DNA of 64,000 bases from Marinobacter psychrophilus. GTDB lineage: Bacteria; Pseudomonadota; Gammaproteobacteria; Pseudomonadales; Oleiphilaceae. Below are positions 1 through 64,000 of this stretch, in pieces. A model generated the notes under the pieces. That model did no database searches. It was not told the origin of the DNA and saw nothing but the letters and a program-made list of their open reading frames with translations. Position 1 is the stretch's first letter. Each line of letters starts with the position of its first letter. A program made the position numbers and the translations under genes. Location: the NCBI RefSeq assembly GCF_001043175.1, contig NZ_CP011494.1:3286001-3350000 (forward strand), read 5' to 3'.

Positions 1-266
1 ATTACTTTGTTGCACGCGCAGTAGTAGCACAGGTGCGCGCAAAACGGGATGTGGGTGTACAGCGACAGCGGTCGGCCGATGGCTTTGCTGCGTGCAGCCG
101 CCTGTACCATATCGCCAATCGGATACGTCTGATTGAATTCCACCGCCGTAGGATATGAGGTATAGCGCGGGCCGCTCAGATCGTAACGGCGAATCAAGGC
201 ATCGTCCCAGGTAAACTCGGGCAGAATAATAGTATCAGAAGACTGAACTGCGATTTTGGAAGCCAT
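1..266 (-). CDS. hemN: Oxygen-independent coproporphyrinogen III dehydrogenase, N-terminal part (cut by window edge)
   Basis: Only the first 88 residues are inside the window; the gene continues past base 1. HemN is a cytoplasmic radical-SAM enzyme that converts coproporphyrinogen III to protoporphyrinogen IX without oxygen, supplying heme under denitrifying conditions. Visible family features are the RYDLSGPRYTSYPTA stretch (residues 27-41) and the radical-SAM cysteines C76, C80 and C83, with C85 following, in the context HIPFCAHLCYYCACNK. The ATG at 264-266 gives the usual HemN N-terminus. A good Anr/FNR box lies about 77 bases upstream, which fits anaerobic induction. Family assignment is secure; the rest of the gene cannot be judged. 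Confidence 0.93.
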   Translation of the reverse strand, partial: MASKIAVQSSDTIILPEFTWDDALIRRYDLSGPRYTSYPTAVEFNQTYPIGDMVQAAARSKAIGRPLSLYTHIPFCAHLCYYCACNKV

Positions 267-342
267 AAATAGAAACTCTGGGCGCCTTGAATATGAAGCA
301 GGCTGTAAACTGGCATCGTAACCGTGTTTCAGCACCGCCATC

Positions 343-356
343 TTGATTCGAATCAT
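343..356 (-). promoter_or_regulatory. Anr/FNR box upstream of hemN
   Basis: TTGAT-TCGA-ATCAT matches the TTGAT-N4-ATCAA consensus at nine of ten fixed positions. It lies about 77 bases upstream of the hemN start. Anaerobic control of hemN by Anr/FNR is well known in pseudomonads and relatives. The divergent photolyase gene starts 107 bases to the right, so the site could touch both promoters, but hemN is the expected target. Confidence 0.75.
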
Positions 357-462
357 CTGTGAACACGGCGACAGCATATCAAGTCAGAAATGACACAGAT
401 GTTGCGCTTGTTGAGTATGTTGCCTACCTCTTTTGGAACACACACTGTCTGGATAAAGCACT

Positions 463-1995
463 ATGGCTAATCTGATTTTGATTCTCGCCGACCAGCTAAC
501 ACAAAGCCTGAGCGCTCTGGAAGGCGCCGATCGCGATACCGACCGCATCGTTATGGCGGAAGTTCACAGCGAAGCCAGCTACACCAATCACCACAAGAAA
601 AAACTGATACTGCTGTACAGCGCCATGCGTCATTTTGCCAGTCAGTTGAAAGCCGACGGCTACAGCGTGCATTACCAGCGTTATCATCCCGACAACGCTG
701 CGCAAAGCCTGGAACAGGTGATGGCCGAGCAAATAGCTGCCCACCAACCCGAGCGCATTATTACCACCGAGTGCGGCGAATGGCGCCTGCACAACATTAT
801 CAGCCAGTGGCAGAAAGCCTTGGGGGTGACCACAGAAATTCGCGTGGACACCCGTTTTATTGCCACTAAACAAGAATTTGCCGACTGGGCCGAAGGCCGT
901 AAACAGCTGCGCATGGAGTATTTCTACCGGGAAATGCGGCGTAAAACGGGGCTACTGATGACCCCAGAGCAAAAGCCCGAAGGTGGCGAGTGGAATTACG
1001 ACGCTGAAAACCGCCGCAAATGGACGGGCAAACCGCCGGCGCCCGCGCCGTTTCGGATCGAGCCGGATGCCGTCACCCAAGACGTCATCAACATGGTTGA
1101 GCAACACTTCAGCGACCATTTTGGCGCCAGCGAAGACTTCCATTTTGCGGTAACGGCCGCCGATGCCGAGCGCGCTCTGGAACACTTCATAGACTACGCC
1201 TTGCCGTGCTTTGGTGACTACCAGGACGCGATATCTGACCACGAAGACTGGCTGTTTCACTCGATTCTGTCGCCTTACATAAACTGCGGTTTGCTGGACC
1301 CCCTTGCCGTGTGCGAACGCGCCGCGCAAGCCTGGTACGCCGGGCGGGCGCCCATCAACGCGGTGGAAGGGTTTATTCGTCAAATCGTCGGCTGGCGCGA
1401 ATTTGTGCGCGGTATTTACTGGCTGCACATGCCCGAGTACGCCCGCAACAACCAGCTTGGCAATGACCGCGCCCTGCCCGGGTTCTACTGGAGCGGCGAC
1501 ACCCGCATGCGCTGTATGCACAAAGCCATTGATGCCACTCGCCGTAATGGCTACGCCCACCATATTCAGCGCTTAATGGTGACCGGCAACTTCGCCTTGC
1601 TGGCCGGCATTACGCCGGATGAAATTTGCGACTGGTATCTGGCGGTGTATGTCGATGCCTACGATTGGGTGGAACTGCCCAACGTGCTGGGCATGGTGAT
1701 GCACGCCGACGGCGGTTATTTAGGATCAAAACCCTACGCCGCCAGCGGCAAATACATTCAGCGCCAGTCTGACCATTGCAGCAACTGCCACTACAAAGTG
1801 GCCAAAGCCACCGAAGACGACGCCTGCCCCTTCAACTCGCTGTATTGGCACTTTATCGACCGCCACCGCGACCAGTTCGCTAAAAATCCGCGCATGACGA
1901 TGATGTATCGCAACTGGGAAAAACAAAAACCGGAGCGCCGCGAAGCTCTGCTGAAACGCGCTAATTATTTGCTGGACAACCTGGACAGCCTGTAA
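463..1995 (+). CDS. Iron-sulfur bacterial photolyase/cryptochrome (FeS-BCP, PhrB-like)
   Basis: The 510-residue product belongs to the deoxyribodipyrimidine photolyase-related family (FeS-BCP/CryPro). Characterised members such as Agrobacterium PhrB repair (6-4) photoproducts with FAD and carry a [4Fe-4S] cluster. The four cluster cysteines are visible as C351, C439, C442 and C455, with the same spacing as in PhrB. The N-terminal LILILADQL segment and the GYLGSKPYAASGKYI stretch are typical of the family. The start is the ATG at 463. The cadR-like gene follows after only 39 bases, so the two may share a transcript. Whether it repairs (6-4) or CPD lesions, or acts as a photosensor, cannot be read from the sequence. 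Confidence 0.93.
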   Translation: MANLILILADQLTQSLSALEGADRDTDRIVMAEVHSEASYTNHHKKKLILLYSAMRHFASQLKADGYSVHYQRYHPDNAAQSLEQVMAEQIAAHQPERIITTECGEWRLHNIISQWQKALGVTTEIRVDTRFIATKQEFADWAEGRKQLRMEYFYREMRRKTGLLMTPEQKPEGGEWNYDAENRRKWTGKPPAPAPFRIEPDAVTQDVINMVEQHFSDHFGASEDFHFAVTAADAERALEHFIDYALPCFGDYQDAISDHEDWLFHSILSPYINCGLLDPLAVCERAAQAWYAGRAPINAVEGFIRQIVGWREFVRGIYWLHMPEYARNNQLGNDRALPGFYWSGDTRMRCMHKAIDATRRNGYAHHIQRLMVTGNFALLAGITPDEICDWYLAVYVDAYDWVELPNVLGMVMHADGGYLGSKPYAASGKYIQRQSDHCSNCHYKVAKATEDDACPFNSLYWHFIDRHRDQFAKNPRMTMMYRNWEKQKPERREALLKRANYLLDNLDSL

Positions 1996-2034
1996 AATTC
2001 CCGGGCAAAGCCAACCATCAGGAAACCCGATGCG

Positions 2035-2415
2035 ATGAAAATTGGTGAGGTATCCGGGCACGCATCCGTTCCCGTCGAAACGATTCGCTACTATGAAAAA
2101 ATCGGTTTACTACTCAAACCGGATCGGGACGCCAGCGATTACCGTGTTTATGGCAATGCACACTTGAACCGTCTTTTGTTCATCAAGCGCTGCCGTAACC
2201 TTGATATGACCCAGGACGAAATCCGCGAGTTGATTCGGCTGTCCGAAAACCCCGAAGCAGACTGCCATGAAGTGGATGCACTTCTGGCCCGTCACCTGAT
2301 CCACGTGCGCGACCGGTTGAGTGAGCTCGCAAATCTTGAAACGGCCCTGCAGCAATTGCAACAGGCCTGTTCAAAGACAGGCACCGTTGAGCAGTGCGGC
2401 ATCATGGGGGCCTGA
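2035..2415 (+). CDS. cadR: MerR-family Cd(II)/Pb(II)-responsive regulator
   Basis: A 126-residue MerR regulator. The N-terminal winged helix (residues 1-70) contains the family's ETIRYYEKIGLL motif, followed by a coiled-coil dimerisation helix. Cysteines C77, C112 and C121 match the metal-binding pattern of CadR/PbrR proteins (for example C77, C112 and C119 in Pseudomonas CadR), which points to Cd(II) or Pb(II). The ATG at 2035 is used because the ATG at 2030 runs into a stop after one codon. A near-perfect CadR/PbrR-type operator lies 145 bases downstream in front of the transporter gene, which is the likely target. Metal preference between Cd, Pb and Zn is inferred. Confidence 0.85.
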   Translation: MKIGEVSGHASVPVETIRYYEKIGLLLKPDRDASDYRVYGNAHLNRLLFIKRCRNLDMTQDEIRELIRLSENPEADCHEVDALLARHLIHVRDRLSELANLETALQQLQQACSKTGTVEQCGIMGA

Positions 2416-2478
2416 GTTCAGAGCTGGGCGGCCTGTCCGGCAAAGACACAGACCAGCGCAATCACGTGCCCGGAACTC

Positions 2479-2535
2479 ACAAACCAGGTAGCCACTAAAC
2501 CATGTGACTACTAAACCGAGCAACCACTAAAAAGT
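2479..2535 (+). repeat. Three short degenerate direct repeats (nCTAAA units)
   Basis: The gap between cadR and the transporter holds three imperfect copies of a motif close to CCACTAAACC, spaced by about 18 bases (GCCACTAAACC, GACTACTAAACC, ACCACTAAAAAG). They lie just upstream of the MerR-type promoter. No known function; they could be chance or a duplicated binding site. Confidence 0.35.
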
Positions 2536-2557
2536 TTCCCAAACAGCTTGCCGGACA

Positions 2558-2589
2558 TTGACCCTGTAGCAACTACAGGGTTTTTAATA
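2558..2589 (+). promoter_or_regulatory. MerR-type promoter/operator for the cation transporter
   Basis: A -35 box TTGACC (2558-2563) is followed by an overlong 19-20 base spacer and an AT-rich -10 (about 2583-2589). The spacer lies in a dyad whose arms are ACCCTGTAG (2561-2569) and CTACAGGGT (2573-2581), centred on CAA. The arms and the overlong spacer are the hallmark of MerR-family activated promoters and closely resemble CadR/PbrR operators. The transporter ATG is 29 bases downstream. Confidence 0.88.
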
Positions 2590-2617
2590 CACACCTACCA
2601 AATAAAAGGAGGTGTTT

Positions 2618-3265
2618 ATGGCGTGCGGTTGCTCTGGTCCAGTACTAAAGTCCCCGGCTCCGGGTTTTCGCCGCGCACTGTGGATCGCCCTTTGGGTTAA
2701 TCTGGCCATGTTTTTCGTGGAAGGTGCTGCCAGTTTGCAATCTGGTTCGGTTTCCCTGATGGCAGACGCCATCGACTTCTTTGGCGATAGCGCCAACTAC
2801 ATTCTGTCACTTTCCGTTCTGTCTCTCGGCATGCTCTGGCGCGGGCGCGCGGCCATGATTAAAGGCATTACCATGACGCTGTTCGGCATTGTGGTTTGGG
2901 CCCGTGCGCTTTGGGTGATAGAACAGGGCGTTACTCCCGAACCCTTTACCATGGGCACGATTGGTCTGCTGGCTCTGATTGCCAACGTGAGTGTTGCCTT
3001 TGTGCTATTTCGTTTTCGGGATGGCGACTCTGATATGCGCTCGGTCTGGCTGTGCACCCGGAATGACGCCATCGGCAACCTGGCCGTGATGGCAGCCGCT
3101 CTGGGCGTGTTCGGAACAGGAAGCGCCTGGCCGGACCTTAGCGTTGCCGCCATTATGGGCACCCTCGCAATATCGGCCGGCATCAGTGTTGTGCGCCATG
3201 CTCGAATGGATATTTCTGAAGCCAAAAGCCTGGTTAGCAACGAAGTAAAGACGGTGTTCCGCTAA
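2618..3265 (+). CDS. Short CDF-family heavy-metal cation transporter
   Basis: A 215-residue membrane protein with about five or six hydrophobic segments, related to cation diffusion facilitators that export metals by proton antiport. The ATG at 2618 is chosen over the GTG at 2612 because AAGGAGG ends five bases before it. The TM2 site reads D53-x3-D57. The TM5 site reads C146-x3-D150, where Zn-type CDFs such as YiiP have His-x3-Asp. The N-terminus carries a CGC motif (C3, C5). The protein stops soon after the last helix and lacks the usual C-terminal cytoplasmic dimerisation domain of roughly 300-residue CDFs. With the Cd/Pb-type MerR operator in front, a thiophilic metal substrate is the likeliest, by inference. 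Confidence 0.82.
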   Translation: MACGCSGPVLKSPAPGFRRALWIALWVNLAMFFVEGAASLQSGSVSLMADAIDFFGDSANYILSLSVLSLGMLWRGRAAMIKGITMTLFGIVVWARALWVIEQGVTPEPFTMGTIGLLALIANVSVAFVLFRFRDGDSDMRSVWLCTRNDAIGNLAVMAAALGVFGTGSAWPDLSVAAIMGTLAISAGISVVRHARMDISEAKSLVSNEVKTVFR

Positions 3266-3313
3266 CCGAAAAACCCGCCAATCCTGCCGCATGCCTCTTT
3301 AGAGGTAACCCCC

Positions 3314-3327
3314 TTGCCTTCTGGCAT
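3314..3327 (+). promoter_or_regulatory. Degenerate FNR/Dnr-like dyad upstream of norC
   Basis: TTGCC-TTCT-GGCAT has the spacing of an FNR/Dnr site, but its inner bases differ from TTGAT-N4-ATCAA. It is about 98 bases before norC, where an NO-responsive Dnr site would be expected. No better match exists in the 160-base gap, so this is a weak candidate only. Confidence 0.25.
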
Positions 3328-3424
3328 GAACTGTCTTAACGGCTGATAATATTCATTACTGATACATCTTCTGGGCTCGATCGCGGGTTCGTCAGGTATT
3401 ACACATCAACCAAGGGGCAGTCTA

Positions 3425-3874
3425 ATGGCCGAACGCTTTACCAAAAGCATGGCCAGAAACATCTATCTGGGAGGAAGCACGTTCTTCATCCTGCTGTTTC
3501 TGGCTCTAACTTTTGACACTCAATCGCGGGCGATGCCCGAGCGGGATAACCGGGACCAGCTCATCGAGCAGGTTGTTAATGGCAAGCACCTTTGGGAAAA
3601 CAACAACTGTATTGGCTGTCATTCGCTTATGGGTGAAGGCGCCTACTTTGCGCCGGAGCTGGGCAACGTATTCGACCGCCGCGGCGCCGGCAACAGCGAC
3701 GTGTTCAAGGCGTACATGAATGCCTGGATGAACGCCATGCCGACCAAAGCACCCGGCCGCCGGCAAATGCCGCAATTCAACCTGACAGACCAGGAAATCG
3801 AAGATCTGGCATCGTTCCTCGAGTGGACGTCCAAGATTGACGATAACGGCTGGCCACCCAACATCGAAGGCTAA
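3425..3874 (+). CDS. norC: Nitric oxide reductase, cytochrome c subunit
   Basis: NorC is the membrane-anchored c-type cytochrome that passes electrons to NorB for reduction of two NO to N2O. The 149-residue product has one N-terminal membrane anchor (about residues 12-31) and a periplasmic domain with the heme c motif C62-I-G-C65-H66. M115 in RRQMPQFN is the probable axial ligand. Length and the GEGAYFAPELGNV segment are typical of the family. It is preceded by AGGGGC and followed nine bases later by norB, so the two are cotranscribed. Confidence 0.97.
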   Translation: MAERFTKSMARNIYLGGSTFFILLFLALTFDTQSRAMPERDNRDQLIEQVVNGKHLWENNNCIGCHSLMGEGAYFAPELGNVFDRRGAGNSDVFKAYMNAWMNAMPTKAPGRRQMPQFNLTDQEIEDLASFLEWTSKIDDNGWPPNIEG

Positions 3875-5299
<1,425 letters not shown>

Positions 5300-5314
5300 G
5301 CCCGCCACCCTCAC

Positions 5315-5351
5315 AATCACAGGACCGGAATCTGCTTCTGGCCCTGTGATT
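5315..5351 (+). repeat. Intergenic stem-loop between norB and norD
   Basis: AATCACAGG (5315-5323) pairs with CCTGTGATT (5343-5351), a perfect 9-bp stem. The loop contains CCGG and CTGG, which can extend the fold. There is no T-tract, so it is probably not a strong terminator. It may set the ratio of norCB to norDEF by mRNA processing or stability. Confidence 0.6.
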
Positions 5352-5408
5352 CGCATTCACCAGCTTGCCGGCAAACCCGACAAACAACGGGCGTAACAGG
5401 AGTTCAAG

Positions 5409-7232
5409 ATGGAAGAGTGGGTCGGCTACAAGTGGCACGAATACATTACCCGCCAGGCTCTCGGGGAATTCCCCGAGCACGCCGTTTATCTAAAAGACGA
5501 AGCTCGCAGCCTTGGCATTGTGTTCCGCGCCTTCGGGGGTGATCCGGCACTCAGCCTGGTGACGGCAGAGCCCAGGCACTTTCGCCTGCGCCGACGGTTT
5601 TTGCACAAAATTGCCGGAACACACCGTAAATTTGAGCTGGCCTGGCGGGATGAGCAAAATCTGCGCCTGCCAGAAAAAGTGGCTAAATTCCCATCCAAAC
5701 GCCTGAACCGGGAACTCTATATATGGCTGGCCGCACTCGCGGCTAACCCGGCTCCGGCTGATAGTGACTGGTTTACCGGCAATCAGGCACTGGTTCAGGA
5801 TGTGATCGCCCGTTGGCCGGGGCTGGAGCGTGTTTACCAGCGCCTGGTGAAACAAGTTCTGCGCAGGCGTCCCGATCCAGAGGGCCTATCGGCCGAGGAA
5901 GCCGTCCGTGAACAGGCGATCCGCCAAGCGCTTATCCATCCGGGCAGCGTTGCTGCCCTGCCCGCGGCTGGAACCGATCCCTGGCCGGTCATTCTTTGGT
6001 TGTACCCGGCTCTGGAACAAGGAAAAGCTAACGGACCGGTAACCGGCGACGAGGACACTCAATCGAGCCCCGGGGGACTGACCAAGAAAAACAAGCGCCA
6101 CCAGGCAGAGCGCGTAGAGGCCTTCGACCGCGATCAGGGGCTGATGATCTTTCGCCTGGAAAGTCTGTTTTCCTGGACCGAATTCATTCCGGTTGACCGT
6201 GCAGGCGACGACACTAAAGAAGAAGATGCCGAGGCGGTTGCGGACGATATGGACATGATCTCTGTGTCCAATGACCGCAAGGAGACGTCGTCGTCGATCA
6301 AGTTTGACCTGGATCTGCCCTCGGAAGAACACGACGACCTGCGCCTTGGCCCGGGTATTCATTTGCCGGAGTGGGACTGGCGCAGCCAGAGCTACCGGGA
6401 AGCCTTCTGCTGCGTGCAACCTATGCTGGCAAAAAACGCTGAGCCTGCGGAGCTTCCGGAAGCACTGCGCCGACCCGCCAAACGTCTGCAGCGCCAATTC
6501 AGCGCGCTCAAGCCCCTCAAACAGTGGCACAAACGACAGCTGGACGGCGACGAGCTGGACCTGGACGCCTGCCTGGAAAGGGAAGTTCAGAACCGGCGCG
6601 GTCAGGGCGCGATTGATCAGAAGCTGTTTCGCCGCTGCCAGCAGAGCCAGCGCGACCTCGCCTGTCTGGTGCTGGCGGATGTGTCGCTCTCAACCGAGAC
6701 CTATATAAACAACCAGCAGCGAGTCATCGACATTGCCCGGGACGGCTTGCAACTGCTCAGCGAAGCCTTACAGGCCAGCCGCGACCCCTTCGCCCTGTTT
6801 GCGTTTTCATCACGACGGCGTGACTACGTGCGATTCCATCATCTAAAAGGTTTTGATGAAACTTATACCAGCACCATTCGGGGCCGAATTCAGGCGCTGG
6901 AACCGGGCTTCTATACCCGCATGGGCGCCGCGATCCGTCAGGCCACCAAGCTTTTAGGAGCGCGCCACGAACAACAGAAGGTCCTGTTGTTGCTGACCGA
7001 TGGCAAGCCCAACGACTTGGATTTGTATGAAGGCCGCTACGGTATAGAAGACACACGCATGGCAGTGCAGGAAGCCATCAAAGCTGGCCTGACCCCGTTT
7101 TGTGTCACCATTGATGACGAGGCCAGCGAGTACCTGCCCTATGTCTTCGGCAGTCATAATTACGTGGTGATTCGCGACCCGGCGCAGCTGCCGTTGCAGC
7201 TCCCCAAACTCTACCTGAACCTGACTCAGTGA
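5409..7232 (+). CDS. norD: NorD, von Willebrand factor A-domain activation protein
   Basis: A 607-residue soluble protein needed for nitric oxide reductase activity, believed to act with the AAA+ ATPase NorQ in inserting FeB into NorB. The C-terminal third is a VWA domain with a MIDAS-type DVSLS at about residue 423 and LLLTDGKPNDLDLY about 100 residues later. The middle is acidic and charged. The length agrees with other NorD proteins. AACAGGAGTT precedes the ATG. norE follows with a one-base gap, indicating translational coupling. Confidence 0.94.
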   Translation: MEEWVGYKWHEYITRQALGEFPEHAVYLKDEARSLGIVFRAFGGDPALSLVTAEPRHFRLRRRFLHKIAGTHRKFELAWRDEQNLRLPEKVAKFPSKRLNRELYIWLAALAANPAPADSDWFTGNQALVQDVIARWPGLERVYQRLVKQVLRRRPDPEGLSAEEAVREQAIRQALIHPGSVAALPAAGTDPWPVILWLYPALEQGKANGPVTGDEDTQSSPGGLTKKNKRHQAERVEAFDRDQGLMIFRLESLFSWTEFIPVDRAGDDTKEEDAEAVADDMDMISVSNDRKETSSSIKFDLDLPSEEHDDLRLGPGIHLPEWDWRSQSYREAFCCVQPMLAKNAEPAELPEALRRPAKRLQRQFSALKPLKQWHKRQLDGDELDLDACLEREVQNRRGQGAIDQKLFRRCQQSQRDLACLVLADVSLSTETYINNQQRVIDIARDGLQLLSEALQASRDPFALFAFSSRRRDYVRFHHLKGFDETYTSTIRGRIQALEPGFYTRMGAAIRQATKLLGARHEQQKVLLLLTDGKPNDLDLYEGRYGIEDTRMAVQEAIKAGLTPFCVTIDDEASEYLPYVFGSHNYVVIRDPAQLPLQLPKLYLNLTQ

Positions 7233-7233
7233 T

Positions 7234-7818
7234 ATGACAGGTCTAATTCTTGAGCCGGAGTTAGACCGCCATCAGCTTCCCGGAGACGTCGCTGTGTGGA
7301 TATTCATTTTCGCCGAGCTAACGGTATTCGGAATCATGCTCATCGGTTTTGCCGTGGCCCGCAGCCTCGACCCAGCCACCTTCCACGCCGGCCGTGATCT
7401 TCTGCACACTTGGATAGGGCTGCTGAACACCGCTGCGCTAATCACCTCCAGCTATCTGGTCGCGACTGCTGTCCACCAGTCCCGTGACAAGCTCTCCGGC
7501 GCGCAGTGGCGCCTTTGGCTTGCGGTTGCTGTCTCCTGCATTTACACCGTTGGCAAACTTTATGAATACGTGAATCTGTACAGCCAGGGCTATAACCTCG
7601 GCACAGATACTTTCTTCATGTTTTATTTCTTCCTGACCTTCTTCCACCTTATGCACGTGACACTGGGGCAGATTGTTTTGATGGTGCTTGCCGTAAGAAT
7701 AGGCAACAGAGACTGCGGGGGCTCCGACATGAACAGCATGGAATCTGGTGCCTCTTATTGGCACATGGTGGATCTGGTATGGCTGGCACTGTTTCCGGTG
7801 CTCTACGTACTCGCTTAA
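7234..7818 (+). CDS. norE: NorE, cytochrome c oxidase subunit III-like membrane protein
   Basis: A 194-residue polytopic membrane protein of the heme-copper oxidase subunit III family found in nor clusters. It has about five hydrophobic segments. Typical parts are PGDVAVWIFIFAELTVFG near the N-terminus and FFHLMHVTLGQIV near residue 140. NorE is not part of the purified reductase but supports its activity or assembly. The ATG lies one base after the norD stop with no separate ribosome site, so translation is probably coupled. Confidence 0.92.
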   Translation: MTGLILEPELDRHQLPGDVAVWIFIFAELTVFGIMLIGFAVARSLDPATFHAGRDLLHTWIGLLNTAALITSSYLVATAVHQSRDKLSGAQWRLWLAVAVSCIYTVGKLYEYVNLYSQGYNLGTDTFFMFYFFLTFFHLMHVTLGQIVLMVLAVRIGNRDCGGSDMNSMESGASYWHMVDLVWLALFPVLYVLA

Positions 7819-7830
7819 AAAGGGCTGACA

Positions 7831-8070
7831 ATGTTGACGGTTTATTTTGCCCTGATGATTTGCACGGCTTTACCGGTCATTGCGCTTAAGTCCGGTATAA
7901 GCCCTGATTTTCTGGCCTGGCTGGTTTTTGGAATGGTGATCGTAAAATCTTTGCTGCTGGTGGATCACTTCATGGAGATGAAGAATGCACCCCCTGGGTG
8001 GCGGTTAGCGGCTCAACTATGGGCGCCGGTAGTGATTGTTGCGGTTGCGGGGTTTCATGCAATTACGTGA
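7831..8070 (+). CDS. norF: NorF-like small membrane protein
   Basis: A 79-residue protein with two or three hydrophobic segments, resembling the cytochrome c oxidase subunit IV-like NorF found after NorE in denitrifiers. The AKSG... KSLLLVDHFMEM segment is typical of this family. AAAAGGGC precedes the ATG, 12 bases after norE. It ends the plus-strand nor operon. No clear terminator is visible in the 68 bases before the convergent gene. Confidence 0.82.
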   Translation: MLTVYFALMICTALPVIALKSGISPDFLAWLVFGMVIVKSLLLVDHFMEMKNAPPGWRLAAQLWAPVVIVAVAGFHAIT

Positions 8071-8138
8071 GGGTATCGTTTTCTGGTCACACTAAAATTC
8101 TGCGTTTGGCATCAGGGAAGGTGTCTTCAACTCCTCAT

Positions 8139-8513
8139 TTAGAGCCACTTCGCGGGAAATAAAGGCCTCTTATCAGACATGGCTTGCGCCAAAGAAACCA
8201 TTCCCCAGAGCACAAAGCCCGTGTGCAACGCGATGGCCCACACCAAGGCAAAGGTTCCGAAATGCCTTACATCGGCGAAGAACATCCAGCTGATGGCAAC
8301 ACCCGAACTGATCAAAGTGAAGCCAATGAGCGACATATAAAGGGCAGCTCGCGTGTGGGCACGGCGTAGTTCGTTGACCCCGGAACTTCCGACATACATC
8401 CAGAGCAAGATCACAAAGCCGATTACCGGCATTACCAATAGATTCAGCAGGTACCAGATAACCGGTAAAACCGCTCCGCTAACGGGTTTCGTCTGGGCGC
8501 CCGAATACTGCAT
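8139..8513 (-). CDS. Small four-helix membrane protein coupled to norQ
   Basis: The 124-residue product has about three or four hydrophobic helices and no motif I recognise. Its ATG lies inside the end of norQ, giving a 35-base overlap, so it is probably translated by coupling with norQ. Its position, closing the convergent nor genes, suggests a role in NO reductase assembly or NO response; this is guilt by association. Alternatives include a cytochrome-associated membrane subunit. I assign no function. Confidence 0.75.
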   Translation of the reverse strand: MQYSGAQTKPVSGAVLPVIWYLLNLLVMPVIGFVILLWMYVGSSGVNELRRAHTRAALYMSLIGFTLISSGVAISWMFFADVRHFGTFALVWAIALHTGFVLWGMVSLAQAMSDKRPLFPAKWL

Positions 8514-9267
8514 ATGCCACCTCCATCAATGAACTAACGGTCGCTTCGTCGTCTGACAGCGGCTCGATCATACCCGCGCGGCAAGCGACCGCTGCGGGCA
8601 AACCTGCGCCTATCAGCAGAGCTGTGTGAATCAGCAACCGCGTGGATGCGGCTTCTTCCAGATCGTGATCTTTCAGGTTGCGCAGCGCTGTCGCCAGGCT
8701 AACCAGTTGCTTTGCAAGGTCACGGTCGCAACCGGATTCTTCCAGCACGATGGTTTGCTCTATTTCCTCCGAGGGGTAATCAAACCGAAGCGATACAAAT
8801 CTTTGGCGGGTGCTTGGTTTCATGCCTTTCAACAGACTCTGATAACCCGGGTTGTAGGAAACCACCAGCATAAAACCCGGTGCTGCCGTCAGCAGCTCAC
8901 CAGTGCGCTCAATCGGCAGTTCGCGGCGGTCATCCGCCAGCGGATGCAGGACAACCGTGGTGTCTTTACGCGCTTCTACCACTTCATCCAGGTAACAAAT
9001 GCCGCCTTCACGAACCGCGCGGGCCAAGGGCCCATCTTGCCAGTAGGTGCCTTGCGGGCCGATCAGGTGCCGCCCTACCAGGTCTGCTGCCGTCAGGTCG
9101 TCGTGGCAGGCGACGGTATAAACCGGCCGCTTCAGTTGTTCGGCCATGTAACGAACAAAGCGGGTTTTGCCGCAGCCTGTCGGGCCTTTGATCAGAACCG
9201 GCAGGCCGTTGTTCGCGGCGGCATGGAAGAGTTCAATTTCATTACCGACAGGCTGGTAAAACGTCAT
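8479..9267 (-). CDS. norQ: NorQ, MoxR-type AAA+ ATPase for nitric oxide reductase activation
   Basis: A 262-residue cytoplasmic AAA+ ATPase of the CbbQ/NirQ/NorQ family. Walker A is GPTGCGKT (28-35) and Walker B is CYLDEV (91-96). The family motif AGLPAAVACRAG is near the C-terminus. NorQ works with NorD to insert the non-heme iron of NorB. The family is usually near 260-270 residues, so this is full length. It is transcribed toward norF, opposite to norCBDEF, and is followed in the same direction by the overlapping membrane gene. Confidence 0.94.
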   Translation of the reverse strand: MTFYQPVGNEIELFHAAANNGLPVLIKGPTGCGKTRFVRYMAEQLKRPVYTVACHDDLTAADLVGRHLIGPQGTYWQDGPLARAVREGGICYLDEVVEARKDTTVVLHPLADDRRELPIERTGELLTAAPGFMLVVSYNPGYQSLLKGMKPSTRQRFVSLRFDYPSEEIEQTIVLEESGCDRDLAKQLVSLATALRNLKDHDLEEAASTRLLIHTALLIGAGLPAAVACRAGMIEPLSDDEATVSSLMEVAYAVFGRPDETR

Positions 9268-9280
9268 CTGTAGAAATCCT

Positions 9281-9295
9281 TTGCGACTAGCGCAA
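9281..9295. promoter_or_regulatory. Inverted repeat in the norQ promoter/leader
   Basis: TTGCG-ACTAG-CGCAA is a perfect 5-bp dyad 14-28 bases upstream of the norQ start. The 5-base spacer and the bases do not fit an FNR/Dnr box. It could be an operator for an unidentified regulator or a leader hairpin. No other clear site appears in the 207-base norQ/ctaG gap. Confidence 0.3.
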
Positions 9296-9474
9296 TCTAT
9301 AAAATTTATATTGAATATTGGTTTAAAAACCCGTTCTTCACAACCTTTTTTTGGTGATACCCCAGGTTAGGTAGGCTCTAAACTTGAAATAAAGGCAATG
9401 GAGGTCAACACTCTAGTGAAGAAAACAACACATCTGCGCCAGCGCTTGCAACAGAGCAATTTCGAGTAGCACCT

Positions 9475-10329
9475 ATGAACGGCGTCAATGCCCTGCTGCC
9501 CTACGATTTTTCACCTTTGACCATCACCAGCTATATGCTGGTCATGGTGTTTTATGGCGTGGCGCTTCTACGCATGCCCGCTAGCGAGCGGCCCGGCCCC
9601 GGGCGCATTGTCACCTTCGTGGTGGGCGTGGTGATGTGTTACGCAGTGATGCAAACCGCCTTCGATTACTATTCCCAATACATGTTTTTTGTTCACCGAG
9701 GCCAGCACCTGGTCCTGCATCACGTGGGCCCGGTTTTGATCGCGTTGTCCAATCCTTTACCGATAATGCGTTTCTGGGGCCGTAAAATCCCCCAGGGTGC
9801 ACGACCCTGGCTGGCGCCCGTGCAGCTGAGTTACCGCGTTTTACAAAATCCGGTAGTAGCGCCGGTGTTGTTCGTGGGCCTGGTTTATTTCTGGCTGTCG
9901 CCCGGCATCCACTTCGACGCCATGCTCAGCCGCCAGCTTTACTGGATAATGAACTGGAGCATGCTGTTAGACGGTCTGCTGTTCTGGTGGCTGATATTCG
10001 ATCCCCGTTCCCCTTATATAACCAACGCTCTGGGCTACGGCAAACGGATGCTGCTGCTGGCGTTGGTGGCGGTTCCGCAAATGCTGCTAGGCGCCTGGAT
10101 CGTGTTTTCACGGGGCATGGTGTACGACGTTTACGAGGTGTGCGGCCGCGCCTGGCCGCTGGCGCCAGAGACTGATCAGTTGCTTGGCGGCTTGCTGACC
10201 TGGATTCCACCGGCGATGATGAGCGTGCTGGGTATTTTGATTATTTTGCGCCGGGCCATGCACGAAGATGGCCGTTATCCAAAACAGCCCGCAGCGCTGA
10301 TCAAATCGTCTGGACACATGAACACCTGA
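9475..10329 (+). CDS. ctaG: CtaG (caa3-type) cytochrome c oxidase assembly protein
   Basis: A 284-residue membrane protein with about seven helices of the caa3_CtaG family, linked to copper delivery or assembly of heme-copper oxidases. The family's histidine-rich DYYSQYMFFVHRGQHLVLHH region lies at about residues 64-83, and FSRGMVYDVY follows near residue 210. It is divergent from norQ and followed 15 bases later by a Sco gene, consistent with a copper-insertion pair. The target oxidase is not in the window. The ribosome site in front of the ATG is weak. Confidence 0.87.
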   Translation: MNGVNALLPYDFSPLTITSYMLVMVFYGVALLRMPASERPGPGRIVTFVVGVVMCYAVMQTAFDYYSQYMFFVHRGQHLVLHHVGPVLIALSNPLPIMRFWGRKIPQGARPWLAPVQLSYRVLQNPVVAPVLFVGLVYFWLSPGIHFDAMLSRQLYWIMNWSMLLDGLLFWWLIFDPRSPYITNALGYGKRMLLLALVAVPQMLLGAWIVFSRGMVYDVYEVCGRAWPLAPETDQLLGGLLTWIPPAMMSVLGILIILRRAMHEDGRYPKQPAALIKSSGHMNT

Positions 10330-10344
10330 GAGGAGTACACCGTT

Positions 10345-10962
10345 ATGCCGACTTTCGTTTCAGGCAAAAGAATCGCCGGTCTAATGGCGCTATTGCTGGC
10401 TGCCTTTGCGCTGGTGGGCTGTGATCAGAGTAACCGTGAATGGCACGGCAAAGACATCAGCGGGCTGATGCCGCCTTTGGAATTCGAACTTATAGACACC
10501 CAAGGCGAAGCGGTAAACGCCAGCGACTCTGAGGGCCAGGTGCGATTGGTGTTTTTTGGTTTCACCCACTGCCCGGACATTTGCCCCACCACGCTGGCAC
10601 GGCTATCCCAAGCCGTAGGTAAACTACCCGACAACGAGCGTGAACGGGTGACCATTATGTTTGTCAGCGTGGACCCGAACCGGGACACACCTGAACAGAT
10701 TGCTGCCTACACCCATTTTTACGGTGACCGAATTGCCGGCGTGACCGGCAGCGAGCCCCAGCTTCGACAGCTGGCAAAGCGCTACCGCACCACCTTCGGT
10801 TACGACGAGCCGGATGAGAACAACAACTATAATGTGTCTCACAGCGCCGGTGTGTATGTGTTTGATACTCTCGGCAAAGCGCGGCTGTTGCTAAGGCCTG
10901 ACCTGACCGTGGCGCAAATTCGTGACGACATCAGCGCACTGGCACAGGAGCGCCGGTCCTGA
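10345..10962 (+). CDS. SCO1/SenC/PrrC-type copper chaperone lipoprotein
   Basis: A 205-residue thioredoxin-fold protein that delivers copper to, or reduces, the CuA site of oxidases. It starts with a lipoprotein signal ending in the lipobox LVGC (C26). The Cu-binding pair is C76-P-D-I-C80 in FGFTHCPDICPTT, and the third ligand histidine is at about residue 166 in NVSHSAGVYV. AGGAG precedes the ATG. It follows ctaG and is convergent with the uspA-like gene, ending 33 bases from it. The lipobox places it in a membrane, facing the periplasm. Confidence 0.93.
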   Translation: MPTFVSGKRIAGLMALLLAAFALVGCDQSNREWHGKDISGLMPPLEFELIDTQGEAVNASDSEGQVRLVFFGFTHCPDICPTTLARLSQAVGKLPDNERERVTIMFVSVDPNRDTPEQIAAYTHFYGDRIAGVTGSEPQLRQLAKRYRTTFGYDEPDENNNYNVSHSAGVYVFDTLGKARLLLRPDLTVAQIRDDISALAQERRS

Positions 10963-10995
10963 AGCGGCTTTTAACACCGGCCCTGAAACAGGTGC

Positions 10996-11484
10996 TCAGC
11001 GGTTTTCTTCAGCCTCTTCATTGCCAGACGGGGCAATGGCCCCTGCGTTTTCCGCCACAGCAACAACCGGCATAACCAGCACAGCGCAGGGCGCATTCAC
11101 GGTAACGTATTCTACCGTCGCCCGACGCAACGGCCAGAGCCCCCCCGGACCGCGAGACACCAGTAGCAACAAATCGACCTCAGCCTGTGCCGCCAGAGCC
11201 ACCAGCTTTTCCGAGGGTGTACCGCACATCACGTGTAAATGCGCGGCCTGGTTCATCGGCAGGTATTTGCGCGCCAGCAGGTTCAGTTTGTCCCGCACCA
11301 CCTTCTCGCGGTCTTGCGGAGTATCGTCACTCACGTGAGGAAAAAATCCTGCTCCGCCCGGGCTGAATACACTCGCCAGGTGCAGCTCGCCGCCCTCAGC
11401 CAGCAAGCGAACGCCTTCGGCCAGGGTGTGTTTGGCTTCGTCGTCGTCTTCGGTGTCAATCGCCAACAGTATTCTATGAAACAT
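10996..11484 (-). CDS. Universal stress protein, UspA family
   Basis: A 162-residue cytoplasmic Usp-domain protein starting MFHRILLAIDTEDDD. The start at 11484 is preferred to one 17 codons earlier because AGGAGC is seven bases in front of it and the Usp fold begins there. The end contains LLLLVSRGPGGLWPLRRATVEYV, but the classic nucleotide-binding G-2x-G-9x-G-S/T is altered, so ATP binding is uncertain. It overlaps the end of the upstream BCCT carrier gene by 11 bases, implying one transcript. Its role may be tied to osmotic or stress physiology. Confidence 0.88.
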   Translation of the reverse strand: MFHRILLAIDTEDDDEAKHTLAEGVRLLAEGGELHLASVFSPGGAGFFPHVSDDTPQDREKVVRDKLNLLARKYLPMNQAAHLHVMCGTPSEKLVALAAQAEVDLLLLVSRGPGGLWPLRRATVEYVTVNAPCAVLVMPVVAVAENAGAIAPSGNEEAEENR

Positions 11485-13075
11485 CGTGATGCTCCTGTTT
11501 AACGTCTTTGGTAGATGACACTGTGTCATAGGCACGGCCTTGAACTAATTCATCAACCGAATAACCTCGGCTGTCTGCGCGCAACGCCCTGAACAGCGAC
11601 ACCGCCATAAAAATCAGCAAAATACAGAACGGCAACCCCAGCGCCGTAATCACATTCTGCAACGCATCTAACCCGCCTGCCAGCAGTAGGCTTGCCGCCA
11701 CCACGCCTTGGGCTGCAGCCCAGAATATGCGCTGGCGCACCAGCGATGGCTGATCGTCACGGCGAGTCAGCATGTCAATCACCAGCGACGCGGAATCTGA
11801 CGAGGTGGTGAAAAAGATCACGATAATGATGAGGCTCAGCGATGATGAAAACTGCGCAAAGGGCAAGGCCTGCAAAAAAGCAAAAATGGCGACGGCAGGG
11901 TTTTGCTCAACCTGCGCGGCCAGCGCAACCTGACCGTTCATCTCTATGTGTATGGCCGACAGACCAAACACTCCAAACCACACCAGGGTGAACACCGTGG
12001 GCGCAAACAGCACGCCCGCAATAAATTCGCGGATGGTACGACCGCGGGAAATACGCGCAATAAAAATGCCCACATAGGGCGCCCAGGAAATGGTCCAGGC
12101 CCAGTAAAACAGAGTCCACTTGCGCTGCCAGTTGGTTTCACTGAAGGTTTGGGTCCAGAACGCTAACCATGGCAAAGCGTCTAAATAGTCACCTATGCCT
12201 TGCACCATACCTTCGGCGATAAACACCGTTGGGCCGACTAACGCTACAAACGCAACCAGAACACCCGCCAATATGATGTTCAACTGAGACAGGCGACGAA
12301 CGCCCTTATCCAGCCCTAAGGCCACCGACACCGCGGCAATACTGGCAATCACCGCAATCAACATCACTTGCACAGAACCGGATACGGGCACGCCCAGCAA
12401 ATAATTCAAGCCGCTATTGAGCTGCAGCGTGCCCAGGCCTAACGACGTCGCCACCCCGAACAAAGTGCCCAGCACCGCAATCACGTCCACCGCCCAGCCC
12501 AAAGGCCCGTTTATTCGATCACCTAAGACCGGATAGAACAGACTGCTGATGCGCATGGGTAGGTGATGGCGGTAGGCAAAATAGGCGATGGCAAGGCCGG
12601 GCATGGCGAAAATTGTCCAGGTGTGAAGCCCGAAATGGTACAAAGATATTGTCATCGCATCACGGGCGGCACGGGCACTGCCCGGGAGTACGTCCGAAAA
12701 TGGTGGGTTGGCAAAATGTGACACCGGCTCGGCCACGCCCCAGAACATCAAGATGGTGCCGATGCCAGCGGCAAACAGCATGGTGAACCAGGTGAGGTTG
12801 GAGTAATCCGGCCGCGAATCGTCTGCACCCAGGCGAATCGAGCCGAAGCGGCTAAACGCCAAACCCAGCAGAAACACCAGCAAAAAACTGACGGTGACGA
12901 TGTAAAACCAACCAAGATTGCGCGCAACCCAGGCCGTCAGGCCGCCAAAGAAACCGGCCACCGCCTCATCAAAGGGAATAGCCAAAGCCACAAACAACAC
13001 GGCAATACCTGCCGAGGTAAAGAACACCCCCGGAATGGTCTGCAATCCCAGCAGACGCTGCAGCCGGTTTAACAC
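11474..13075 (-). CDS. BCCT-family betaine/carnitine/choline transporter
   Basis: A 533-residue carrier with about 12 helices that imports quaternary amines such as glycine betaine or choline with Na+ or H+. The family signature is MLFAAGIGTILMFWGVAEP at about residues 96-114, and WTISWAPYVGIFIARISRG follows near residue 330. It lacks a long C-terminal osmosensory tail such as that of BetP or BetT. It overlaps the downstream Usp gene. The exact substrate cannot be read from the sequence. Confidence 0.92.
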   Translation of the reverse strand: MLNRLQRLLGLQTIPGVFFTSAGIAVLFVALAIPFDEAVAGFFGGLTAWVARNLGWFYIVTVSFLLVFLLGLAFSRFGSIRLGADDSRPDYSNLTWFTMLFAAGIGTILMFWGVAEPVSHFANPPFSDVLPGSARAARDAMTISLYHFGLHTWTIFAMPGLAIAYFAYRHHLPMRISSLFYPVLGDRINGPLGWAVDVIAVLGTLFGVATSLGLGTLQLNSGLNYLLGVPVSGSVQVMLIAVIASIAAVSVALGLDKGVRRLSQLNIILAGVLVAFVALVGPTVFIAEGMVQGIGDYLDALPWLAFWTQTFSETNWQRKWTLFYWAWTISWAPYVGIFIARISRGRTIREFIAGVLFAPTVFTLVWFGVFGLSAIHIEMNGQVALAAQVEQNPAVAIFAFLQALPFAQFSSSLSLIIIVIFFTTSSDSASLVIDMLTRRDDQPSLVRQRIFWAAAQGVVAASLLLAGGLDALQNVITALGLPFCILLIFMAVSLFRALRADSRGYSVDELVQGRAYDTVSSTKDVKQEHHDVS

Positions 13076-13213
13076 GATATTTCTCCTTATGGCATGTGCG
13101 ACGCTTTGTTAGCTACCTTACCATAGGCTTGTCGATGAAAAACTCAGGCGCTGTCCCAACGAAATTGACATAACGGGTGGCGGCGCCAGTAGCGTAAACG
13201 TTAGCGCCAGCGC

Positions 13214-14131
13214 TTAAAACGCCAGCGCCACCATTAAGGGAATGGTCACCAGTGCTAGTACCGTCGATAACAACACTGTGCCAGCGGCCTGTTTTACCGA
13301 TGTGTCCAGCATGGTGGCAATCACCACCGTATTGGCTGCAATCGGGGTAATGGAAATCAGGAAAATAGCCTTGTACACGGCGTCTGAATAGACTCCCATA
13401 TAGGTCGCATCCAGCCACCAGAATGCACTGGCCAGCAACGGCCAAGATACAAACTTGCCGAAAAAGGCCAGGGCCGTAAAACGTAGATTGCCTGCCAGCC
13501 CGCGAAAGCTGGATATGCTCATGCCAATAATCATCATGCCCAAAATACTGTAGGTGCCGCGTAAATTATCAAACAGCGGTTCGAACACCTGCGGGATGCC
13601 AACGCCCGACAGGTTCAGCGTTACTGCCAGCGCAAAAGCATACATAGACGGCAACCGCGCCACCCGTTTGAGCGCGTCGGGCACGCTGTAATTGCCGCGG
13701 GCCGCCAGATAAAAGCCAACTGAGCTTTCGTACAGCGATGTACCCAGCATGCACACAATATAGATTGCCAGCCCTTCCTCGCCGAATAACAGCAGTGCCA
13801 CCGGCACGCCAAAATAGCCGGCGTTGGGGCTGCCCACACACAACGGTATAAGCGCGGCGCTGCTATCGCCAATCCAGCGCCGGGCCAATGCCTGGTGGGT
13901 AATACCCAGAAAACTGCAAAAACCGAACACCAGAAACGGCAACAAAATGATTTCAGTGGTCAAGGGTGCCGCCATCACGCCGGAAAACACGATAGAGGGC
14001 GTTACGATATACAACATGATGCCAGCAATGTGGCGACCACTGGCTTGTAAATAACGTCCAGCCAGCCAGCCTAGCACCACTGTGACGTAGAGCGGTGTCA
14101 ATTTAAAGAGAAGCGCCAACGCCGCTGCCAT
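13214..14131 (-). CDS. AEC-family (auxin efflux carrier-like) permease
   Basis: A 305-residue membrane protein with about ten hydrophobic segments of the AEC/membrane-transport family (PF03547). Typical parts are LCVGSPNAGYFGVPVALLLFGEEG near residue 100 and the mirrored second half with ANTVVIATMLDTSVKQAAGTVLLSTVLAL at the end. Bacterial members carry malate, malonate or other small acids. No transporter partner or regulator clarifies the substrate. It is divergent from the Crp-family regulator, 228 bases away. Confidence 0.85.
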   Translation of the reverse strand: MAAALALLFKLTPLYVTVVLGWLAGRYLQASGRHIAGIMLYIVTPSIVFSGVMAAPLTTEIILLPFLVFGFCSFLGITHQALARRWIGDSSAALIPLCVGSPNAGYFGVPVALLLFGEEGLAIYIVCMLGTSLYESSVGFYLAARGNYSVPDALKRVARLPSMYAFALAVTLNLSGVGIPQVFEPLFDNLRGTYSILGMMIIGMSISSFRGLAGNLRFTALAFFGKFVSWPLLASAFWWLDATYMGVYSDAVYKAIFLISITPIAANTVVIATMLDTSVKQAAGTVLLSTVLALVTIPLMVALAF

Positions 14132-14321
14132 GGAAGTTCTATCCCGATTCGTAAAGCGCGCAAGTCTAGCACTGCATGAACCTCAAGACAGCTCGGAAAA
14201 GCAATACATAGCTGAACTATTAGCGGAATTTTACGTATTTAAAACATCGACACTATTAGCAGAATGGGACCACGGAACGTTAATGATCGGAGTCATTTTG
14301 AGTACTCGTTATCTGTTAAAC

Positions 14322-14341
14322 TGGATAACCAACTTTATCCA
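14322..14341 (+). promoter_or_regulatory. Perfect dyad just upstream of the Crp-family regulator gene
   Basis: TGGATAA (14322-14328) and TTATCCA (14335-14341) form a perfect 7-bp inverted repeat with a 6-base spacer. It lies 18 bases before the ATG and overlaps the start of the ribosome site region. The size and symmetry fit a dimeric helix-turn-helix operator, so autoregulation is plausible. Confidence 0.5.
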
Positions 14342-14359
14342 TGAGGAGAAGGCAACGCC

Positions 14360-15073
14360 ATGAACAGTATTTTTCGGCCTGATCTGTCCTCATCGTCTCA
14401 TCTGTTGTCGGAGCAACATCCGGATATGGCTAAGTTGCCGCACGCGCCCCCTGAAACGCTTTTGCTTAACAGTTTGAGCCGAGTTTTTGGTATACGTTTG
14501 AGTGACAACAAGACGGCGCCAGAAAACCTGCTTCTGAGTGATTTGGCCCAGTTATTCAGCGTGCGAAAAATAGACGCTGAAACGGTTATGGAAAAACAAG
14601 ACCAGCCCTGGGCCAATGTGTACCTGATTCAGCATGGCGTGATGCGTATGTTCCGCGAAACAGCGAGCGGTAAGGTGGCCATCCATCACTTTTTTTCGGA
14701 AGGCGATATTATTTGGCCGGTGTTCGGTCGCAGCCGTACCGTGCGGAATACTTTATGCCTGAACAGCAGTATGCCGGTCACCGCGTGGGTGGCAGATTTC
14801 ACTGCATTTCGCTCGGAAGTGCAAAGCCACGGTGAGGGCCAGTGGCCCAAATTTGCGCTGGCACTGACAGAAGAACTGGCCGAATTAGCCAGTATGCGCG
14901 AGTTTCGAAAACACACCATGCCCGCAATCGAGCGCTATGCGCTGATGCAGGAAGAGTACCCAGAGCTCACAAAACGGGTGCCAGACAATCAATTGGCTGC
15001 CTGGCTCGGGGTTGTGCCCGCTACCTTTTCACGCCTGAAAAGTGCGGCATCAGGTCACTCTAAAAATAGCTAG
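14360..15073 (+). CDS. Crp/Fnr-family transcriptional regulator
   Basis: A 237-residue regulator with a cyclic-nucleotide-type beta-barrel (about residues 60-150), a long dimer helix and a C-terminal HTH with VPDNQLAAWLGVVPATFSRLK (residues 210-230). It lacks the N-terminal cysteine cluster of Fnr/Anr, and its recognition helix (VPATFSRL) lacks the E-x2-SR pattern of Fnr and Dnr, so it should read a different site. The ATG at 14360 follows GAGGAGAAGG. The long N-terminal extension of about 45 residues before the barrel is unusual. Ligand and targets are unknown; neighbours are an AEC carrier and a dehydrogenase. Confidence 0.85.
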   Translation: MNSIFRPDLSSSSHLLSEQHPDMAKLPHAPPETLLLNSLSRVFGIRLSDNKTAPENLLLSDLAQLFSVRKIDAETVMEKQDQPWANVYLIQHGVMRMFRETASGKVAIHHFFSEGDIIWPVFGRSRTVRNTLCLNSSMPVTAWVADFTAFRSEVQSHGEGQWPKFALALTEELAELASMREFRKHTMPAIERYALMQEEYPELTKRVPDNQLAAWLGVVPATFSRLKSAASGHSKNS

Positions 15074-15092
15074 AGACGGCGCCAGTGAACCC

Positions 15093-16055
15093 TTAAACCA
15101 CCTGCCGCACAGGCTTCCCGGAACGAAACGCTGCCGCATTTTCTGCCACCTGACCCACGATTCTCTGCCGCGCCTCCTGGCTACCCCAGGCGGTGTGTGG
15201 TGTCACAATCAGCCGTGGAATATCCTGCGCCAGTAACACGTTGCCATCCACCGGAGGTTCTTGAACCAGCACATCCGTTGCCGCTCCACCCAAGTGACCC
15301 CGGCGCAGCGCGGCAGCCAAGGCTTGCTCGTCAATCAAACCGCCGCGAGCGGTGTTCACAATGAATGCGCGAGGCTTCATTTTCGCCAATTCTGCCTCGC
15401 CGATCAGGTGCCGGGTATTTTCATTCAACGGGCAATGCAGCGTAATGGCGTCGGCCTGCTGCAGTACCTCGTCCAAGCTTAGCCGTCCTGCTTTTGGCAA
15501 ACGGCCCGGTAGATTGGCGGCAATCACCCGCATGCCCAAAGCTTCGCCCAGGCGCGCTACCGCGCTGCCAATCTCACCATTGCCGAGAACACCCAAGGTT
15601 TTTCCATCCAGCTCCACAATCGGAAAGTCCAGAAAGCAGAAGTGGGTAGACGCTTCCCAACGTCCCTCTCGAACCGCACTTTGATAGTCCGGCAGGCGTG
15701 TCGCCATCGCAAGTAGCAACATCAGGGTGTGCTGAGCAACAGTGGCGGTGCCATAACCCTGGCAATTACACACCGAAACGCCGGCTTCTTTTGCGGCTTG
15801 CAAGTCCACATTATTCAAACCCGTAGCCGACACCAGAATCAATTTCAAATCCGGGCAAGCCTTCAGCACATCGGCACTGAGCATCACTTTATTCACAATC
15901 GCTACTTGCGCGCCTTGCAAACGCGGAACAATCTCGGCGGAAGATGTGTGCTCGTAACAGTCTAGTTTTGAGAACACGTTGCGCAACGGTTCCAAGTCAA
16001 GATCGTTCTGGTTCAAAGATGTGACATCCAGAAAAACAGCGTTAAATGCAGACAT
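15093..16055 (-). CDS. D-2-hydroxyacid dehydrogenase (glycerate/hydroxypyruvate reductase type)
   Basis: A 320-residue NAD(P)-dependent dehydrogenase. The Rossmann motif is LGVLGNGEIGSAVARLGEALG at about residues 153-173. The catalytic set is Arg in NTARGGLID, Glu in DVLVQEPP and His in TPHTAWGS. Length and order are those of HprA/GhrB-like enzymes that interconvert hydroxypyruvate or glyoxylate with D-glycerate or glycolate. Substrate is not certain. It converges on the Crp-family regulator with a 19-base gap and is divergent from nnrS. Confidence 0.9.
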   Translation of the reverse strand: MSAFNAVFLDVTSLNQNDLDLEPLRNVFSKLDCYEHTSSAEIVPRLQGAQVAIVNKVMLSADVLKACPDLKLILVSATGLNNVDLQAAKEAGVSVCNCQGYGTATVAQHTLMLLLAMATRLPDYQSAVREGRWEASTHFCFLDFPIVELDGKTLGVLGNGEIGSAVARLGEALGMRVIAANLPGRLPKAGRLSLDEVLQQADAITLHCPLNENTRHLIGEAELAKMKPRAFIVNTARGGLIDEQALAAALRRGHLGGAATDVLVQEPPVDGNVLLAQDIPRLIVTPHTAWGSQEARQRIVGQVAENAAAFRSGKPVRQVV

Positions 16056-16221
16056 GGTTGAACACCTGAAAAGTTAGAGCGTGAATTATCGGCCGCGGAG
16101 CTTGGGGCTGCAACATTACGCCTATCCTACTCACTGGTAGCAACCTGGCGGATATGTCGACTACAACGGCTCAATTTTAGTAACCTTAGCACTTGCGACC
16201 AAACACTTTGTGGATGTTCTA

Positions 16222-17376
16222 ATGCCGACCTTTCGCCCCCAGGCTTTCTGGCTGTTTTTCCCCGCCGCAGCAATTCTGGCGGCCGTCGCGGTACCGCTGT
16301 CGGTATGGGCGGTGCTAGGCGGCGGAGGCTGGCCTTCGGGGCTTCTGAATACCGGTCATGGCCACGAAATGATTTTCGGCTTTGCCCTGGCATTGATTGC
16401 CGGCTATACCCTGGGGCGGCAATCGCCAGAGCGCCTGTACCTGCTATTTGCTTTGTGGCTGGCGGCAAGAATCAGCTGGTGGTTTATGCCCGACACGGTG
16501 TTGGCCAATGCGCTCAGCCCGGCGTTTGCTCTGGTTTTGGCAGCGGTGGTGTTGCCGCGATTTCATGCCGCCAAAAAATGGCGCAACAAAATGGTAGGGC
16601 CACTTATCGGCACGTTGGCAGTCATGGCGGTTGCATTCAGCCTGAGCCGCACCGCCATCTGGCAAAGTGACCTCGCGGAATTAGGCCCATTTCGCATCAT
16701 GCACGCCGCGATTATTGGCCTGTTGTTGCTGATGACGTTTATGGGCGGGCGCATATTGGCGCCTTCGGTGGCCAACACGCTGGATAAAAAGGGCGTTGCC
16801 CTGAATGCTCGCCTGCAACCTCGGATGGAGGGTACGCTGATTGTTCTGTTGGCCGCAGCCTTGCCTTTTTCCCTGATACCTCCGCTGCGACACGCGTCCG
16901 GCGCCTTGTTGGTTGCAGCGGCCCTGGTCACCGCCGTAAGGCTTGCACGCTGGAAGCTCTGGCGCTGCCTGGAACGGCCCGATCTGATGGTGTTCGCAGT
17001 CGGTTACAGCTGGCTGGTGGTCGGCGGCCTGCTCTCCGGTATTGCGCTTTTGAGCGGGCGTTCGATGAGTGCCAGCCTGCACATGATTACCATTGGCGCA
17101 CTGGGTACACTGGCCGGCAGCGTAATGCTGAAGCTGGCCTGGCAGCGTGCCTGCCGCCAATGGCCGCCAGCGAAACGCACAGTGCCATTGGCTATTGCCA
17201 TCGGCGCGGCCACCTTACTTCGTTTTGCGGCGGGCACCGAACCCTTCAGTCATCCACAGATGCTGTGGTGTTCCGCTGCGTTGTGGGCCGGAGCGTGGCT
17301 GCTGATGGCACTAGAGCTGCTGCGACTGAGCAAAATGGCCCGGCAACGAGTGGCTACCTCTACTGCGTCAGCCTGA
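16222..17376 (+). CDS. nnrS: NnrS family heme/copper membrane protein (copy 1)
   Basis: A 384-residue membrane protein with about 12 helices, of the NnrS family that protects against nitrosative stress and is usually expressed with denitrification genes. Near the N-terminus it has HGHEMIFGFALALIAGYTLG, the family's conserved His-x-His-Glu-Met stretch. The ATG at 16222 is preferred to the GTG at 16210 because MPTFRPQAFW matches the usual family start. It lies just before narK2. A second, divergent copy is at 58986. Confidence 0.87.
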   Translation: MPTFRPQAFWLFFPAAAILAAVAVPLSVWAVLGGGGWPSGLLNTGHGHEMIFGFALALIAGYTLGRQSPERLYLLFALWLAARISWWFMPDTVLANALSPAFALVLAAVVLPRFHAAKKWRNKMVGPLIGTLAVMAVAFSLSRTAIWQSDLAELGPFRIMHAAIIGLLLLMTFMGGRILAPSVANTLDKKGVALNARLQPRMEGTLIVLLAAALPFSLIPPLRHASGALLVAAALVTAVRLARWKLWRCLERPDLMVFAVGYSWLVVGGLLSGIALLSGRSMSASLHMITIGALGTLAGSVMLKLAWQRACRQWPPAKRTVPLAIAIGAATLLRFAAGTEPFSHPQMLWCSAALWAGAWLLMALELLRLSKMARQRVATSTASA

Positions 17377-17498
17377 CCCAGCAACTACCAAACACTAGGT
17401 ATTACTTTTTTAAGACTATGATTTATATGTATAAAAATGCCCTCCTACAAGCTGGAACTGTCTTTTCAAAACACTCTTCAGAATACCGCTCCTCGTCC

Positions 17499-17512
17499 TT
17501 GATTTTGCTCAA
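17499..17512 (+). promoter_or_regulatory. FNR/Dnr-type box upstream of narK2
   Basis: TTGAT-TTTG-CTCAA matches the FNR/Anr/Dnr consensus at nine of ten fixed positions. It is centred about 100 bases before the narK2 ATG at 17606, in a 229-base gap. It fits oxygen- or NO-controlled expression of a nitrite/nitrate transporter. Anr and Dnr sites cannot be told apart by sequence alone. Confidence 0.7.
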
Positions 17513-17605
17513 ATCTGATTGCCCACCGCTCTCTGCACAATGATGCCAAGTAGCCTGCTAGCGCTTTCGTGCGCCGTCAGGTCGGGTATCATAAGGAGCA
17601 CAATT

Positions 17606-19198
17606 ATGGGCAAACTCAACGGCGACATTGAACACTGGGATGTCGAAAACGAAACCTTCTGGGAACAGACTGGCAAGAGCGTTGCTTCGCGCAACCTGTG
17701 GATCTCTATCCCCAGCTTGATAATGGGTTTTGCGGTATGGCTGATGTGGGGCATGATCACCACCCAGATGAAAAATCTGGGTTTCCCCTTTACCATCGAC
17801 CAGCTCTTTACCCTGTCGGCCATTGCTGGTCTGGCCGGCGCGACGCTGCGCATTCCCGCCTCGTTCATGATCAAGATTGCCGGTGGCCGAAACACCGTGT
17901 TTCTGACCACCGCGCTGCTGCTGATTCCGGCGGCCGGCACCGGGCTTGCACTGATGAACCCGGATACGCCGTTCATTGTGTTTCAGGCATTGGCGCTGCT
18001 ATCCGGTATTGGCGGCGGTAACTTCGCCTGCTCGATGAGCAACATCAGTACCTTCTACCCCAAAAGCAAACAGGGCTACGGCCTGGGCATGAACGCCGGG
18101 CTGGGTAACTTTGGTGTAACCACCATGCAGGTGGTGATTCCGCTAGTCATGACTGTGGGCATTTTTGGCGCCTTGGCCGGCGACCCTTTGGCGCTGCAGA
18201 ACCCCAGCGGCACGCTGATTGGCCGCATTGAGGCCGGCACCGATACCTGGATTCAGAACGCCGGCTTTATCTGGCTGGTGTTTCTGGTTCCGCTGGCGTT
18301 TTTGGGCTGGTTCGGCATGAACAACCTGAAGGTGGTTACCCCAAACCCGGGCTCGCCACTGTCTGCCTTTGGCAAAATTCTGGGCCTGTATGGCGTAGGT
18401 TTGGCCACCTCCGTGGCGGGCGTATGGGCGTTGAGCGTAATGAATATGTGGCTGGCACTGCCGCTGACTATTGTGCTTACCGTTGTGCTGCTGCGATTGA
18501 TTCCAGGCGACATCAAACCCAACATCAAAAATCAGTTTGCGATTTTTAGTAACAAGCACACCTGGTCAATGACTGTTCTATACATTCTGACTTTCGGCAC
18601 TTTTATCGGCTTTTCCGCTGCGCTGCCGCTGTCTATCAGCGTGATATTCGGCAATATGATGGATGTGGCTGCAGACGGCACCATTACCCGTATTGTGAAT
18701 CCTGATGCACCAAGTGCCCTTACCTGGGCGTGGATTGGCCCACTGGTAGGCGCGTTAATTCGCCCACTGGGCGGCTGGATTTCCGATAAGGTTGGAGGTT
18801 CGATTGTTACCCAAGTCATCTCGGTGATTATGGTGATTGCATCCGTGGCCACCGGTTACGTGATGATGCTGGCCTACAACTCCACCGATCCCAACAGCCT
18901 GTTCGCAATTTTTATGATTCTGTTCGTGGTGATATTCGCCTCCAGCGGCATCGGCAACGGCTCTACCTTCCGCAGCATCGGCTACATTTTCGACCAGCAG
19001 CAGAAGGGCCCGGTACTGGGTTGGACCAGCGCGATCGCCGCCTACGGTGCCTTCATTGCGCCTAAACTATTGGGCCAGCAGATTCAGGCTGGCACCCCAG
19101 AGTACGCCATGTACGGCTTCGCGGTGTTCTATACTCTTTGCCTGGTGGTGAACTGGTGGTTCTACTTGCGCAAGGGTGCTTATATCAAGAACCCTTAA
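17606..19198 (+). CDS. narK: NNP-family nitrate/nitrite transporter (NarK2 type)
   Basis: A 530-residue, 12-helix major facilitator of the nitrate/nitrite porter family. The start at 17606 (MGKLNGDIEHWDVENETFW) has AAGGAGC in front; upstream in-frame starts lack a ribosome site. Helix 5 carries the first nitrate signature (GIGGGNFACSMSNISTFYPK, about residues 134-153), with an additional conserved glycine-rich region GNGSTFRSIGYIF in helix 11. The long N-terminal extension, with its WDVENE sequence, is typical of NarK2-like nitrate/nitrite antiporters. An FNR/Dnr-type box precedes it. Confidence 0.93.
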   Translation: MGKLNGDIEHWDVENETFWEQTGKSVASRNLWISIPSLIMGFAVWLMWGMITTQMKNLGFPFTIDQLFTLSAIAGLAGATLRIPASFMIKIAGGRNTVFLTTALLLIPAAGTGLALMNPDTPFIVFQALALLSGIGGGNFACSMSNISTFYPKSKQGYGLGMNAGLGNFGVTTMQVVIPLVMTVGIFGALAGDPLALQNPSGTLIGRIEAGTDTWIQNAGFIWLVFLVPLAFLGWFGMNNLKVVTPNPGSPLSAFGKILGLYGVGLATSVAGVWALSVMNMWLALPLTIVLTVVLLRLIPGDIKPNIKNQFAIFSNKHTWSMTVLYILTFGTFIGFSAALPLSISVIFGNMMDVAADGTITRIVNPDAPSALTWAWIGPLVGALIRPLGGWISDKVGGSIVTQVISVIMVIASVATGYVMMLAYNSTDPNSLFAIFMILFVVIFASSGIGNGSTFRSIGYIFDQQQKGPVLGWTSAIAAYGAFIAPKLLGQQIQAGTPEYAMYGFAVFYTLCLVVNWWFYLRKGAYIKNP

Positions 19199-19354
19199 AT
19201 GTGATTTTTAGCAAAAACGGATGCTGCCTCCACGGGTCGAAGCGCTTGTTTAACAATAAGGCGAACTTCCTGGACTGGGGGCAAACCTCTTTACTCTTCA
19301 GAGTTAAAACTCCGTCTTCGGGGGTATCGGCTGTTTTCACCAAGTCACTCACAT

Positions 19355-20335
19355 TCAATTGTCCAGGAACCGGGCTAGCCGCTGACGCACGATTGACTCT
19401 GTTTCTGCCATGATGCGTTGAATCAGCTCATCACAGCTCGGAACATCGTGAATAAGCCCCGCAACCATACCGCAGCTCCATGCCGCCTCATCCATTTTGC
19501 CCTCCTGAAGAACCAAGCGACCTTTAGCTCCTGTCACCAAATGACGGATATCATCAATGGTTTCAGACTCGCCCTTTTCTTTTTCAATCCGCTCAATTTC
19601 CTGCACAGCGGCATTGTTCATGACCCTTTCCGTATTGCGCAGATTACGCATAATCAGGCGGGTTTGAAGCTCATCAGCTTCAACAATCGCTCGCTTGACG
19701 TTATCGTGGATTGGGGCTTCTTTGGTCGCCAAAAAGCGAGTACCCATATTCATGCCTTCCGCCCCCAGAGCCATCGCAGCTACCAGGCTGCGCCCGTCGG
19801 CCATGCCGCCCGAAGCGACAAACGGAATGGTCAGTTCGTCGGCTGCCCGGGGTAACAGGATAAAGTTCGGTATATCGTCCTCTCCAGGATGCCCACCGCA
19901 TTCAAAACCATCGACACTGACAGCATCGCAGCCTATTTTTTCTGCTTTCAGTGAATGCCGCACAGAGGTACATTTGTGAATAACCTTAATCCCGGCAGCC
20001 TTTAGCTGAGGCATATACTGTTCTGGGCTCCGCCCCGCTGTTTCAACGGCGGTTACACCACCTTGAATAATAGCGTCGATATACTCCGAATAAGGAGGAG
20101 CGTTGAATGAGGGTAGAAAAGTCAGGTTTACGCCAAAAGGCATATCCGTCATCTGATGGCAGCGCGCAATCTCTCGCGCTAAATCTTCCGGCGTAGGCTG
20201 CGTCAATCCCGTAATGATACCCAGGCCACCAGCATTCGAGACAGCCGAGGCCAGCTCGGCATAGCCTACATGGTGCATACCACCCTGGATGATGGGGTAG
20301 CGAATACCAAACAATTCAGTGATTCGGGTCTTCAT
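19355..20335 (-). CDS. Nitronate monooxygenase-family FMN oxidoreductase
   Basis: A 326-residue TIM-barrel FMN enzyme of the nitronate monooxygenase / 2-nitropropane dioxygenase family. The N-terminus GIRYPIIQGGMHHVG, the SVDGFECGGHPGEDD motif near residue 145 and ASGGMADGRSL near residue 175 are typical. Known members oxidise alkyl nitronates such as propionate-3-nitronate, but many act on other substrates and some resemble trans-2-enoyl reductases. It follows the acyl-CoA dehydrogenase gene on the same strand with a 133-base gap, so it may belong to that catabolic operon. Physiological role unclear. Confidence 0.85.
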   Translation of the reverse strand: MKTRITELFGIRYPIIQGGMHHVGYAELASAVSNAGGLGIITGLTQPTPEDLAREIARCHQMTDMPFGVNLTFLPSFNAPPYSEYIDAIIQGGVTAVETAGRSPEQYMPQLKAAGIKVIHKCTSVRHSLKAEKIGCDAVSVDGFECGGHPGEDDIPNFILLPRAADELTIPFVASGGMADGRSLVAAMALGAEGMNMGTRFLATKEAPIHDNVKRAIVEADELQTRLIMRNLRNTERVMNNAAVQEIERIEKEKGESETIDDIRHLVTGAKGRLVLQEGKMDEAAWSCGMVAGLIHDVPSCDELIQRIMAETESIVRQRLARFLDN

Positions 20336-20467
20336 AGCGAGTTTCCTCTTTTGTCGTTAGAGTGGATGTAAACTCCGGCCCGATGTTCTCTCTAGCGGCC
20401 ATTTTTTCGACCTATCTCGACCGGCAAAACACAGTTTCTGCTTTTTCCCATTATCCCGCTCAGGTGT

Positions 20468-22270
20468 CTAGAACTGATCTTCAAGAATCTCCAGCGCAGT
20501 GGTATCAACAGCTTTCAGCAGTTCTGCGGTGCTCAGTACACCGGATAGTTCGTAGCGGGCGAAGTACTCGCAGGTTTTGATTTTACCTTCGTAAAACGCA
20601 GCGGTTTGCTCACCTTGGCCAGCCAACCCTGCAATGGCTGCGAGCCCTTGTCGAAGCCAGAGCCAGCCAACCACAACTTGGCCAAAGGCATCGAGATACA
20701 GCGTGGCATTCGCCAGAGCCTTCTCTTTGTCACCCTTGATTTTCTCGCCGTTAATCGCCTCTGTAGCGTCCGTTATTGCTTTCATCGCCTGTTCAAGACG
20801 CTCAGCAGATTCTGCAAGCCGTGATTCCTGGCAGGCTGCCGCAATGGTTGCGTCGAGGCGCAGCATCAGTTCCTTATAAAACCGGCCGCCAGCCATGGAA
20901 ACCTTTCTGCCCAACAGATCAATGCCCTGAATACCGTGAGTCCCTTCGTGGATTTGGTTCAGGCGGTTATCCCGGTAAAATTGTTCCACAGGGTATTCCC
21001 GGGTGTAGCCAAAACCACCGTGTACCTGAATCGCCAGGCTGTTGGCCTCCAGGCAATAGCGTGAAGGCCAGGACTTGATCACCGGAGTCAGTAAGTCGAG
21101 CAGACCTGCAGCCAAGTTACGCTGATCATCAGTGGCGGCTAATTTTTTCTCATCCACCAGCATCGCACCCTGCAGGCATAAGGCCAACCCGCCTTCCACG
21201 TAAGCTTTCTGGGCCAGCAGCATGCGGCGAATATCCGGGTGACGAATCAATGGCACCTGCTGAGCGCTCGGGTCTTTTTCACCAAGGGGCCTACCCTGAC
21301 GACGCTCCCGAGCGTATTCCAACGCGTGCAGATAACCGGTGTAGCCGAGCATAACAGAGCCTAAGCCAACACCAATGCGGGCCTCATTCATCATATGGAA
21401 CATAGCCGCCAGGCCTTTGTTAGCCTCGCCCACCAGGTAGCCGACTGCACCGTCCTTTTCACCAAAGTTGAGCATGGTGGAGGTGGTGCCCCGGTACCCC
21501 ATCTTGTGAATCAGACCCGCCAGCGCAACATCATTCCGCTCACCGAGGCTGCCGTCTTCATTAACCAGAATCTTCGGCACCAAAAACAGGGAAATGCCCT
21601 TAACACCCAAGGGCGCGCCCGGCAAACGAGCGAGCACCATGTGAATGATGTTCTCGCTTAATTCGTGGTCACCACCGGAGATGTAGATCTTGTTGCCGAA
21701 CAGGCGGTAGGTTCCGTCCAGCTGAGGCTCCGCACGGGTGCACAGGTCTCCGAGAGAAGAGCCCGCTTGAGGTTCTGTCAGGCACATAGTGCCAAAGAAC
21801 CGACCGGCCATCATCGGCTCAGCGAAACGGGCCTGCTGTTCCGGCGAGCCCTGCACCATAATCAGATTAGCCGCAGCAATTGTCAGGCCGGCATAGCCTT
21901 GAGTACCAACATTAGCGCCTTTCAGCATACCCACACACATCTGAGCCACGGCCGCCGGCAGCTGCATGCCACCACGGTGATAATCCTGGCCAGCCGCCAT
22001 CAACCCGGTGTCTTTTAACACGCCCAACGCTTTTTTCACTTCCGGGCGCATCTTCACCCGGCCGTTTTCAAAGCGCGGTTCTTCCTCGTCAACCAGCCGC
22101 GCATGGGGAGCAAACTCCTCTGCGGCAACTTTTAATGCCAGCTCAAGCGCGGCCTGAAGGGTTTCACGGCTGTGATCAGAATAGCGAGTAAAAACGAGAA
22201 ACTGCTCTACGTTATGAAGTTCGTAGAGCTGAAACGCCAAGTCCTGTGGGTTGATGATCTTTTGCTGCAC
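20468..22270 (-). CDS. Acyl-CoA dehydrogenase, long (about 600-residue) type
   Basis: A 600-residue FAD enzyme with the acyl-CoA dehydrogenase domains plus an extra C-terminal helical domain, as in the DmdC-like and some FadE-like groups. FAD/substrate signature CLTEPQAGSSLGDLCTRAE is near residue 163. The catalytic glutamate is in QIHEGTHGIQ near residue 435. Its start MQQKIINPQDLAFQLYELHNVE fits the family. It is third in the operon after the fadJ-like gene and a thiolase, so it probably provides the first step of the same beta-oxidation route. Chain length is not predictable. Confidence 0.9.
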   Translation of the reverse strand: MQQKIINPQDLAFQLYELHNVEQFLVFTRYSDHSRETLQAALELALKVAAEEFAPHARLVDEEEPRFENGRVKMRPEVKKALGVLKDTGLMAAGQDYHRGGMQLPAAVAQMCVGMLKGANVGTQGYAGLTIAAANLIMVQGSPEQQARFAEPMMAGRFFGTMCLTEPQAGSSLGDLCTRAEPQLDGTYRLFGNKIYISGGDHELSENIIHMVLARLPGAPLGVKGISLFLVPKILVNEDGSLGERNDVALAGLIHKMGYRGTTSTMLNFGEKDGAVGYLVGEANKGLAAMFHMMNEARIGVGLGSVMLGYTGYLHALEYARERRQGRPLGEKDPSAQQVPLIRHPDIRRMLLAQKAYVEGGLALCLQGAMLVDEKKLAATDDQRNLAAGLLDLLTPVIKSWPSRYCLEANSLAIQVHGGFGYTREYPVEQFYRDNRLNQIHEGTHGIQGIDLLGRKVSMAGGRFYKELMLRLDATIAAACQESRLAESAERLEQAMKAITDATEAINGEKIKGDKEKALANATLYLDAFGQVVVGWLWLRQGLAAIAGLAGQGEQTAAFYEGKIKTCEYFARYELSGVLSTAELLKAVDTTALEILEDQF

Positions 22271-22330
22271 GTTTTGACACCCTCGTAATGCTTATTGTTT
22301 TGACGGTTGGTTAGCGGGCGCTGTTTGCCG

Positions 22331-23515
22331 TCAAACCACTTCAAACAAACCTGCAGCACCCTGGCCACCACCAATGCACATGGTCACCACAACGTATTTG
22401 GCGCCGCGACGTTTGCCTTCAATCAAGGCGTGACCGGCAAGGCGAGAACCAGTGACACCGTAAGGGTGACCGATAGAAATAGAGCCACCGTTAACATTCA
22501 GTTTTTCCATCGGAATGCCTAAACGATCACGGCAGTACACCACCTGAGACGCGAATGCTTCGTTCAGCTCCCAAAGGTCGATGTCATCCATGGTCAGGCC
22601 GTTACGCTCCAGCAGACGCGGAATGGCAAACACCGGGCCAATACCCATCTCGTCCGGCTCACACCCTGCGACTGCAAAACCACGGAAAATCCCCATAGGC
22701 TCGATATTGTTTTTCTCGGCATAGGTGCTGTTCATTACCGTGCACACAGACGCACCGTCAGACAACTGGCTGGCATTACCTGCCGTGATAAAATTGCCCT
22801 CACCACGCACCGCCTTCAAGCCCTGCAGCGCGTCAAGCGTCGTACTCGGGCGGTTGCACTCGTCGCGCGTGAGAGTGACGTCTTTATTACTCACTTCGCC
22901 AGTTTCCTTATCTTTCACCAGCATCGTGGCTTCAAACGGCACAATCTCATCGTCAAACCTGCCGGCTTCCTGCGCCGCAGCCGTACGCTGCTGGGAGATC
23001 AGGGCGTATTCGTCCTGAGATTCACGGCTGACGTTATAGCGCTGAGCGACAATGTCCGCTGTTTCAATCATCGCCATGTACAGCTCGGGCTTATGCTTCA
23101 TCAGCCATTCGTTGGTCGCATGAAAGCTGTTGAACTTGTCGTTCTGAACCAAAGAAATAGACTCCACACCACCAGCCACCATTGCCGGCACCTTCTCCGA
23201 AACCACACGTTGCGCCGCAATAGCGATAGCCTGAAGGCCAGAGCTGCAGAAACGGTTGATCGACAACCCTGCAGTTGTCACCGGTAAGCCACCACGAATA
23301 GCCGCCAGGCGAGCCATATTTCTGCCCTGTGCGCCTTCTTGAAAACTTGCGCCGAGAATCACATCCTCAACGATAGCGGGGTCAATACCTGCACGCGCAA
23401 CGGCGTGTTTGATCACATGCCCGGCAAGATCCACACTGTGAGTGTTGTTCAAAGCGCCCCGATAAGACTTCCCAAGACCGGTCCGTGCGGTAGATACAAT
23501 AACGGCGTCTGACAT
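22331..23515 (-). CDS. Acetyl-CoA C-acyltransferase (thiolase)
   Basis: A 394-residue thiolase catalysing cleavage of 3-ketoacyl-CoA. The nucleophile cysteine is in [16 protein letters not shown] at about residue 87. The second active-site set includes [16 protein letters not shown] and [10 protein letters not shown] at the C-terminus. It lies between the fadJ-like gene (123-base gap) and an acyl-CoA dehydrogenase (60-base gap) on one strand, completing a beta-oxidation module. A short hairpin spans its stop codon (TTTTGACGG to CCGTCAAA, 22298-22335). Confidence 0.93.
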
Positions 23516-23638
23516 AAAAATTGCCTCGAAATAAAGATGGAGTACTTACCTCTCACCGCAATAGGGCAAGAAGAAAATTCGGTCGCTATCGGGCCAGCCC
23601 CCTATACATCAGACAAAAGAGGCCAGCCAATAACGGCC

Positions 23639-25732
23639 TTATAAGTCGCCGAACTTCTTCCCATCAGCAACCAACTGTTTCAGCAAATCAGCGGGTTTCC
23701 ACTGCTCTCCACCCACATCAGCGTGATACTTCTCTACAGCGGCCAGAATCACGTCCAGACCCACCTGATCCGCCCAGAACATAGGGCCACCACGATAAGC
23801 CGGGAAGCCGTAGCCATAAATCCAGACCACGTCGATATCCAGAGCCCGGTCAGCGATGCCCTCTTCCAGAATCTTGGCTGCCTCATTAACCATCACATAC
23901 ATGCAGCGTTCAAGAATTTCCTGGTCCGTAATCTCACGGGAGCTGATGTCCTGCTCCTTGCGGAAACCCTCAATGATCCGCTCCACCTCAGCATCCGGAA
24001 CAGGATTGCGGCTGCCCTCCTCGTACTTGTAAACACCCGCCATGGTTTTCTGACCAAGGCGATTCTGCTCGGCAAGCTTATCCATCCAGCTCGGCGCTAC
24101 CTGTTCACCAGCGTTGCGACGTTCTTCGCGGATCCGATAACCCACATCGATACCCGCCAGATCAGACATCGCAAACTGCCCCATGGGATAGCCCAGATCC
24201 GTCAGCACCTTGTCTACCTGTTGCGGTGTGGCGCCTTCATTGACCAGCGTCATGGCTTCAGCACCACGCCGGTGCAGCATGCGGTTGCCAACAAAGCCGT
24301 GGCAATTGCCAACCAGCACACCGACCTTCTTTATCTTCTTGGCGACCGCCATCACCGTGGCTTTCACCTCATCAGAGGTTTTACTGCCGCGAACGTTCTC
24401 CAGCAGTTTCATCACGTTAGCCGGACTGAAGAAATGCATACCCACAACGTCTTCCGGGCGACGAGTGGCCGAGCCAATTTCGTCGATATCCAGAGTAGAG
24501 GTGTTAGACGCCAGAATAGTGCCCGGCTTACAAATAGCGTCTAGCTTTGCGAAGATCTCTTTTTTGACCGCCATGTTTTCAAACACGGCCTCAATCACCA
24601 GATCCACGCTTTTGAAATCGTCGTAACTCAGGCTACCGGTGATCAGCGCTATCCGGTCTTCAACTTGCTGCTGGGTAAGGCGTCCCTTTTTCGCTGAGTT
24701 TTCGTAGTTCTTGCGGATAATGCCCAGCCCTTTATCCAGAGCTTCCTGCTTCATTTCCACAATAATGACGGGAATACCAACGTTGGCAAAGTTCATGGCA
24801 ATACCACCGCCCATGGTACCCGCGCCAATAATACCGACACTGTTTACATCGCGTACCGGCGTATCTTTTGACAGCCCTTTAACTTTAGAGACTTCGCGCT
24901 CGGCGAAGAACGAATGAATCTGGCCAGCACGCTGGGGTGAGTCCATGCATTCCGTAAACAGCTCGCGCTCACGCTTCATACCCTCAGCAAACGGCAGGTT
25001 AAACGCCGCTTCAATCGCGTCTACACACTTGAATGGCGAAAACTGACCGCGAGCCTTCTTTTGCAGTACGGCGCGGAACTGATCAAATACATCGCTGCCC
25101 TTATCGGACGCGATCTTATCCTTTAGATCACGGACCCGACGCACAGGTTTGCCCTCATCCGCAATCTGCTGCGCATAAGCAAGGCCTGCGGCTTTAACAT
25201 CCTCACCGTCATCAACGACATCCAAAATGCCCAGTGCCAGGGCGTCTTTAGCTCCGACAAACTCACCAGACGTAATTATTTCAAGCGCTTTCTGTGCACC
25301 GGTCAGGCGTGGTAGACGCTGAGTGCCGCCGGCTCCCGGCAACAAGCCGAGCTTGACCTCCGGTAGACCAATTTTTGCACTATTCAGTGCAACCCGATAA
25401 TGGCAACCAAGAGCCATTTCTAGCCCGCCACCGAGCGCGGTGCCGTGAATAGCCGCAACCAGAGGCTTTTCACTGTTTTCATAGGTCTCGACGAGCTCGG
25501 CAAGGCCCGGCTTCTGCATAGGTTTGCCAAACTCACGGATATCCGCACCCGCGATAAAGGTTCGGCCTTCACACACCAGCAAAAGCACCTTGGCTTCGGA
25601 GTCTTCCTGGCCTTGCTCCAACGCGGCGATCAAGCCTGAGCGCACTGCATGGCTGAGGGCATTAACTGGCGGATAGTTCACTGTAATAACGCCAACATTG
25701 CCTTCACGACTGTAAGTTACGACCTCAGACAT
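23639..25732 (-). CDS. fadJ: Fused enoyl-CoA hydratase / 3-hydroxyacyl-CoA dehydrogenase
   Basis: A 697-residue bifunctional beta-oxidation enzyme. The N-terminal crotonase half has GTALGGGLEMALGCHYR and PEVKLGLLPGAGGTQRL. The C-terminal half has the NAD site GIIGAGTMGGGIAMNFANVG (near residue 298) and the catalytic GMHFFSPANVM histidine. Length and order match FadB/FadJ-like proteins of the aerobic beta-oxidation type. It is first in the operon, with an operator-like site (25761-25778) in its promoter that also occurs at the 28.5-kb thiolase. The symbol is a best guess; paralogs are common. Confidence 0.9.
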   Translation of the reverse strand: MSEVVTYSREGNVGVITVNYPPVNALSHAVRSGLIAALEQGQEDSEAKVLLLVCEGRTFIAGADIREFGKPMQKPGLAELVETYENSEKPLVAAIHGTALGGGLEMALGCHYRVALNSAKIGLPEVKLGLLPGAGGTQRLPRLTGAQKALEIITSGEFVGAKDALALGILDVVDDGEDVKAAGLAYAQQIADEGKPVRRVRDLKDKIASDKGSDVFDQFRAVLQKKARGQFSPFKCVDAIEAAFNLPFAEGMKRERELFTECMDSPQRAGQIHSFFAEREVSKVKGLSKDTPVRDVNSVGIIGAGTMGGGIAMNFANVGIPVIIVEMKQEALDKGLGIIRKNYENSAKKGRLTQQQVEDRIALITGSLSYDDFKSVDLVIEAVFENMAVKKEIFAKLDAICKPGTILASNTSTLDIDEIGSATRRPEDVVGMHFFSPANVMKLLENVRGSKTSDEVKATVMAVAKKIKKVGVLVGNCHGFVGNRMLHRRGAEAMTLVNEGATPQQVDKVLTDLGYPMGQFAMSDLAGIDVGYRIREERRNAGEQVAPSWMDKLAEQNRLGQKTMAGVYKYEEGSRNPVPDAEVERIIEGFRKEQDISSREITDQEILERCMYVMVNEAAKILEEGIADRALDIDVVWIYGYGFPAYRGGPMFWADQVGLDVILAAVEKYHADVGGEQWKPADLLKQLVADGKKFGDL

Positions 25733-25760
25733 ACACCCTCCATCAATTTATATGGAATTT

Positions 25761-25778
25761 AGTTTTAACAAGCGAAAC
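25761..25778 (-). promoter_or_regulatory. Operator-like site in the fadJ promoter (copy A)
   Basis: On the minus strand it reads GTTTCGCTTGTTAAAACT, 29 bases upstream of the fadJ-like start. The same 18 bases occur with two changes at 28444-28461 in front of another thiolase operon. An IclR regulator gene lies next door, so an IclR site is the first guess. Confidence 0.55.
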
Positions 25779-25835
25779 ACAACTCCGATTTAATACGCAT
25801 TTTCTCCGGGTTTCAACCACCATTTAAAATTGGAC

Positions 25836-25866
25836 AAAAAAAACCGCAGAACAAATCCTGCGGTTT
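25836..25866 (-). terminator. Rho-independent terminator after the IclR gene
   Basis: AAACCGCAG (25841-25849) and CTGCGGTTT (25858-25866) form a 9-bp stem with an 8-base loop. Read on the minus strand, the stem is followed by a run of T residues (complement of A-rich 25836-25843). It ends the iclR-like transcript 48 bases after its stop, separating it from the fadJ operon. Confidence 0.9.
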
Positions 25867-25913
25867 CAATGAAATGCCAATGAAGCTGGCTATTGCAGCT
25901 CCTCGGAACGAGC

Positions 25914-26741
25914 CTAAACGCCCAGAGACTCAATATCGCTTGCCAGCATTGCCAGTTGGTGAGCAATGGATTCTCGAAGTCTTTCGGCGGGCACCAAATA
26001 AGAAGGCGCTGCACAGGTCAATGCCATGATCGTGCCATCCTGCAAGTGAACAGGCACACCAGCAGAGTTAATATTGCGATCCCATTCGCCGATGGAAAGG
26101 CAAAAGCCATACTTTTTATAATCCTCCATGGCACGGTCTAACCCTTCCTTTTTCTGGGGCCAGGAATCGTCGCCGTACTTTACTTCCATGGCATCTTCAA
26201 CAACCTTGCGCCCTTTATCCGATATGGCGCAATAGTAAGCGCGACCAGCAGACGTTGTTGCCATCGGTAGCTTGAGGCCAATATCCATACGCAGTAAAGA
26301 CGCTTCAGGAGGCAACCGGTTTTCGACATAAATCATGTGCAAACGATCACGGCAAGTAAGTCCGACCGACATATTAGTCTGACGCGCAAACTCGTCCAGA
26401 TAAGGTCTGGCTAACTGACGGACCTTTAAATTGGATACATAAGCATAACCCAGCGCCAGAACACCGGAACTGAGCTGATATTTTTCCAGCTGAGTATTGT
26501 AGCTAAGGTATCCCAGTTGGGTCAGAGTGTAAGTCATGCGAGATATCGTTGGCTTAGGCAGGCCTGTAAGACGTGCAATATCCTGATTGCCAAGAATCAC
26601 AGAGCCTTGGCTAAAAGCACGCAACACGTCCAGACCCCGAGACAACGCCTCGACGAACTTACGATCTTTCTCCGGCTTCACCGGTCCGTCGCCACCGGAG
26701 GCAGCTAAGAGCTCCGGTAACGCAGCTTTTTCTTTTGACAT
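25914..26741 (-). CDS. IclR-family transcriptional regulator
   Basis: A 275-residue regulator with an N-terminal winged HTH (NQDIARLTGLPKPTISRMTYTL, about residues 50-72) and a C-terminal IclR effector domain. The start at 26741 is chosen because GGAGGACG precedes it; an upstream in-frame start 50 codons earlier has no ribosome site. The HTH and the conserved effector region (VGLTCRDRLHMIYVENR) are typical. It sits between the fadJ operon and the membrane gene/thiolase promoter and may control both. Effector is unknown; an acyl-CoA or a free acid is plausible. Confidence 0.9.
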   Translation of the reverse strand: MSKEKAALPELLAASGGDGPVKPEKDRKFVEALSRGLDVLRAFSQGSVILGNQDIARLTGLPKPTISRMTYTLTQLGYLSYNTQLEKYQLSSGVLALGYAYVSNLKVRQLARPYLDEFARQTNMSVGLTCRDRLHMIYVENRLPPEASLLRMDIGLKLPMATTSAGRAYYCAISDKGRKVVEDAMEVKYGDDSWPQKKEGLDRAMEDYKKYGFCLSIGEWDRNINSAGVPVHLQDGTIMALTCAAPSYLVPAERLRESIAHQLAMLASDIESLGV

Positions 26742-26777
26742 AATTTCGCGTCCTCCAACAGCGTCGCTCGCTGCAGT

Positions 26778-26795
26778 GTTTCGAGCTTTAAATTC
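26778..26795 (+). promoter_or_regulatory. Weak relative of the shared operator upstream of the IclR gene
   Basis: GTTTCGAGCTTTAAATTC shares GTTTCG and the following AT-rich half with the sites at 25761 and 28444, but only about half of all positions agree. It is 37 bases upstream of the regulator's start, so it could serve in autoregulation. Weak evidence. Confidence 0.25.
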
Positions 26796-26982
26796 TATAT
26801 ACAACGTGTACGATATTTTAAACGTTGATGAATACGAGTACCACATACTCAGATCAAAACTTGCATCAAAAATGAAACACTTGCCTGTCACGCAGTATTA
26901 TAAACTCGGGGAATGGCCAGCTATGAAGAATAATGGGTATAGCGTTCTACCTGACAGAATAAGCAACGATCGAAAGCTTCGC

Positions 26983-28344
26983 TCACAGAATGGCTGGCAA
27001 AACGATAATCTCTAATGCCAGAAGCGCCAACAATAGGGGCACGACTATTAAGACAAAAACGCCATTCCAGCGAAATGCCACTACCCGACGCGGCACCTGA
27101 CCAAAGCGCGACAGCAGCATGACAGCTGGCCCAAACGGCGAAAGCATCATCGCCAGGGAAAAGCCGATAACCAAAGCAACAGATATCAGTAGCGGATCCA
27201 TGCCTTCCGCAATGAGCTGCGGCAGAAGACCCGCTTGAACGCTAAGCACTGTAATCGGGATAACCCCAATGGCTGATAGCAGCGGCAAGCTCAGCATACC
27301 GACAACAGCGAGTACCCACATTCCACCAGCGGAGGTTGCAAGACCACTTAAGGCATCCGCTGGAATAACGCTGGAAATGGACACACCCAGAATCGCCGAT
27401 GCGGCAAAAATTGCCATTTCATTATTCATGGATGAAACCTGAGTCATGCTCTCCTTGAGCACCACCCCGACCGATCGTTCCCGCCACGTCATATAAAGAA
27501 CAGTAACAGAGGGCACAGCCATCATGGCGGCGACCGACACTTTGAAGTCGGTCAAGGCGACGATAACAGCCATGACGGCAAATACGATTGAGATCAGCCC
27601 AAGCAACTGCAAAGAGCCCGACGGCCATTGTTCAAGAACGACACGTTCGCTGCTGACCTGCCGAAATCGATGCTGTTCCAGTATCCAGCCAACCACAACC
27701 AGAACCACAGACGCCGCAAGGCCGTAAGGCAGAAGCATAGACCAGCTTAACTGGGGCAGCTCCCGGGTCAGTATGGCCACGGCGACACTGGTGGGTGCCA
27801 CCAGAGGAACAAGAGCGAAACCGCGAAGCGTACTGATCAGAACACTGCGCAGCCACTGCAGGCGGGACTCGCCGGAAATTCCACGTTCGCGCAGAGTTTC
27901 TGAAAGACTGCCACAGAGCAGGCTCATCATGCCGAAGCTCAGCACAGAGGCTATGCTACAGCTAACCAGGGCATACTTGGGATACAGCCAGATGGCACGA
28001 CCACCCAACAGGACATCGTGAATCCGACGCAGCACCTCAAAACGCCTGACCAGGCACTGCATCATCCCGAGGCTTGCCAGGAATGCGGCGTAAAATGCAG
28101 CATCAGCAGAAGCTTTGATTAACCGGTCCGTGCCCAGTTCGCCGCGGATAGAAAACCACGCAACAACCGCCAGAGAAACCAGCAGCAAAGTGCGGGCGTA
28201 CGTCTGAAGAGAATGGCCCACACACAGAAAGCAAAAAATAAATAACACGCCCGAGATTGCACTGAGCTGAGTGCTGGACATACAAATAGCAATCAGCTCA
28301 AGCAAAACCGCCAAAGGTAATAGCCAGCGACCTGCAGCACTCAT
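26983..28344 (-). CDS. Polytopic membrane protein of unknown family, probable transporter
   Basis: A 453-residue very hydrophobic protein with roughly 11-12 membrane segments. I do not recognise a named family. The two-fold arrangement of long helices, the LVPLVAPTSVAVAIL and MMLSPFGPAVMLLSRF stretches, and proline/serine-rich hairpins are reminiscent of ion-transporter superfamily carriers for organic acids. It is divergent from the 28.5-kb thiolase gene and next to the IclR regulator, so a substrate related to that pathway is possible. It carries no signal peptide or soluble domain. Function left open. Confidence 0.75.
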   Translation of the reverse strand: MSAAGRWLLPLAVLLELIAICMSSTQLSAISGVLFIFCFLCVGHSLQTYARTLLLVSLAVVAWFSIRGELGTDRLIKASADAAFYAAFLASLGMMQCLVRRFEVLRRIHDVLLGGRAIWLYPKYALVSCSIASVLSFGMMSLLCGSLSETLRERGISGESRLQWLRSVLISTLRGFALVPLVAPTSVAVAILTRELPQLSWSMLLPYGLAASVVLVVVGWILEQHRFRQVSSERVVLEQWPSGSLQLLGLISIVFAVMAVIVALTDFKVSVAAMMAVPSVTVLYMTWRERSVGVVLKESMTQVSSMNNEMAIFAASAILGVSISSVIPADALSGLATSAGGMWVLAVVGMLSLPLLSAIGVIPITVLSVQAGLLPQLIAEGMDPLLISVALVIGFSLAMMLSPFGPAVMLLSRFGQVPRRVVAFRWNGVFVLIVVPLLLALLALEIIVLPAIL

Positions 28345-28443
28345 ACCTGCTTTGTCCTTGTTAGAGTCACGCTGGCAGAGACGGTCTCTGCTTGCATTTC
28401 ACACACACCCCGATTAGTCTTTTCGAACCCAATACAAAACACA

Positions 28444-28461
28444 GTTTCGCTTGATGAAACT
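28444..28461 (+). promoter_or_regulatory. Operator-like site in the thiolase/membrane-gene promoter (copy B)
   Basis: GTTTCGCTTGATGAAACT contains the dyad AGTTTC-N7-GAAACT (28443-28461). It matches the fadJ site at 25761-25778 at 16 of 18 positions, and the match continues into ATATT/AAATT. It lies 92 bases before the thiolase ATG and 99 bases before the divergent membrane gene. Confidence 0.55.
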
Positions 28462-28553
28462 ATATTAGCACAAATGACAAGATAGACCGGGGTCTTTTAC
28501 ACTCGAGTCCGCAAGCTGATTCGAGAGCCTCGGCATGTCCCAGAGGAAGAACA

Positions 28554-29759
28554 ATGAGTGCATTTATCTACGATGGTCTCAGGACTGCTTTTGGCCGCCA
28601 TGCGGGCTCTCTTTCCCGGGTTCGGCCCGATGACTTGCTGGCAAGCGTGATCAGGGCACTGGTTGAGCGCAATGCGTTCGCTCCGGAAGCCTATGAAGAC
28701 GTTATTGCAGGCTGTACCAACCAAGCAGGCGAAGATGCGCGCAACGTGGCACGTCACGCTGGATTGCTGGCCGGCCTTCCAGTCGAGACAGGCGGGCTGA
28801 CCGTTAACCGACTTTGTGGCTCCGGACTGGCGGCCATCATTGACGCTGCCAGGGCGGTTCGCTGCGGCGAAGGTGAGTTGTTTATAGCCGGCGGCACCGA
28901 GAGCATGAGCCGCGCCCCTTTCGTGATCGCCAAGGGAGAGACTCCTTTCAGCAGGGATTTCCGTGCCTTCGACAGCACCATTGGCGCACGTTTCCCGAAC
29001 CCGCTTATCGAGAGCGTTTTCGGCGCGGACACCATGCCTGAAACAGCCAATAACATTGCCCGCGATCTCGGCCTGAGCCGCGAACTGACAGATCAGTTTG
29101 CGGCTCAGAGCCAGGCCCGTTATGAAGAGGCCCGCCGCATAGGTTTCTTTAAAGACGAGATCTTGAGTATTGATGTGCCTAATGGCCGCAAAAACCCCCC
29201 GATTACAGTCCGCGAAGACGAACACCCGCGCCCCCAGTCAACCGCCGAGTTGCTTGCAGGGCTTCGCCCCCTGGTTGAAGGCGGCGTAGTGACGGCAGGC
29301 AATGCTTCCGGCATTAACGACGGTGCAGCTGCCCTGATCATCGGCTCCCGAGAAGCCGGCGAACGCGCTGGAATAAAGCCCCGCGCGCGCATTGTGTCAG
29401 CCGCCATTGCAGGTGTTTCGCCACGAGTAATGGGCCTGGGCCCGGTTCTGGCCTGCGAAAAAGCCTTGGCTCGCGCTGGCCTTGGGCTTAACGATATGGA
29501 TGTCATCGAGATTAATGAGGCGTTTGCAGCCCAGGTTCTCGGTTGTACTACTAAACTGGGTATAGACCCCACTGACTCCCGGCTGAACCCGAACGGAGGG
29601 GCCATTGCAATTGGCCACCCGCTTGGCGCATCCGGCGCAAGGATTGCACTTACCGCTACCCGTCAGCTGGAATGCAGCGGCGGGCGCTACGCCCTTATCA
29701 GCCTGTGCATTGGCGTTGGTCAAGGCATTGCAGCTGTGATTGAACGAGTTCGTAACTGA
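28554..29759 (+). CDS. Thiolase, 3-oxoadipyl-CoA/acetyl-CoA acetyltransferase type
   Basis: A 401-residue thiolase. The nucleophilic cysteine is in NRLCGSGLAAIIDAARAV at about residue 90. The C-terminal GGAIAIGHPLGASGAR and CIGVGQGIAAV motifs complete the active site. The start MSAFIYDGLRTAFGRHAGSLS resembles PcaF/PaaJ-type enzymes acting on 3-oxoadipyl-CoA, though AtoB-type activity is possible. AGGAAGAAC precedes the ATG. Glutaryl-CoA dehydrogenase follows after 21 bases, so the pair may close a dicarboxylate or lysine/aromatic degradation route. Confidence 0.92.
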   Translation: MSAFIYDGLRTAFGRHAGSLSRVRPDDLLASVIRALVERNAFAPEAYEDVIAGCTNQAGEDARNVARHAGLLAGLPVETGGLTVNRLCGSGLAAIIDAARAVRCGEGELFIAGGTESMSRAPFVIAKGETPFSRDFRAFDSTIGARFPNPLIESVFGADTMPETANNIARDLGLSRELTDQFAAQSQARYEEARRIGFFKDEILSIDVPNGRKNPPITVREDEHPRPQSTAELLAGLRPLVEGGVVTAGNASGINDGAAALIIGSREAGERAGIKPRARIVSAAIAGVSPRVMGLGPVLACEKALARAGLGLNDMDVIEINEAFAAQVLGCTTKLGIDPTDSRLNPNGGAIAIGHPLGASGARIALTATRQLECSGGRYALISLCIGVGQGIAAVIERVRN

Positions 29760-29780
29760 TTTTCACTGAGGAGAAACAAC

Positions 29781-30947
29781 ATGGCTTCCGCACCGTGGGA
29801 TGACTTGCTGCAATTTGACAAGCAACTGGATGAAACCGAACGGCAGGTTCGGGACAGCATCCGTAGTTTCTGTGACCAACGCCTGATGCCCGGAATTATT
29901 GAGGCCAACCGACACGAAAAATTCGATCGTTCCATATTCACCGATATGGGAGAGCTGGGCATGCTCGGTGCCACCTTGCCGGAAGAATACGGCGGTCCTG
30001 GCTTGAATCATGTTTGCTATGGTTTGATTGCCCGCGAAGTCGAGCGGGTAGACTCTGCCTACCGATCGGCTTTGAGTGTTCAGTCTTCGTTGGTTATGTA
30101 CCCGATTTACTCGTTTGGCCAGGAAGCACTAAAAAAACGCGTGCTACCAAAACTCGCCTCCGGTGTGTTGGTTGGCTGTTTCGGTCTGACCGAGCCCAAC
30201 CATGGTTCTGACCCCAGCGGTATGGAAACCCGCGCCAAGAAAGTCGACGGCGGCTATCTGGTCAGCGGCTCCAAGACCTGGATTACCAACTCCCCCATTG
30301 CGGATGTCTTCGTGATTTGGGCCAAACTTGACGGTAGGGTCACCGGTTTTGTACTGGAACGTGGCGCCAAGGGTCTGCACACCCCTAAAATTGAAGGTAA
30401 ATTCTCTCTGCGCGCCTCCGAAACGGGTTCCATTTTTATGGACGAGGTGTTCTGCCCTGACGAGAACAAACTGGATGTAGACGGTCTGAAAGGGCCGTTC
30501 AGCTGCCTCAACAAAGCCCGCTATGGCATAAGTTGGGGCTCTCTCGGCGCGGCGGAATTCTGCTGGCATGCGGCCCGCAATTACACCCTGGAGCGCAAGC
30601 AGTTTGGTAAGCCACTAGCCGCGAACCAGCTTATTCAGAAAAAGCTGGTAGACATGCAGACCGACATTGCCCTTGGCCTGCAAGGTGCGCTGCAACTTGG
30701 CCGCCTGATGGACGCCGGTGAAGCGTCTCCGGATGCAATTTCCTTGATGAAGCGTAACAACTGCGGCAAGTCCCTGGACATAGCCCGAGTTGCCCGTGAC
30801 ATGCACGGCGGCAACGGTATTTCAGACGAATACCATGTCATTCGCCACGTAATGAACCTGGAAGCCGTTAATACCTATGAGGGCACTCACGATATCCACG
30901 CCCTGATCCTCGGCCGTGGACAGACCGGCATTCCCGCCTTCGGTTAA
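29781..30947 (+). CDS. gcdH: Glutaryl-CoA dehydrogenase
   Basis: A 388-residue FAD enzyme that oxidises and decarboxylates glutaryl-CoA to crotonyl-CoA. Specific features are [18 protein letters not shown] near residue 92, [19 protein letters not shown] near residue 134 and [16 protein letters not shown] near the end, which holds the catalytic glutamate. These match GCDH rather than general acyl-CoA dehydrogenases. It is the second gene of the thiolase operon and is followed by a strong bidirectional terminator. The product crotonyl-CoA could be passed to the fadJ operon. Confidence 0.93.
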
Positions 30948-30963
30948 CACCGACGTTTATGCT

Positions 30964-31003
30964 AAAAAAAAAAAGGCAGGCTGTATGGCCCTGCCTTTTT
31001 TTA
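30964..31003. terminator. Bidirectional rho-independent terminator
   Basis: GGCAGG (30975-30980) pairs with CCTGCC (30990-30995), and the flanking A-run and T-run extend the stem. The A-run reads as T-run on the minus strand, so it can stop both gcdH and the convergent TRAP permease gene. Confidence 0.93.
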
Positions 31004-31028
31004 TATTCGCTGTCTATAGAAGCTTCCT

Positions 31029-33098
31029 TTACACCAACACTGTCTCAACCCGGTTAGACCACCACACCAGCGCAAGAGCTGGCAAAATCAGCATCGCGCT
31101 GATCATCGTCAACTCCAGATTGGTGAAGGGTACCGGGCCGCCTCCGGGAATCGCCAACAGCATCCCGCCGGCAATCAACGCCAGGCGGATGGGCCACTGG
31201 AGCACCCGATAAAGCGAAAGATTGCCAATGCCCAGCAGGTAACCCTGCATACCGCCTGCAATTAACGCCACACCCACAATGGCCTGAGGCAGCACGATCA
31301 GGATTTCATCCCAGGAGCCCTGGAGTATCAACGCCGGGTTCAACACGAACAGGAACGGAATAAAGTAAATCACGCTACCCAGTTTCATGGCCTGGAAGCC
31401 GGTTTCCATTGGCCGGGCACCCGCCACCGTGGCAGCAGCAAAGGCACCCAGTGCCACCGGTGGTGTGATGAAGCTCAGCATGCCCCAATACAAGATGAAC
31501 AGGTGAACCGCCAACGGGTCCATACCACCGCCGTTAATCAACGCCGGAGCCAGGGCCACTGCCAGGAAAATATAGGCCGCCGTGACGGTCATTCCAATGC
31601 CCAGGATAAAACTGGTCGCTGCCCCCATAAATAGCAGTACAAGGGTATTGCCACCGGCCAGAAAAATCAGATCATTGGCGATGGTGCCAGACATGCCGGT
31701 TACCGACAGCGCCCCCACCAGCAAACCCACGCCCGCCAGAATGGCAATCAGTTCCGCAAATAGCTTTCCGGCGCTGGAGAAAAAGCCTTTCACATCCTCC
31801 CAGCCCCAACGTTGGTATGGCAACACCTGATTGATCACCAACAACAAAGCCGTAGCGTAGAAAGGCGCAATCGCCTCCCGTCGCAGGAAAAACAACAGCC
31901 AGATCAGCAGCACAAAGACAAAGATGAAGTACCAGCCTTCTTTTAAAGTCTGGCGTAGGGAAGGCAGCTCATTCGCTGGCAATCCTTTGAGTTCGTGGCG
32001 CGCAGCGTAAGCGTCAATTTGAATAAACAGACCCATGAAATACAGGAATGACGGAACCGCTGCCGCCAGCGCAATCGTACCGTAAGAAATATTCAGAAAG
32101 CTGGCCATAATAAACGCCGTCGCGCCCATCACCGGCGGCATCAGTACGCCACCCGTAGACGCACAGGCTTCGACACCGGCGGCGTAAGACCGCCCAAAAC
32201 CCACCTTCCGCATAGCCGGGATAGACAGCACACCGGTGGTGAGCACGTTGGTAATCACGCTGCCGCTCATAGACCCCATCAGGCCGCTGGAGAATACCGC
32301 AACCTTGGCCGGGCCACCCCGGACATGACCGAGCAGGGCAAACGCCAGATTGATAAAGAACTTACCACCTCCGGTTTGTTGTAGCGCAACGCCGAACAAC
32401 AAAAAGCCGATCACCAGGTTAGCGAACGCCTGTAGCGGAATACCCATGACGCTCTCACGGCTCATGGCATGGTAAATAGCAGTCTGGGAAGGTGATGACG
32501 GAAAGCCCTGAATCGGCCCCGGTACAACATCTGCGAAAATCGGATACAAACTTGCAACCGCGACAATGAGACCGATCGGCCAACCGCCGGCCCGTCGCGC
32601 CGCCTCGATCACCACGCCCCAAAAAAGGAAGCTCATTACAATGGCGTAGTCCGGCGCGTCGTACTCCCAGCCACTGTCGAGAATCTGTTCCGCGTTTAGC
32701 ACGAAAAAGCCGCATACCGAGACCGCAAACAAGAACAGCACCACGTCGTACCAAGGTACTTTTGTGCGCGAAGCCTTACCAAAAGCGGGCCAAAGCACGA
32801 AAACCAACGGCAGCATCAATGCTACCACTGTATAAAAGAACTGGCTTTCCACCGACGTCACCGCAGTGAATAACCGAAGGTTAAACAGGTAATCAATGGC
32901 CAGCAGGGTCAGCGCCAGAGTCGCCACTCGGGGTACCCAAAGCCAGAACCCGGATAACTGGCGGATACCCGATATTTCGCCCGCATTAACGGGTTGTTTC
33001 TGAGGCAAGCTCATAAGATCAGAGGCTCCGATGCGATGATGATAAAACGGAAACCCCCGGCGTATCGTCGCCAAGACAGCGGCGATACGCCGGAGCAA
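31029..33098 (-). CDS. TRAP transporter fused permease (TAXI type)
   Basis: A 689-residue membrane protein that joins the small (DctQ-like) and large (DctM-like) TRAP permease units in one chain, as usual for TAXI-TRAP systems. It has about 17 or more hydrophobic segments. The large-subunit part has GGKFFINLAFALLGHVRGGPAKVAVFSSGLMGSMSGS near residue 250 and STGGVLMPPVMGATAF near residue 310. It follows the TAXI binding protein by 11 bases on the same strand. Uptake is powered by a Na+ or H+ gradient. Substrate is unknown. Confidence 0.92.
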   Translation of the reverse strand: MLRRIAAVLATIRRGFPFYHHRIGASDLMSLPQKQPVNAGEISGIRQLSGFWLWVPRVATLALTLLAIDYLFNLRLFTAVTSVESQFFYTVVALMLPLVFVLWPAFGKASRTKVPWYDVVLFLFAVSVCGFFVLNAEQILDSGWEYDAPDYAIVMSFLFWGVVIEAARRAGGWPIGLIVAVASLYPIFADVVPGPIQGFPSSPSQTAIYHAMSRESVMGIPLQAFANLVIGFLLFGVALQQTGGGKFFINLAFALLGHVRGGPAKVAVFSSGLMGSMSGSVITNVLTTGVLSIPAMRKVGFGRSYAAGVEACASTGGVLMPPVMGATAFIMASFLNISYGTIALAAAVPSFLYFMGLFIQIDAYAARHELKGLPANELPSLRQTLKEGWYFIFVFVLLIWLLFFLRREAIAPFYATALLLVINQVLPYQRWGWEDVKGFFSSAGKLFAELIAILAGVGLLVGALSVTGMSGTIANDLIFLAGGNTLVLLFMGAATSFILGIGMTVTAAYIFLAVALAPALINGGGMDPLAVHLFILYWGMLSFITPPVALGAFAAATVAGARPMETGFQAMKLGSVIYFIPFLFVLNPALILQGSWDEILIVLPQAIVGVALIAGGMQGYLLGIGNLSLYRVLQWPIRLALIAGGMLLAIPGGGPVPFTNLELTMISAMLILPALALVWWSNRVETVLV

Positions 33099-33109
33099 TG
33101 GGGCAGGTC

Positions 33110-34279
33110 CTAACGGAAAACCGCTTCCATACCTTCTGCTTCAAGTGCTTTAGCTCGTGCTTCCATCCAGCCGCTACGGAACGCGTCTTCGCCTTCCGGC
33201 GGGTTGGAACCCATGAAGCTTTCCCAGGTGGTTTTCAGGAGTCCCTGACGTTTAACCAACCCATCCTGATGCGCTTGCATGGCATCGGTCCAATGTCCAA
33301 TTTCCTTGTAATACTCAACAACCGCATCGTGATAAGGAATCACCCACTGCATGTTCTGATTTTCTAGCGAGTAACCCGCATTGCCAGGAGCAGCGTCTTT
33401 GTACTTGTCATGGTCCTCGATCAGCACACGGACCAGATTTCTGGCGGTTTTATCGTCCAGGCTCTCATTGCCGACCAATATGGGATACGGGTAGGTGGCG
33501 CCGATCCACGGGCTGTCCTTGCCATAGTTCTCACCAGCAGCAGACGTTACTTTGTGGGGCTGAAAATACGGCGCCACGGTCTGAAGCCGCTGCCAGCCTT
33601 TTTTATTCTCTGGGTCCAGTTCCGGCCACACGATACCCCTTGGGCTGGCGGACAGTTGCTGAGCGGGCGGTGCCACGCTCATGGTAAACGCGGCGTCAAC
33701 CTGGTTGGCCACAATGCCTTCAAAAGAACGGCCGTAGCCCGGGAATTCGACCCGTTCAACGTCATCCCAAGTCAGGCCCCCAAATGCCAAAAAGGCTTCA
33801 GTGCCAATATTCAGGGCGTCATCACCACGGATGTAAGCCACCCGCTTGCCTTTCAAATCCGCCGGCGTTTTCACATTAATGTCACCTGCAACCGCGACAC
33901 CCAGACCGAAACTGGCGGTAGAGGTGCTAATCAGGCGAATGGACTGCGGCCCCCACTGCGGATCGGCAAACAGCAATACGCCTTCGGAGCCGTAGTAACT
34001 GGCAATGCCACAGGCACAGAGCGGCACCCGCCCCATACGTAGGGGTGTCATTCGGGACACATCATTTTCACCGGGCAGAATGCGCACCGAGGTGCCGTAT
34101 TCATTTTTTAGCAGGTTACCGATGGATACCATCTGGGTATAACCTGCTGACCCGGTGCCGTAGGCCGTCATGGCCAATGTGGAGGGCAATTCAATATTCT
34201 CAGCACTGTGGGCGAAAAATGAGACTGTACTCAAAACACCAATGAGCAAACGTTTTGTGAAAATTGTTGTTTTTATCAC
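33110..34279 (-). CDS. TAXI-family TRAP substrate-binding protein
   Basis: A 389-residue periplasmic binding protein. I choose the GTG at 34279 because CGAGG lies six bases in front and the product then begins MIKTTIFTKRLLIG, a normal signal peptide cut after FAHSA. The family features AYGTGSAGYTQMVSIGNLL and GKRVAYIRGDDALN are present. TAXI proteins bind glutamate, glutamine or other dicarboxylates, but the substrate is not predictable. The fused permease follows. The gene is divergent from an acyl-CoA dehydrogenase operon. Confidence 0.88.
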   Translation of the reverse strand: MIKTTIFTKRLLIGVLSTVSFFAHSAENIELPSTLAMTAYGTGSAGYTQMVSIGNLLKNEYGTSVRILPGENDVSRMTPLRMGRVPLCACGIASYYGSEGVLLFADPQWGPQSIRLISTSTASFGLGVAVAGDINVKTPADLKGKRVAYIRGDDALNIGTEAFLAFGGLTWDDVERVEFPGYGRSFEGIVANQVDAAFTMSVAPPAQQLSASPRGIVWPELDPENKKGWQRLQTVAPYFQPHKVTSAAGENYGKDSPWIGATYPYPILVGNESLDDKTARNLVRVLIEDHDKYKDAAPGNAGYSLENQNMQWVIPYHDAVVEYYKEIGHWTDAMQAHQDGLVKRQGLLKTTWESFMGSNPPEGEDAFRSGWMEARAKALEAEGMEAVFR

Positions 34280-34321
34280 TGAAAACCTCGCGTTATGATT
34301 GTTAATTAACGGCAACTTCTG

Positions 34322-34368
34322 TTTCGCACTGCGGTATTGATACTTTTTACATTTCGCATCGCAATATT
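34322..34368. promoter_or_regulatory. Two direct TTTCGCA elements 30 bases apart
   Basis: The elements TTTCGCACTGCGGTATT (34322) and TTTCGCATCGCAATATT (34352) match at 13 of 17 positions, and all differences are transitions. They sit in the 282-base divergent region between the TAXI-TRAP gene and the acyl-CoA dehydrogenase operon, 30 bases (about three helical turns) apart. The first half resembles the GTTTCGC end of the sites at 25761 and 28444. A TTTCGCATTAATTT also occurs at 46381 in another divergent promoter. Confidence 0.45.
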
Positions 34369-34561
34369 AGTTTCCGTAGAATGAATATAGGCAATGTCAC
34401 TCAATACAACAACCTTATAAAACTAAATTCTGCCAAACGTCGTAAAAACGAGTGATTTAACCGAATTACAAGGAATTGACAGAAAAGGATAGATCATTCA
34501 CTCTTACTCAATTCTGCTATGCGGTATGCGCTTTCGCTAGAACGAACAGAGAGGTTGTTCC

Positions 34562-35758
34562 ATGAACATAAACTACACGCCGGAGGAGCTCGCCTTCCGG
34601 GATGACGTCCGGGCTTTTCTGGACCAGGCGCTACCGGCAGACATTTCCGCCAAAGTGAAGGGTTTCCGCCACCTGACGAAAGAGGATCACCAGCGCTGGC
34701 AGCAAATCCTCTGCAAACAAGGCTGGTACGCCACGCACTGGCCAGAAGAGTACGGCGGTGTGAAATGGACACCGGTTCAAAAGCATATCTGGGATGAAGA
34801 ATCCTGCCAGTACGGTGTGCCCCGCTCTGTTCCGTTCGGCGTGAACATGGTGGCGCCCGTTATCATCAAGTTTGGCAACGAAAAGCAGAAGCAGACTTAC
34901 CTGCCGCGCATCCTTAGCGGAGAAGATTGGTGGTGCCAAGGCTATTCGGAGCCCGGCGCAGGTTCCGATCTCGCATCGCTGAAAGCCCGCGCTGTGCGCG
35001 AAGGCGACCACTACATTGTGAACGGCCAGAAAACCTGGACCACGCTTGGCCAGCACGCCAACATGATTTTTTGCCTGGTGCGCACCAATACCGAGGTGAA
35101 AGCACAGGAAGGCATTTCCTTCCTGCTGATCGACATGAACACGCCAGGTATCACCGTGCGCCCGATCATCACCCTTGACGGCGAGCACGAAGTGAACGAA
35201 GTCTTCTTTCAAGACGTCAAAGTGCCGGTTGAAAATCGGGTAGGAGAGGAAGACAAAGGCTGGACTTACGCCAAGTTCCTGCTGACTTATGAGCGCACCG
35301 GCCTGGCCGGCATCGGCTTGTCCAAAGCCGCGCTGTCTCACCTGAAGCAACTGGCATCTCGTTGCATCAAGAATGGCCGCCCGCTGATTGAAGATACGTC
35401 GTTCAGCCAGCGCATTGCCCGGGTTGAAATTGACCTGACTGCGGCGACCATCAGCAACTTGCGCATTATTGCTGCGGTTGAGGGCGGCGGCATGCCCGGG
35501 GCTGAAAGCTCCATGCTAAAGGTAAAGGGCACAGAAATTCGCCAAGCGATTAATGACCTTGCACGCAGAGCCATTGGGCCCTATGCCATTCCGTTTGCGG
35601 AAGAAGAACTGAACCTTGATTACGAAGGCGAGTTCCTATCAGACGAAAATGCTGCACCGCTTTCAGCTCAGTACTTCAACAATCGTAAGCTTTCAATTTT
35701 CGGCGGATCCAACGAGATCCAGAAAAACATCGTGTCGAAAATGATTCTCGGGCTTTAA
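34562..35758 (+). CDS. Acyl-CoA dehydrogenase, large subunit type (PimC/FadE-like)
   Basis: A 398-residue FAD acyl-CoA dehydrogenase. It has the FAD motif GYSEPGAGSDLASLKARA near residue 131 and ends in IFGGSNEIQKNIVSKMILGL. The usual Tyr-Glu-Gly catalytic loop is FGGSNEIQ here, so the base is likely elsewhere, as in related heteromeric enzymes. It is followed after ten bases by a second, shorter acyl-CoA dehydrogenase, as in pimeloyl-CoA and steroid side-chain alpha-beta systems. The two probably form a hetero-oligomer. Confidence 0.9.
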   Translation: MNINYTPEELAFRDDVRAFLDQALPADISAKVKGFRHLTKEDHQRWQQILCKQGWYATHWPEEYGGVKWTPVQKHIWDEESCQYGVPRSVPFGVNMVAPVIIKFGNEKQKQTYLPRILSGEDWWCQGYSEPGAGSDLASLKARAVREGDHYIVNGQKTWTTLGQHANMIFCLVRTNTEVKAQEGISFLLIDMNTPGITVRPIITLDGEHEVNEVFFQDVKVPVENRVGEEDKGWTYAKFLLTYERTGLAGIGLSKAALSHLKQLASRCIKNGRPLIEDTSFSQRIARVEIDLTAATISNLRIIAAVEGGGMPGAESSMLKVKGTEIRQAINDLARRAIGPYAIPFAEEELNLDYEGEFLSDENAAPLSAQYFNNRKLSIFGGSNEIQKNIVSKMILGL

Positions 35759-35768
35759 GGAGGCAACC

Positions 35769-36911
35769 ATGGATTTCGGACTCAATGAAGAGCAGCAGAT
35801 GCTGCAGGACACCGTGGCCCGTCTGGTGCGCGGTGAATACAGTTTTGAAAAGCGCCTGGCATACAGTGAAACCGAAGCCGGTTTTAGCGTCGATTTCTGG
35901 AAACAGCTGAGCGAACTGGGACTAACATCGGTCCCATTTTCTGAGGAACTGGGTGGCTTCGGCGGTGGCGGTGTAGAAGTACAGTCGGTTATGACCGAAC
36001 TGGGCCGTGGCCTGTGCCTTGAGCCGTACCTGCAATCGGTCGTTTTTGGCGGTGGCCTTATCAGCCAGGCCGGAAACGATAGTCAGAAGGACGTCTGGTT
36101 AAGCGGTATTGCCAGCGGCGAACTACGGGCAGCCGTCGCACTTCAGGAGCCTCAGAGCTTTTACGACCTGAACGATGTGCAAACCCACGCTGAGAAAAAA
36201 GACGGTGGTTTTGTACTTAATGGACGCAAGGCCGTTGTGATTGGTGGGCACTGTGCTGACCTCATTGTGGTATCCGCTCGCACCTCGGGCGGCACCCGCG
36301 ACACTAACGGCATCAGCCTGTTTGTATTGAAGCCGGATACGGCGGGCATTGAGCGCCGCGTTTACCCGACCATTGACGGTTCCAAAGGCTGTGATATTAC
36401 GCTGAACAATGTTCACGTGGGTGCTGACGCCCTGCTCGGCGAAGAGGGCAGCGCCAGCGAAGTAATCGACTACCAGGCCGGTCGTGCCATTGCGGCGCTA
36501 TGCGCGGAAGCCGTCGGTGTTATGGAAGTCGCCAACGAGCTTACTCTCGACTACCTCAAACAGCGTAAACAGTTTGGCGTACCCATTGGTAAGTTTCAGG
36601 TGCTGCAGCACCGCATGGTCGACATGATGTCTGAACTTGAGCAAGCTCGCTCGATGGCTATTCTGGCCGCCAGCGTGGCAGACGAAGAACAAAGCGATGA
36701 GCGCCGTCGCGCGCTTTCCGCCGCGAAAAATGTCATCGGCCGCAGCGGACAGTTCATTTCAGAACAAGGCATACAATCCCACGGTGGCATTGGCATGACA
36801 TGGGAATACAATTTTGCCCACTACGCCAAGCGTTTGATCATGATCAATCACCAACTGGGTGATGATGACTTCCACTTGGAACGCTATGCGTTTCTTTTAC
36901 AGGCAAGCTAA
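35769..36911 (+). CDS. Acyl-CoA dehydrogenase, small partner (PimD-like)
   Basis: A 380-residue acyl-CoA dehydrogenase-fold protein. The start MDFGLNEEQQMLQDTVARL is typical. The C-terminal end reads SHGGIGMTWEYNFAHYAKRL and lacks the GG-x-EIQ segment, so it may complement the larger partner rather than work alone. In known alpha-beta acyl-CoA dehydrogenases, one subunit contributes catalytic and the other FAD residues. The operon continues with a class II aldolase after about 107 bases, with a hairpin in between. Confidence 0.85.
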   Translation: MDFGLNEEQQMLQDTVARLVRGEYSFEKRLAYSETEAGFSVDFWKQLSELGLTSVPFSEELGGFGGGGVEVQSVMTELGRGLCLEPYLQSVVFGGGLISQAGNDSQKDVWLSGIASGELRAAVALQEPQSFYDLNDVQTHAEKKDGGFVLNGRKAVVIGGHCADLIVVSARTSGGTRDTNGISLFVLKPDTAGIERRVYPTIDGSKGCDITLNNVHVGADALLGEEGSASEVIDYQAGRAIAALCAEAVGVMEVANELTLDYLKQRKQFGVPIGKFQVLQHRMVDMMSELEQARSMAILAASVADEEQSDERRRALSAAKNVIGRSGQFISEQGIQSHGGIGMTWEYNFAHYAKRLIMINHQLGDDDFHLERYAFLLQAS

Positions 36912-36966
36912 ACTCGGTAATGAGTGTGCCTGAGAGCTTATTTTGATCAGCCAGGGGGCTTTTTCG

Positions 36967-36988
36967 GGGGTGGATCGCCACCCCTTTG
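36967..36988 (+). terminator. GC-rich hairpin after the paired acyl-CoA dehydrogenases
   Basis: GGGGTGG (36967-36973) pairs with CCACCCC (36978-36984) around a 4-base loop, followed by TTTGTT. It lies about 55 bases past the stop and 31 bases before the aldolase gene. It could be a weak terminator or attenuator within the operon. Confidence 0.55.
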
Positions 36989-37018
36989 TTATACAAAGTC
37001 AGGAATAAGGTGAACAAT

Positions 37019-37780
37019 ATGACAACAAACACCTCGGATACCGATGCGAATACGCTGAAAGCGGAAGAATGGCAGGTTCGCAAAGAGTTAGCTGCGGCCT
37101 ACCGCCTTGTCGCCCTGTTCGGGTGGGATGACCTGGTTTTTACCCACCTTTCCGCCCGAGTACCTGGCCCCGAGCATCACTTTCTTATTAATCCTTACGG
37201 CCTGCTGTTTCACGAGATCACGGCTTCTTCTCTGGTGAAAGTGGACAAAGACGGACAGGTTGTGGCATCCGGAGGCCTTAGCAGGGTGAATCCCGCCGGC
37301 TTTACCATACACAGTGCTGTGCACATGGGGCGCGACGATGCCGGTGCCGTCATGCACCTTCATGCCGCAGATGGTGTAGCGATTTCCGCCCACAGAGACG
37401 GCCTGCTGCCCTTGAGCCAGACAGCCATGCTCTGTTTAGCCCACCTGAGTTACCACGAGTATGAAGGTGTCGCTCTGAACCTGGATGAGCGTGAGCGCCT
37501 GATTCGGGACCTCGGGGATAAATCCATGATGATGCTGCGCAATCACGGTGTTCTGACCGCTGGCAAAGACGTACCGGAAACCTTTACGTACCTGTACTTC
37601 CTGATGAAAGCCTGCGAGATACAGGTCAAAGCACAGAGTTGCGGCCCAGTGCATATGCCCTCCGAGCAGGCTGTCCGAACGACCGCAGAACAGTCACAAT
37701 CTCTCGGTAGCGCAGCGGCGCTCACCTGGCCAGCACTGCTGCGGCTTCTCGACAGCAAAAACCCCGGTTACGCGGTATAG
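37019..37780 (+). CDS. Class II aldolase/adducin family protein
   Basis: A 253-residue protein of the class II aldolase/adducin superfamily. The ATG at 37019 is chosen over one 11 codons earlier because AATAAGGTG is in front and the fold starts soon after. Zn-ligand and active-site features are HLSARVPGPEHHFLINPYG, VMHLHAADGVAIS and LRNHGVLTAGKDVPETF. Members act as aldolases, epimerases or decarboxylases, and some relatives occur in acyl-CoA catabolic clusters with unknown roles. Here it follows the ACAD pair and precedes a MaoC hydratase after 11 bases. Confidence 0.82.
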   Translation: MTTNTSDTDANTLKAEEWQVRKELAAAYRLVALFGWDDLVFTHLSARVPGPEHHFLINPYGLLFHEITASSLVKVDKDGQVVASGGLSRVNPAGFTIHSAVHMGRDDAGAVMHLHAADGVAISAHRDGLLPLSQTAMLCLAHLSYHEYEGVALNLDERERLIRDLGDKSMMMLRNHGVLTAGKDVPETFTYLYFLMKACEIQVKAQSCGPVHMPSEQAVRTTAEQSQSLGSAAALTWPALLRLLDSKNPGYAV

Positions 37781-37791
37781 AAGGGCTCAGT

Positions 37792-38247
37792 ATGGTGGAA
37801 ATACAACTCGATGAGCTGGCCAGTCATAAAGGAAGCCTGTGCTGCTTCAGCCCCTGGCTTACCATCACCCAGAACATGATCGGCGCGTTTGCCGATGCCA
37901 CGGGTGACCACCAATGGATTCACGTGGATGTGGAGCGGGCGAAACGGGAGTCGCCTTGGAAGTGCCCGGTCGCCCATGGGTATTTAACCGTGTCCCTGAT
38001 CTCCCGGCTCAACCCTCAAGCTCTGCGGGTTACGGGCACCAAGGCTACTATCAATTACGGGCTGAACAAACTTCGATTTCCAGCGGCAGTGCCGGTGGGT
38101 TCGGATATTCGCACAAAAGTCGAACTGGTGGATGTTACATCGGTGGACGACAAAAGGATTTTGGCGACTTACAAAACCACCGTAGAAATAAATGGCCAGG
38201 ACAAACCGGCCTGCGTAGTAGAAAACCTCGCTATGTACGTGGCCTGA
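37792..38247 (+). CDS. MaoC-like (R)-specific enoyl-CoA hydratase
   Basis: A 151-residue hot-dog protein. It has the hydratase motif FADATGDHQWIHVDVERAK (residues 33-51), with Asp and His at the expected active-site positions, then CPVAHGYLTVSLI. It probably hydrates a trans-2-enoyl-CoA to the (R)-3-hydroxy product. It is the last gene of the ACAD-pair operon, with a perfect hairpin downstream. Some such proteins instead act on hydroxyacyl or thioester substrates other than fatty acyl-CoA. Confidence 0.87.
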   Translation: MVEIQLDELASHKGSLCCFSPWLTITQNMIGAFADATGDHQWIHVDVERAKRESPWKCPVAHGYLTVSLISRLNPQALRVTGTKATINYGLNKLRFPAAVPVGSDIRTKVELVDVTSVDDKRILATYKTTVEINGQDKPACVVENLAMYVA

Positions 38248-38258
38248 GCAGGACTGAT

Positions 38259-38291
38259 GTATTCAGAGCCCGGCAAGCGGGCTCTGAATAC
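38259..38291. terminator. Perfect 14-bp hairpin between convergent operons
   Basis: GTATTCAGAGCCCG (38259-38272) and CGGGCTCTGAATAC (38278-38291) pair perfectly around GCAAG. It lies between the MaoC and PanE-like stops. There is no long T-tract on either side, so it may act as a bidirectional stop with Rho help or as an RNA 3'-end stabiliser. Confidence 0.7.
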
Positions 38292-38323
38292 TCTCTACAA
38301 ACCTTCTAAACACTCTCTAAACA

Positions 38324-39259
38324 CTATTCCCGCCCTTCCAGCGCTGCGCGCATTTTCAGAGTAACCAGCACCGTATTCAGGTGAGGCACAGCGACGCTAT
38401 GGCGCTTGGCTAACGCCACCACGTTACCCAACACGGCCTCCCGTTCAATCGGACGGTCGTTCAGATAGTCCAGCGCCATACTGTTTTTGTAGGCAGGCAT
38501 TTTACGGGTGTTGTCGATGTTCTGATCGATCAACGCCTCATCCATTGGATAGCCCTCTGCCGCAGCGACCTCTATCACCTCGCGCATCATAGCCCGCACC
38601 AGCTCTTCGCCGCCCGTAGTATCCAGCATCGTTAGAGTGTCCGCACCGTTGGCAACAACCGACAATGGGTTAAACGGGGTATTCCAGAGGCATTTGCGCC
38701 AGCGCTCACTCACAACACGCTCAGTCAGATCGCTCTTAATTCCACCTTCTATAAACAGTTGGGACAAAGCCCGGCAGCCCTCATCAATACCTTCCGGATA
38801 ACGCCCCATCACTAACTTGCCGTAGGCTTTGTGCTCAACGACGCCGGATTCTGTGCGGCTTGCGGCAATGAAGGCCAGACAGCTTATAAGAGGGTTCTGC
38901 GGATAGGCATCGGCCAGCTCTTTTTCGATATCCAGGCCGTTTTCGATCAGAACCAGACGGGTTTTCTCACCCATCCAGGGCGCAACCAGTGCAACCCGAT
39001 CCACGCCGGGCAGAACTTTCACGCACAGAATCAGAAAGTCTGGCGTTTCTTCCGGCAAGTCACCATCACGGTATACATGATCGGGCTCGTAGGAAAGGTC
39101 TCCGAGCGGGCTTGTGATTCGAATACCTTGGGCTCTGACCGCATTATAGTCTGAGCGCAATACAGCACTCACGGAACAGCCGGCCTTCTTTAGAATGGCA
39201 CCGTAGAAGCTACCGATAGCGCCGGCACCCACAATTAAAATACTGGGTTTTTTATTCAT
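38324..39259 (-). CDS. 2-dehydropantoate 2-reductase family protein (PanE/ApbA-like)
   Basis: A 311-residue NADPH-dependent reductase. It has the Rossmann motif ILIVGAGAIGSFYGAILK (7-24) and C-terminal ApbA-type helices containing WRKCLWNTPFNPLSVVANG. PanE converts ketopantoate to pantoate, but many paralogs reduce other 2-oxo or beta-oxo acids. It starts inside the end of the CoA ligase gene (8-base overlap) and closes the eight-gene operon, so a role in that pathway is more likely than pantothenate synthesis. Function inferred. Confidence 0.85.
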   Translation of the reverse strand: MNKKPSILIVGAGAIGSFYGAILKKAGCSVSAVLRSDYNAVRAQGIRITSPLGDLSYEPDHVYRDGDLPEETPDFLILCVKVLPGVDRVALVAPWMGEKTRLVLIENGLDIEKELADAYPQNPLISCLAFIAASRTESGVVEHKAYGKLVMGRYPEGIDEGCRALSQLFIEGGIKSDLTERVVSERWRKCLWNTPFNPLSVVANGADTLTMLDTTGGEELVRAMMREVIEVAAAEGYPMDEALIDQNIDNTRKMPAYKNSMALDYLNDRPIEREAVLGNVVALAKRHSVAVPHLNTVLVTLKMRAALEGRE

Positions 39260-40922
39260 GATCTGTCCCTGCCCATTCTTCCTCCTGAAGCGCCCGCCAC
39301 ATCAGCTTGCCCGTGGGGGATTTTGGCAATGCACTCACAAATTCAACAAGGGTGGGCACTTTATAGACCGCCATCTGTTCCTTGCACCAATCCGTAATGT
39401 CCTCAACGCTGGTACTGCCTTCTGCTTCAGGTATGAGCACGATGCAGGCCTTCACCGTTTCCCCACGTTTGGGATCCGGGGCCGAGATAATACACAGCTC
39501 ATGAATGGCAGGGTGTCTGTACATCATGGCCTCAACTTCCGAAGGCCACACTTTGAATCCGGATGCGTTAATCATTCGCTTAAGGCGATCGACCATGAAG
39601 AAGTAACCCTCTTCGTCGTAATACGCGAGGTCGCCGGTACGGAAGAAGCGCTTGCCATCAATTTCGACGAACGCCGCATCGGTTTCGGCCGGCCGGTTCC
39701 AGTAGCCGATGGTCACCTGCGGACCACAGGAAACGATCTCACCGGTTTCACCCGGTCCTTTCTCTTCCAGGGTATCCACATCAATAATCCGGCTGTCCAC
39801 ATCAAACACCGGGATACCCAAACACTGTGCTTTGGGTTTCGCGTTGGGGTTGATGTGGGTTGCGGCCATGGTTTCTGACAAGCCATAGCCCTCAATGTAG
39901 TTGAGACCCGTCAGCCTTTTCAGTTTTTCTGCAACGGCGCCGGGCATGGCGGCACCTCCGCCACCAATCATTTGGAGACTGGAGAGGTCGTATTTTCCAA
40001 TATCCGGACTGGAAAGAAAGTCCACCGCCATGGTAACGATGTTGGCCCAGGCGGTGACCTTGTAGCGTTCAATAAGCCTTAATGCAGTGGTGCGATCCCA
40101 GCGCGTCATAATCACCGCCGTCGAGCCGGCGAAAATCGGCCCGTTCATGGAGCCGGTCATGCCGGTTACATGGAAAAATGGCAGGGTGGCCAGCTGCATG
40201 CTGTCAGAAGTGCTCAGATTCCAGAACACACGGTGTACCGCCGTTGCCATCACCGAGCGATGGGTGTGCATACAGCCTTTTGGTGCACCCGTTGTACCAG
40301 AGCTATAGGGGATGACGGCCAGATCTTCCGGGCCTGCCGTATGTTGTTGAGGGCTAAGGCCCGCCGCCATAGCGCTTTCCCAGCTCACGACGCCCGGAGC
40401 ATCGCCCGACCAGGCAGGGCTTGCGACTTCCGCCGGCAGATCCAGGTCGGTATCAGGCTTAATGTATGTGTTGTAGGAAGCCACCACAATCTGTTCCAGA
40501 TCGGTTTTTCCCAGCAGCGGCGTAATGTATTCAGCCAGTTCCTGGCCTGCCAGGCATACCCGTGAGCCTGTATCCGCAATATAATGATCTAGCTCTGCGG
40601 CCCGGTTCATCGGGTTTATCGGAATCACCACGGCATCTGCCCGCAGAATCGCGTAGTAGGAGATCACATACTGCGGCGAATTCTGCATATACAGCAGCAC
40701 CCGATCACCCTTTTTCACACCCTGCGCCTGCAGGTAACCTGCCATAAACTCCACTTCCGCCAGCAGCCGGCGGTATGTGATGAACGCATCGTAGAAAATG
40801 ATGGCTGTTTGGTCAGGATAGCGCAGGGCCGATATTTCCAGATTGGTAAAAACACTGGTTTTCGGCAAGGTCATGGTCTTGGGCAGATCTGTAGGCCAAA
40901 CCGCATAGTGACGTGTGAACAT
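39252..40922 (-). CDS. AMP-binding acyl-CoA ligase (LvaE/FadD-like)
   Basis: A 556-residue ATP-dependent acyl-CoA synthetase. It has the P-loop PYSSGTTGAPKGCMHTH near residue 196, EGYGLSETMAATH near residue 335 and KSPTGKLMWRAL at the C-terminus. The ATG at 40922 is chosen over one 29 codons earlier because the adenylation fold begins there; CTGGAGA is 12 bases in front. Within the operon with kinase and ACAD11-like genes it would activate the starting acid, as LvaE does for levulinate. The substrate is unknown; short or medium keto/hydroxy acids are possible. Confidence 0.88.
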   Translation of the reverse strand: MFTRHYAVWPTDLPKTMTLPKTSVFTNLEISALRYPDQTAIIFYDAFITYRRLLAEVEFMAGYLQAQGVKKGDRVLLYMQNSPQYVISYYAILRADAVVIPINPMNRAAELDHYIADTGSRVCLAGQELAEYITPLLGKTDLEQIVVASYNTYIKPDTDLDLPAEVASPAWSGDAPGVVSWESAMAAGLSPQQHTAGPEDLAVIPYSSGTTGAPKGCMHTHRSVMATAVHRVFWNLSTSDSMQLATLPFFHVTGMTGSMNGPIFAGSTAVIMTRWDRTTALRLIERYKVTAWANIVTMAVDFLSSPDIGKYDLSSLQMIGGGGAAMPGAVAEKLKRLTGLNYIEGYGLSETMAATHINPNAKPKAQCLGIPVFDVDSRIIDVDTLEEKGPGETGEIVSCGPQVTIGYWNRPAETDAAFVEIDGKRFFRTGDLAYYDEEGYFFMVDRLKRMINASGFKVWPSEVEAMMYRHPAIHELCIISAPDPKRGETVKACIVLIPEAEGSTSVEDITDWCKEQMAVYKVPTLVEFVSALPKSPTGKLMWRALQEEEWAGTDHE

Positions 40923-40947
40923 AATTATTGTTGTCTCCAGGTGTACA

Positions 40948-41727
40948 TCAGCCTGCCAGCATCGCGGACAGATCAAATTCTTTGGTATCCCCGGGCAAGG
41001 GGCCTTCATGTCGCAGGGGCGTAATGGCGACTGCCTTGTCCCTCAGCACGGCCACATCGGAGTCTGGCGCTATGATGTGCCGGGAGTTACGATCAAACCC
41101 CAACCACCAATAAGGTAGGCTGCGGGAATCATGGCCCTCCTTTAGGCGAGCTTGCTGGATGGAACCACTGGACTGCTTACACCAGCGTGCAGAAACGATA
41201 TCTCCGGCCTCGCAGGCAGGAAAGTTCACGTTCCAGGCCCGCTTTTCGCCCGGCTGCCATAGTTTGCGGATGACCGCCTCGCCAAATTGTTCGACGGGCG
41301 CCCAGTCGATACCCTCACGGGACAGAAAGGCCTGGCTTAAGGCAATAGCGGGAATGCTCATATGATGAGCGCTGAGCGCCGCGCCAACCGTACCCGAGTA
41401 CTGCACCGAGTCACTGATGTTGGCTCCGCAATTGACACCTGATAACACAAGATCCGGAGGTATTTCACTGAACCACTGGGCAAGGGAATAAAGCACACAA
41501 TCTGCCGGGGTACCGGAAACCGCGTAGCGTTTATTCCCGGTTTCGTAGACCCGCAACGGGTGGTGTATCGAGATGCTCTGGCCCGCGCCGCTGCGGTCGT
41601 GCTCCGGAGCTACAACCCAGACTTCTTCTGCCAGGTTACGGGCAATCTTTTCCAGCCGCGCCAGCCCTGGCGCGTTAATGCCATCGTCGTTGGTGATGAG
41701 GATGCGCCGAACGATGGGGAATGTCAT
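40948..41727 (-). CDS. surE: SurE-family 5'/3'-nucleotidase (phosphatase)
   Basis: A 259-residue metal-dependent phosphatase of the SurE family. The metal-site ILITNDDGINAPG (9-21) and LSGVNCGANISDSVQYSGTVGAA are present, including the Asn-Asp-Asp and Asn-x-Gly segments. Classic SurE is a stationary-phase nucleotidase, usually near pcm, but here it sits between a kinase and a CoA ligase. The ATG overlaps the end of the kinase gene by four bases (ATGA), so the pair is translationally coupled. A phosphatase acting on phosphorylated pathway intermediates is possible but unproven. Confidence 0.87.
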   Translation of the reverse strand: MTFPIVRRILITNDDGINAPGLARLEKIARNLAEEVWVVAPEHDRSGAGQSISIHHPLRVYETGNKRYAVSGTPADCVLYSLAQWFSEIPPDLVLSGVNCGANISDSVQYSGTVGAALSAHHMSIPAIALSQAFLSREGIDWAPVEQFGEAVIRKLWQPGEKRAWNVNFPACEAGDIVSARWCKQSSGSIQQARLKEGHDSRSLPYWWLGFDRNSRHIIAPDSDVAVLRDKAVAITPLRHEGPLPGDTKEFDLSAMLAG

Positions 41728-42788
41728 GTCAGCGCTCCCGCACTGGCGATTTTCCAGCCGGTTTCGGCCAGCAAGCTGGCGCGTTTGCCTACGTCAAGAG
41801 CATCGGCATTGGCAGCATTACCGTCCAGCGCGCGTCTGTAGACGCCTTGGACGATAGAGGCTAATCGGAACAGCGAAAAGGCGAGGTAAACGTGCCAGTC
41901 TGCAATACTTTCGCGGCCTGTCTTGGCGCAGTAACGAGCGATAATTTCCTGCTCACCCGGTATGCCCAGTGCTTCTAAGTCTTCGCCCTTCAACCCGCGC
42001 ATACCCGGTATATCCGATGGCAGGTGATAAGGCAGGCAGTAGTAGGCCAGATCCGCCAACGGGTGCCCAAGCGTAGAAAGCTCCCAATCCAGAACGGCGA
42101 TCACCTCGGGTTTGTCCGGAGCAAGCATCAGGTTGCCGAAGCGATAGTCACCATGGGCAATAGCACACTCATCGGTTGAAGGCAGGTTTTTGGGCAGCCA
42201 TGCCATAAGTTTATCCATTTCAGGCATTTCGTCGGTTTTGGCCGCCAGGTACTGTTTACTCCAGCGCGAAACCTGGCGTGCCACATAGCCTTCCGGACGA
42301 CCGTAGTCTCCCAGGCCTACTGCGTACACATCCACAGAATGCAGTTCTGCCAAGGTGTCGATAGCGGAATGGTGGGCCAGCAATCTTTCTTTGCAATCCA
42401 GCACTCGCAAGGCTGAATGGCTAACGATGCGGCCTTCCAGAAAGTCCATCACGTAAAAAGGCGTGCCTATAATCTCGCTGTCCTCACACAACACCCGAGC
42501 TTTGGGTACCGGCAGCGATGTGTTCTCCGATAGCGCACGGATAACTTTGTACTCCCGCTCGACCATGTGAGCAGACGGCAACGTTTTTCCGGGTGGTTTT
42601 TTACGCAGGACGAAGCGACCACTGTCGGTATCCAGCAGGAATGTCGGGTTGGACTGGCCGCCCTGGAACTGCTTTACCTCAAGGCGGCTGCCAAAATCCG
42701 GCATAGCTTGCTGAAGCCAGGACAAGAGCCGGGTTTCATCGAATGTGTGAGCTGGGAGGACGTCCACCAGCTCTGGAGTTATGCTCAT
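41724..42788 (-). CDS. Phosphotransferase of the ACAD10/ACAD11 kinase type (LvaA-like)
   Basis: A 354-residue aminoglycoside-phosphotransferase-fold kinase. Catalytic HGDYRFGNLML (near residue 205) and metal-binding LDWELSTLGHPLADLAYYC (near residue 225) closely resemble the kinase domain of human ACAD10/ACAD11 and Pseudomonas LvaA, which phosphorylate 4-hydroxyacyl-CoA. I start at the ATG 42786-42788 because GAAGGC precedes it and the family start MSITPELVDVL fits; an earlier in-frame start is less likely. It is one of eight co-directional genes with an ACAD11-like dehydrogenase. Confidence 0.88.
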   Translation of the reverse strand: MSITPELVDVLPAHTFDETRLLSWLQQAMPDFGSRLEVKQFQGGQSNPTFLLDTDSGRFVLRKKPPGKTLPSAHMVEREYKVIRALSENTSLPVPKARVLCEDSEIIGTPFYVMDFLEGRIVSHSALRVLDCKERLLAHHSAIDTLAELHSVDVYAVGLGDYGRPEGYVARQVSRWSKQYLAAKTDEMPEMDKLMAWLPKNLPSTDECAIAHGDYRFGNLMLAPDKPEVIAVLDWELSTLGHPLADLAYYCLPYHLPSDIPGMRGLKGEDLEALGIPGEQEIIARYCAKTGRESIADWHVYLAFSLFRLASIVQGVYRRALDGNAANADALDVGKRASLLAETGWKIASAGALT

Positions 42789-42845
42789 TTTTTGTGTTGC
42801 CTTCAATTTTGGGTAGCCGCCTCTATTGGTGGTAGCGGTCTGCAA

Positions 42846-42919
42846 ATGGGGGCGCTTTTCTTTCGGGAAAACAACTCGCTGCGCTCAAACATCTTTTCCC
42901 TGCAGAAAAACACCCCCAT
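42846..42919 (-). repeat. Long imperfect inverted repeat between operon genes
   Basis: Arms 42846-42871 and 42894-42919 (26 bases each) pair at 21 positions. Read as minus-strand RNA, two more mismatches become G-U pairs, leaving a three-base internal loop. The 22-base loop contains CTCGCTGCGCTC. It lies between the SDR and kinase genes in the direction of transcription. The wobble pattern favours an RNA function such as processing or stability. Confidence 0.7.
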
Positions 42920-42953
42920 CCGCAGCCCTTGGCACATTTCAGTAGTAGCTGCT

Positions 42954-43721
42954 TTAACAGATGGTTTCGCCGCCGTCGGCGACAATGGTCTGGCCGGTTA
43001 TGTAGGCGCTGGCTTTGGTTGATAGAAATACAGCCAGGCCTGCGATATCTACCGGGTCGCCGATTCTTCTCAGTGGAGTTTTGTCTTCGGCTCGCTTAAC
43101 GCGCACCGGATCTTCCCAGAGTGTACGGGCGAAGTCGGTTTTGATCAGGCCGGGGGCGATGCTGTTGATGCGGATGCCTTTCGGGCCCCACTCCACCGCC
43201 AGGTTTCGGGCCAGTGCAGCTTCTGCTGCTTTGGATACACCGTAGGTTCCGATGGTTGTGTTACCGCGAATTCCGGCGATGCTGGACAGCAACACAACGG
43301 CGCCCTCACCTTTCTCCGCCATCTGCGGTAGCACCATGTTGGTGAGCCAGAAGGTGCCTTTGACGTTGGTGTCCATGATTTTATCCCAGGCCTCGTCGGT
43401 CATTTCGGAGGTGGGGCCATAGACCGGGTTGGTGGCGGCGTTGCATACGAGCACGTCGATACTGCCCCAGGCTTCGTTGGTTTTGTTTACCAGATTTTGA
43501 AGGTCGTCTTTTTTACCAACATGGCAGGGTATCGCTATGGCGTCATAGCCTTTGCCTTTCAGTTCATTCGCCACCTGTTCACAGGCGTCGGCCTTACGAC
43601 TGGAGATAACAACTTTCGCGCCCAGACGGGCCATCTCTTCGGCGATTGACAGACCAATGCCTTTAGTAGAGCCGGTGATCAGGGCTACCTTACCGGTCAT
43701 ATCAAAAAGTGGGTTGTTCAT
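42954..43721 (-). CDS. Short-chain dehydrogenase/reductase
   Basis: A 255-residue classical SDR. The cofactor motif is TGSTKGIGLSIAEE (16-29). The catalytic Ser-Tyr-Lys are in LLSSIAGIRGNTTIGTYGVSKAAEAAL (Ser near 144, Tyr near 157, Lys near 161). It probably reduces or oxidises an acyl-CoA or hydroxyacid in the operon, comparable to LvaD in the lva pathway. It lies between the ACAD11-like gene (67 bases upstream) and the hairpin that precedes the kinase. Specificity is unknown. Confidence 0.88.
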   Translation of the reverse strand: MNNPLFDMTGKVALITGSTKGIGLSIAEEMARLGAKVVISSRKADACEQVANELKGKGYDAIAIPCHVGKKDDLQNLVNKTNEAWGSIDVLVCNAATNPVYGPTSEMTDEAWDKIMDTNVKGTFWLTNMVLPQMAEKGEGAVVLLSSIAGIRGNTTIGTYGVSKAAEAALARNLAVEWGPKGIRINSIAPGLIKTDFARTLWEDPVRVKRAEDKTPLRRIGDPVDIAGLAVFLSTKASAYITGQTIVADGGETIC

Positions 43722-43788
43722 AACTCGGTCCTTATACTCAAAGATTGGGTGCTGGCCGGAAGTGCGCCCACCCGTGGCTTAGCCCTGA

Positions 43789-44991
43789 TTAGCGATACTG
43801 ACGCAGTTCAATCTTGGCAACAGAATCTAAGTGAACTTCATCGGGACCATCCGCCAGCCGCAATGTCCGTACCTTAGCCCAGGCTGAGGCAAGGAAGGTG
43901 TCCTGGCTCACGCCGGCCCCACCGTGCACCTGAATCGCACGATCGAGCACTTTCAGCGCCATGCTCGGAGCAATCACCTTGATCATGGCGATTTCCTGAC
44001 GAGCTACCTTGTTACCCACGGTGTCCATCATGTATGCCGCCTTCAGAGTCAACAGTCGCGCCTGCTCAATCTCGATTCGGCTGCGGGCGATGTCCTTGCG
44101 GATAGAGTCAAAGCTGGAGAGCGGCTTGCCGAATGCCTCGCGTTCGTTGGCACGCTTACACATCAACTCCAGCGCACGTTCCGCGACGCCAATGATCCTC
44201 ATACAGTGGTGGATACGGCCTGGCCCGAGACGGCCCTGGGCGATTTCAAAGCCACGCCCCTCACCTAGCAAAAGGTTGCCAACAGGAACCCGCACGTTTT
44301 CGTAATGAATCTCCGCGTGGCCGTGGGGTGCGTGGTCATAACCAAACACCGTCAGGGAGCGTACTAGTTTCACACCGGGCGCATCTAATGGCACCAGGAT
44401 CATCGACTGCTGCTGGTGCTTAGGCGCGGCAGGATCGGTTTTACCCATCACAATGGCAATTTTACAGGTGGTGGTCATGGCACCCGAAGACCACCATTTT
44501 TTGCCGTTAATCACATATTCATCGCCCTCACGACGGATCTCACAGGCAATATTAGTTGCATCGGAAGACGCTACATCCGGTTCTGTCATGGAAAAGCAGG
44601 AACGGATCTCACCCGCCAGCAGAGGCTTCAGCCACTGCTCTTGCTGTTTATCATTACCGTACCGGGCGATTGTTTCCATATTGCCGGTATCCGGTGCAGA
44701 ACAGTTGAACACCTCCGGGGCCATTTCAGAACGGCCCATGATTTCGCAAAGGTGGGCGTATTCAAAGTTGGTCAGGCCAGCACCCAGATCGCTTTCCGGC
44801 AGGAACAGGTTCCAGAGGCCTTCCGCTTTTGCCTTCGCTTTAAGCTCCTCTATGATCGGAACCGGTGCCCAACGGTTTTCTGCCTTTTTAATCTGTTCGT
44901 GGTGCGTGGACTCGTTGGGATAAATGTTCACGTCCATGAACTCGCTCAACTGCACCTGTAGATTTTTAGCTTTGTCAGACAACTCGAACAT
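43789..44991 (-). CDS. ACAD10/ACAD11-like acyl-CoA dehydrogenase (LvaC-like)
   Basis: A 400-residue acyl-CoA dehydrogenase-fold protein. It shares [51 protein letters not shown] and ADGPDEVH with the dehydrogenase domains of ACAD10/ACAD11, which use this fold for phosphate elimination from 4-phosphoacyl-CoA. The ATG at 44991 follows AAAGAGGAAG; an earlier in-frame start lacks a ribosome site. Its partner kinase is two genes downstream. This split arrangement matches lvaA/lvaC. Direct biochemistry is needed to confirm the substrate. Confidence 0.9.
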
Positions 44992-45066
44992 GTCGGCTTC
45001 CTCTTTATTATTGATTCGATGACCGGCCTTCGCAGCCAACCAGGTTTTTGTTCTATGCACTGAAAA

Positions 45067-45537
45067 TCAGATAGGAACGCCTTCCGGCTTGTCGCTACCA
45101 GACCGCACCCGGAAGGTGCCTTCGGCGATGGCAAGCAGATTGCCTTTACCGTCATGCACTTCGCCGGTGCTGTTAAAAATCCGGGTGCCACCGGCTCGCT
45201 TGCGCCCGGTTACACGAATAGTGCCGCTGGAGCACTGGCCCGTAAACGTTGTGGTCAAAGACAAGGTAATGGCTTTACGCATTCGCCCCGGGAAGGGGCA
45301 GTATGTGCCAGCCTGGGCCATCGCGATATCAACCAGCGACGTCAGTACGCCGCCGTGAATGACACCACCAAGATTTAGATGCTTTGGCTCCAGTTCCAGC
45401 TCAATCACCGCTTCGTTTTCCTCCCAGGAAGCCTGGCGGTAACCGAGCAGGTTATGAAAGCCCGGCAGCTCTGTACCATCGACGTATGCGCTATCAACAT
45501 AGGCGCTATCGACATAAGGAGATTCTTGCTTACTCAT
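45067..45537 (-). CDS. PaaI/hot-dog thioesterase-like protein
   Basis: A 156-residue hot-dog-fold protein with HLNLGGVIHGGVLTSLVDIAMAQAG (near residues 53-77), typical of PaaI-type acyl-CoA thioesterases. It probably releases acyl-CoA or protects CoA pools. Its N-terminus carries three copies of YVDSA (residues 8-22), from three 15-base repeats, an uncommon low-complexity leader. The start overlaps the upstream SDR stop by one base (TAATG), so the two are coupled. The gene is followed by the ACAD11-like gene. Confidence 0.87.
   Translation of the reverse strand: MSKQESPYVDSAYVDSAYVDGTELPGFHNLLGYRQASWEENEAVIELELEPKHLNLGGVIHGGVLTSLVDIAMAQAGTYCPFPGRMRKAITLSLTTTFTGQCSSGTIRVTGRKRAGGTRIFNSTGEVHDGKGNLLAIAEGTFRVRSGSDKPEGVPI
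45472..45516 (-). repeat. Triple 15-base tandem repeat inside the thioesterase gene
   Basis: Three units coding YVDSA-YVDSA-YVDGT lie near the 5' end of the PaaI-like gene. Units one and two differ by two bases. It may be a slippage-prone tract or a linker. Confidence 0.85.
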
Positions 45538-46331
45538 TACACTTTCATTCCTGGCAGGTTTAAAGAGGCGGTGTTGCCGCCATCCACAGGCAGCGCCTGA
45601 CCGGTGATATAGCTGGCATCGTCACTGGCAAAAAACAGAATGGCTGCTGCGATCTCTTCCGGGTCGCCGTAGCGGCGCAATTCACAGCGAGCGCCCAACT
45701 TGTGAGCTTTTTCGTGGGTGCGGGCGTAGTCAAACACCGCTTTTGTCATACCGGTTTCAACCAGGCCCGGGCAGACAGCGTTCACCCGGATATTGTGAAC
45801 GCCAAGGTCACACGCAGCGGTCATGGTGAGGTTGATCACTCCAGCCTTCGAGGCGCTATAAGCGTTGCCCCCTGCACCCGAGCGAATACCGGCAACCGAC
45901 GCTGTATTGACAATGGAACCGCACATGCAGGCCTGCATGTGCGGTGCGACATGCTTTATGAGGAGCATGGTGCCAATCAGATTCACCGCCAACACCGTGT
46001 CCCACTCGTCTCGCTCGTTTTCGATTACCGGTGGATGGCCTTTCCCTGTGCTGGCAATGCCAGCGATGTTGCACAGGACGTCAATTTTTCCGAACGCGTC
46101 CATAGCGTCGCTGACAAGTTTTTTCACCTGCGCCTCATCGGCAACGTCGACGAGGCGAAAGAGGTACTCAGCCCCTTCCGGCATTAGATTCCCGGTCTCA
46201 ACCAAGCCCAATTCGGAGGTATCCGCCATGATCACTTGGGCACCCTCACGGGCCAGCCGCAAGGCGGTTGCCCGACCTATGCCACTGCCTGCTCCGGTAA
46301 CAATAGCCGCCCGACCATCAAAACGCCCCAT
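45537..46331 (-). CDS. Short-chain dehydrogenase/reductase, first gene of the operon
   Basis: A 264-residue SDR with the NAD(P) motif VTGAGSGIGRATALRL (12-27) and the catalytic ASVAGIRSGAGGNAYSASKAG (Ser, Tyr and Lys in place). It is the first gene of the minus-strand operon; its promoter is shared with the divergent acyl-CoA ligase. It is coupled to the PaaI-like gene by a TAATG overlap. It may oxidise a hydroxyacyl or keto intermediate. Confidence 0.88.
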   Translation of the reverse strand: MGRFDGRAAIVTGAGSGIGRATALRLAREGAQVIMADTSELGLVETGNLMPEGAEYLFRLVDVADEAQVKKLVSDAMDAFGKIDVLCNIAGIASTGKGHPPVIENERDEWDTVLAVNLIGTMLLIKHVAPHMQACMCGSIVNTASVAGIRSGAGGNAYSASKAGVINLTMTAACDLGVHNIRVNAVCPGLVETGMTKAVFDYARTHEKAHKLGARCELRRYGDPEEIAAAILFFASDDASYITGQALPVDGGNTASLNLPGMKV

Positions 46332-46475
46332 GCCGCTGTTCCTTGTATCTTTGGTTTTATTATTACACTAGCGATTTTGCTTTCGCATTAATTTGTCATG
46401 TCTTCTACTTTTGAGTCAATATAATCGGAAGTAAATTTCACTAGTCAAAACACAATAGCAGCATAAGGCACAAAA

Positions 46476-48077
46476 ATGAAAAATAACCTGAGCGAAATGC
46501 CTGTGTACGCACCCATGACCCCAAACGAACCCATGGACGCCATTGGCCACCGGATACAGAGGTTTACAATCAGCCGTGCAGACCACCCGGCGTTGATCAG
46601 TGAACAGGGCACGGTGAACTGGAGAGACCTGTTGGGCCAGATTAACCGGATCGCCAACCGCCTGCGCGATGCAGGGCTTGAGCCGGGCGACTCAGTTGCA
46701 GCTCTCTCGGAGAACAGCGCTGACTATGTCGCTCTGTATCTTGGTGTGCTCACCGCCGGGGGCTGCATGGTGCCACTTTCAGGTATGGCCAGCGCCGAAA
46801 CACTGAGTCTTATGCTGTCCGATTGCCGTGCAACGTTCCTGTTTGTGTCGCAGAAAAATGGCAATCTCCTTCAGAGCTTTCAGCCTGGGCTGCAGGGGTT
46901 ACCGGACGACCGTATTGTTGCCCTGGATGAAAACGGCGAAGGGATTGGACAGACCCTGAAAAGCTGGCTTGGCGATGCCTCAGCTGAGGCCCGCCCGGCG
47001 AACGTGTCGCTGGATGACGCCTTTAACATCATCTACAGCTCCGGCACCACCGGCACTCCGAAGGGCATTCTCCATGATTACCGATTCCGCCAGCGGCAGA
47101 TGGAACGCATGAGCCTTTATGGACTGGATTGCGATGCCATTAACCTGGTCTCAACGCCGCTGTACTCCAACACCACACTGGTCTCGGTATTACCCACGCT
47201 GTTCCACGGCGGCACGCTGGTCATTATGGCAAAGTTCGACGCTCGGCGATTTCTGGAGCTGGCCGAAACACACCGTGTGACCCACGCCATGCTGGTACCA
47301 GTGCAGTACCAGAGGATTCTGGCTGACGCGGAATTTGACCGCTTTGACCTCTCTAGCTTCAAGTTGAAACTCTGCACCAGCGCGCCCCTAAGACCGGACG
47401 TGATAGCTGATGCAATGGCTCGCTGGCCCGGCAACATACGAGAGGTTTACGGCCTCACAGAGGGCGGCATCTCTACCAGCCTCGACTGTGCCGCGCACCC
47501 AGACAAATGGAGCTCAGTAGGCATACCAACGCAAGGTGCGGAAGTACGCGTGATCGACGAAGAGGATCATGAACTTCCGAGAGGCGAAACCGGCGAATTG
47601 GTGGGCCGCGCCATTTCGATGATGCGAGGCTACGTGAACCGGCCTGAACAGACCGAGGAAATGCTTTGGGAAAGCCCTGAGGGCGACGTGTTTTATCGCA
47701 GTGGGGATATGGGACGAATCGACGAAGACGGATTTATCCATATTCTCGATCGTCGCAAGGACATGATCATTTCTGGTGGGTTCAACATTTATCCGGTCGA
47801 TCTAGAAAAGGCGCTGCTGGCACACCCTGCCGTGGACGATGCAGCGGTTATCGGCATTCCCAGCGAACATTGGGGTGAAACACCGCTGGCTCTGGTGGTT
47901 CTCAAATCCGGGCATCAGGATTCCAGCCTTACGATACTCGAATGGGCTAACGGCCAGCTCGGCAAAAGCCAGCGTATCTCCGCTATCGAGCTTCGCGGGG
48001 AACTCCCCCGCTCCACCATAGGTAAAGTTCTGAAGCGGGAGTTGCGCGAACCTTATTGGCAAAAGATCGCGCGTTGA
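46476..48077 (+). CDS. AMP-binding acyl-CoA synthetase
   Basis: A 533-residue adenylate-forming ligase. The P-loop reads IIYSSGTTGTPKGILHDYR near residue 188. YGLTEGGIST and the C-terminal RSTIGKVLKREL complete the family motifs. It is divergent from the eight-gene operon (144-base gap containing TTTCGCATTAATTT) and converges on the enoyl-CoA hydratase gene, whose end is six bases away. The substrate is not predictable; related FadD3- or FadD-like ligases activate short or branched acids. Confidence 0.9.
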   Translation: MKNNLSEMPVYAPMTPNEPMDAIGHRIQRFTISRADHPALISEQGTVNWRDLLGQINRIANRLRDAGLEPGDSVAALSENSADYVALYLGVLTAGGCMVPLSGMASAETLSLMLSDCRATFLFVSQKNGNLLQSFQPGLQGLPDDRIVALDENGEGIGQTLKSWLGDASAEARPANVSLDDAFNIIYSSGTTGTPKGILHDYRFRQRQMERMSLYGLDCDAINLVSTPLYSNTTLVSVLPTLFHGGTLVIMAKFDARRFLELAETHRVTHAMLVPVQYQRILADAEFDRFDLSSFKLKLCTSAPLRPDVIADAMARWPGNIREVYGLTEGGISTSLDCAAHPDKWSSVGIPTQGAEVRVIDEEDHELPRGETGELVGRAISMMRGYVNRPEQTEEMLWESPEGDVFYRSGDMGRIDEDGFIHILDRRKDMIISGGFNIYPVDLEKALLAHPAVDDAAVIGIPSEHWGETPLALVVLKSGHQDSSLTILEWANGQLGKSQRISAIELRGELPRSTIGKVLKRELREPYWQKIAR

Positions 48078-48083
48078 TCCCGA

Positions 48084-48824
48084 TCAGCGTTGGGCCAGTT
48101 TGTCCAGAGCGGCCCGGCAATCTTCCGACCGAAGTCGCTCGGAAAACACCTCACGCTCCCGCTTTAGCGCCTGTTCTATCTGTTCACGCCAGGGAGCGCG
48201 AATCAGCCGCTTGCTGGCCCGCAGGGCTTCGCGGGGTTTGTTTGCCAAGTTCTTTGCCAGCGCCAACGCCTCGAACAACGCCTGCCCGTCATCCACAATC
48301 CGGCTTACCAGCCCACATTCCCTGGCATCGTTACCACTGATCACCTCACCCAGCAGCAACAGATCCGTGGCTTTGCGAGCACCCAAATGCAGAGGCATGG
48401 TGACCGTAGAAGCAGCCTCTGGCACCAGGCCGAGATCCACAAACGCCGTCTTGAATTTCGCACTTTCTGCAGCCACCACGACATCCACGTGTAACAACAG
48501 CGTTGTGCCAATGCCGATTGCCATACCTTCCACCGCGGCTATAACCGGCGTATCGCAGTTCATCAGCGCTTCAATAAACGCCAACCCGGCGGAAGGCTTC
48601 GGGTTTGCATCCGTGGCACGAGCCCGGAAATCATCCAGGTCATTGCCCGCCGTGAACACACCACCCGCGCCGGAGATAACGATGGCGCTCACAGCCTCAT
48701 CTTCATTCGCACGGATTATGGCGTCACTCAGTTGCTGATACATTTCCCGGGTCAGCGCATTCTTCTTCTCGGGGCGGTTGATAACGAGCTGGAGTACGCC
48801 ATGGGACTGCTGACTTTCAATCAT
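48084..48824 (-). CDS. Enoyl-CoA hydratase/isomerase family protein
   Basis: A 246-residue crotonase-fold protein. The start MIESQQSHGVLQLVINRPEKKNALT is chosen at 48824 because AATAAGGACAG precedes it; earlier in-frame starts give an unlikely extension. The oxyanion-hole region reads SGAGGVFTAGNDLDDF and VEGMAIGIGTTLLLHVDVV; the second catalytic glutamate region is FVDLGLVPEAAST. It could hydrate or isomerise enoyl-CoA. It is convergent with the acyl-CoA ligase and divergent from the TRAP genes. Confidence 0.9.
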   Translation of the reverse strand: MIESQQSHGVLQLVINRPEKKNALTREMYQQLSDAIIRANEDEAVSAIVISGAGGVFTAGNDLDDFRARATDANPKPSAGLAFIEALMNCDTPVIAAVEGMAIGIGTTLLLHVDVVVAAESAKFKTAFVDLGLVPEAASTVTMPLHLGARKATDLLLLGEVISGNDARECGLVSRIVDDGQALFEALALAKNLANKPREALRASKRLIRAPWREQIEQALKREREVFSERLRSEDCRAALDKLAQR

Positions 48825-48992
48825 TGAACTGTCCTTATTGAGAAAATTCTGGTGCCTCTGCATAAAACATCCTATTGCAAAAGCCCGATCTTGTGATAGA
48901 TTCAGAAAATAAAAATTCACCCTGCAGTCGTTAGTTCTGCACAGTGAAACAACAAGAAGCATCACAACAACAACGAATAATGAGGCACAGTC

Positions 48993-50039
48993 ATGAATAT
49001 CCTCGCCAAAACACGCAAATCCCTGATCGTTTACGCGTCTGCCCTTACCCTCGGAATTTCAGCTGCCTTGAGCGCCGCGCCTGCCGCCGCCCAGGAAACG
49101 TTCACATGGAGAGTGCAATCGCACTGGCCAGGCGCCAGTAGCTCCTATACAGACAGCCTGGTAAGGCTGCAACGAGTTCTGGACGAGCGCACAGACGGGC
49201 GTTTGAAACTCAAGCTTTACGAAGCCGGCGCGCTGTTCAAGGCCCAAGACACGTTCAACGCTGTAAGCCGTGGCATTCTGGAAATGGGCACAATCTCTCC
49301 GTCTTATGCTCAAGACAAAGTTTCTCTTGCAGGCATTGCCTCCGGTTTGCCCTTTGCATTCCGTAACGTGTGGGAAGCTGAATACTTCCATCAGGGTATG
49401 GGTTTTGAGCAGATGCTTCGTGATGAAGCGGCAGAACACGACGTTTACTGGGCGACCGATAAGGTGTATCCCACTGAAATGGTGATCAAAGAGCCGATCA
49501 ATAGCTGGGACGATTTTACCGGTCTGAAGATCCGCTCCTCAGGTGTTCTGCAAAAGTTCCTGACCGAAGCGGGTGCTGCAGCATCTTATATTCCAGGCAG
49601 CGAACTTTACTCCGCGCTTGACTCAGGCATTGTTGACGGTGCCCATTGGGGTGCCGCTCAGGGTGCCTCCAGCATGGCTCTGTATGAAGTGGCCAAGTAC
49701 CACGTTCAACCAGCCCTGAACATCGCGGGCACTGATGTCATCATTGTCAGCATGAAGGCACTGAACAAATTGCCAGAGGACATGCAAAAGATCGTCAAAG
49801 ATACACTCGATGAGCAATTCTGGGTTCGTACCAACGAATACCTTTATAAGGAGCGCATCACCCTGGCCAAGGTGATCGCCGAACAGGGCGTGCAGGTAAA
49901 CGTTCTGCCGGATGACGTTCAGGACAAACTGACAAAAGCCGCACAGGCAATGTGGGACGAGGAAGGCGAGCGTAGCGACAACGCCAAGAAGGCGTTGGAT
50001 ATGCTGAAGGGCTATCTGACCGAACTCGGCTACCTCTAA
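48993..50039 (+). CDS. TRAP transporter DctP-type solute-binding protein
   Basis: A 348-residue periplasmic protein. The signal peptide runs to about residue 30 (ALSAAPAAAQ). The mature part has FTWRVQSHWPGA and the ligand-arginine region GLKIRSSG near residue 175 typical of DctP proteins, which bind organic acids through a conserved arginine. It is separated from the DctQ and DctM genes by a terminator-like hairpin that may raise binding-protein levels. Substrate unknown; the neighbourhood suggests an organic acid fed to acyl-CoA metabolism. Confidence 0.92.
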   Translation: MNILAKTRKSLIVYASALTLGISAALSAAPAAAQETFTWRVQSHWPGASSSYTDSLVRLQRVLDERTDGRLKLKLYEAGALFKAQDTFNAVSRGILEMGTISPSYAQDKVSLAGIASGLPFAFRNVWEAEYFHQGMGFEQMLRDEAAEHDVYWATDKVYPTEMVIKEPINSWDDFTGLKIRSSGVLQKFLTEAGAAASYIPGSELYSALDSGIVDGAHWGAAQGASSMALYEVAKYHVQPALNIAGTDVIIVSMKALNKLPEDMQKIVKDTLDEQFWVRTNEYLYKERITLAKVIAEQGVQVNVLPDDVQDKLTKAAQAMWDEEGERSDNAKKALDMLKGYLTELGYL

Positions 50040-50063
50040 CCCACACGGTTAATGAAGTGACAC

Positions 50064-50093
50064 AGGCCGGAGTCTTCGACGTCCGGCCTTTTT
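50064..50093 (+). terminator. Attenuator/terminator between DctP and DctQ genes
   Basis: AGGCCGGA (50064-50071) pairs with TCCGGCCT (50082-50089), with an inner GTC/GAC pair, followed by TTTTAT. It would stop part of the transcription after the binding-protein gene, giving more binding protein than permease. Confidence 0.85.
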
Positions 50094-50128
50094 ATCCCTG
50101 AAAATCCAACATCCTCCTGGAGAATGCA

Positions 50129-50674
50129 ATGAGTGTGCTGACCGCATTCATAAGCGGGGTTACCCGTCTTAATGATTTTGTCGGACGCTGGGTAGCCCTA
50201 CTCGTTTTCGCCATGTTCGCGTTCCTGCTGCTGGAAGTGGGCTTCCGTTATCTGCTTGACGCACCCACAGTCTGGACCAACGAGCTTACTCAAATGTTGT
50301 TCGGCGTTTATGCGGTAATGTCCGGAGGCTACATCATGGCTCATCGGGGCCACGTCAATGTCGATCTTCTGCACTCGCAACTATCGCCTCGCAAGCGGGC
50401 GTTTATGGACATCGTCACCTCATTGATATTTTTCATTTTTACTCTTGCTCTGCTGTGGTTTGGCATTGACATGGCCAGCGAATCCATCGCCAGTTGGGAG
50501 ACCTCTTACTCTGCCTGGAACCCACCGATCTGGCCGGCCAAGCTTGCCATTCCTATCGGAACAGGACTGCTGGTACTGCAGGGCTTGGCAAAACTCCTTG
50601 AAGACATTGCCATTGCGTTCAACCTGGATTACTACCGCCCGGATCACAGCACTTCTAAAGGAGAGCAGTCGTGA
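50129..50674 (+). CDS. TRAP transporter small permease subunit (DctQ)
   Basis: A 181-residue membrane protein with four helices typical of DctQ. The start MSVLTAFISGVTRLNDFVGRW and the LLEVGFRYLLDAPTVWTNELTQMLFG stretch (residues 31-56) fit the family. It pairs with DctM to carry solute into the cell, driven by a Na+ or H+ gradient. It overlaps the next gene by four bases (GTGA), so the two are translated together. CTCCTGGAGAATGC precedes its ATG. Confidence 0.91.
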   Translation: MSVLTAFISGVTRLNDFVGRWVALLVFAMFAFLLLEVGFRYLLDAPTVWTNELTQMLFGVYAVMSGGYIMAHRGHVNVDLLHSQLSPRKRAFMDIVTSLIFFIFTLALLWFGIDMASESIASWETSYSAWNPPIWPAKLAIPIGTGLLVLQGLAKLLEDIAIAFNLDYYRPDHSTSKGEQS

Positions 50675-51981
50675 GTATTGAAGTTCTGACCCTGCTGTTT
50701 TTTGGTTCGCTGTTATTCTTCCTGCTGCTGGGTTTGCCGCTGGCTTTTGTTCTCGGTGGCGTTTCGGTGATCTTCCTCTACTTCACTTGGGGATTTGACT
50801 CCTTCTATATGGTGGCCTCGCAGATCTGGGGCACCATGGGCAGCTTTACCCTGGTTGCGATTCCCCTGTTTGTTTTTATGGCCATGGTGCTGGAGCGCAC
50901 CGGTGTCGCAAAGGACCTGTACCGGATGATGCATCTGTGGTTTGGCGGCCTGCGCGGCGGCCTGGCCATAGGAACCCTGCTTATCTGCGCCGTATTTGCG
51001 GCTATGGTGGGCATCAGTGGTGCAGCGGTGGTTGCCATGGGCACCATCGCATTGCCCTCTATGCTGGAGCGGGGCTATGACCGCAAAATGGCGCTGGGTG
51101 TCATCAATACAGGTGGCGGCTGGGGCATTCTGATACCGCCCAGCATTCTGATGATTCTCTACGCATTGATTACCGGGGTATCCGTAGGCCAGATGTTTGC
51201 TGCCGGCATCATGCCTGGCGTTCTGCTGATCGTAATGACCGTTACTTACATTCTCGTGCGCTCTACCCTTCAGCCGCACCTGGCACCGGCCCTGCCCCCA
51301 GGAGAGCGTGGCACCTGGCCCGAGAAGTTCCGTGCTTTAAGAGCCGTGCTGCTGCCCATCGGTGTTGTTTTCATGGTGTTAGGTTCCATCATCGGTGGCA
51401 TTACCACGCCAACGGAAGCCGCCGCCATGGGCGTTCTGGGTTCGCTGATTTCGGCGGCCGTCTATCGCCAGTTTAAGTGGAGTATCCTGCAGGAAGCAGC
51501 TATCCGTACCTTCAAGCTTACGGGCATGATCATGTGGATACTGTTTGCCGCTCACGCGTTTAGCGCGGCGTACCAGAGCATGGGAGCTCAAGATCTGATA
51601 GAAGGCATGATGCAGCACATTCCCGGCGGTCCGTGGGGCATCATCATTGCAATGATGGTGATTATATTCTTCCTGGCCATGGTGCTCGACCCGGTTGGCA
51701 TCATGCTGATCACTCTGCCGGTGTTCATGCCCATCGTAAAATCCCTTGGCTTCGATCCGATCTGGTTCGGCATATTGTTCGTGATCAACATGGAAATCGG
51801 CTATAAGACTCCGCCCTTCGGATTTAACCTGTTTTATCTAAAAGGTGTCGTACCGCCAAACATTACCATGAAGGACATCTACACCTCAGTCGTTCCGTTC
51901 GTCATCATCGAAATCATAGCCATTGGCATCATCATGGTCTTTCCAAAAATCGCTACCTGGCTTCCAGGCGTGTTTTTCTAA
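50671..51981 (+). CDS. TRAP transporter large permease subunit (DctM)
   Basis: A 436-residue, about 12-helix membrane protein. It starts with the GTG at 50671, which overlaps the DctQ stop, with AAAGGAGAGC in front. Family features include GISGAAVVAMGTIALPSMLERGYDRK (residues 113-138) and GWGILIPPSILMILYALITG. It forms the solute pathway of the TRAP system. Its stop is followed by a hairpin at 52001-52035. Confidence 0.93.
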   Translation: MSIEVLTLLFFGSLLFFLLLGLPLAFVLGGVSVIFLYFTWGFDSFYMVASQIWGTMGSFTLVAIPLFVFMAMVLERTGVAKDLYRMMHLWFGGLRGGLAIGTLLICAVFAAMVGISGAAVVAMGTIALPSMLERGYDRKMALGVINTGGGWGILIPPSILMILYALITGVSVGQMFAAGIMPGVLLIVMTVTYILVRSTLQPHLAPALPPGERGTWPEKFRALRAVLLPIGVVFMVLGSIIGGITTPTEAAAMGVLGSLISAAVYRQFKWSILQEAAIRTFKLTGMIMWILFAAHAFSAAYQSMGAQDLIEGMMQHIPGGPWGIIIAMMVIIFFLAMVLDPVGIMLITLPVFMPIVKSLGFDPIWFGILFVINMEIGYKTPPFGFNLFYLKGVVPPNITMKDIYTSVVPFVIIEIIAIGIIMVFPKIATWLPGVFF

Positions 51982-52000
51982 CCCGCTCAATCATGAGCTC

Positions 52001-52035
52001 AACCTCACGTTCTGACGGTGTCGGGACGTGAGGTT
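52001..52035. terminator. Hairpin after the DctM gene
   Basis: AACCTCACGT (52001-52010) and ACGTGAGGTT (52026-52035) form a perfect 10-bp stem with a 15-base loop. No T-tract follows, so it may end transcription with Rho or protect the RNA 3' end. Confidence 0.6.
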
Positions 52036-52109
52036 CATAAACACCGACGTTATAAAAAATCTAAACGACTGAAAAACAACACCGCTTACTCATTATTTTG
52101 GAACCTCCT

Positions 52110-52799
52110 ATGAATGCAATCAGCAAGCCTACGATGTCTCTGGTAGATGCCATTTTTCAGCGGCGCTCCGTCCGTGGTTTTTTGCCAAAAACGGTTCCTG
52201 AAGAAACCATGCGCGACGTGTTCGAACAGGCACAGCAAGCACCGTCAAACTGCAACACTCAACCTTGGTATACCGTGGTTGCTTCTGGCGATCTAAGAGA
52301 CTCATTGCGAGATCAGTTTATCGGTCGGGCAATGGCGGGAACACCCTCTGAACCTGATTTTAGCTACGTCAGCAAATTTGAGGGCGTTTATCGCGGCCGG
52401 CAAGTTGACTGCGCCGCAGCACTGTACGGAGAAATGGAAATTGCCCGCGACGACAAAGCTGGACGTAGCCGAGCGGCGCTGCGCAACTTCGAGTTCTTTG
52501 ATGCGCCACATGTAGCCTTTCTTTGCATGGATCGCTCTTTTGGCGCCACCATCGCAGTCGATGTCGGCATCTATGCCCAAACTCTGATGCTGGCAATGAC
52601 GGCTCAAGGCATCAGTTCCTGTGCTATGGGTAGTTTGCGATCCCATCCTGACCTGGTTCGTACTGCCTTTGGACTGGAGGAAAACATCGGCGTGGTGTTT
52701 GGTATCTGTTTTGGTTACGACGACTCAGAGGTGAAGGCAAACAACACGCGCACTAGCCGCGTCTCTCTTGATGAGACGGTGGTATTCAAGGACCACTAA
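52110..52799 (+). CDS. Nitroreductase family FMN enzyme
   Basis: A 229-residue nitroreductase-fold protein. The FMN-contact regions are RRSVRGFLPKTVPEETMRD near the N-terminus, APSNCNTQPW (about residues 45-54) and GISSCAMGSLRSHPDLVR near the C-terminus. Such proteins reduce nitro compounds, quinones or other substrates with NAD(P)H. The start at the ATG 52110 is preferred to the TTG at 52098. It stands alone between the TRAP operon and the DUF3422 gene. Substrate unknown. Confidence 0.9.
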   Translation: MNAISKPTMSLVDAIFQRRSVRGFLPKTVPEETMRDVFEQAQQAPSNCNTQPWYTVVASGDLRDSLRDQFIGRAMAGTPSEPDFSYVSKFEGVYRGRQVDCAAALYGEMEIARDDKAGRSRAALRNFEFFDAPHVAFLCMDRSFGATIAVDVGIYAQTLMLAMTAQGISSCAMGSLRSHPDLVRTAFGLEENIGVVFGICFGYDDSEVKANNTRTSRVSLDETVVFKDH

Positions 52800-52810
52800 T
52801 GTTGAACACC

Positions 52811-52844
52811 GAGCAGAGAAACGCTTGCTAGGCCCTCTCTGCTC
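52811..52844 (+). terminator. Hairpin after the nitroreductase gene
   Basis: GAGCAGAGA (52811-52819) pairs with TCTCTGCTC (52836-52844), a 9-bp stem with a 16-base loop. No strong T-tract follows. Probable transcription end. Confidence 0.55.
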
Positions 52845-52926
52845 GCTATTGTCAAACACCTCTTCCGGGTTACTATTCAGGGCATCCTTTACCACTTCTT
52901 TGTCTAACAAAAGGATCAGCCCCAGC

Positions 52927-54237
52927 GTGAGCGAGTTACTGGCCAACCTCGATATCCACCCTTTACGGGGTGATTTTTATGACGAGCTGCATTCTCGCCC
53001 GTTCCAGATACTTCCCTCGCCGGCACGAGTCAGCCACATTGCGGTGCTGACCAATCCTGAGCAACGCCAGAGCCAGTTCCAACATTTGCAAACTCTTCAT
53101 ACACTGCTTGGCCATGTTCCACCCCAGCAAGAAGTAGGCTGTTTTGAGCAAACCTTTGGTGACCTGCGGGTTAGGCGGGAAATGCATATGGAATTTGCCT
53201 CATACACGTTTGTGAATCTGGCCCCCAACCGGTCTGTACCTTTTTCCGAAAACGCCATTAACCTACTGCCAGAGGGCTGGCTTGCGGAATTAAGCGGCAC
53301 CGTCATAGCCGCATTTCATCTGGATATCCAGAAAGGCAGTGCTGATAGGGCCCGCGAAAACCCTGACTACGTGCGTACACATTTCGAGGGTTTACGCCTT
53401 ATAGGCAGCAGTCCGCAGGAGGGAGCCGCAAAGGTTTGGAGTACCTTCCAGCTGCACAGTGACGGCTTCGGGCGATTTATGGTGATAAATCACAAAATGT
53501 CGAACAGCCAGCTAGGGCGACTGACCCAGCGCCTGATGGAAATAGAAATTTATCGCTTGATGTCATTGCTGGCGCTGCCTGTCGCCCGCGAGATCACACC
53601 ATCGTTAAATGATATGGATCAGCAGCTCGTACTGGTTACCCAAACGTTGGCAGACAATCAAGACGTAGACGAGCAGGCGCTGCTAACCCGGTTGACCTAC
53701 ATTGCCGCGCGCATTGAAGCCTTTCGCGCCCGCGCTACCTTTCGATTTTCAGCCACACGGGCCTATCACCAGCTGGTAATGACACGTCTGGACGAACTCA
53801 AAGAAGATGAACTGACTGGGCACCTTACCCTGACCGAGTTTTTGACACGGCGCCTGACACCGGCAGTAAAAACTTGCGAAGCCGTTGGCGAACGCCTCGA
53901 AGATCTGTCGAGGCGGGTAGACCGTGCCTCAGACATGATGCGAACGCGGGTAGAGCTGGCGATTCAAAGCCAGAATCAGCAGTTGCTGAGTTCTATGGAT
54001 AGGCGTTCCAAAATTCAGCTAATGATGCAACACACCGTTGAAGGTTTTTCAGTGGTTGCGATTACCTACTATTTGATAGGGCTGCTTAAACTGGTGCTCG
54101 ATTCCGTTTATGAAGCCGGTATTGTTTTCAACAAGTCTCTTGTTCTGGGCATCGCCATACCGGTCACTCTGGCGTTGGTGTACCTTAGCGTGCGTCTTGT
54201 TCACCACCACTTTATTCGAATGGCGAAAAATCAATGA
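52927..54237 (+). CDS. DUF3422 family protein with C-terminal membrane helices
   Basis: A 436-residue protein of the DUF3422 family. The start at the GTG 52927 makes the usual N-terminus SELLANLDIHPLRGDFYDELHSRPF; the ribosome site is modest (AAAAGGATC). The middle is a soluble domain with a helix-rich, coiled-coil-like region near residues 250-370. Two hydrophobic helices at the C-terminus (about residues 370-430) anchor it to the membrane. No biochemical function is known. Its stop overlaps the CysQ start by four bases (ATGA), indicating one transcript. Confidence 0.87.
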   Translation: MSELLANLDIHPLRGDFYDELHSRPFQILPSPARVSHIAVLTNPEQRQSQFQHLQTLHTLLGHVPPQQEVGCFEQTFGDLRVRREMHMEFASYTFVNLAPNRSVPFSENAINLLPEGWLAELSGTVIAAFHLDIQKGSADRARENPDYVRTHFEGLRLIGSSPQEGAAKVWSTFQLHSDGFGRFMVINHKMSNSQLGRLTQRLMEIEIYRLMSLLALPVAREITPSLNDMDQQLVLVTQTLADNQDVDEQALLTRLTYIAARIEAFRARATFRFSATRAYHQLVMTRLDELKEDELTGHLTLTEFLTRRLTPAVKTCEAVGERLEDLSRRVDRASDMMRTRVELAIQSQNQQLLSSMDRRSKIQLMMQHTVEGFSVVAITYYLIGLLKLVLDSVYEAGIVFNKSLVLGIAIPVTLALVYLSVRLVHHHFIRMAKNQ

Positions 54238-55019
54238 AAATGGACGCTTACGCATCCTTGCTTGAAAAGCTTCTACCCATTGCGCACGACGCCGGCAACG
54301 CCATCATGAACATTTACGGCGGCAATATTGACGTGCGTACGAAGAGCGACGCATCGCCAGTTACAGAAGCCGACGAGCTGGCCGAAGCGCTCATTTTGCC
54401 GGCGCTGCAGGCACTGGACAGGGGAATTCCTATTGTCGCGGAGGAGCAGGCCGCCGCCGGCAATACACCAAAAACCGGCGACCGATTCTGGCTGGTAGAC
54501 CCCCTGGACGGCACAAAAGAATTCATCAACCGCAACGGCGAGTTCACCGTTAACATTGCGCTGATTGAAAACGGCGTGCCGGTACTGGGCGTGGTTCTGG
54601 CACCGGCTCTGAAGCGACTGTTCGCTGGTGGCCTCGGGCTAGGTGCTTTTGTAGAGGAAAACGGCGAACGCAAGGCCATTCAGTGCCGCCCTGTGCCAGC
54701 GGCCGGGTTAACCGTTGTCGCCAGCCGCTCCCACGGCGACGAAGCCGCTCTGGCGCGATTTTTAGCCGGTGCCAAGGTCGCCAGCCAGACCAGTGCAGGC
54801 TCTTCACTAAAGCTTTGCCTGCTGGCCGCCGGTGAAGCGGATGTGTATCCGCGACTGGGGCCCACTATGGAATGGGACATTGCTGCCGGTGACGCTGTGC
54901 TGCGTGCAGCCGGTGGCCAACTGATTACCCTGGACAACAAGCCCATGGTGTACGGCAAGCCAAACTTTGCCAACCCGCACTTTTCAGCCTGGGGCTTACG
55001 GGCTGGGGACAGATTTTAA
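54234..55019 (+). CDS. cysQ: 3'(2'),5'-bisphosphate nucleotidase CysQ
   Basis: A 261-residue inositol-monophosphatase-fold enzyme that removes the 3' phosphate from 3'-phosphoadenosine 5'-phosphate during sulfate assimilation. Metal-binding motifs are visible: VAEEQ (near residue 70) and DPLDGTKEFINRNGEFTVNIAL (near 88-109), plus GPTMEWDIAAGDAVL near the end. The ATG overlaps the DUF3422 stop, which suggests coupling. A bidirectional terminator lies after it. Confidence 0.93.
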   Translation: MKMDAYASLLEKLLPIAHDAGNAIMNIYGGNIDVRTKSDASPVTEADELAEALILPALQALDRGIPIVAEEQAAAGNTPKTGDRFWLVDPLDGTKEFINRNGEFTVNIALIENGVPVLGVVLAPALKRLFAGGLGLGAFVEENGERKAIQCRPVPAAGLTVVASRSHGDEAALARFLAGAKVASQTSAGSSLKLCLLAAGEADVYPRLGPTMEWDIAAGDAVLRAAGGQLITLDNKPMVYGKPNFANPHFSAWGLRAGDRF

Positions 55020-55036
55020 ATCTGCCCCTTATCCTC

Positions 55037-55076
55037 AAAAAAAACCCGCTGAAATCACTCCCGGCGGGTTTTTTCT
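55037..55076. terminator. Bidirectional rho-independent terminator between cysQ and narK1
   Basis: AACCCGC (55043-55049) pairs with GCGGGTT (55064-55070), flanked by A- and T-runs that extend the stem. It can stop cysQ on the plus strand and narK1 on the minus strand. Confidence 0.93.
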
Positions 55077-55091
55077 GTGCGCCAAACTGTC

Positions 55092-56591
55092 TTAGCCAAG
55101 GGACGCCGTGCGGATACGGTCCTCTTCCTCTATCTGCAAGTCTACTGACGACACTGCGTATTCATCGGCGAAACCCGATTCCGGCTCTTTCAGCCACATA
55201 AAGCACAGTAACCAACTTACAAACGCACCAACGGCAATAATGTAGAAAAACTGGGAGGGCGTCACAAAAGTGAAGATTGTCAAATAAACCACCGCACCTA
55301 CGTTACCGTAAGCTCCGGCCATACCGGAAATCTGCCCGGTCAAACGGCGTTTTATGGACGGGATAATACCAAAGGTAGCGCCTTCAGCACCCTGCACAAA
55401 AAATGAGGTAAACACGGTCACGCCCACGGCCACAATCAGCGGCCAGCTGGAATTCAGCATACCCATGAGTGCAAAGCCCACCGCAATACCAAACATATAG
55501 CTGAGCATCACAAAGCGGCGGTTGCCCATGCGGTCCGACACCAGGCCACCCATAGGCCGGGCAACCAGGTTCACGAAGGCGAAAGAGGCAGCCACCATTC
55601 CGGCGGCGGCAGCGCCCAAGCTCCAGGTTTCCTCAAAGAACATCGGCAACATGGACACAACCGCCAGTTCCGCACCAAAGTTGGCAAAGTAGGTGCTGTT
55701 CAATGCGGCAACGCTGTTAAACGGGTACTTGTCGTCTTCCGGTACACCCTTTTTCAGGATAGGAACGTTAACCCGCAGAATCTGCACAATCTGGTAGCAA
55801 ACAATGGAACAGATCACCACGTAGGCCACGACCGCACCCGTCACGCTTAGATAACCCATGTTCTGAATACGCCACACCAGAATGGCCAGTACGCCAATCA
55901 AAGGAATGGTCCATAGAATCAGCTTAACCATGTCGCCCCAGGTACTGACTTCCAACGCACTCGCTTTACGGGGCTTGCGATGCACGGTTCCAACGGGGCC
56001 ATCGGTAACCGCAAACCAGTAGTACACGCCATACAGCGCCATCACGATGGCACTCTGGGCAATGGCCCAGCGCCAGCCATCATCACCGCCGTACATTTGC
56101 AGGGCAATGGTCGGCAACGTTAGCGCAGCAGCAGCCGAGCCGAAGTTGCCCCAACCGGCGTAGAAGCCCTCGGCAAAGCCGATATCGCGGGGCTTGAACC
56201 ACATGGCGGTCATGTGAATACCCACCACGAAGCTGGCGCCAATGGAGCTGAGCACAAGGCGACTAACCAGCAGTTGGGTCATGGTATTACCGAAGGCGAA
56301 GGTCAGGGCCGGTATCGACATCAGCACCATCAAAATCGAAAACACCCGGCGCGGGCCGAAGCGGTCCAGTGCCATACCCACAATAATTCGTGCGGGTATG
56401 GTCAGCGCCACGTTACAAATGGCAAACAGGCGCAAATCATCAGCGGTTAGCCAGTTCACGCTTTTCAGCATGCTCGACGCCAGCGGCGCCATGTTAAACC
56501 ACACGTAAAATGTGATGAAGAACGCAATCCAGGTCAGGTGCAGTGCTTTGATCTCTGGATTTTTAAAACCGAATATAGCTGCGACTTTCAT
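55092..56591 (-). CDS. narK: NNP-family nitrate transporter (NarK1 type)
   Basis: A 499-residue, 12-helix nitrate/nitrite porter. It has a short N-terminus (MKVAAIFGFKNPEIKALHL), GMALDRFGPRRVFSILM near residue 72 and the nitrate signature FYAGWGNFGSAAAALTLP near residue 143. NarK1-type proteins are nitrate/proton symporters; here it would feed nitrate to a nitrate reductase outside the window. It lies 61 bases after the uspA-like gene on the same strand, and the pair follows a perfect Anr box, so the two are probably an anaerobic operon. Confidence 0.93.
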   Translation of the reverse strand: MKVAAIFGFKNPEIKALHLTWIAFFITFYVWFNMAPLASSMLKSVNWLTADDLRLFAICNVALTIPARIIVGMALDRFGPRRVFSILMVLMSIPALTFAFGNTMTQLLVSRLVLSSIGASFVVGIHMTAMWFKPRDIGFAEGFYAGWGNFGSAAAALTLPTIALQMYGGDDGWRWAIAQSAIVMALYGVYYWFAVTDGPVGTVHRKPRKASALEVSTWGDMVKLILWTIPLIGVLAILVWRIQNMGYLSVTGAVVAYVVICSIVCYQIVQILRVNVPILKKGVPEDDKYPFNSVAALNSTYFANFGAELAVVSMLPMFFEETWSLGAAAAGMVAASFAFVNLVARPMGGLVSDRMGNRRFVMLSYMFGIAVGFALMGMLNSSWPLIVAVGVTVFTSFFVQGAEGATFGIIPSIKRRLTGQISGMAGAYGNVGAVVYLTIFTFVTPSQFFYIIAVGAFVSWLLCFMWLKEPESGFADEYAVSSVDLQIEEEDRIRTASLG

Positions 56592-56652
56592 TTAAGCCTC
56601 CGGGGGCTTCCAGTTCTTTCAGTTCTGTCGGTTACTACAGCGCCAGAGGCGA

Positions 56653-57114
56653 TCAGCAGCTAGGCAGAATAAGCAGTGGGCATTGCACACGGCGCGCCAG
56701 AAACGAACTGACCTTACCGAATGTCATGTAGTCCAGCTCATCGACGAAATAAGTCAGTGAACGGGCAATAAAACCGCCGTCCGGCTCTTCACTGTGGCGG
56801 GCAATCACCAACATGTTTGGCTGCACTTTATTTTCAGCGGCGTAGAGCAACATCTTGCGTGCATCTCCCTCCAGTAACAGGGAGTTGGCGCTGATGCCTT
56901 CCCGGACGCACATGTCCAGAGCTTCTTGCAAGGCCTGTTTTAAACTGACCAGTTCTTCCTGAAACAAGTCCTCGTTGCTTGCGGTTATGTCACGCGGGTT
57001 CTCGGCTACGGCAACCAGGCTGAGGGTAGGTTTGAGCGAGTGGAACATGGTGATGGTTTGTGCCAACGCCTGTTTGGCATTGCGCGAGCCATCGTAGGCG
57101 ATCATTATTTTCAT
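56653..57114 (-). CDS. Universal stress protein (Anr-regulated type)
   Basis: A 153-residue Usp-domain protein starting MKIMIAYDGSRNAKQALA. The start at 57114 matches the fold; an earlier in-frame start 24 codons upstream would add a non-conserved leader. A perfect Anr/FNR box is about 90 bases upstream. Pseudomonas anaerobic Usp proteins are likewise controlled by Anr and aid survival without oxygen. It is followed by narK1, suggesting one transcript. Nucleotide binding is uncertain. Confidence 0.9.
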   Translation of the reverse strand: MKIMIAYDGSRNAKQALAQTITMFHSLKPTLSLVAVAENPRDITASNEDLFQEELVSLKQALQEALDMCVREGISANSLLLEGDARKMLLYAAENKVQPNMLVIARHSEEPDGGFIARSLTYFVDELDYMTFGKVSSFLARRVQCPLLILPSC

Positions 57115-57203
57115 AGAGGGATTCCCGGCGAATTCATCGGCACCGTTACAGACGTTGCGGTGGTCTATGAGTGTATTAGCCCACACTTAACAGCCACTTA
57201 TAA

Positions 57204-57217
57204 TTGATGCATATCAA
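57204..57217 (-). promoter_or_regulatory. Perfect Anr/FNR box upstream of uspA-narK1
   Basis: TTGAT-GCAT-ATCAA matches the consensus at all fixed positions and is fully palindromic (GCAT in the centre is symmetric with ATGC). It is centred about 96 bases before the uspA-like start, consistent with Anr activation of uspA-narK1. It lies 179 bases upstream of the divergent gene at 57396, so that gene could also be affected. Confidence 0.87.
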
Positions 57218-57395
57218 CGTCTATGGCGCCTACCCCACCAGAGAAATTAACACCCTATCCCCTTGCCCCTGTTGCTACGCAAAAACCTACCCCATCGCTC
57301 CCCAGCAGGAGGTACCCCTGATGCCCCGGCCCGAATATTCATGGTTTTGGTAACATCTGCAGTCGCCAAAAAAGCTCTATAAATGAGGCCGTAGT

Positions 57396-58406
57396 GTGCA
57401 AAAAAAACGTTTTCAATCGGATCATCAAGCGCAGGAAGTGCCGCTTGAGCCGGAGCTTGCACCAAAAACTTCGGCGTACCTTTTGGGTGCTTTGGCGCTG
57501 CTGCTTTGCGGGATCGGCGGATTAGTATTGGAAAACCGATTACACCTGCAGGCAAACACCCTCAGCCTGGTACTAGCGCTGATTGTTTTGGCAGGCTCTG
57601 GGTTACGTTTGGCGTTCGGAATAAACGCTGACCGGCGGGCAATGCCCGCGAATGTCATAGGCGCAAAAACGATCAGGCACGGGGCCGGAACACCTTGCAT
57701 TAAGAAAAACCGTCTGATGTGGCGTTTTGCAGTGTTTTACAGCGGCGTGTCTGCCAGCTTTATTGTTCTTGCCCTGTGGCTGCCGCATTATCTGGCGGGG
57801 CTGTATCAGCTTGACGTTGGTCACGCAGCGCTTACCGGTTTACTTTGGGTAATACCTGCAGCGCTATTTCATGCCCCGGCCATAAAGCTGACATGGCGAT
57901 TCGGCGCGCGGCGGATGATGTACCACAGTCTGACCGGCATATTAATCGTGACGTTTATGCTCAGCTACCCCCCAACCCATTATCAAATTCATGGCATCAA
58001 CCGCGAGATTCCCTTTACCTTAAGCCTCGGCCTGCCACTTTTTTCAACGCTGATGATTGCATTGGGCTTATTTCTTGCTCTTGGCCAAGCGACATTATCT
58101 AGCCAAATTACACGGTACTATTCCCAGCACTATCCCCAGCACTATTCCCAGCACTATCCCCATAAAGTAAACACGGCGACCGCCATACTCATGATGGCCG
58201 GAGCCATTCTTGCCGCCCCGATGCTACTGGCATTCGCCGCCATCAGTAATATAACCGGCATCTGGCAAACTAACTTCATGCTGATATTTGCGCTGGCCTT
58301 GTTCACGTTGCTGCGCATGCACCTGGCCATTTGCAGTGCCGAACGCAAAGAGTGGGCCAACTCGGCAGAGTCCGCCGACCTTCCGGAGTTATTCAGCGGC
58401 CGTTAA
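57396..58406 (+). CDS. Shortened NarK-like membrane protein with a YSQHYPQH repeat
   Basis: A 336-residue protein with about eight or nine hydrophobic segments. The LIVLAGSGLRLAFG and WRFGARRMMYHSLTG stretches resemble helices 2-3 and motif A-like loops of NNP (NarK) porters, but it is roughly 150 residues shorter than the NarK genes nearby and lacks clear nitrate signatures. The GTG at 57396 follows GAGG. A hydrophilic loop at residues 242-256 consists of alternating YSQH/YPQH units. It is next to the anaerobic uspA-narK1 region, so a degenerate or specialised transporter is likely. Function unknown. Confidence 0.65.
   Translation: MQKKRFQSDHQAQEVPLEPELAPKTSAYLLGALALLLCGIGGLVLENRLHLQANTLSLVLALIVLAGSGLRLAFGINADRRAMPANVIGAKTIRHGAGTPCIKKNRLMWRFAVFYSGVSASFIVLALWLPHYLAGLYQLDVGHAALTGLLWVIPAALFHAPAIKLTWRFGARRMMYHSLTGILIVTFMLSYPPTHYQIHGINREIPFTLSLGLPLFSTLMIALGLFLALGQATLSSQITRYYSQHYPQHYSQHYPHKVNTATAILMMAGAILAAPMLLAFAAISNITGIWQTNFMLIFALALFTLLRMHLAICSAERKEWANSAESADLPELFSGR
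58119..58163 (+). repeat. 12-base tandem repeat coding YSQH/YPQH
   Basis: Nearly four units alternating between TATTCCCAGCAC and TATCCCCAGCAC code for YSQHYPQHYSQHYPH. They lie in a loop of the NarK-like protein. Histidine- and tyrosine-rich; slippage could change the copy number. Confidence 0.9.
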
Positions 58407-58420
58407 AAAGCCGAACAGCG

Positions 58421-58801
58421 TTAGGAGAAGAGTATCGGTTTGGCCGTCGCCAAGTGGAATATCGCGGCTATCTGCAACAGGGCAAGCACCGCTGCCACGA
58501 TGCGTGCGCGCTTATCAACACTGACTTTAAGGGCAAACAGACCGGCTACGATATAACCCACCAGCAGAATTATCTTGGCTGTTAACCAGCCGTGTACTAA
58601 CGGCATCCACGGCGTTACAAACACCAGGCTGACAGCACTGACCAGCAGCACCGTGTCGTTAGCGTGGGGGATCCAGCGCAAAGGCGTTTGCCGCCAACCG
58701 GGGCGGCCCACGGCATCCATCAGCAGACGCAGTGCGAAAAGCGTCACTGTCAAATACGCGGTGAGCATGTGTATGCTTTTTAAAGTCATGTACACGGGCA
58801 A
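58421..58801 (-). CDS. SirB2 family membrane protein
   Basis: A 126-residue protein with four hydrophobic helices, of the SirB2 family (named after a Salmonella invasion regulator locus; the function is unknown). The family's KSIHMLTAYLTVTLFALRLLMD and the IPHANDTVLLVSAVSLV segments fit. A start four codons later (58789) is also possible. It is convergent with the NarK-like gene (14 bases) and divergent from the second nnrS. Confidence 0.85.
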   Translation of the reverse strand: MPVYMTLKSIHMLTAYLTVTLFALRLLMDAVGRPGWRQTPLRWIPHANDTVLLVSAVSLVFVTPWMPLVHGWLTAKIILLVGYIVAGLFALKVSVDKRARIVAAVLALLQIAAIFHLATAKPILFS

Positions 58802-58985
58802 GGTTCCTTAATTTCGATGAAGTTGATTATAAACCGCGCAAAATAGCCTATCTCAGCCCAAATCAAAGGGCAAAAGCGCGGCGAAAAAACGCCATTGTAC
58901 GCACACTACTCCTATGCGGGTATGTCATTTGAACTGGCCCTGCTTTAACATATACTTAAAATACCACTATTAACGGAGATCCTTC

Positions 58986-60164
58986 ATGGCGATTCCGACA
59001 CCCTCCGCTGACCGCGCCAGTATCGGTCAATTGTTCGGTTACCCTTTTCGCATTTTCTTTCTATCGATGGCCCTGCTGGTTGTTGTTGTGTTGCCAGTAT
59101 GGGTACTCCAGGCAACAGGTATCTTACAACTGCCATTAGCTTTGCCCGGGGTGCTCTGGCACCAGCACGAGATGCTGTTCGGTTTCCTGACCGCCGCCAT
59201 TGCGGGCTTTCTGCTAACGGCAGTCTGCACCTGGACCCAAACCGATCGCATTCATGGGCTGCGTTTGGTTCTACTTTGGGGTGTATGGATTGCTGGCCGG
59301 CTATTGCTGGCATTTGGCGGTGATCTTCCCGTTTGGCTGGTGCAGGGTGTGAACCTGGCCTTTCTGCCGTTGGTCATGATCGATGCCGGCTGGCGTGTCT
59401 GGCACGCGCGGCAGAAACGCCAACTGATGATATTAGTGGTACTGGGCCTTTTATGGCTGATGCAAATCGGCCTCGTTATCCGTCTTGATCCGGTTTATGG
59501 TTACGGTGCACTGCTGATGGGCCTGGCCCTGATCAGCATTGTTGGCGGGCGCATCACACCAGCCTTCACCAGCGGTTATCTGGGCCGGCAGGGGCTGAGC
59601 CCTTCACTGGTGAAAAATTCGGCCAAACTGGATATGGCCAGCGTATTTGCGATGATTGTGCTACTAGCAACGCTGGTGAGCGGCTGGCGCACCCTCGCTG
59701 GAGTGATGGCCATCGTTGCTGCTGGCATTATGCTGGTGCGGCTTTACCACTGGAAAGGCTGGCTGACACGAAAAGAACCGCTGTTGTGGATTTTACACCT
59801 GTCGATTCTATGGGTGCCGGTGGCGCTGACTCTTCTAGCCGGGCACTTGCTGGCCGGCTGGCCTTCAATCGCCTGGGCCCACGCTGCCGGCGCTGGCGCC
59901 ATTGGCTGCCTGATATTTGGGGTTATAGCACGGGTAACCCTAGGTCACACCGGCCGACCCTTGGTACTGCCACGGGGCATGGCAACCGCCTTTGTATTGA
60001 TTCATCTGGCAGCGGTGGCACGGGTGCTGACTGCCTTCAATATTCTAGGCTGGCACGCCGGCATTGGCGTCAGCACAATGCTATGGTTGATCGCCTTTGG
60101 TGTCTTTTTATGGCGCTACACCCACATACTCGCTAGCCCACGGCCAGACGGTAAAATCGGGTAA
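58986..60164 (+). CDS. nnrS: NnrS family heme/copper membrane protein (copy 2)
   Basis: A 392-residue, about 12-helix NnrS protein. HQHEMLFGFLTAAIAGFLLTAVCTW (about residues 58-82) is the family's His/Met motif. ITPAFTSGYLG and HAAGAGAIGCLIFGVIARVTLGHTGRP are the other conserved regions. NnrS helps cells resist nitrosative stress during denitrification. It is distinct in sequence from the copy at 16222, so the two are not a recent duplication. ACGGAGATCC precedes the ATG. Confidence 0.92.
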   Translation: MAIPTPSADRASIGQLFGYPFRIFFLSMALLVVVVLPVWVLQATGILQLPLALPGVLWHQHEMLFGFLTAAIAGFLLTAVCTWTQTDRIHGLRLVLLWGVWIAGRLLLAFGGDLPVWLVQGVNLAFLPLVMIDAGWRVWHARQKRQLMILVVLGLLWLMQIGLVIRLDPVYGYGALLMGLALISIVGGRITPAFTSGYLGRQGLSPSLVKNSAKLDMASVFAMIVLLATLVSGWRTLAGVMAIVAAGIMLVRLYHWKGWLTRKEPLLWILHLSILWVPVALTLLAGHLLAGWPSIAWAHAAGAGAIGCLIFGVIARVTLGHTGRPLVLPRGMATAFVLIHLAAVARVLTAFNILGWHAGIGVSTMLWLIAFGVFLWRYTHILASPRPDGKIG

Positions 60165-60266
60165 ACATTGCGCAAACTTTGTAATTATCCACTAATGGTC
60201 AATAGCATCCGGCGAATTTCGAGCTAGAGTTGTGGAAAATCATCTTGTGAAAGAGACATCGGCACT

Positions 60267-60791
60267 ATGGATTCCAACCCGTACCCCAACACGTTTAGCA
60301 AACAAGACCTGATCGACTGCGGTCACGGTGAATTGTTCAAGGGCGCTGGCATGCGCCTGCCCATTGATGAAATGCTGATGTTCGACCGCATCACCCACAT
60401 TGGGAACGAAGGTGGGCTTTACGGCAAAGGCGGCCTGACCGCAGAGCTGGATATCAACCCGGACCTGTGGTTCTTCAAGGTGCACTTTGACAGCGATCCC
60501 GTTATGCCGGGTTGCCTGGGCCTTGACGCCATGTGGCAGCTGCTCGGTTTCTACCTGGCATGGACCGGTGGCAAGGGCAAAGGCCGCGCGCTGGGCTCGG
60601 GTCAAGTGAAATTCTTTGGCCAGGTTCTTCCTAATGCCAAAAAAGTCACTTACCATCTTGACTTCAAACGTCTTATAAAGCGTAAGTTAACCATGGCTAT
60701 CGCTGATGGCCGCATGGAAGTGGACGGCAAGGAAATTTATACGGCCAAAGACCTACGTGTAGGCCTGTTCACTTCCACCGACAATTTTTAG
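60267..60791 (+). CDS. fabA: 3-hydroxydecanoyl-[ACP] dehydratase/isomerase FabA
   Basis: A 174-residue hot-dog enzyme that makes trans-2- and cis-3-decenoyl-ACP, the branch point of anaerobic unsaturated fatty acid synthesis. The active-site region [24 protein letters not shown] holds the His (about residue 72) and Asp (about residue 86). Length is typical (E. coli 172). fabB follows at once, as in many gammaproteobacteria. The two form one operon with a promoter in the 102-base gap after nnrS. Confidence 0.96.
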
Positions 60792-60802
60792 GAGTGACTG
60801 AC

Positions 60803-62014
60803 ATGCGTCGCGTTGTAATCACTGGGATGGGCATTGTGTCCAGCCTTGGAACCGACATAAAGGCTGTAACCAAATCACTGCGGGAAGTAAAGTCCGGTAT
60901 CGGCTTCAGTGAAGAAGCCCGTGATAATGGCCTACGGAGCCAGATTTGCGGTCAGATCAACCTGAACCTTCCAGAATTGATTGACCGCAAGCTGTGGCGC
61001 TTTATGTGCCCGGCCTCCGGCTACGCCCACCTGTCGACGGTAGAAGCTCTGGCCCAGTCCGGCCTGACCGACGAGCAGATCCGCGCCAACACCACCGGGG
61101 CTATTTTTGGCACCGGTGGCGCATCTACCGTGGAGCTGATGGACGCCATCGACACCCATCGTGCAAAAGGCATTCGCCGGGTGGGCCCTTACCGGGTGCC
61201 ACGCACCATGGGCAGCTCTATCAATGCCAGCATTGCTACGGCGTTCGGCATCACCGGTGTTAACTACGGCGTTACGTCGGCCTGTGCTACCAGTACCCAC
61301 GCGGTTGGCCACGCTGCAGACTTGATTGCTATGGGCCGCCAGGACGTCATGCTGGCGGGCGGTGGCGACGACATCCACTGGAGCCTGAGCATGTTGTTCG
61401 ACGCCATGGGCGCGCTGTCCACCAAGTACAACGACACCCCGGAGAAAGCGTCGCGCACCTACGATGCTAACCGTGACGGTTTCGTGATTTCGGGCGGCGG
61501 CGGCACCCTGGTGCTGGAAGCTCTGGAGCACGCACAAGCCCGCGGCGCCAACATTCTGGCGGAAATCGTCGGTTTTGGCGCAACCTCTGATGGCGCTGAT
61601 ATGGTCGCTCCCAGCGGCGAGGGTGCAGTACGCTGCATGCAGCAGGCGATGAAAAACATCGACGGCGAAATCAGCTACATCAACACCCACGGCACCAGCA
61701 CAACCGCCGGCGACATCACCGAGCTGAAAGCTATCAAGCAGGCCTTTGGAGACCGCATTCCGCCGCTGAGCTCTACCAAAGCACTGAGCGGTCACGCTCT
61801 GGGCGCGGCAGGCGTGCACGAAGCCATTTACAGCCTGATCATGCAGCGTGAAAACTTTATTTGCCCATCAGCCAACATCGAAAACCTGGACGAAGGCGCA
61901 GAAGGTTACCCGGTCGTGCGCGAAGTGCGCGAAAACCAGAACCTGGAATATGTGATGAGCAATAGTTTCGGCTTTGGCGGCACCAACGGTAGCCTGGTGT
62001 TCAAAAAGTTCTAA
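60803..62014 (+). CDS. fabB: 3-oxoacyl-[ACP] synthase I FabB
   Basis: A 403-residue condensing enzyme that elongates the cis-unsaturated chain started by FabA. The catalytic triad Cys-His-His is in [24 protein letters not shown] and [17 protein letters not shown]. The ATG at 60803 ([16 protein letters not shown]) matches the usual start; a GTG at 60794 is also in frame, and AGGAGTG lies before it. It converges on the AraC-type gene, whose stop is seven bases away. Confidence 0.96.
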
Positions 62015-62021
62015 TCTCGAT

Positions 62022-62375
62022 TCAGGAAAACCTGACCGAGCGGTATTCAGCCGGCGACGAACCCATCCAACGTTTGAACGCCCGGCTGAATGCGCTCAGT
62101 TCTGAGAACCCAAGCTGTTCGGCAATCTCTACCAGCGGCTTGGTTTTGTCCTGCATGTAGGCCAACGCCTGCTTGCGGCGAACGTCCTCCAATATACGTG
62201 CAAAGGTCAGCCCTTCCGCTTTCAATTTTTTGTGCAAGGTATAGCGGCTCATGTGTAGCTGCGATGCCACCACCTCTACACCAACCTTTCCTCTGGCCAG
62301 CTGGCCGTCAATTAAAACACGCACGCGGATACTCAAAGATGCCCGCACAGCCTGCTGCTGCCCGTTTACAGCCAT
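62022..62375 (-). CDS. Stand-alone AraC-family DNA-binding domain protein
   Basis: A 117-residue protein consisting almost only of the two helix-turn-helix motifs of an AraC regulator (VEVVASQLHMSRYTLHKKLK and VEIAEQLGFSELSAFSRAFKRW). Full AraC regulators are near 250-340 residues, so the sensing domain is absent. A good AGGAGGGG lies six bases before the ATG, arguing for a genuine small gene rather than a recent fragment. It is divergent from the U32 gene and convergent with fabB. Targets unknown. Confidence 0.85.
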   Translation of the reverse strand: MAVNGQQQAVRASLSIRVRVLIDGQLARGKVGVEVVASQLHMSRYTLHKKLKAEGLTFARILEDVRRKQALAYMQDKTKPLVEIAEQLGFSELSAFSRAFKRWMGSSPAEYRSVRFS

Positions 62376-62591
62376 GAAGCCCCTCCTGACTCAGAATTTA
62401 TTGTCATCTTTAAAAAAATTCGGTGGTGAAAGATAAACCATCAGAGCATTCAGCGTACAGATGTTAGCTGAAATTAATCCATAATACCCTTGAGCGAGGT
62501 CAACTGAAATTCCGATTGGCTCGGGCACAATGGCGCGCTCGCTACTCTTGATAAGCGCCCTATCCTCAACATACTCATCCTGGAGCCCGTT

Positions 62592-63917
62592 ATGAACACC
62601 CCAGAATTGCTTGCGCCTGCCGGCACCCCTGAGCACCTTGAAACCGCCTTTGCCTATGGCGCCGATGCGGTTTATGCCGGCCAGCCACGCTATTCTTTGC
62701 GGGTTCGCAACAACAGTTTCAAGAACGCAGCCGCCCTGGGTGCCGGTATCGAGCGCGCTCACAGTTTGGGCAAGCAATTCTATGTGGTATCTAACATTGC
62801 ACCCCACAACGACAAGGTTCGCTCCTATCTGAAAGATCTGGCGCCGGTACTGGAGCAACAACCCGATGCACTTATCATGTCCGACCCGGGTTTAATCATG
62901 CTGGTAAAGGAGCAGTGGCCAGACCAGCCCATACACCTGTCTGTTCAGGCCAACGCGGTAAACTGGGCAACGGTGGAGTTCTGGCGCCGCCAAGGCATCA
63001 ACCGGGTCATTCTGTCACGGGAACTGGCACTGAACGAAATTCGCGAGATCCGCGAGCGGGTGCCGCAGATGGAATTGGAAGTGTTTGTACATGGCGCCCT
63101 GTGCATGGCCTACTCCGGCCGCTGCCTGTTGTCGGGCTACATGAACCACCGCGATGCCAACCAAGGCGCCTGCACTAACGCCTGTCGTTGGAACTACAAA
63201 CCGGTGGCACACGGCCACGATCAAACCGGCGACTTGATCGCCCGCACTTCTGATTGCCCTGTGCAGGAGGTTGAACCCAGGGAAATTTTGCTGGAAGAAC
63301 CCAACCGTCCTGGCAGCTTAATTCCCGCTTATGAAGACGAACACGGCACCTACATCATGAATTCTCGTGACCTGCGCGCGGTGCAGCACGTGGCCGCCCT
63401 GTCTGAAATGGGCGTGCACTCACTGAAAATTGAAGGCCGCACCAAAAGCACTTATTACGTCGCACGCACTACCCAGGCCTACCGCCGGGCCATCGACGAA
63501 GCGGTACAAGGCAAGCCTTTTGACATGAGCCTGATGGACGAGCTCGAAGCTCTATCGAACCGCGGTTACACCGAAGGGTTCCTGCGCCGCCACCTGCCCC
63601 AGGAATATCAGAGTTACGAGCAGGGTTCATCCTATCTCGGCAGTCAGCAGGTGGTGGGTGCCATCGCTGACGCCAACGACCAGTGGCTTACCATCACCGT
63701 GAAAAACAAATTCTCCATCGGTGACCTGCTGGAACTGGTCACCCCCAGCGGCAACCTGCGATTCAGCCTGCCTGCTATGGAAAATTTCAATGGGGGCGCC
63801 ATGGATTGCGCCCCCGGCAGCGGCTACATTGTACGTATTCCCGTGCCTCAAAACGCTCCCGCGCAGCTTGTTAACAGCTACCTGACACGTATCCTACCGA
63901 ATGGCATACAAAGCTAA
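62592..63917 (+). CDS. trhP: Peptidase U32-family tRNA hydroxylation protein (TrhP/YegQ-like)
   Basis: A 441-residue protein of the U32 family. E. coli TrhP (YegQ) helps form 5-hydroxyuridine at the tRNA wobble position. The N-terminus PELLAPAGTPEHLETAFAYG and the cysteine set C174-x6-C181 then C196-x3-C200 (in HGALCMAYSGRCLLSG and GACTNACRWNY) fit an Fe-S-binding member. TRAP-like prephenate-dependent chemistry has been proposed for this family. Near full length compared with E. coli (about 450 residues). The ATG at 62592 is in a good context. Confidence 0.9.
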   Translation: MNTPELLAPAGTPEHLETAFAYGADAVYAGQPRYSLRVRNNSFKNAAALGAGIERAHSLGKQFYVVSNIAPHNDKVRSYLKDLAPVLEQQPDALIMSDPGLIMLVKEQWPDQPIHLSVQANAVNWATVEFWRRQGINRVILSRELALNEIREIRERVPQMELEVFVHGALCMAYSGRCLLSGYMNHRDANQGACTNACRWNYKPVAHGHDQTGDLIARTSDCPVQEVEPREILLEEPNRPGSLIPAYEDEHGTYIMNSRDLRAVQHVAALSEMGVHSLKIEGRTKSTYYVARTTQAYRRAIDEAVQGKPFDMSLMDELEALSNRGYTEGFLRRHLPQEYQSYEQGSSYLGSQQVVGAIADANDQWLTITVKNKFSIGDLLELVTPSGNLRFSLPAMENFNGGAMDCAPGSGYIVRIPVPQNAPAQLVNSYLTRILPNGIQS

Positions 63918-63925
63918 ACTGCACG

Positions 63926-63931
63926 TATAAT
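63926..63931 (+). promoter_or_regulatory. Consensus -10 hexamer after trhP
   Basis: A TATAAT is found ten bases after the trhP stop, but the -35 region (GGCATA) is poor. A hairpin (CGCAAACC at 63958-63965 with GGTTTGCG at 63977-63984) follows about 30 bases on, without a T-tract in the window. It could mark a small transcript or a promoter for a downstream gene outside the window; weak. Confidence 0.3.
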
Positions 63932-64000
63932 AGTGCGCACTGACCGTAACCCAGACGCGCAAACCGCTTTAAAAATGGTTTGCGGCCTAAAAAGGGTTTT

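Follow-up and report, generated by a model that had tools for sequence, protein, structure and literature searches.

On the minus strand of the window, a 64,000-nucleotide stretch of the Marinobacter psychrophilus genome, eight co-directional open frames run from 46331 to 38324 in the order that an earlier note on this DNA had listed (Table 1). Pfam and NCBIfam models called them, in gene order, as SDR, 4HBT/hotdog, acyl-CoA dehydrogenase (ACAD), SDR, APH kinase, SurE, AMP-binding ligase, and ApbA/PanE. Corrected starts were inferred from the starts of homologues for the ACAD (~44991), the kinase (~42788), and the ligase (~40922); domain scans of the ligase were run from 40877 rather than from its corrected start. 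With these starts, the genes described earlier as often overlapping do so in three pairs (kinase/SurE by 4 bases, ligase/PanE by 8, and SDR1/PaaI by 1), while PaaI/ACAD, ACAD/SDR2, and SDR2/kinase are separated by gaps of 67 to 165 bases. Because no gap within the operon exceeds 165 bases with the chosen starts, there is no place for an LvaB-sized gene, and the earlier observation that no obvious LvaB is present holds.

Table 1. Genes of the operon and of its flank, with coordinates in the window.
Feature	Position	Strand	Assignment and remarks
SDR1, short-chain dehydrogenase	45537..46331	-	PF13561/PF00106; present in many, not all, related loci
PaaI-like hotdog acyl-CoA thioesterase	45067..45537	-	PF03061; TIGR00369 above cut-off
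ACAD10/11-type dehydrogenase	43789..44991	-	57.5% identity to ACAD domain of ACAD11
SDR2, candidate 4-oxo/4-hydroxyacyl-CoA dehydrogenase (putative role)	42954..43721	-	PF13561
APH-fold kinase, ACAD10/11 type, predicted 4-hydroxyacyl-CoA kinase	41724..42788	-	44.5% identity to kinase domain of ACAD11
SurE-family phosphatase	40948..41727	-	PF01975 189.5 bits; TIGR00087 175.5 bits (cut-off 135.1)
Acyl-CoA ligase, PRK08314 subfamily	39252..40922	-	NF006181 852.5 bits (cut-off 705); PF00501
PanE/ApbA-like reductase, facultative member	38324..39259	-	TIGR00745 209.7 bits (cut-off 141.35)
Class II aldolase-like protein and MaoC-like hydratase	36986..38247	+	PF00596; PF01575
PimC/PimD-like acyl-CoA dehydrogenase pair	34562..36911	+	TIGR03204 497.7 bits, TIGR03203 398.3 bits, both below cut-offs

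The kinase and the dehydrogenase match ACAD11 along their length, with 153 of 344 columns identical to its kinase domain and 226 of 393 to its ACAD domain. Kinase residues D214, N219, and R171 align with ACAD11 D220 and N225 (catalytic) and R176, and dehydrogenase residues R254, R259, H262, R265, and D381 align with R626, R631, H634, R637 (HCMR), and D753. The column matching ACAD11 kinase R86, in the CoA-binding cavity, holds Phe in the ACAD11 chain and Tyr here, and the numbering at this place could not be matched. The residues that could be mapped are ones mutated or modelled in ACAD11, according to the accessible text of that work (PMC11342911 / PMC12440821). Across 47 selected loci, HGD-x4-N was found in all 47 kinases, the HCMR motif in 43/43 ACADs found, and the DGP[D/N]EVH stretch in 40 of these 43. 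Judged by sequence, these identities and mapped residues place the kinase and ACAD with ACAD10/11, the family assignment made in the earlier note. ACAD10 and ACAD11 of mammals share with the operon a kinase and an HCMR-type dehydrogenase with equivalent residues, but the Marinobacter genes are separate, with SDR2 lying between them, and the cluster also holds a ligase, SDRs, and a thioesterase. Kinase and dehydrogenase are separate frames in the mapped bacterial loci as well.

Two SurE genes are present in the M. psychrophilus genome; the operon copy is 35% identical to the other and scores above the curated TIGR00087 cut-off. The kinase-linked SurEs form one clade in the tree (100/99), separate from the housekeeping SurE, a 5'/3'-nucleotidase that is alike in family and in catalytic-type residues. 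D14, D15, S46, and N103, which we take to be catalytic-type places, are conserved in 94% or more of the rows in each of two 17-row sets (kinase-linked and other SurEs), whereas Q50 and S107, within catalytic-type loops, differ and are particular to the kinase-linked set. SurEs from Cupriavidus, Nitrospirillum, and P. viridiflava (L090-L092) are placed close to this clade, though outside it, and no kinase of the operon type was seen near them. The operon type is rare, because only two of 274 genomes in a class sample, M. psychrophilus itself and G171, have a SurE more than 50% identical to it.

Within a sample of 100 Marinobacter genomes, the kinase is present in 63, and this SurE lies beside it in 58 of the 63 (one copy interrupted) and in none of the 37 kinase-free genomes. 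The two genes are neighbours in 58/58 SurE-bearing genomes, at a median gap of 14 bases; the largest gap, 349 bases, lies next to a partial kinase match. The block was also found in Salinisphaera and Stutzerimonas, with SDR2 72-82% identical in L070-L075 (Salinisphaera and Stutzerimonas/Pseudomonas). SurE linkage is thus not unique to one genome, and the SurE-kinase order recurs in others. The gene order is not due to chance, because the block recurs in other genera and kinase and SurE are adjacent in every SurE-bearing genome of the Marinobacter sample. Across an 80-locus set, the kinase adjoins 20 of 22 operon-type SurEs, and none of the 58 other SurEs had one beside it within up to 10 kb on each side. 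Most mapped SurE loci have the ligase gene after SurE (not L078) and a PaaI gene (missing from L074, L181, and L183). At L078, a SurE of the kinase-linked clade stands beside PanE with no kinase within 10 kb; a further locus of that genome combines kinase, ACAD, SDR2, SurE, and ligase. SurE remains with the ligase in Marinobacter piscensis, where kinase, ACAD, and SDR1 lie elsewhere and a histidine phosphatase lies 2.9 kb upstream of the kinase; G308 has an interrupted SurE, with its ACAD ~130 kb away.

A SurE phosphatase coupled directly to the kinase had been regarded as an unusual addition; in the wider comparison, having a phosphatase next to a kinase of this type is not in itself unusual. 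The same genome carries two further kinase/HCMR-dehydrogenase clusters, L063 and L250, which, like the operon, combine an APH kinase, an HCMR dehydrogenase, and a phosphatase gene; in these clusters and their relatives, however, the phosphatase is of the His_Phos_1 superfamily and not SurE. Histidine phosphatases occur at 23 of 30 loci of a related kinase group. Pfam scans of 20 further frames near kinases gave His_Phos_1 in two (L195 and L203, already flagged by our own profile) and no His_Phos_1 in the other 18, 10 of which had no Pfam match at all and may be wrong frames. One published parallel was found in the accessible text of the open-licence PMC literature, in P. citronellolis, whose lvaA homologue has a histidine phosphatase as its neighbour (PMC6692424). 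A phosphatase partner is therefore not peculiar to SurE. Such a partner is not universal either: at 27 of 40 loci of the operon kinase's own group, the DNA examined showed neither SurE nor histidine phosphatase, the two families searched systematically.

The SurE family models carry the name 5'/3'-nucleotidase, here a predicted activity, and this name, like the ligase gene that commonly follows SurE, would suit a nucleotide role in which SurE hydrolyses ligase-derived AMP or the 3'-phosphates of CoA-type molecules, pulling the pathway or balancing nucleotides. We consider this unlikely, since SurE tracks the kinase and is absent from the 37 kinase-free genomes of the Marinobacter sample, the kinase is accompanied by a histidine phosphatase in both L063 and L250, and two loop positions are unlike those of other SurEs.

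In five of the 63 kinase-bearing Marinobacter genomes (L050-L054), SurE is missing and kinase, ACAD, SDR2, and ligase are kept. A replacement phosphatase in the gap was rejected, as the ligase follows within ~110 bases after the kinase and leaves no room; just one SurE was seen in these genomes, of the housekeeping type. To account for the SurE-free loci, the kinase tree needs three separate changes, which we read as SurE losses with the pathway retained, SurE being useful but dispensable. Because it is repeatedly missing beside an intact pathway, SurE would assist the pathway rather than being required by it. The retained genes argue against a productive step in which the phosphatase removes the phosphate instead of the ACAD, as was proposed for the histidine phosphatase by the P. 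citronellolis lvaA homologue in the available part of that paper (PMC6692424). In addition, ACAD10/11 make 2-enoyl-CoA from 4-phosphoacyl-CoA in vitro (accessible text of PMC11342911 / PMC12440821), and plain phosphatase action merely reverses the kinase; we find a productive step highly improbable. The absences, the interrupted copy in G308, the parting from the kinase in M. piscensis, and the single clade could also be accounted for if SurE joined the operon once and persists through linkage as a passenger with no pathway role. This appears rather improbable, given that SurE is retained beside the kinase with its catalytic-type residues in three named families and that phosphatases of another fold recur next to related kinases.

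The PanE-like protein, whose best solved relative is 3i83, is encoded by a gene that is patchy among related loci, and this gene is a facultative member only patchily linked to the operon. Pantoate-type substrates were rejected for it on chemical grounds, because carbon 3 of pantoate bears no hydrogen. Homologues of the flanking genes also occur at related loci: a PimC/PimD-like pair lies within the Salinisphaera unit (L015/L070, L071), and in Stutzerimonas an aldolase-like homologue follows the ligase (L072, L073, L075, and L182). Both are associations, with putative roles.

The lva operon of Pseudomonas putida and the lva-like cluster of P. citronellolis resemble the operon in having a ligase, an SDR, a kinase, and a dehydrogenase. 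Unlike the lva operon, the Marinobacter operon has no LvaB-sized gene, and the neighbouring genes scanned from 28554 to 55019 (outside 48993-50039) include no LvaR-type sigma-54 regulator. To our knowledge, the P. putida lva operon has no phosphatase gene. No lvaB was found in the P. citronellolis cluster either, in the available part of its description, and a histidine phosphatase stands there where the Marinobacter operon has SurE (PMC6692424). L250 shows an lva-like layout, with a PrpR-type regulator (PrpR_N domain), ligase, kinase, DUF6285, histidine phosphatase, HCMR dehydrogenase, and SDR. Since L250 lies in the same genome, levulinate is less likely here; it is probably not the operon's substrate and was set aside. 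As a guess, the DUF6285 protein of L250 may be LvaB; no paper on DUF6285 together with a phosphotransferase was found in the open-licence PMC literature. The breakdown of 4-hydroxy or 4-oxo acids suggested in the earlier note is favoured by the ACAD10/11-type kinase and ACAD, though less so for levulinate.

The cluster probably breaks down 4-hydroxy acids by ACAD10/ACAD11-like phosphorylate-then-eliminate chemistry, and we infer its substrate and the order of reactions, as well as SurE's activity and role, as follows. The ligase would form the acyl-CoA, an SDR would set the 4-hydroxy group, and the kinase would phosphorylate this group using ATP; the HCMR-type dehydrogenase would then eliminate the phosphate to give 2-enoyl-CoA for beta-oxidation, the conversion that ACAD10/11 perform in vitro. 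In the accessible text on these enzymes, free 4-hydroxyvalerate is not phosphorylated by them, and free 4-phosphohydroxyhexanoate appears in cells with ACAD10, which its authors attribute to probable hydrolysis of the CoA adduct (PMC11342911 / PMC12440821). Free 4-phospho-acids would arise where 4-phosphoacyl-CoA is cleaved by the thioesterase or hydrolysed by chance, and SurE would take the phosphate off these acids or off stalled 4-phosphoacyl-CoA and return them to the pathway. SurE next to the kinase may in this way clear phosphorylated dead ends. Its earlier description as a safeguard fits both the repeated lack of SurE at loci whose pathway is intact and the free 4-phospho-acid of ACAD10 cells, with the SurE activity itself being a prediction. 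We assign a probability of about 0.5 to the operon being a split pathway of the ACAD10/11 type that degrades 4-hydroxy (or 4-oxo) acids, with SurE as an ancillary phosphatase.

Mammalian ACAD10 has its own phosphatase-fold (HAD) domain alongside its kinase, comparable to the phosphatase partner here. According to the available text, mutation of this domain raised kinase activity and negligible phosphatase activity was seen (PMC11342911 / PMC12440821), so SurE might likewise restrain the kinase through contact and not catalysis. The HAD domain is described there as being without one aspartate of its DxD motif, whereas the partner in Marinobacter is a SurE with its catalytic-type residues kept, and we judge restraint by contact very unlikely. 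More tentatively, as possible rather than probable, we propose that an "eraser" phosphatase, recruited from unrelated folds (SurE, histidine phosphatases, and HAD in animal ACAD10), is a recurrent partner of ACAD10/11-type kinases and that the SurE of this clade is a phosphatase dedicated to 4-phospho-acids or 4-phosphoacyl-CoA. The purpose of the ACAD10 HAD domain is left unsettled in the accessible text of the paper that studied it (PMC11342911 / PMC12440821), and bacteria that retain phosphatases of unrelated families, catalytic-type residues included, next to this type of kinase allow a direct test of whether the chemistry yields a phosphorylated dead end in need of clearing. If the proposal is true, this SurE would serve a metabolic function outside nucleotides, and one SurE clade would gain a defined metabolic substrate.

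The earlier note had read eight co-directional genes as one operon, and this was borne out: all lie on the minus strand (table below), in a 4.0 Mb genome on one contig. Its assignment of the kinase and the dehydrogenase to the ACAD10/11 family also holds. Among solved structures, the kinase matched 3dxp best (348 bits), followed by full-length ACAD11 (297 and 293 bits). The dehydrogenase scored 492, 489 and 484 bits against three ACAD11 sequences and 459 bits against the putative acyl-CoA dehydrogenase 4hr3; the match after these, a short-chain acyl-CoA dehydrogenase, reached 143 bits. Alignment with ACAD11 gave 153/344 identical positions for the kinase and 226/393 for the dehydrogenase. Using the functional residues that PMC12440821 reports for ACAD11, column mapping revealed that the window dehydrogenase keeps HCMR, two upstream arginines and the catalytic aspartate, and the kinase D220, N225 and R176 (ACAD11 numbering), R86 lying outside the mapping. 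Across 47 selected loci, HCMR was seen in all 43 dehydrogenases found and DGP[D/N]EVH in 40 of them, while all 47 kinases carried HGD-x4-N. Judged from sequence, these residues and motifs support a predicted 4-hydroxyacyl-CoA chemistry.

Location and content of the operon, its surroundings and the loci discussed
Feature	Region	Positions	Content
Window operon	window	46331 to 38324 (-)	SDR1, PaaI-like thioesterase, acyl-CoA dehydrogenase (ACAD), SDR2, APH-fold kinase, SurE, acyl-CoA ligase, PanE-like reductase
One flank of operon	window	31029-34315	TAXI-type TRAP receptor, DctM protein
Opposite flank of operon	window	50129-51981	second TRAP system, DctQ and DctM genes
Further genes	window	52768-55019	DUF3422 protein, then inositol monophosphatase family protein
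L063, other kinase cluster	own genome, C1:2747000-2766000	5887-10743	ACAD, SDR, kinase, histidine phosphatase, SDR
L250, other kinase cluster	own genome, C1:2380500-2396000	2482-10688	kinase, DUF6285, histidine phosphatase, ACAD, SDR; PrpR-type sigma-54 regulator and ligase alongside
L059, locus of G308		9321-10078	interrupted SurE frame
L078, Salinisphaera		9914-11771	SurE adjoining a PanE-like gene, kinase absent nearby

We assessed the link between SurE and the kinase in 100 genomes of the genus, drawn automatically, counting kinases at E 1e-80 or better. The kinase was present in 63 genomes and a SurE of the kinase-linked type in 58 (64-100% identity; one copy interrupted, in G308). Matches to the housekeeping SurE are distinct, 31-46% identical among those listed, where higher values came from short matches. 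The kinase adjoined the kinase-linked-type SurE in all 58 genomes carrying it, none of the 37 kinase-free genomes had such a SurE, and five had the kinase without it (Fisher 2.5e-22, shared ancestry being ignored). L050-L054, the five loci without SurE, have the ligase directly after the kinase. In G308, the ACAD of the window type lies ~130 kb from the kinase.

The earlier note had also raised the recurrence of the SurE-kinase order in other genomes, and the order recurs in these 58 genomes, in Salinisphaera and in Stutzerimonas/Pseudomonas. Named SurE relatives with 65-92% identity were nearly all from Marinobacter, and on this basis the host was assigned to that genus. Beyond the genus, Salinisphaera (L070, L071) and Stutzerimonas/Pseudomonas (L072, L073, L075) carry the block PaaI-ACAD-SDR2-kinase-SurE-ligase; Salinisphaera L181 has this block from ACAD onward with no PaaI match, in Stutzerimonas/Pseudomonas L074 PaaI and ACAD were not found, and two further genomes of the same order also carry the block (L182, and L183 without a PaaI match). 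Across a class sample of 274 genomes, the Salinisphaera genome of L070 (G171) was the sole other one with a SurE >50% identical to that of the window. A set of 80 loci included 22 with kinase-linked-type SurE, seven assigned by the SurE tree and 15 from Marinobacter by ≥76% identity to the window SurE; the kinase stood beside SurE in 20 of these and in none of the remaining 58, around which the DNA examined was partly short. Both exceptions, L078 and L085, belong to genomes with a window-type kinase elsewhere. Overall, the link of SurE to the kinase is conserved and clade-specific, yet dispensable.

The genome of L078 also contains L181, where a kinase is accompanied by a separate SurE. In Marinobacter piscensis (L085 and L180), the SurE operon lacks the kinase, ACAD and SDR1; these three lie at another site, where a histidine phosphatase and a 4HBT_2 thioesterase-like gene are part of the same row. 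In a tree of 33 SurE sequences, a single branch (100/99) separated the 14 kinase-linked SurEs, with L078 falling among them, from the housekeeping SurE of the window's genome and ten alphaproteobacterial SurEs. In a tree of 47 kinases, which has long branches among the outer rows, one group (100/99) united 33 SurE-linked kinases with the M. piscensis kinase and with five that lack SurE; these five require three separate changes. We read this as a single entry of SurE, probably followed by at least three losses with the pathway retained; alternatively, SurE may have been lost and later regained. The M. piscensis kinase (L180) groups with SurE-linked Marinobacter kinases and has the histidine phosphatase 2.9 kb upstream, from which we infer a change of phosphatase neighbour.

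A survey of the window's genome, covering the surroundings of the best five of 12 APH matches, revealed L063 and L250, whose ACADs both carry HCMR; at L251 and L252, neither an ACAD nor an SDR of these types was found. Counting the window operon, three kinase/HCMR clusters were identified, each with a phosphatase gene, and in L063 the start of the histidine phosphatase gene overlaps the end of the kinase gene by a single base. DUF6285 of L250 may be a candidate LvaB-type partner. L063-type dehydrogenases, 54-57% identical to that of the window, occur in most sampled genus genomes, among the matches listed. A histidine phosphatase frame was found in 23 of the best 30 L063-type kinase loci (11/12 genera) and was absent from seven within 1.5 kb per side, counts that are not independent because many loci come from one genus. 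Among 40 window-type kinase loci (38 from the upper rows of the match list, many near relatives being skipped, and two from a separate search), ten had a histidine phosphatase frame, three had SurE and 27 had neither within mostly ~5 kb per side. Four histidine phosphatases (L063, L195, L203, L250) were run against Pfam and the rest identified by a custom profile from the L063 protein's matches, the weakest by this profile being L194, L195 and L203 (E 2e-8 to 8e-6). The window's genome has ~5 His_Phos_1 genes per 4.0 Mb (six matches, two within one gene), so the chance of one in an 11 kb stretch is ~1.4%. The earlier note had considered SurE beside the kinase an unusual addition; the link itself stands, but a phosphatase partner is no oddity, since histidine phosphatases lie near the kinase in L063, L250 and the 23 L063-type loci. 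The SurE link is an instance of a wider pairing of kinases with phosphatases, for which a search of open-licence PMC papers found one bacterial example in print.

L250 resembles the lva cluster of P. citronellolis which, according to PMC6692424, has a histidine phosphatase beside the lvaA homologue, suggested there to remove phosphate from 4-phosphovaleryl-CoA; because of this resemblance, levulinate is likely processed at L250. Near the window operon are PimC/PimD-like dehydrogenases, a class II aldolase-like protein, a MaoC hydratase and a 3-oxoadipyl-CoA-type thiolase. The related L015 has an ABC importer with a Peripla_BP_6 binding protein close by, LivK-like matches lie close to L076, L081, L085, L088, L093 and L094, and in Salinisphaera a FadJ-type protein and a PimC/D-like pair fall within the SurE/kinase unit. 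These neighbours suggest that the substrate of the window operon is a 4-hydroxy or 4-oxo acid that is longer or bears substituents.

Comparison of 17 with 17 rows revealed that kinase-linked SurE keeps catalytic-type residues and has nine positions special to the set; Q50 and S107 fall in the conserved loops. According to PMC11342911, free 4-phosphohydroxyhexanoate was seen in cells with ACAD10 and ascribed to likely CoA-adduct hydrolysis, and the authors' initial idea that the ACAD10 HAD domain dephosphorylates such intermediates met with negligible activity. Free 4-hydroxyvalerate was not phosphorylated by ACAD10/11 (PMC12440821). With a thioesterase gene in the operon, 4-phospho-acids would plausibly arise as waste, unusable by kinase and dehydrogenase alike, and SurE, as a phosphatase, would return them. 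That SurE is repeatedly absent agrees with a putative helper role of this kind.
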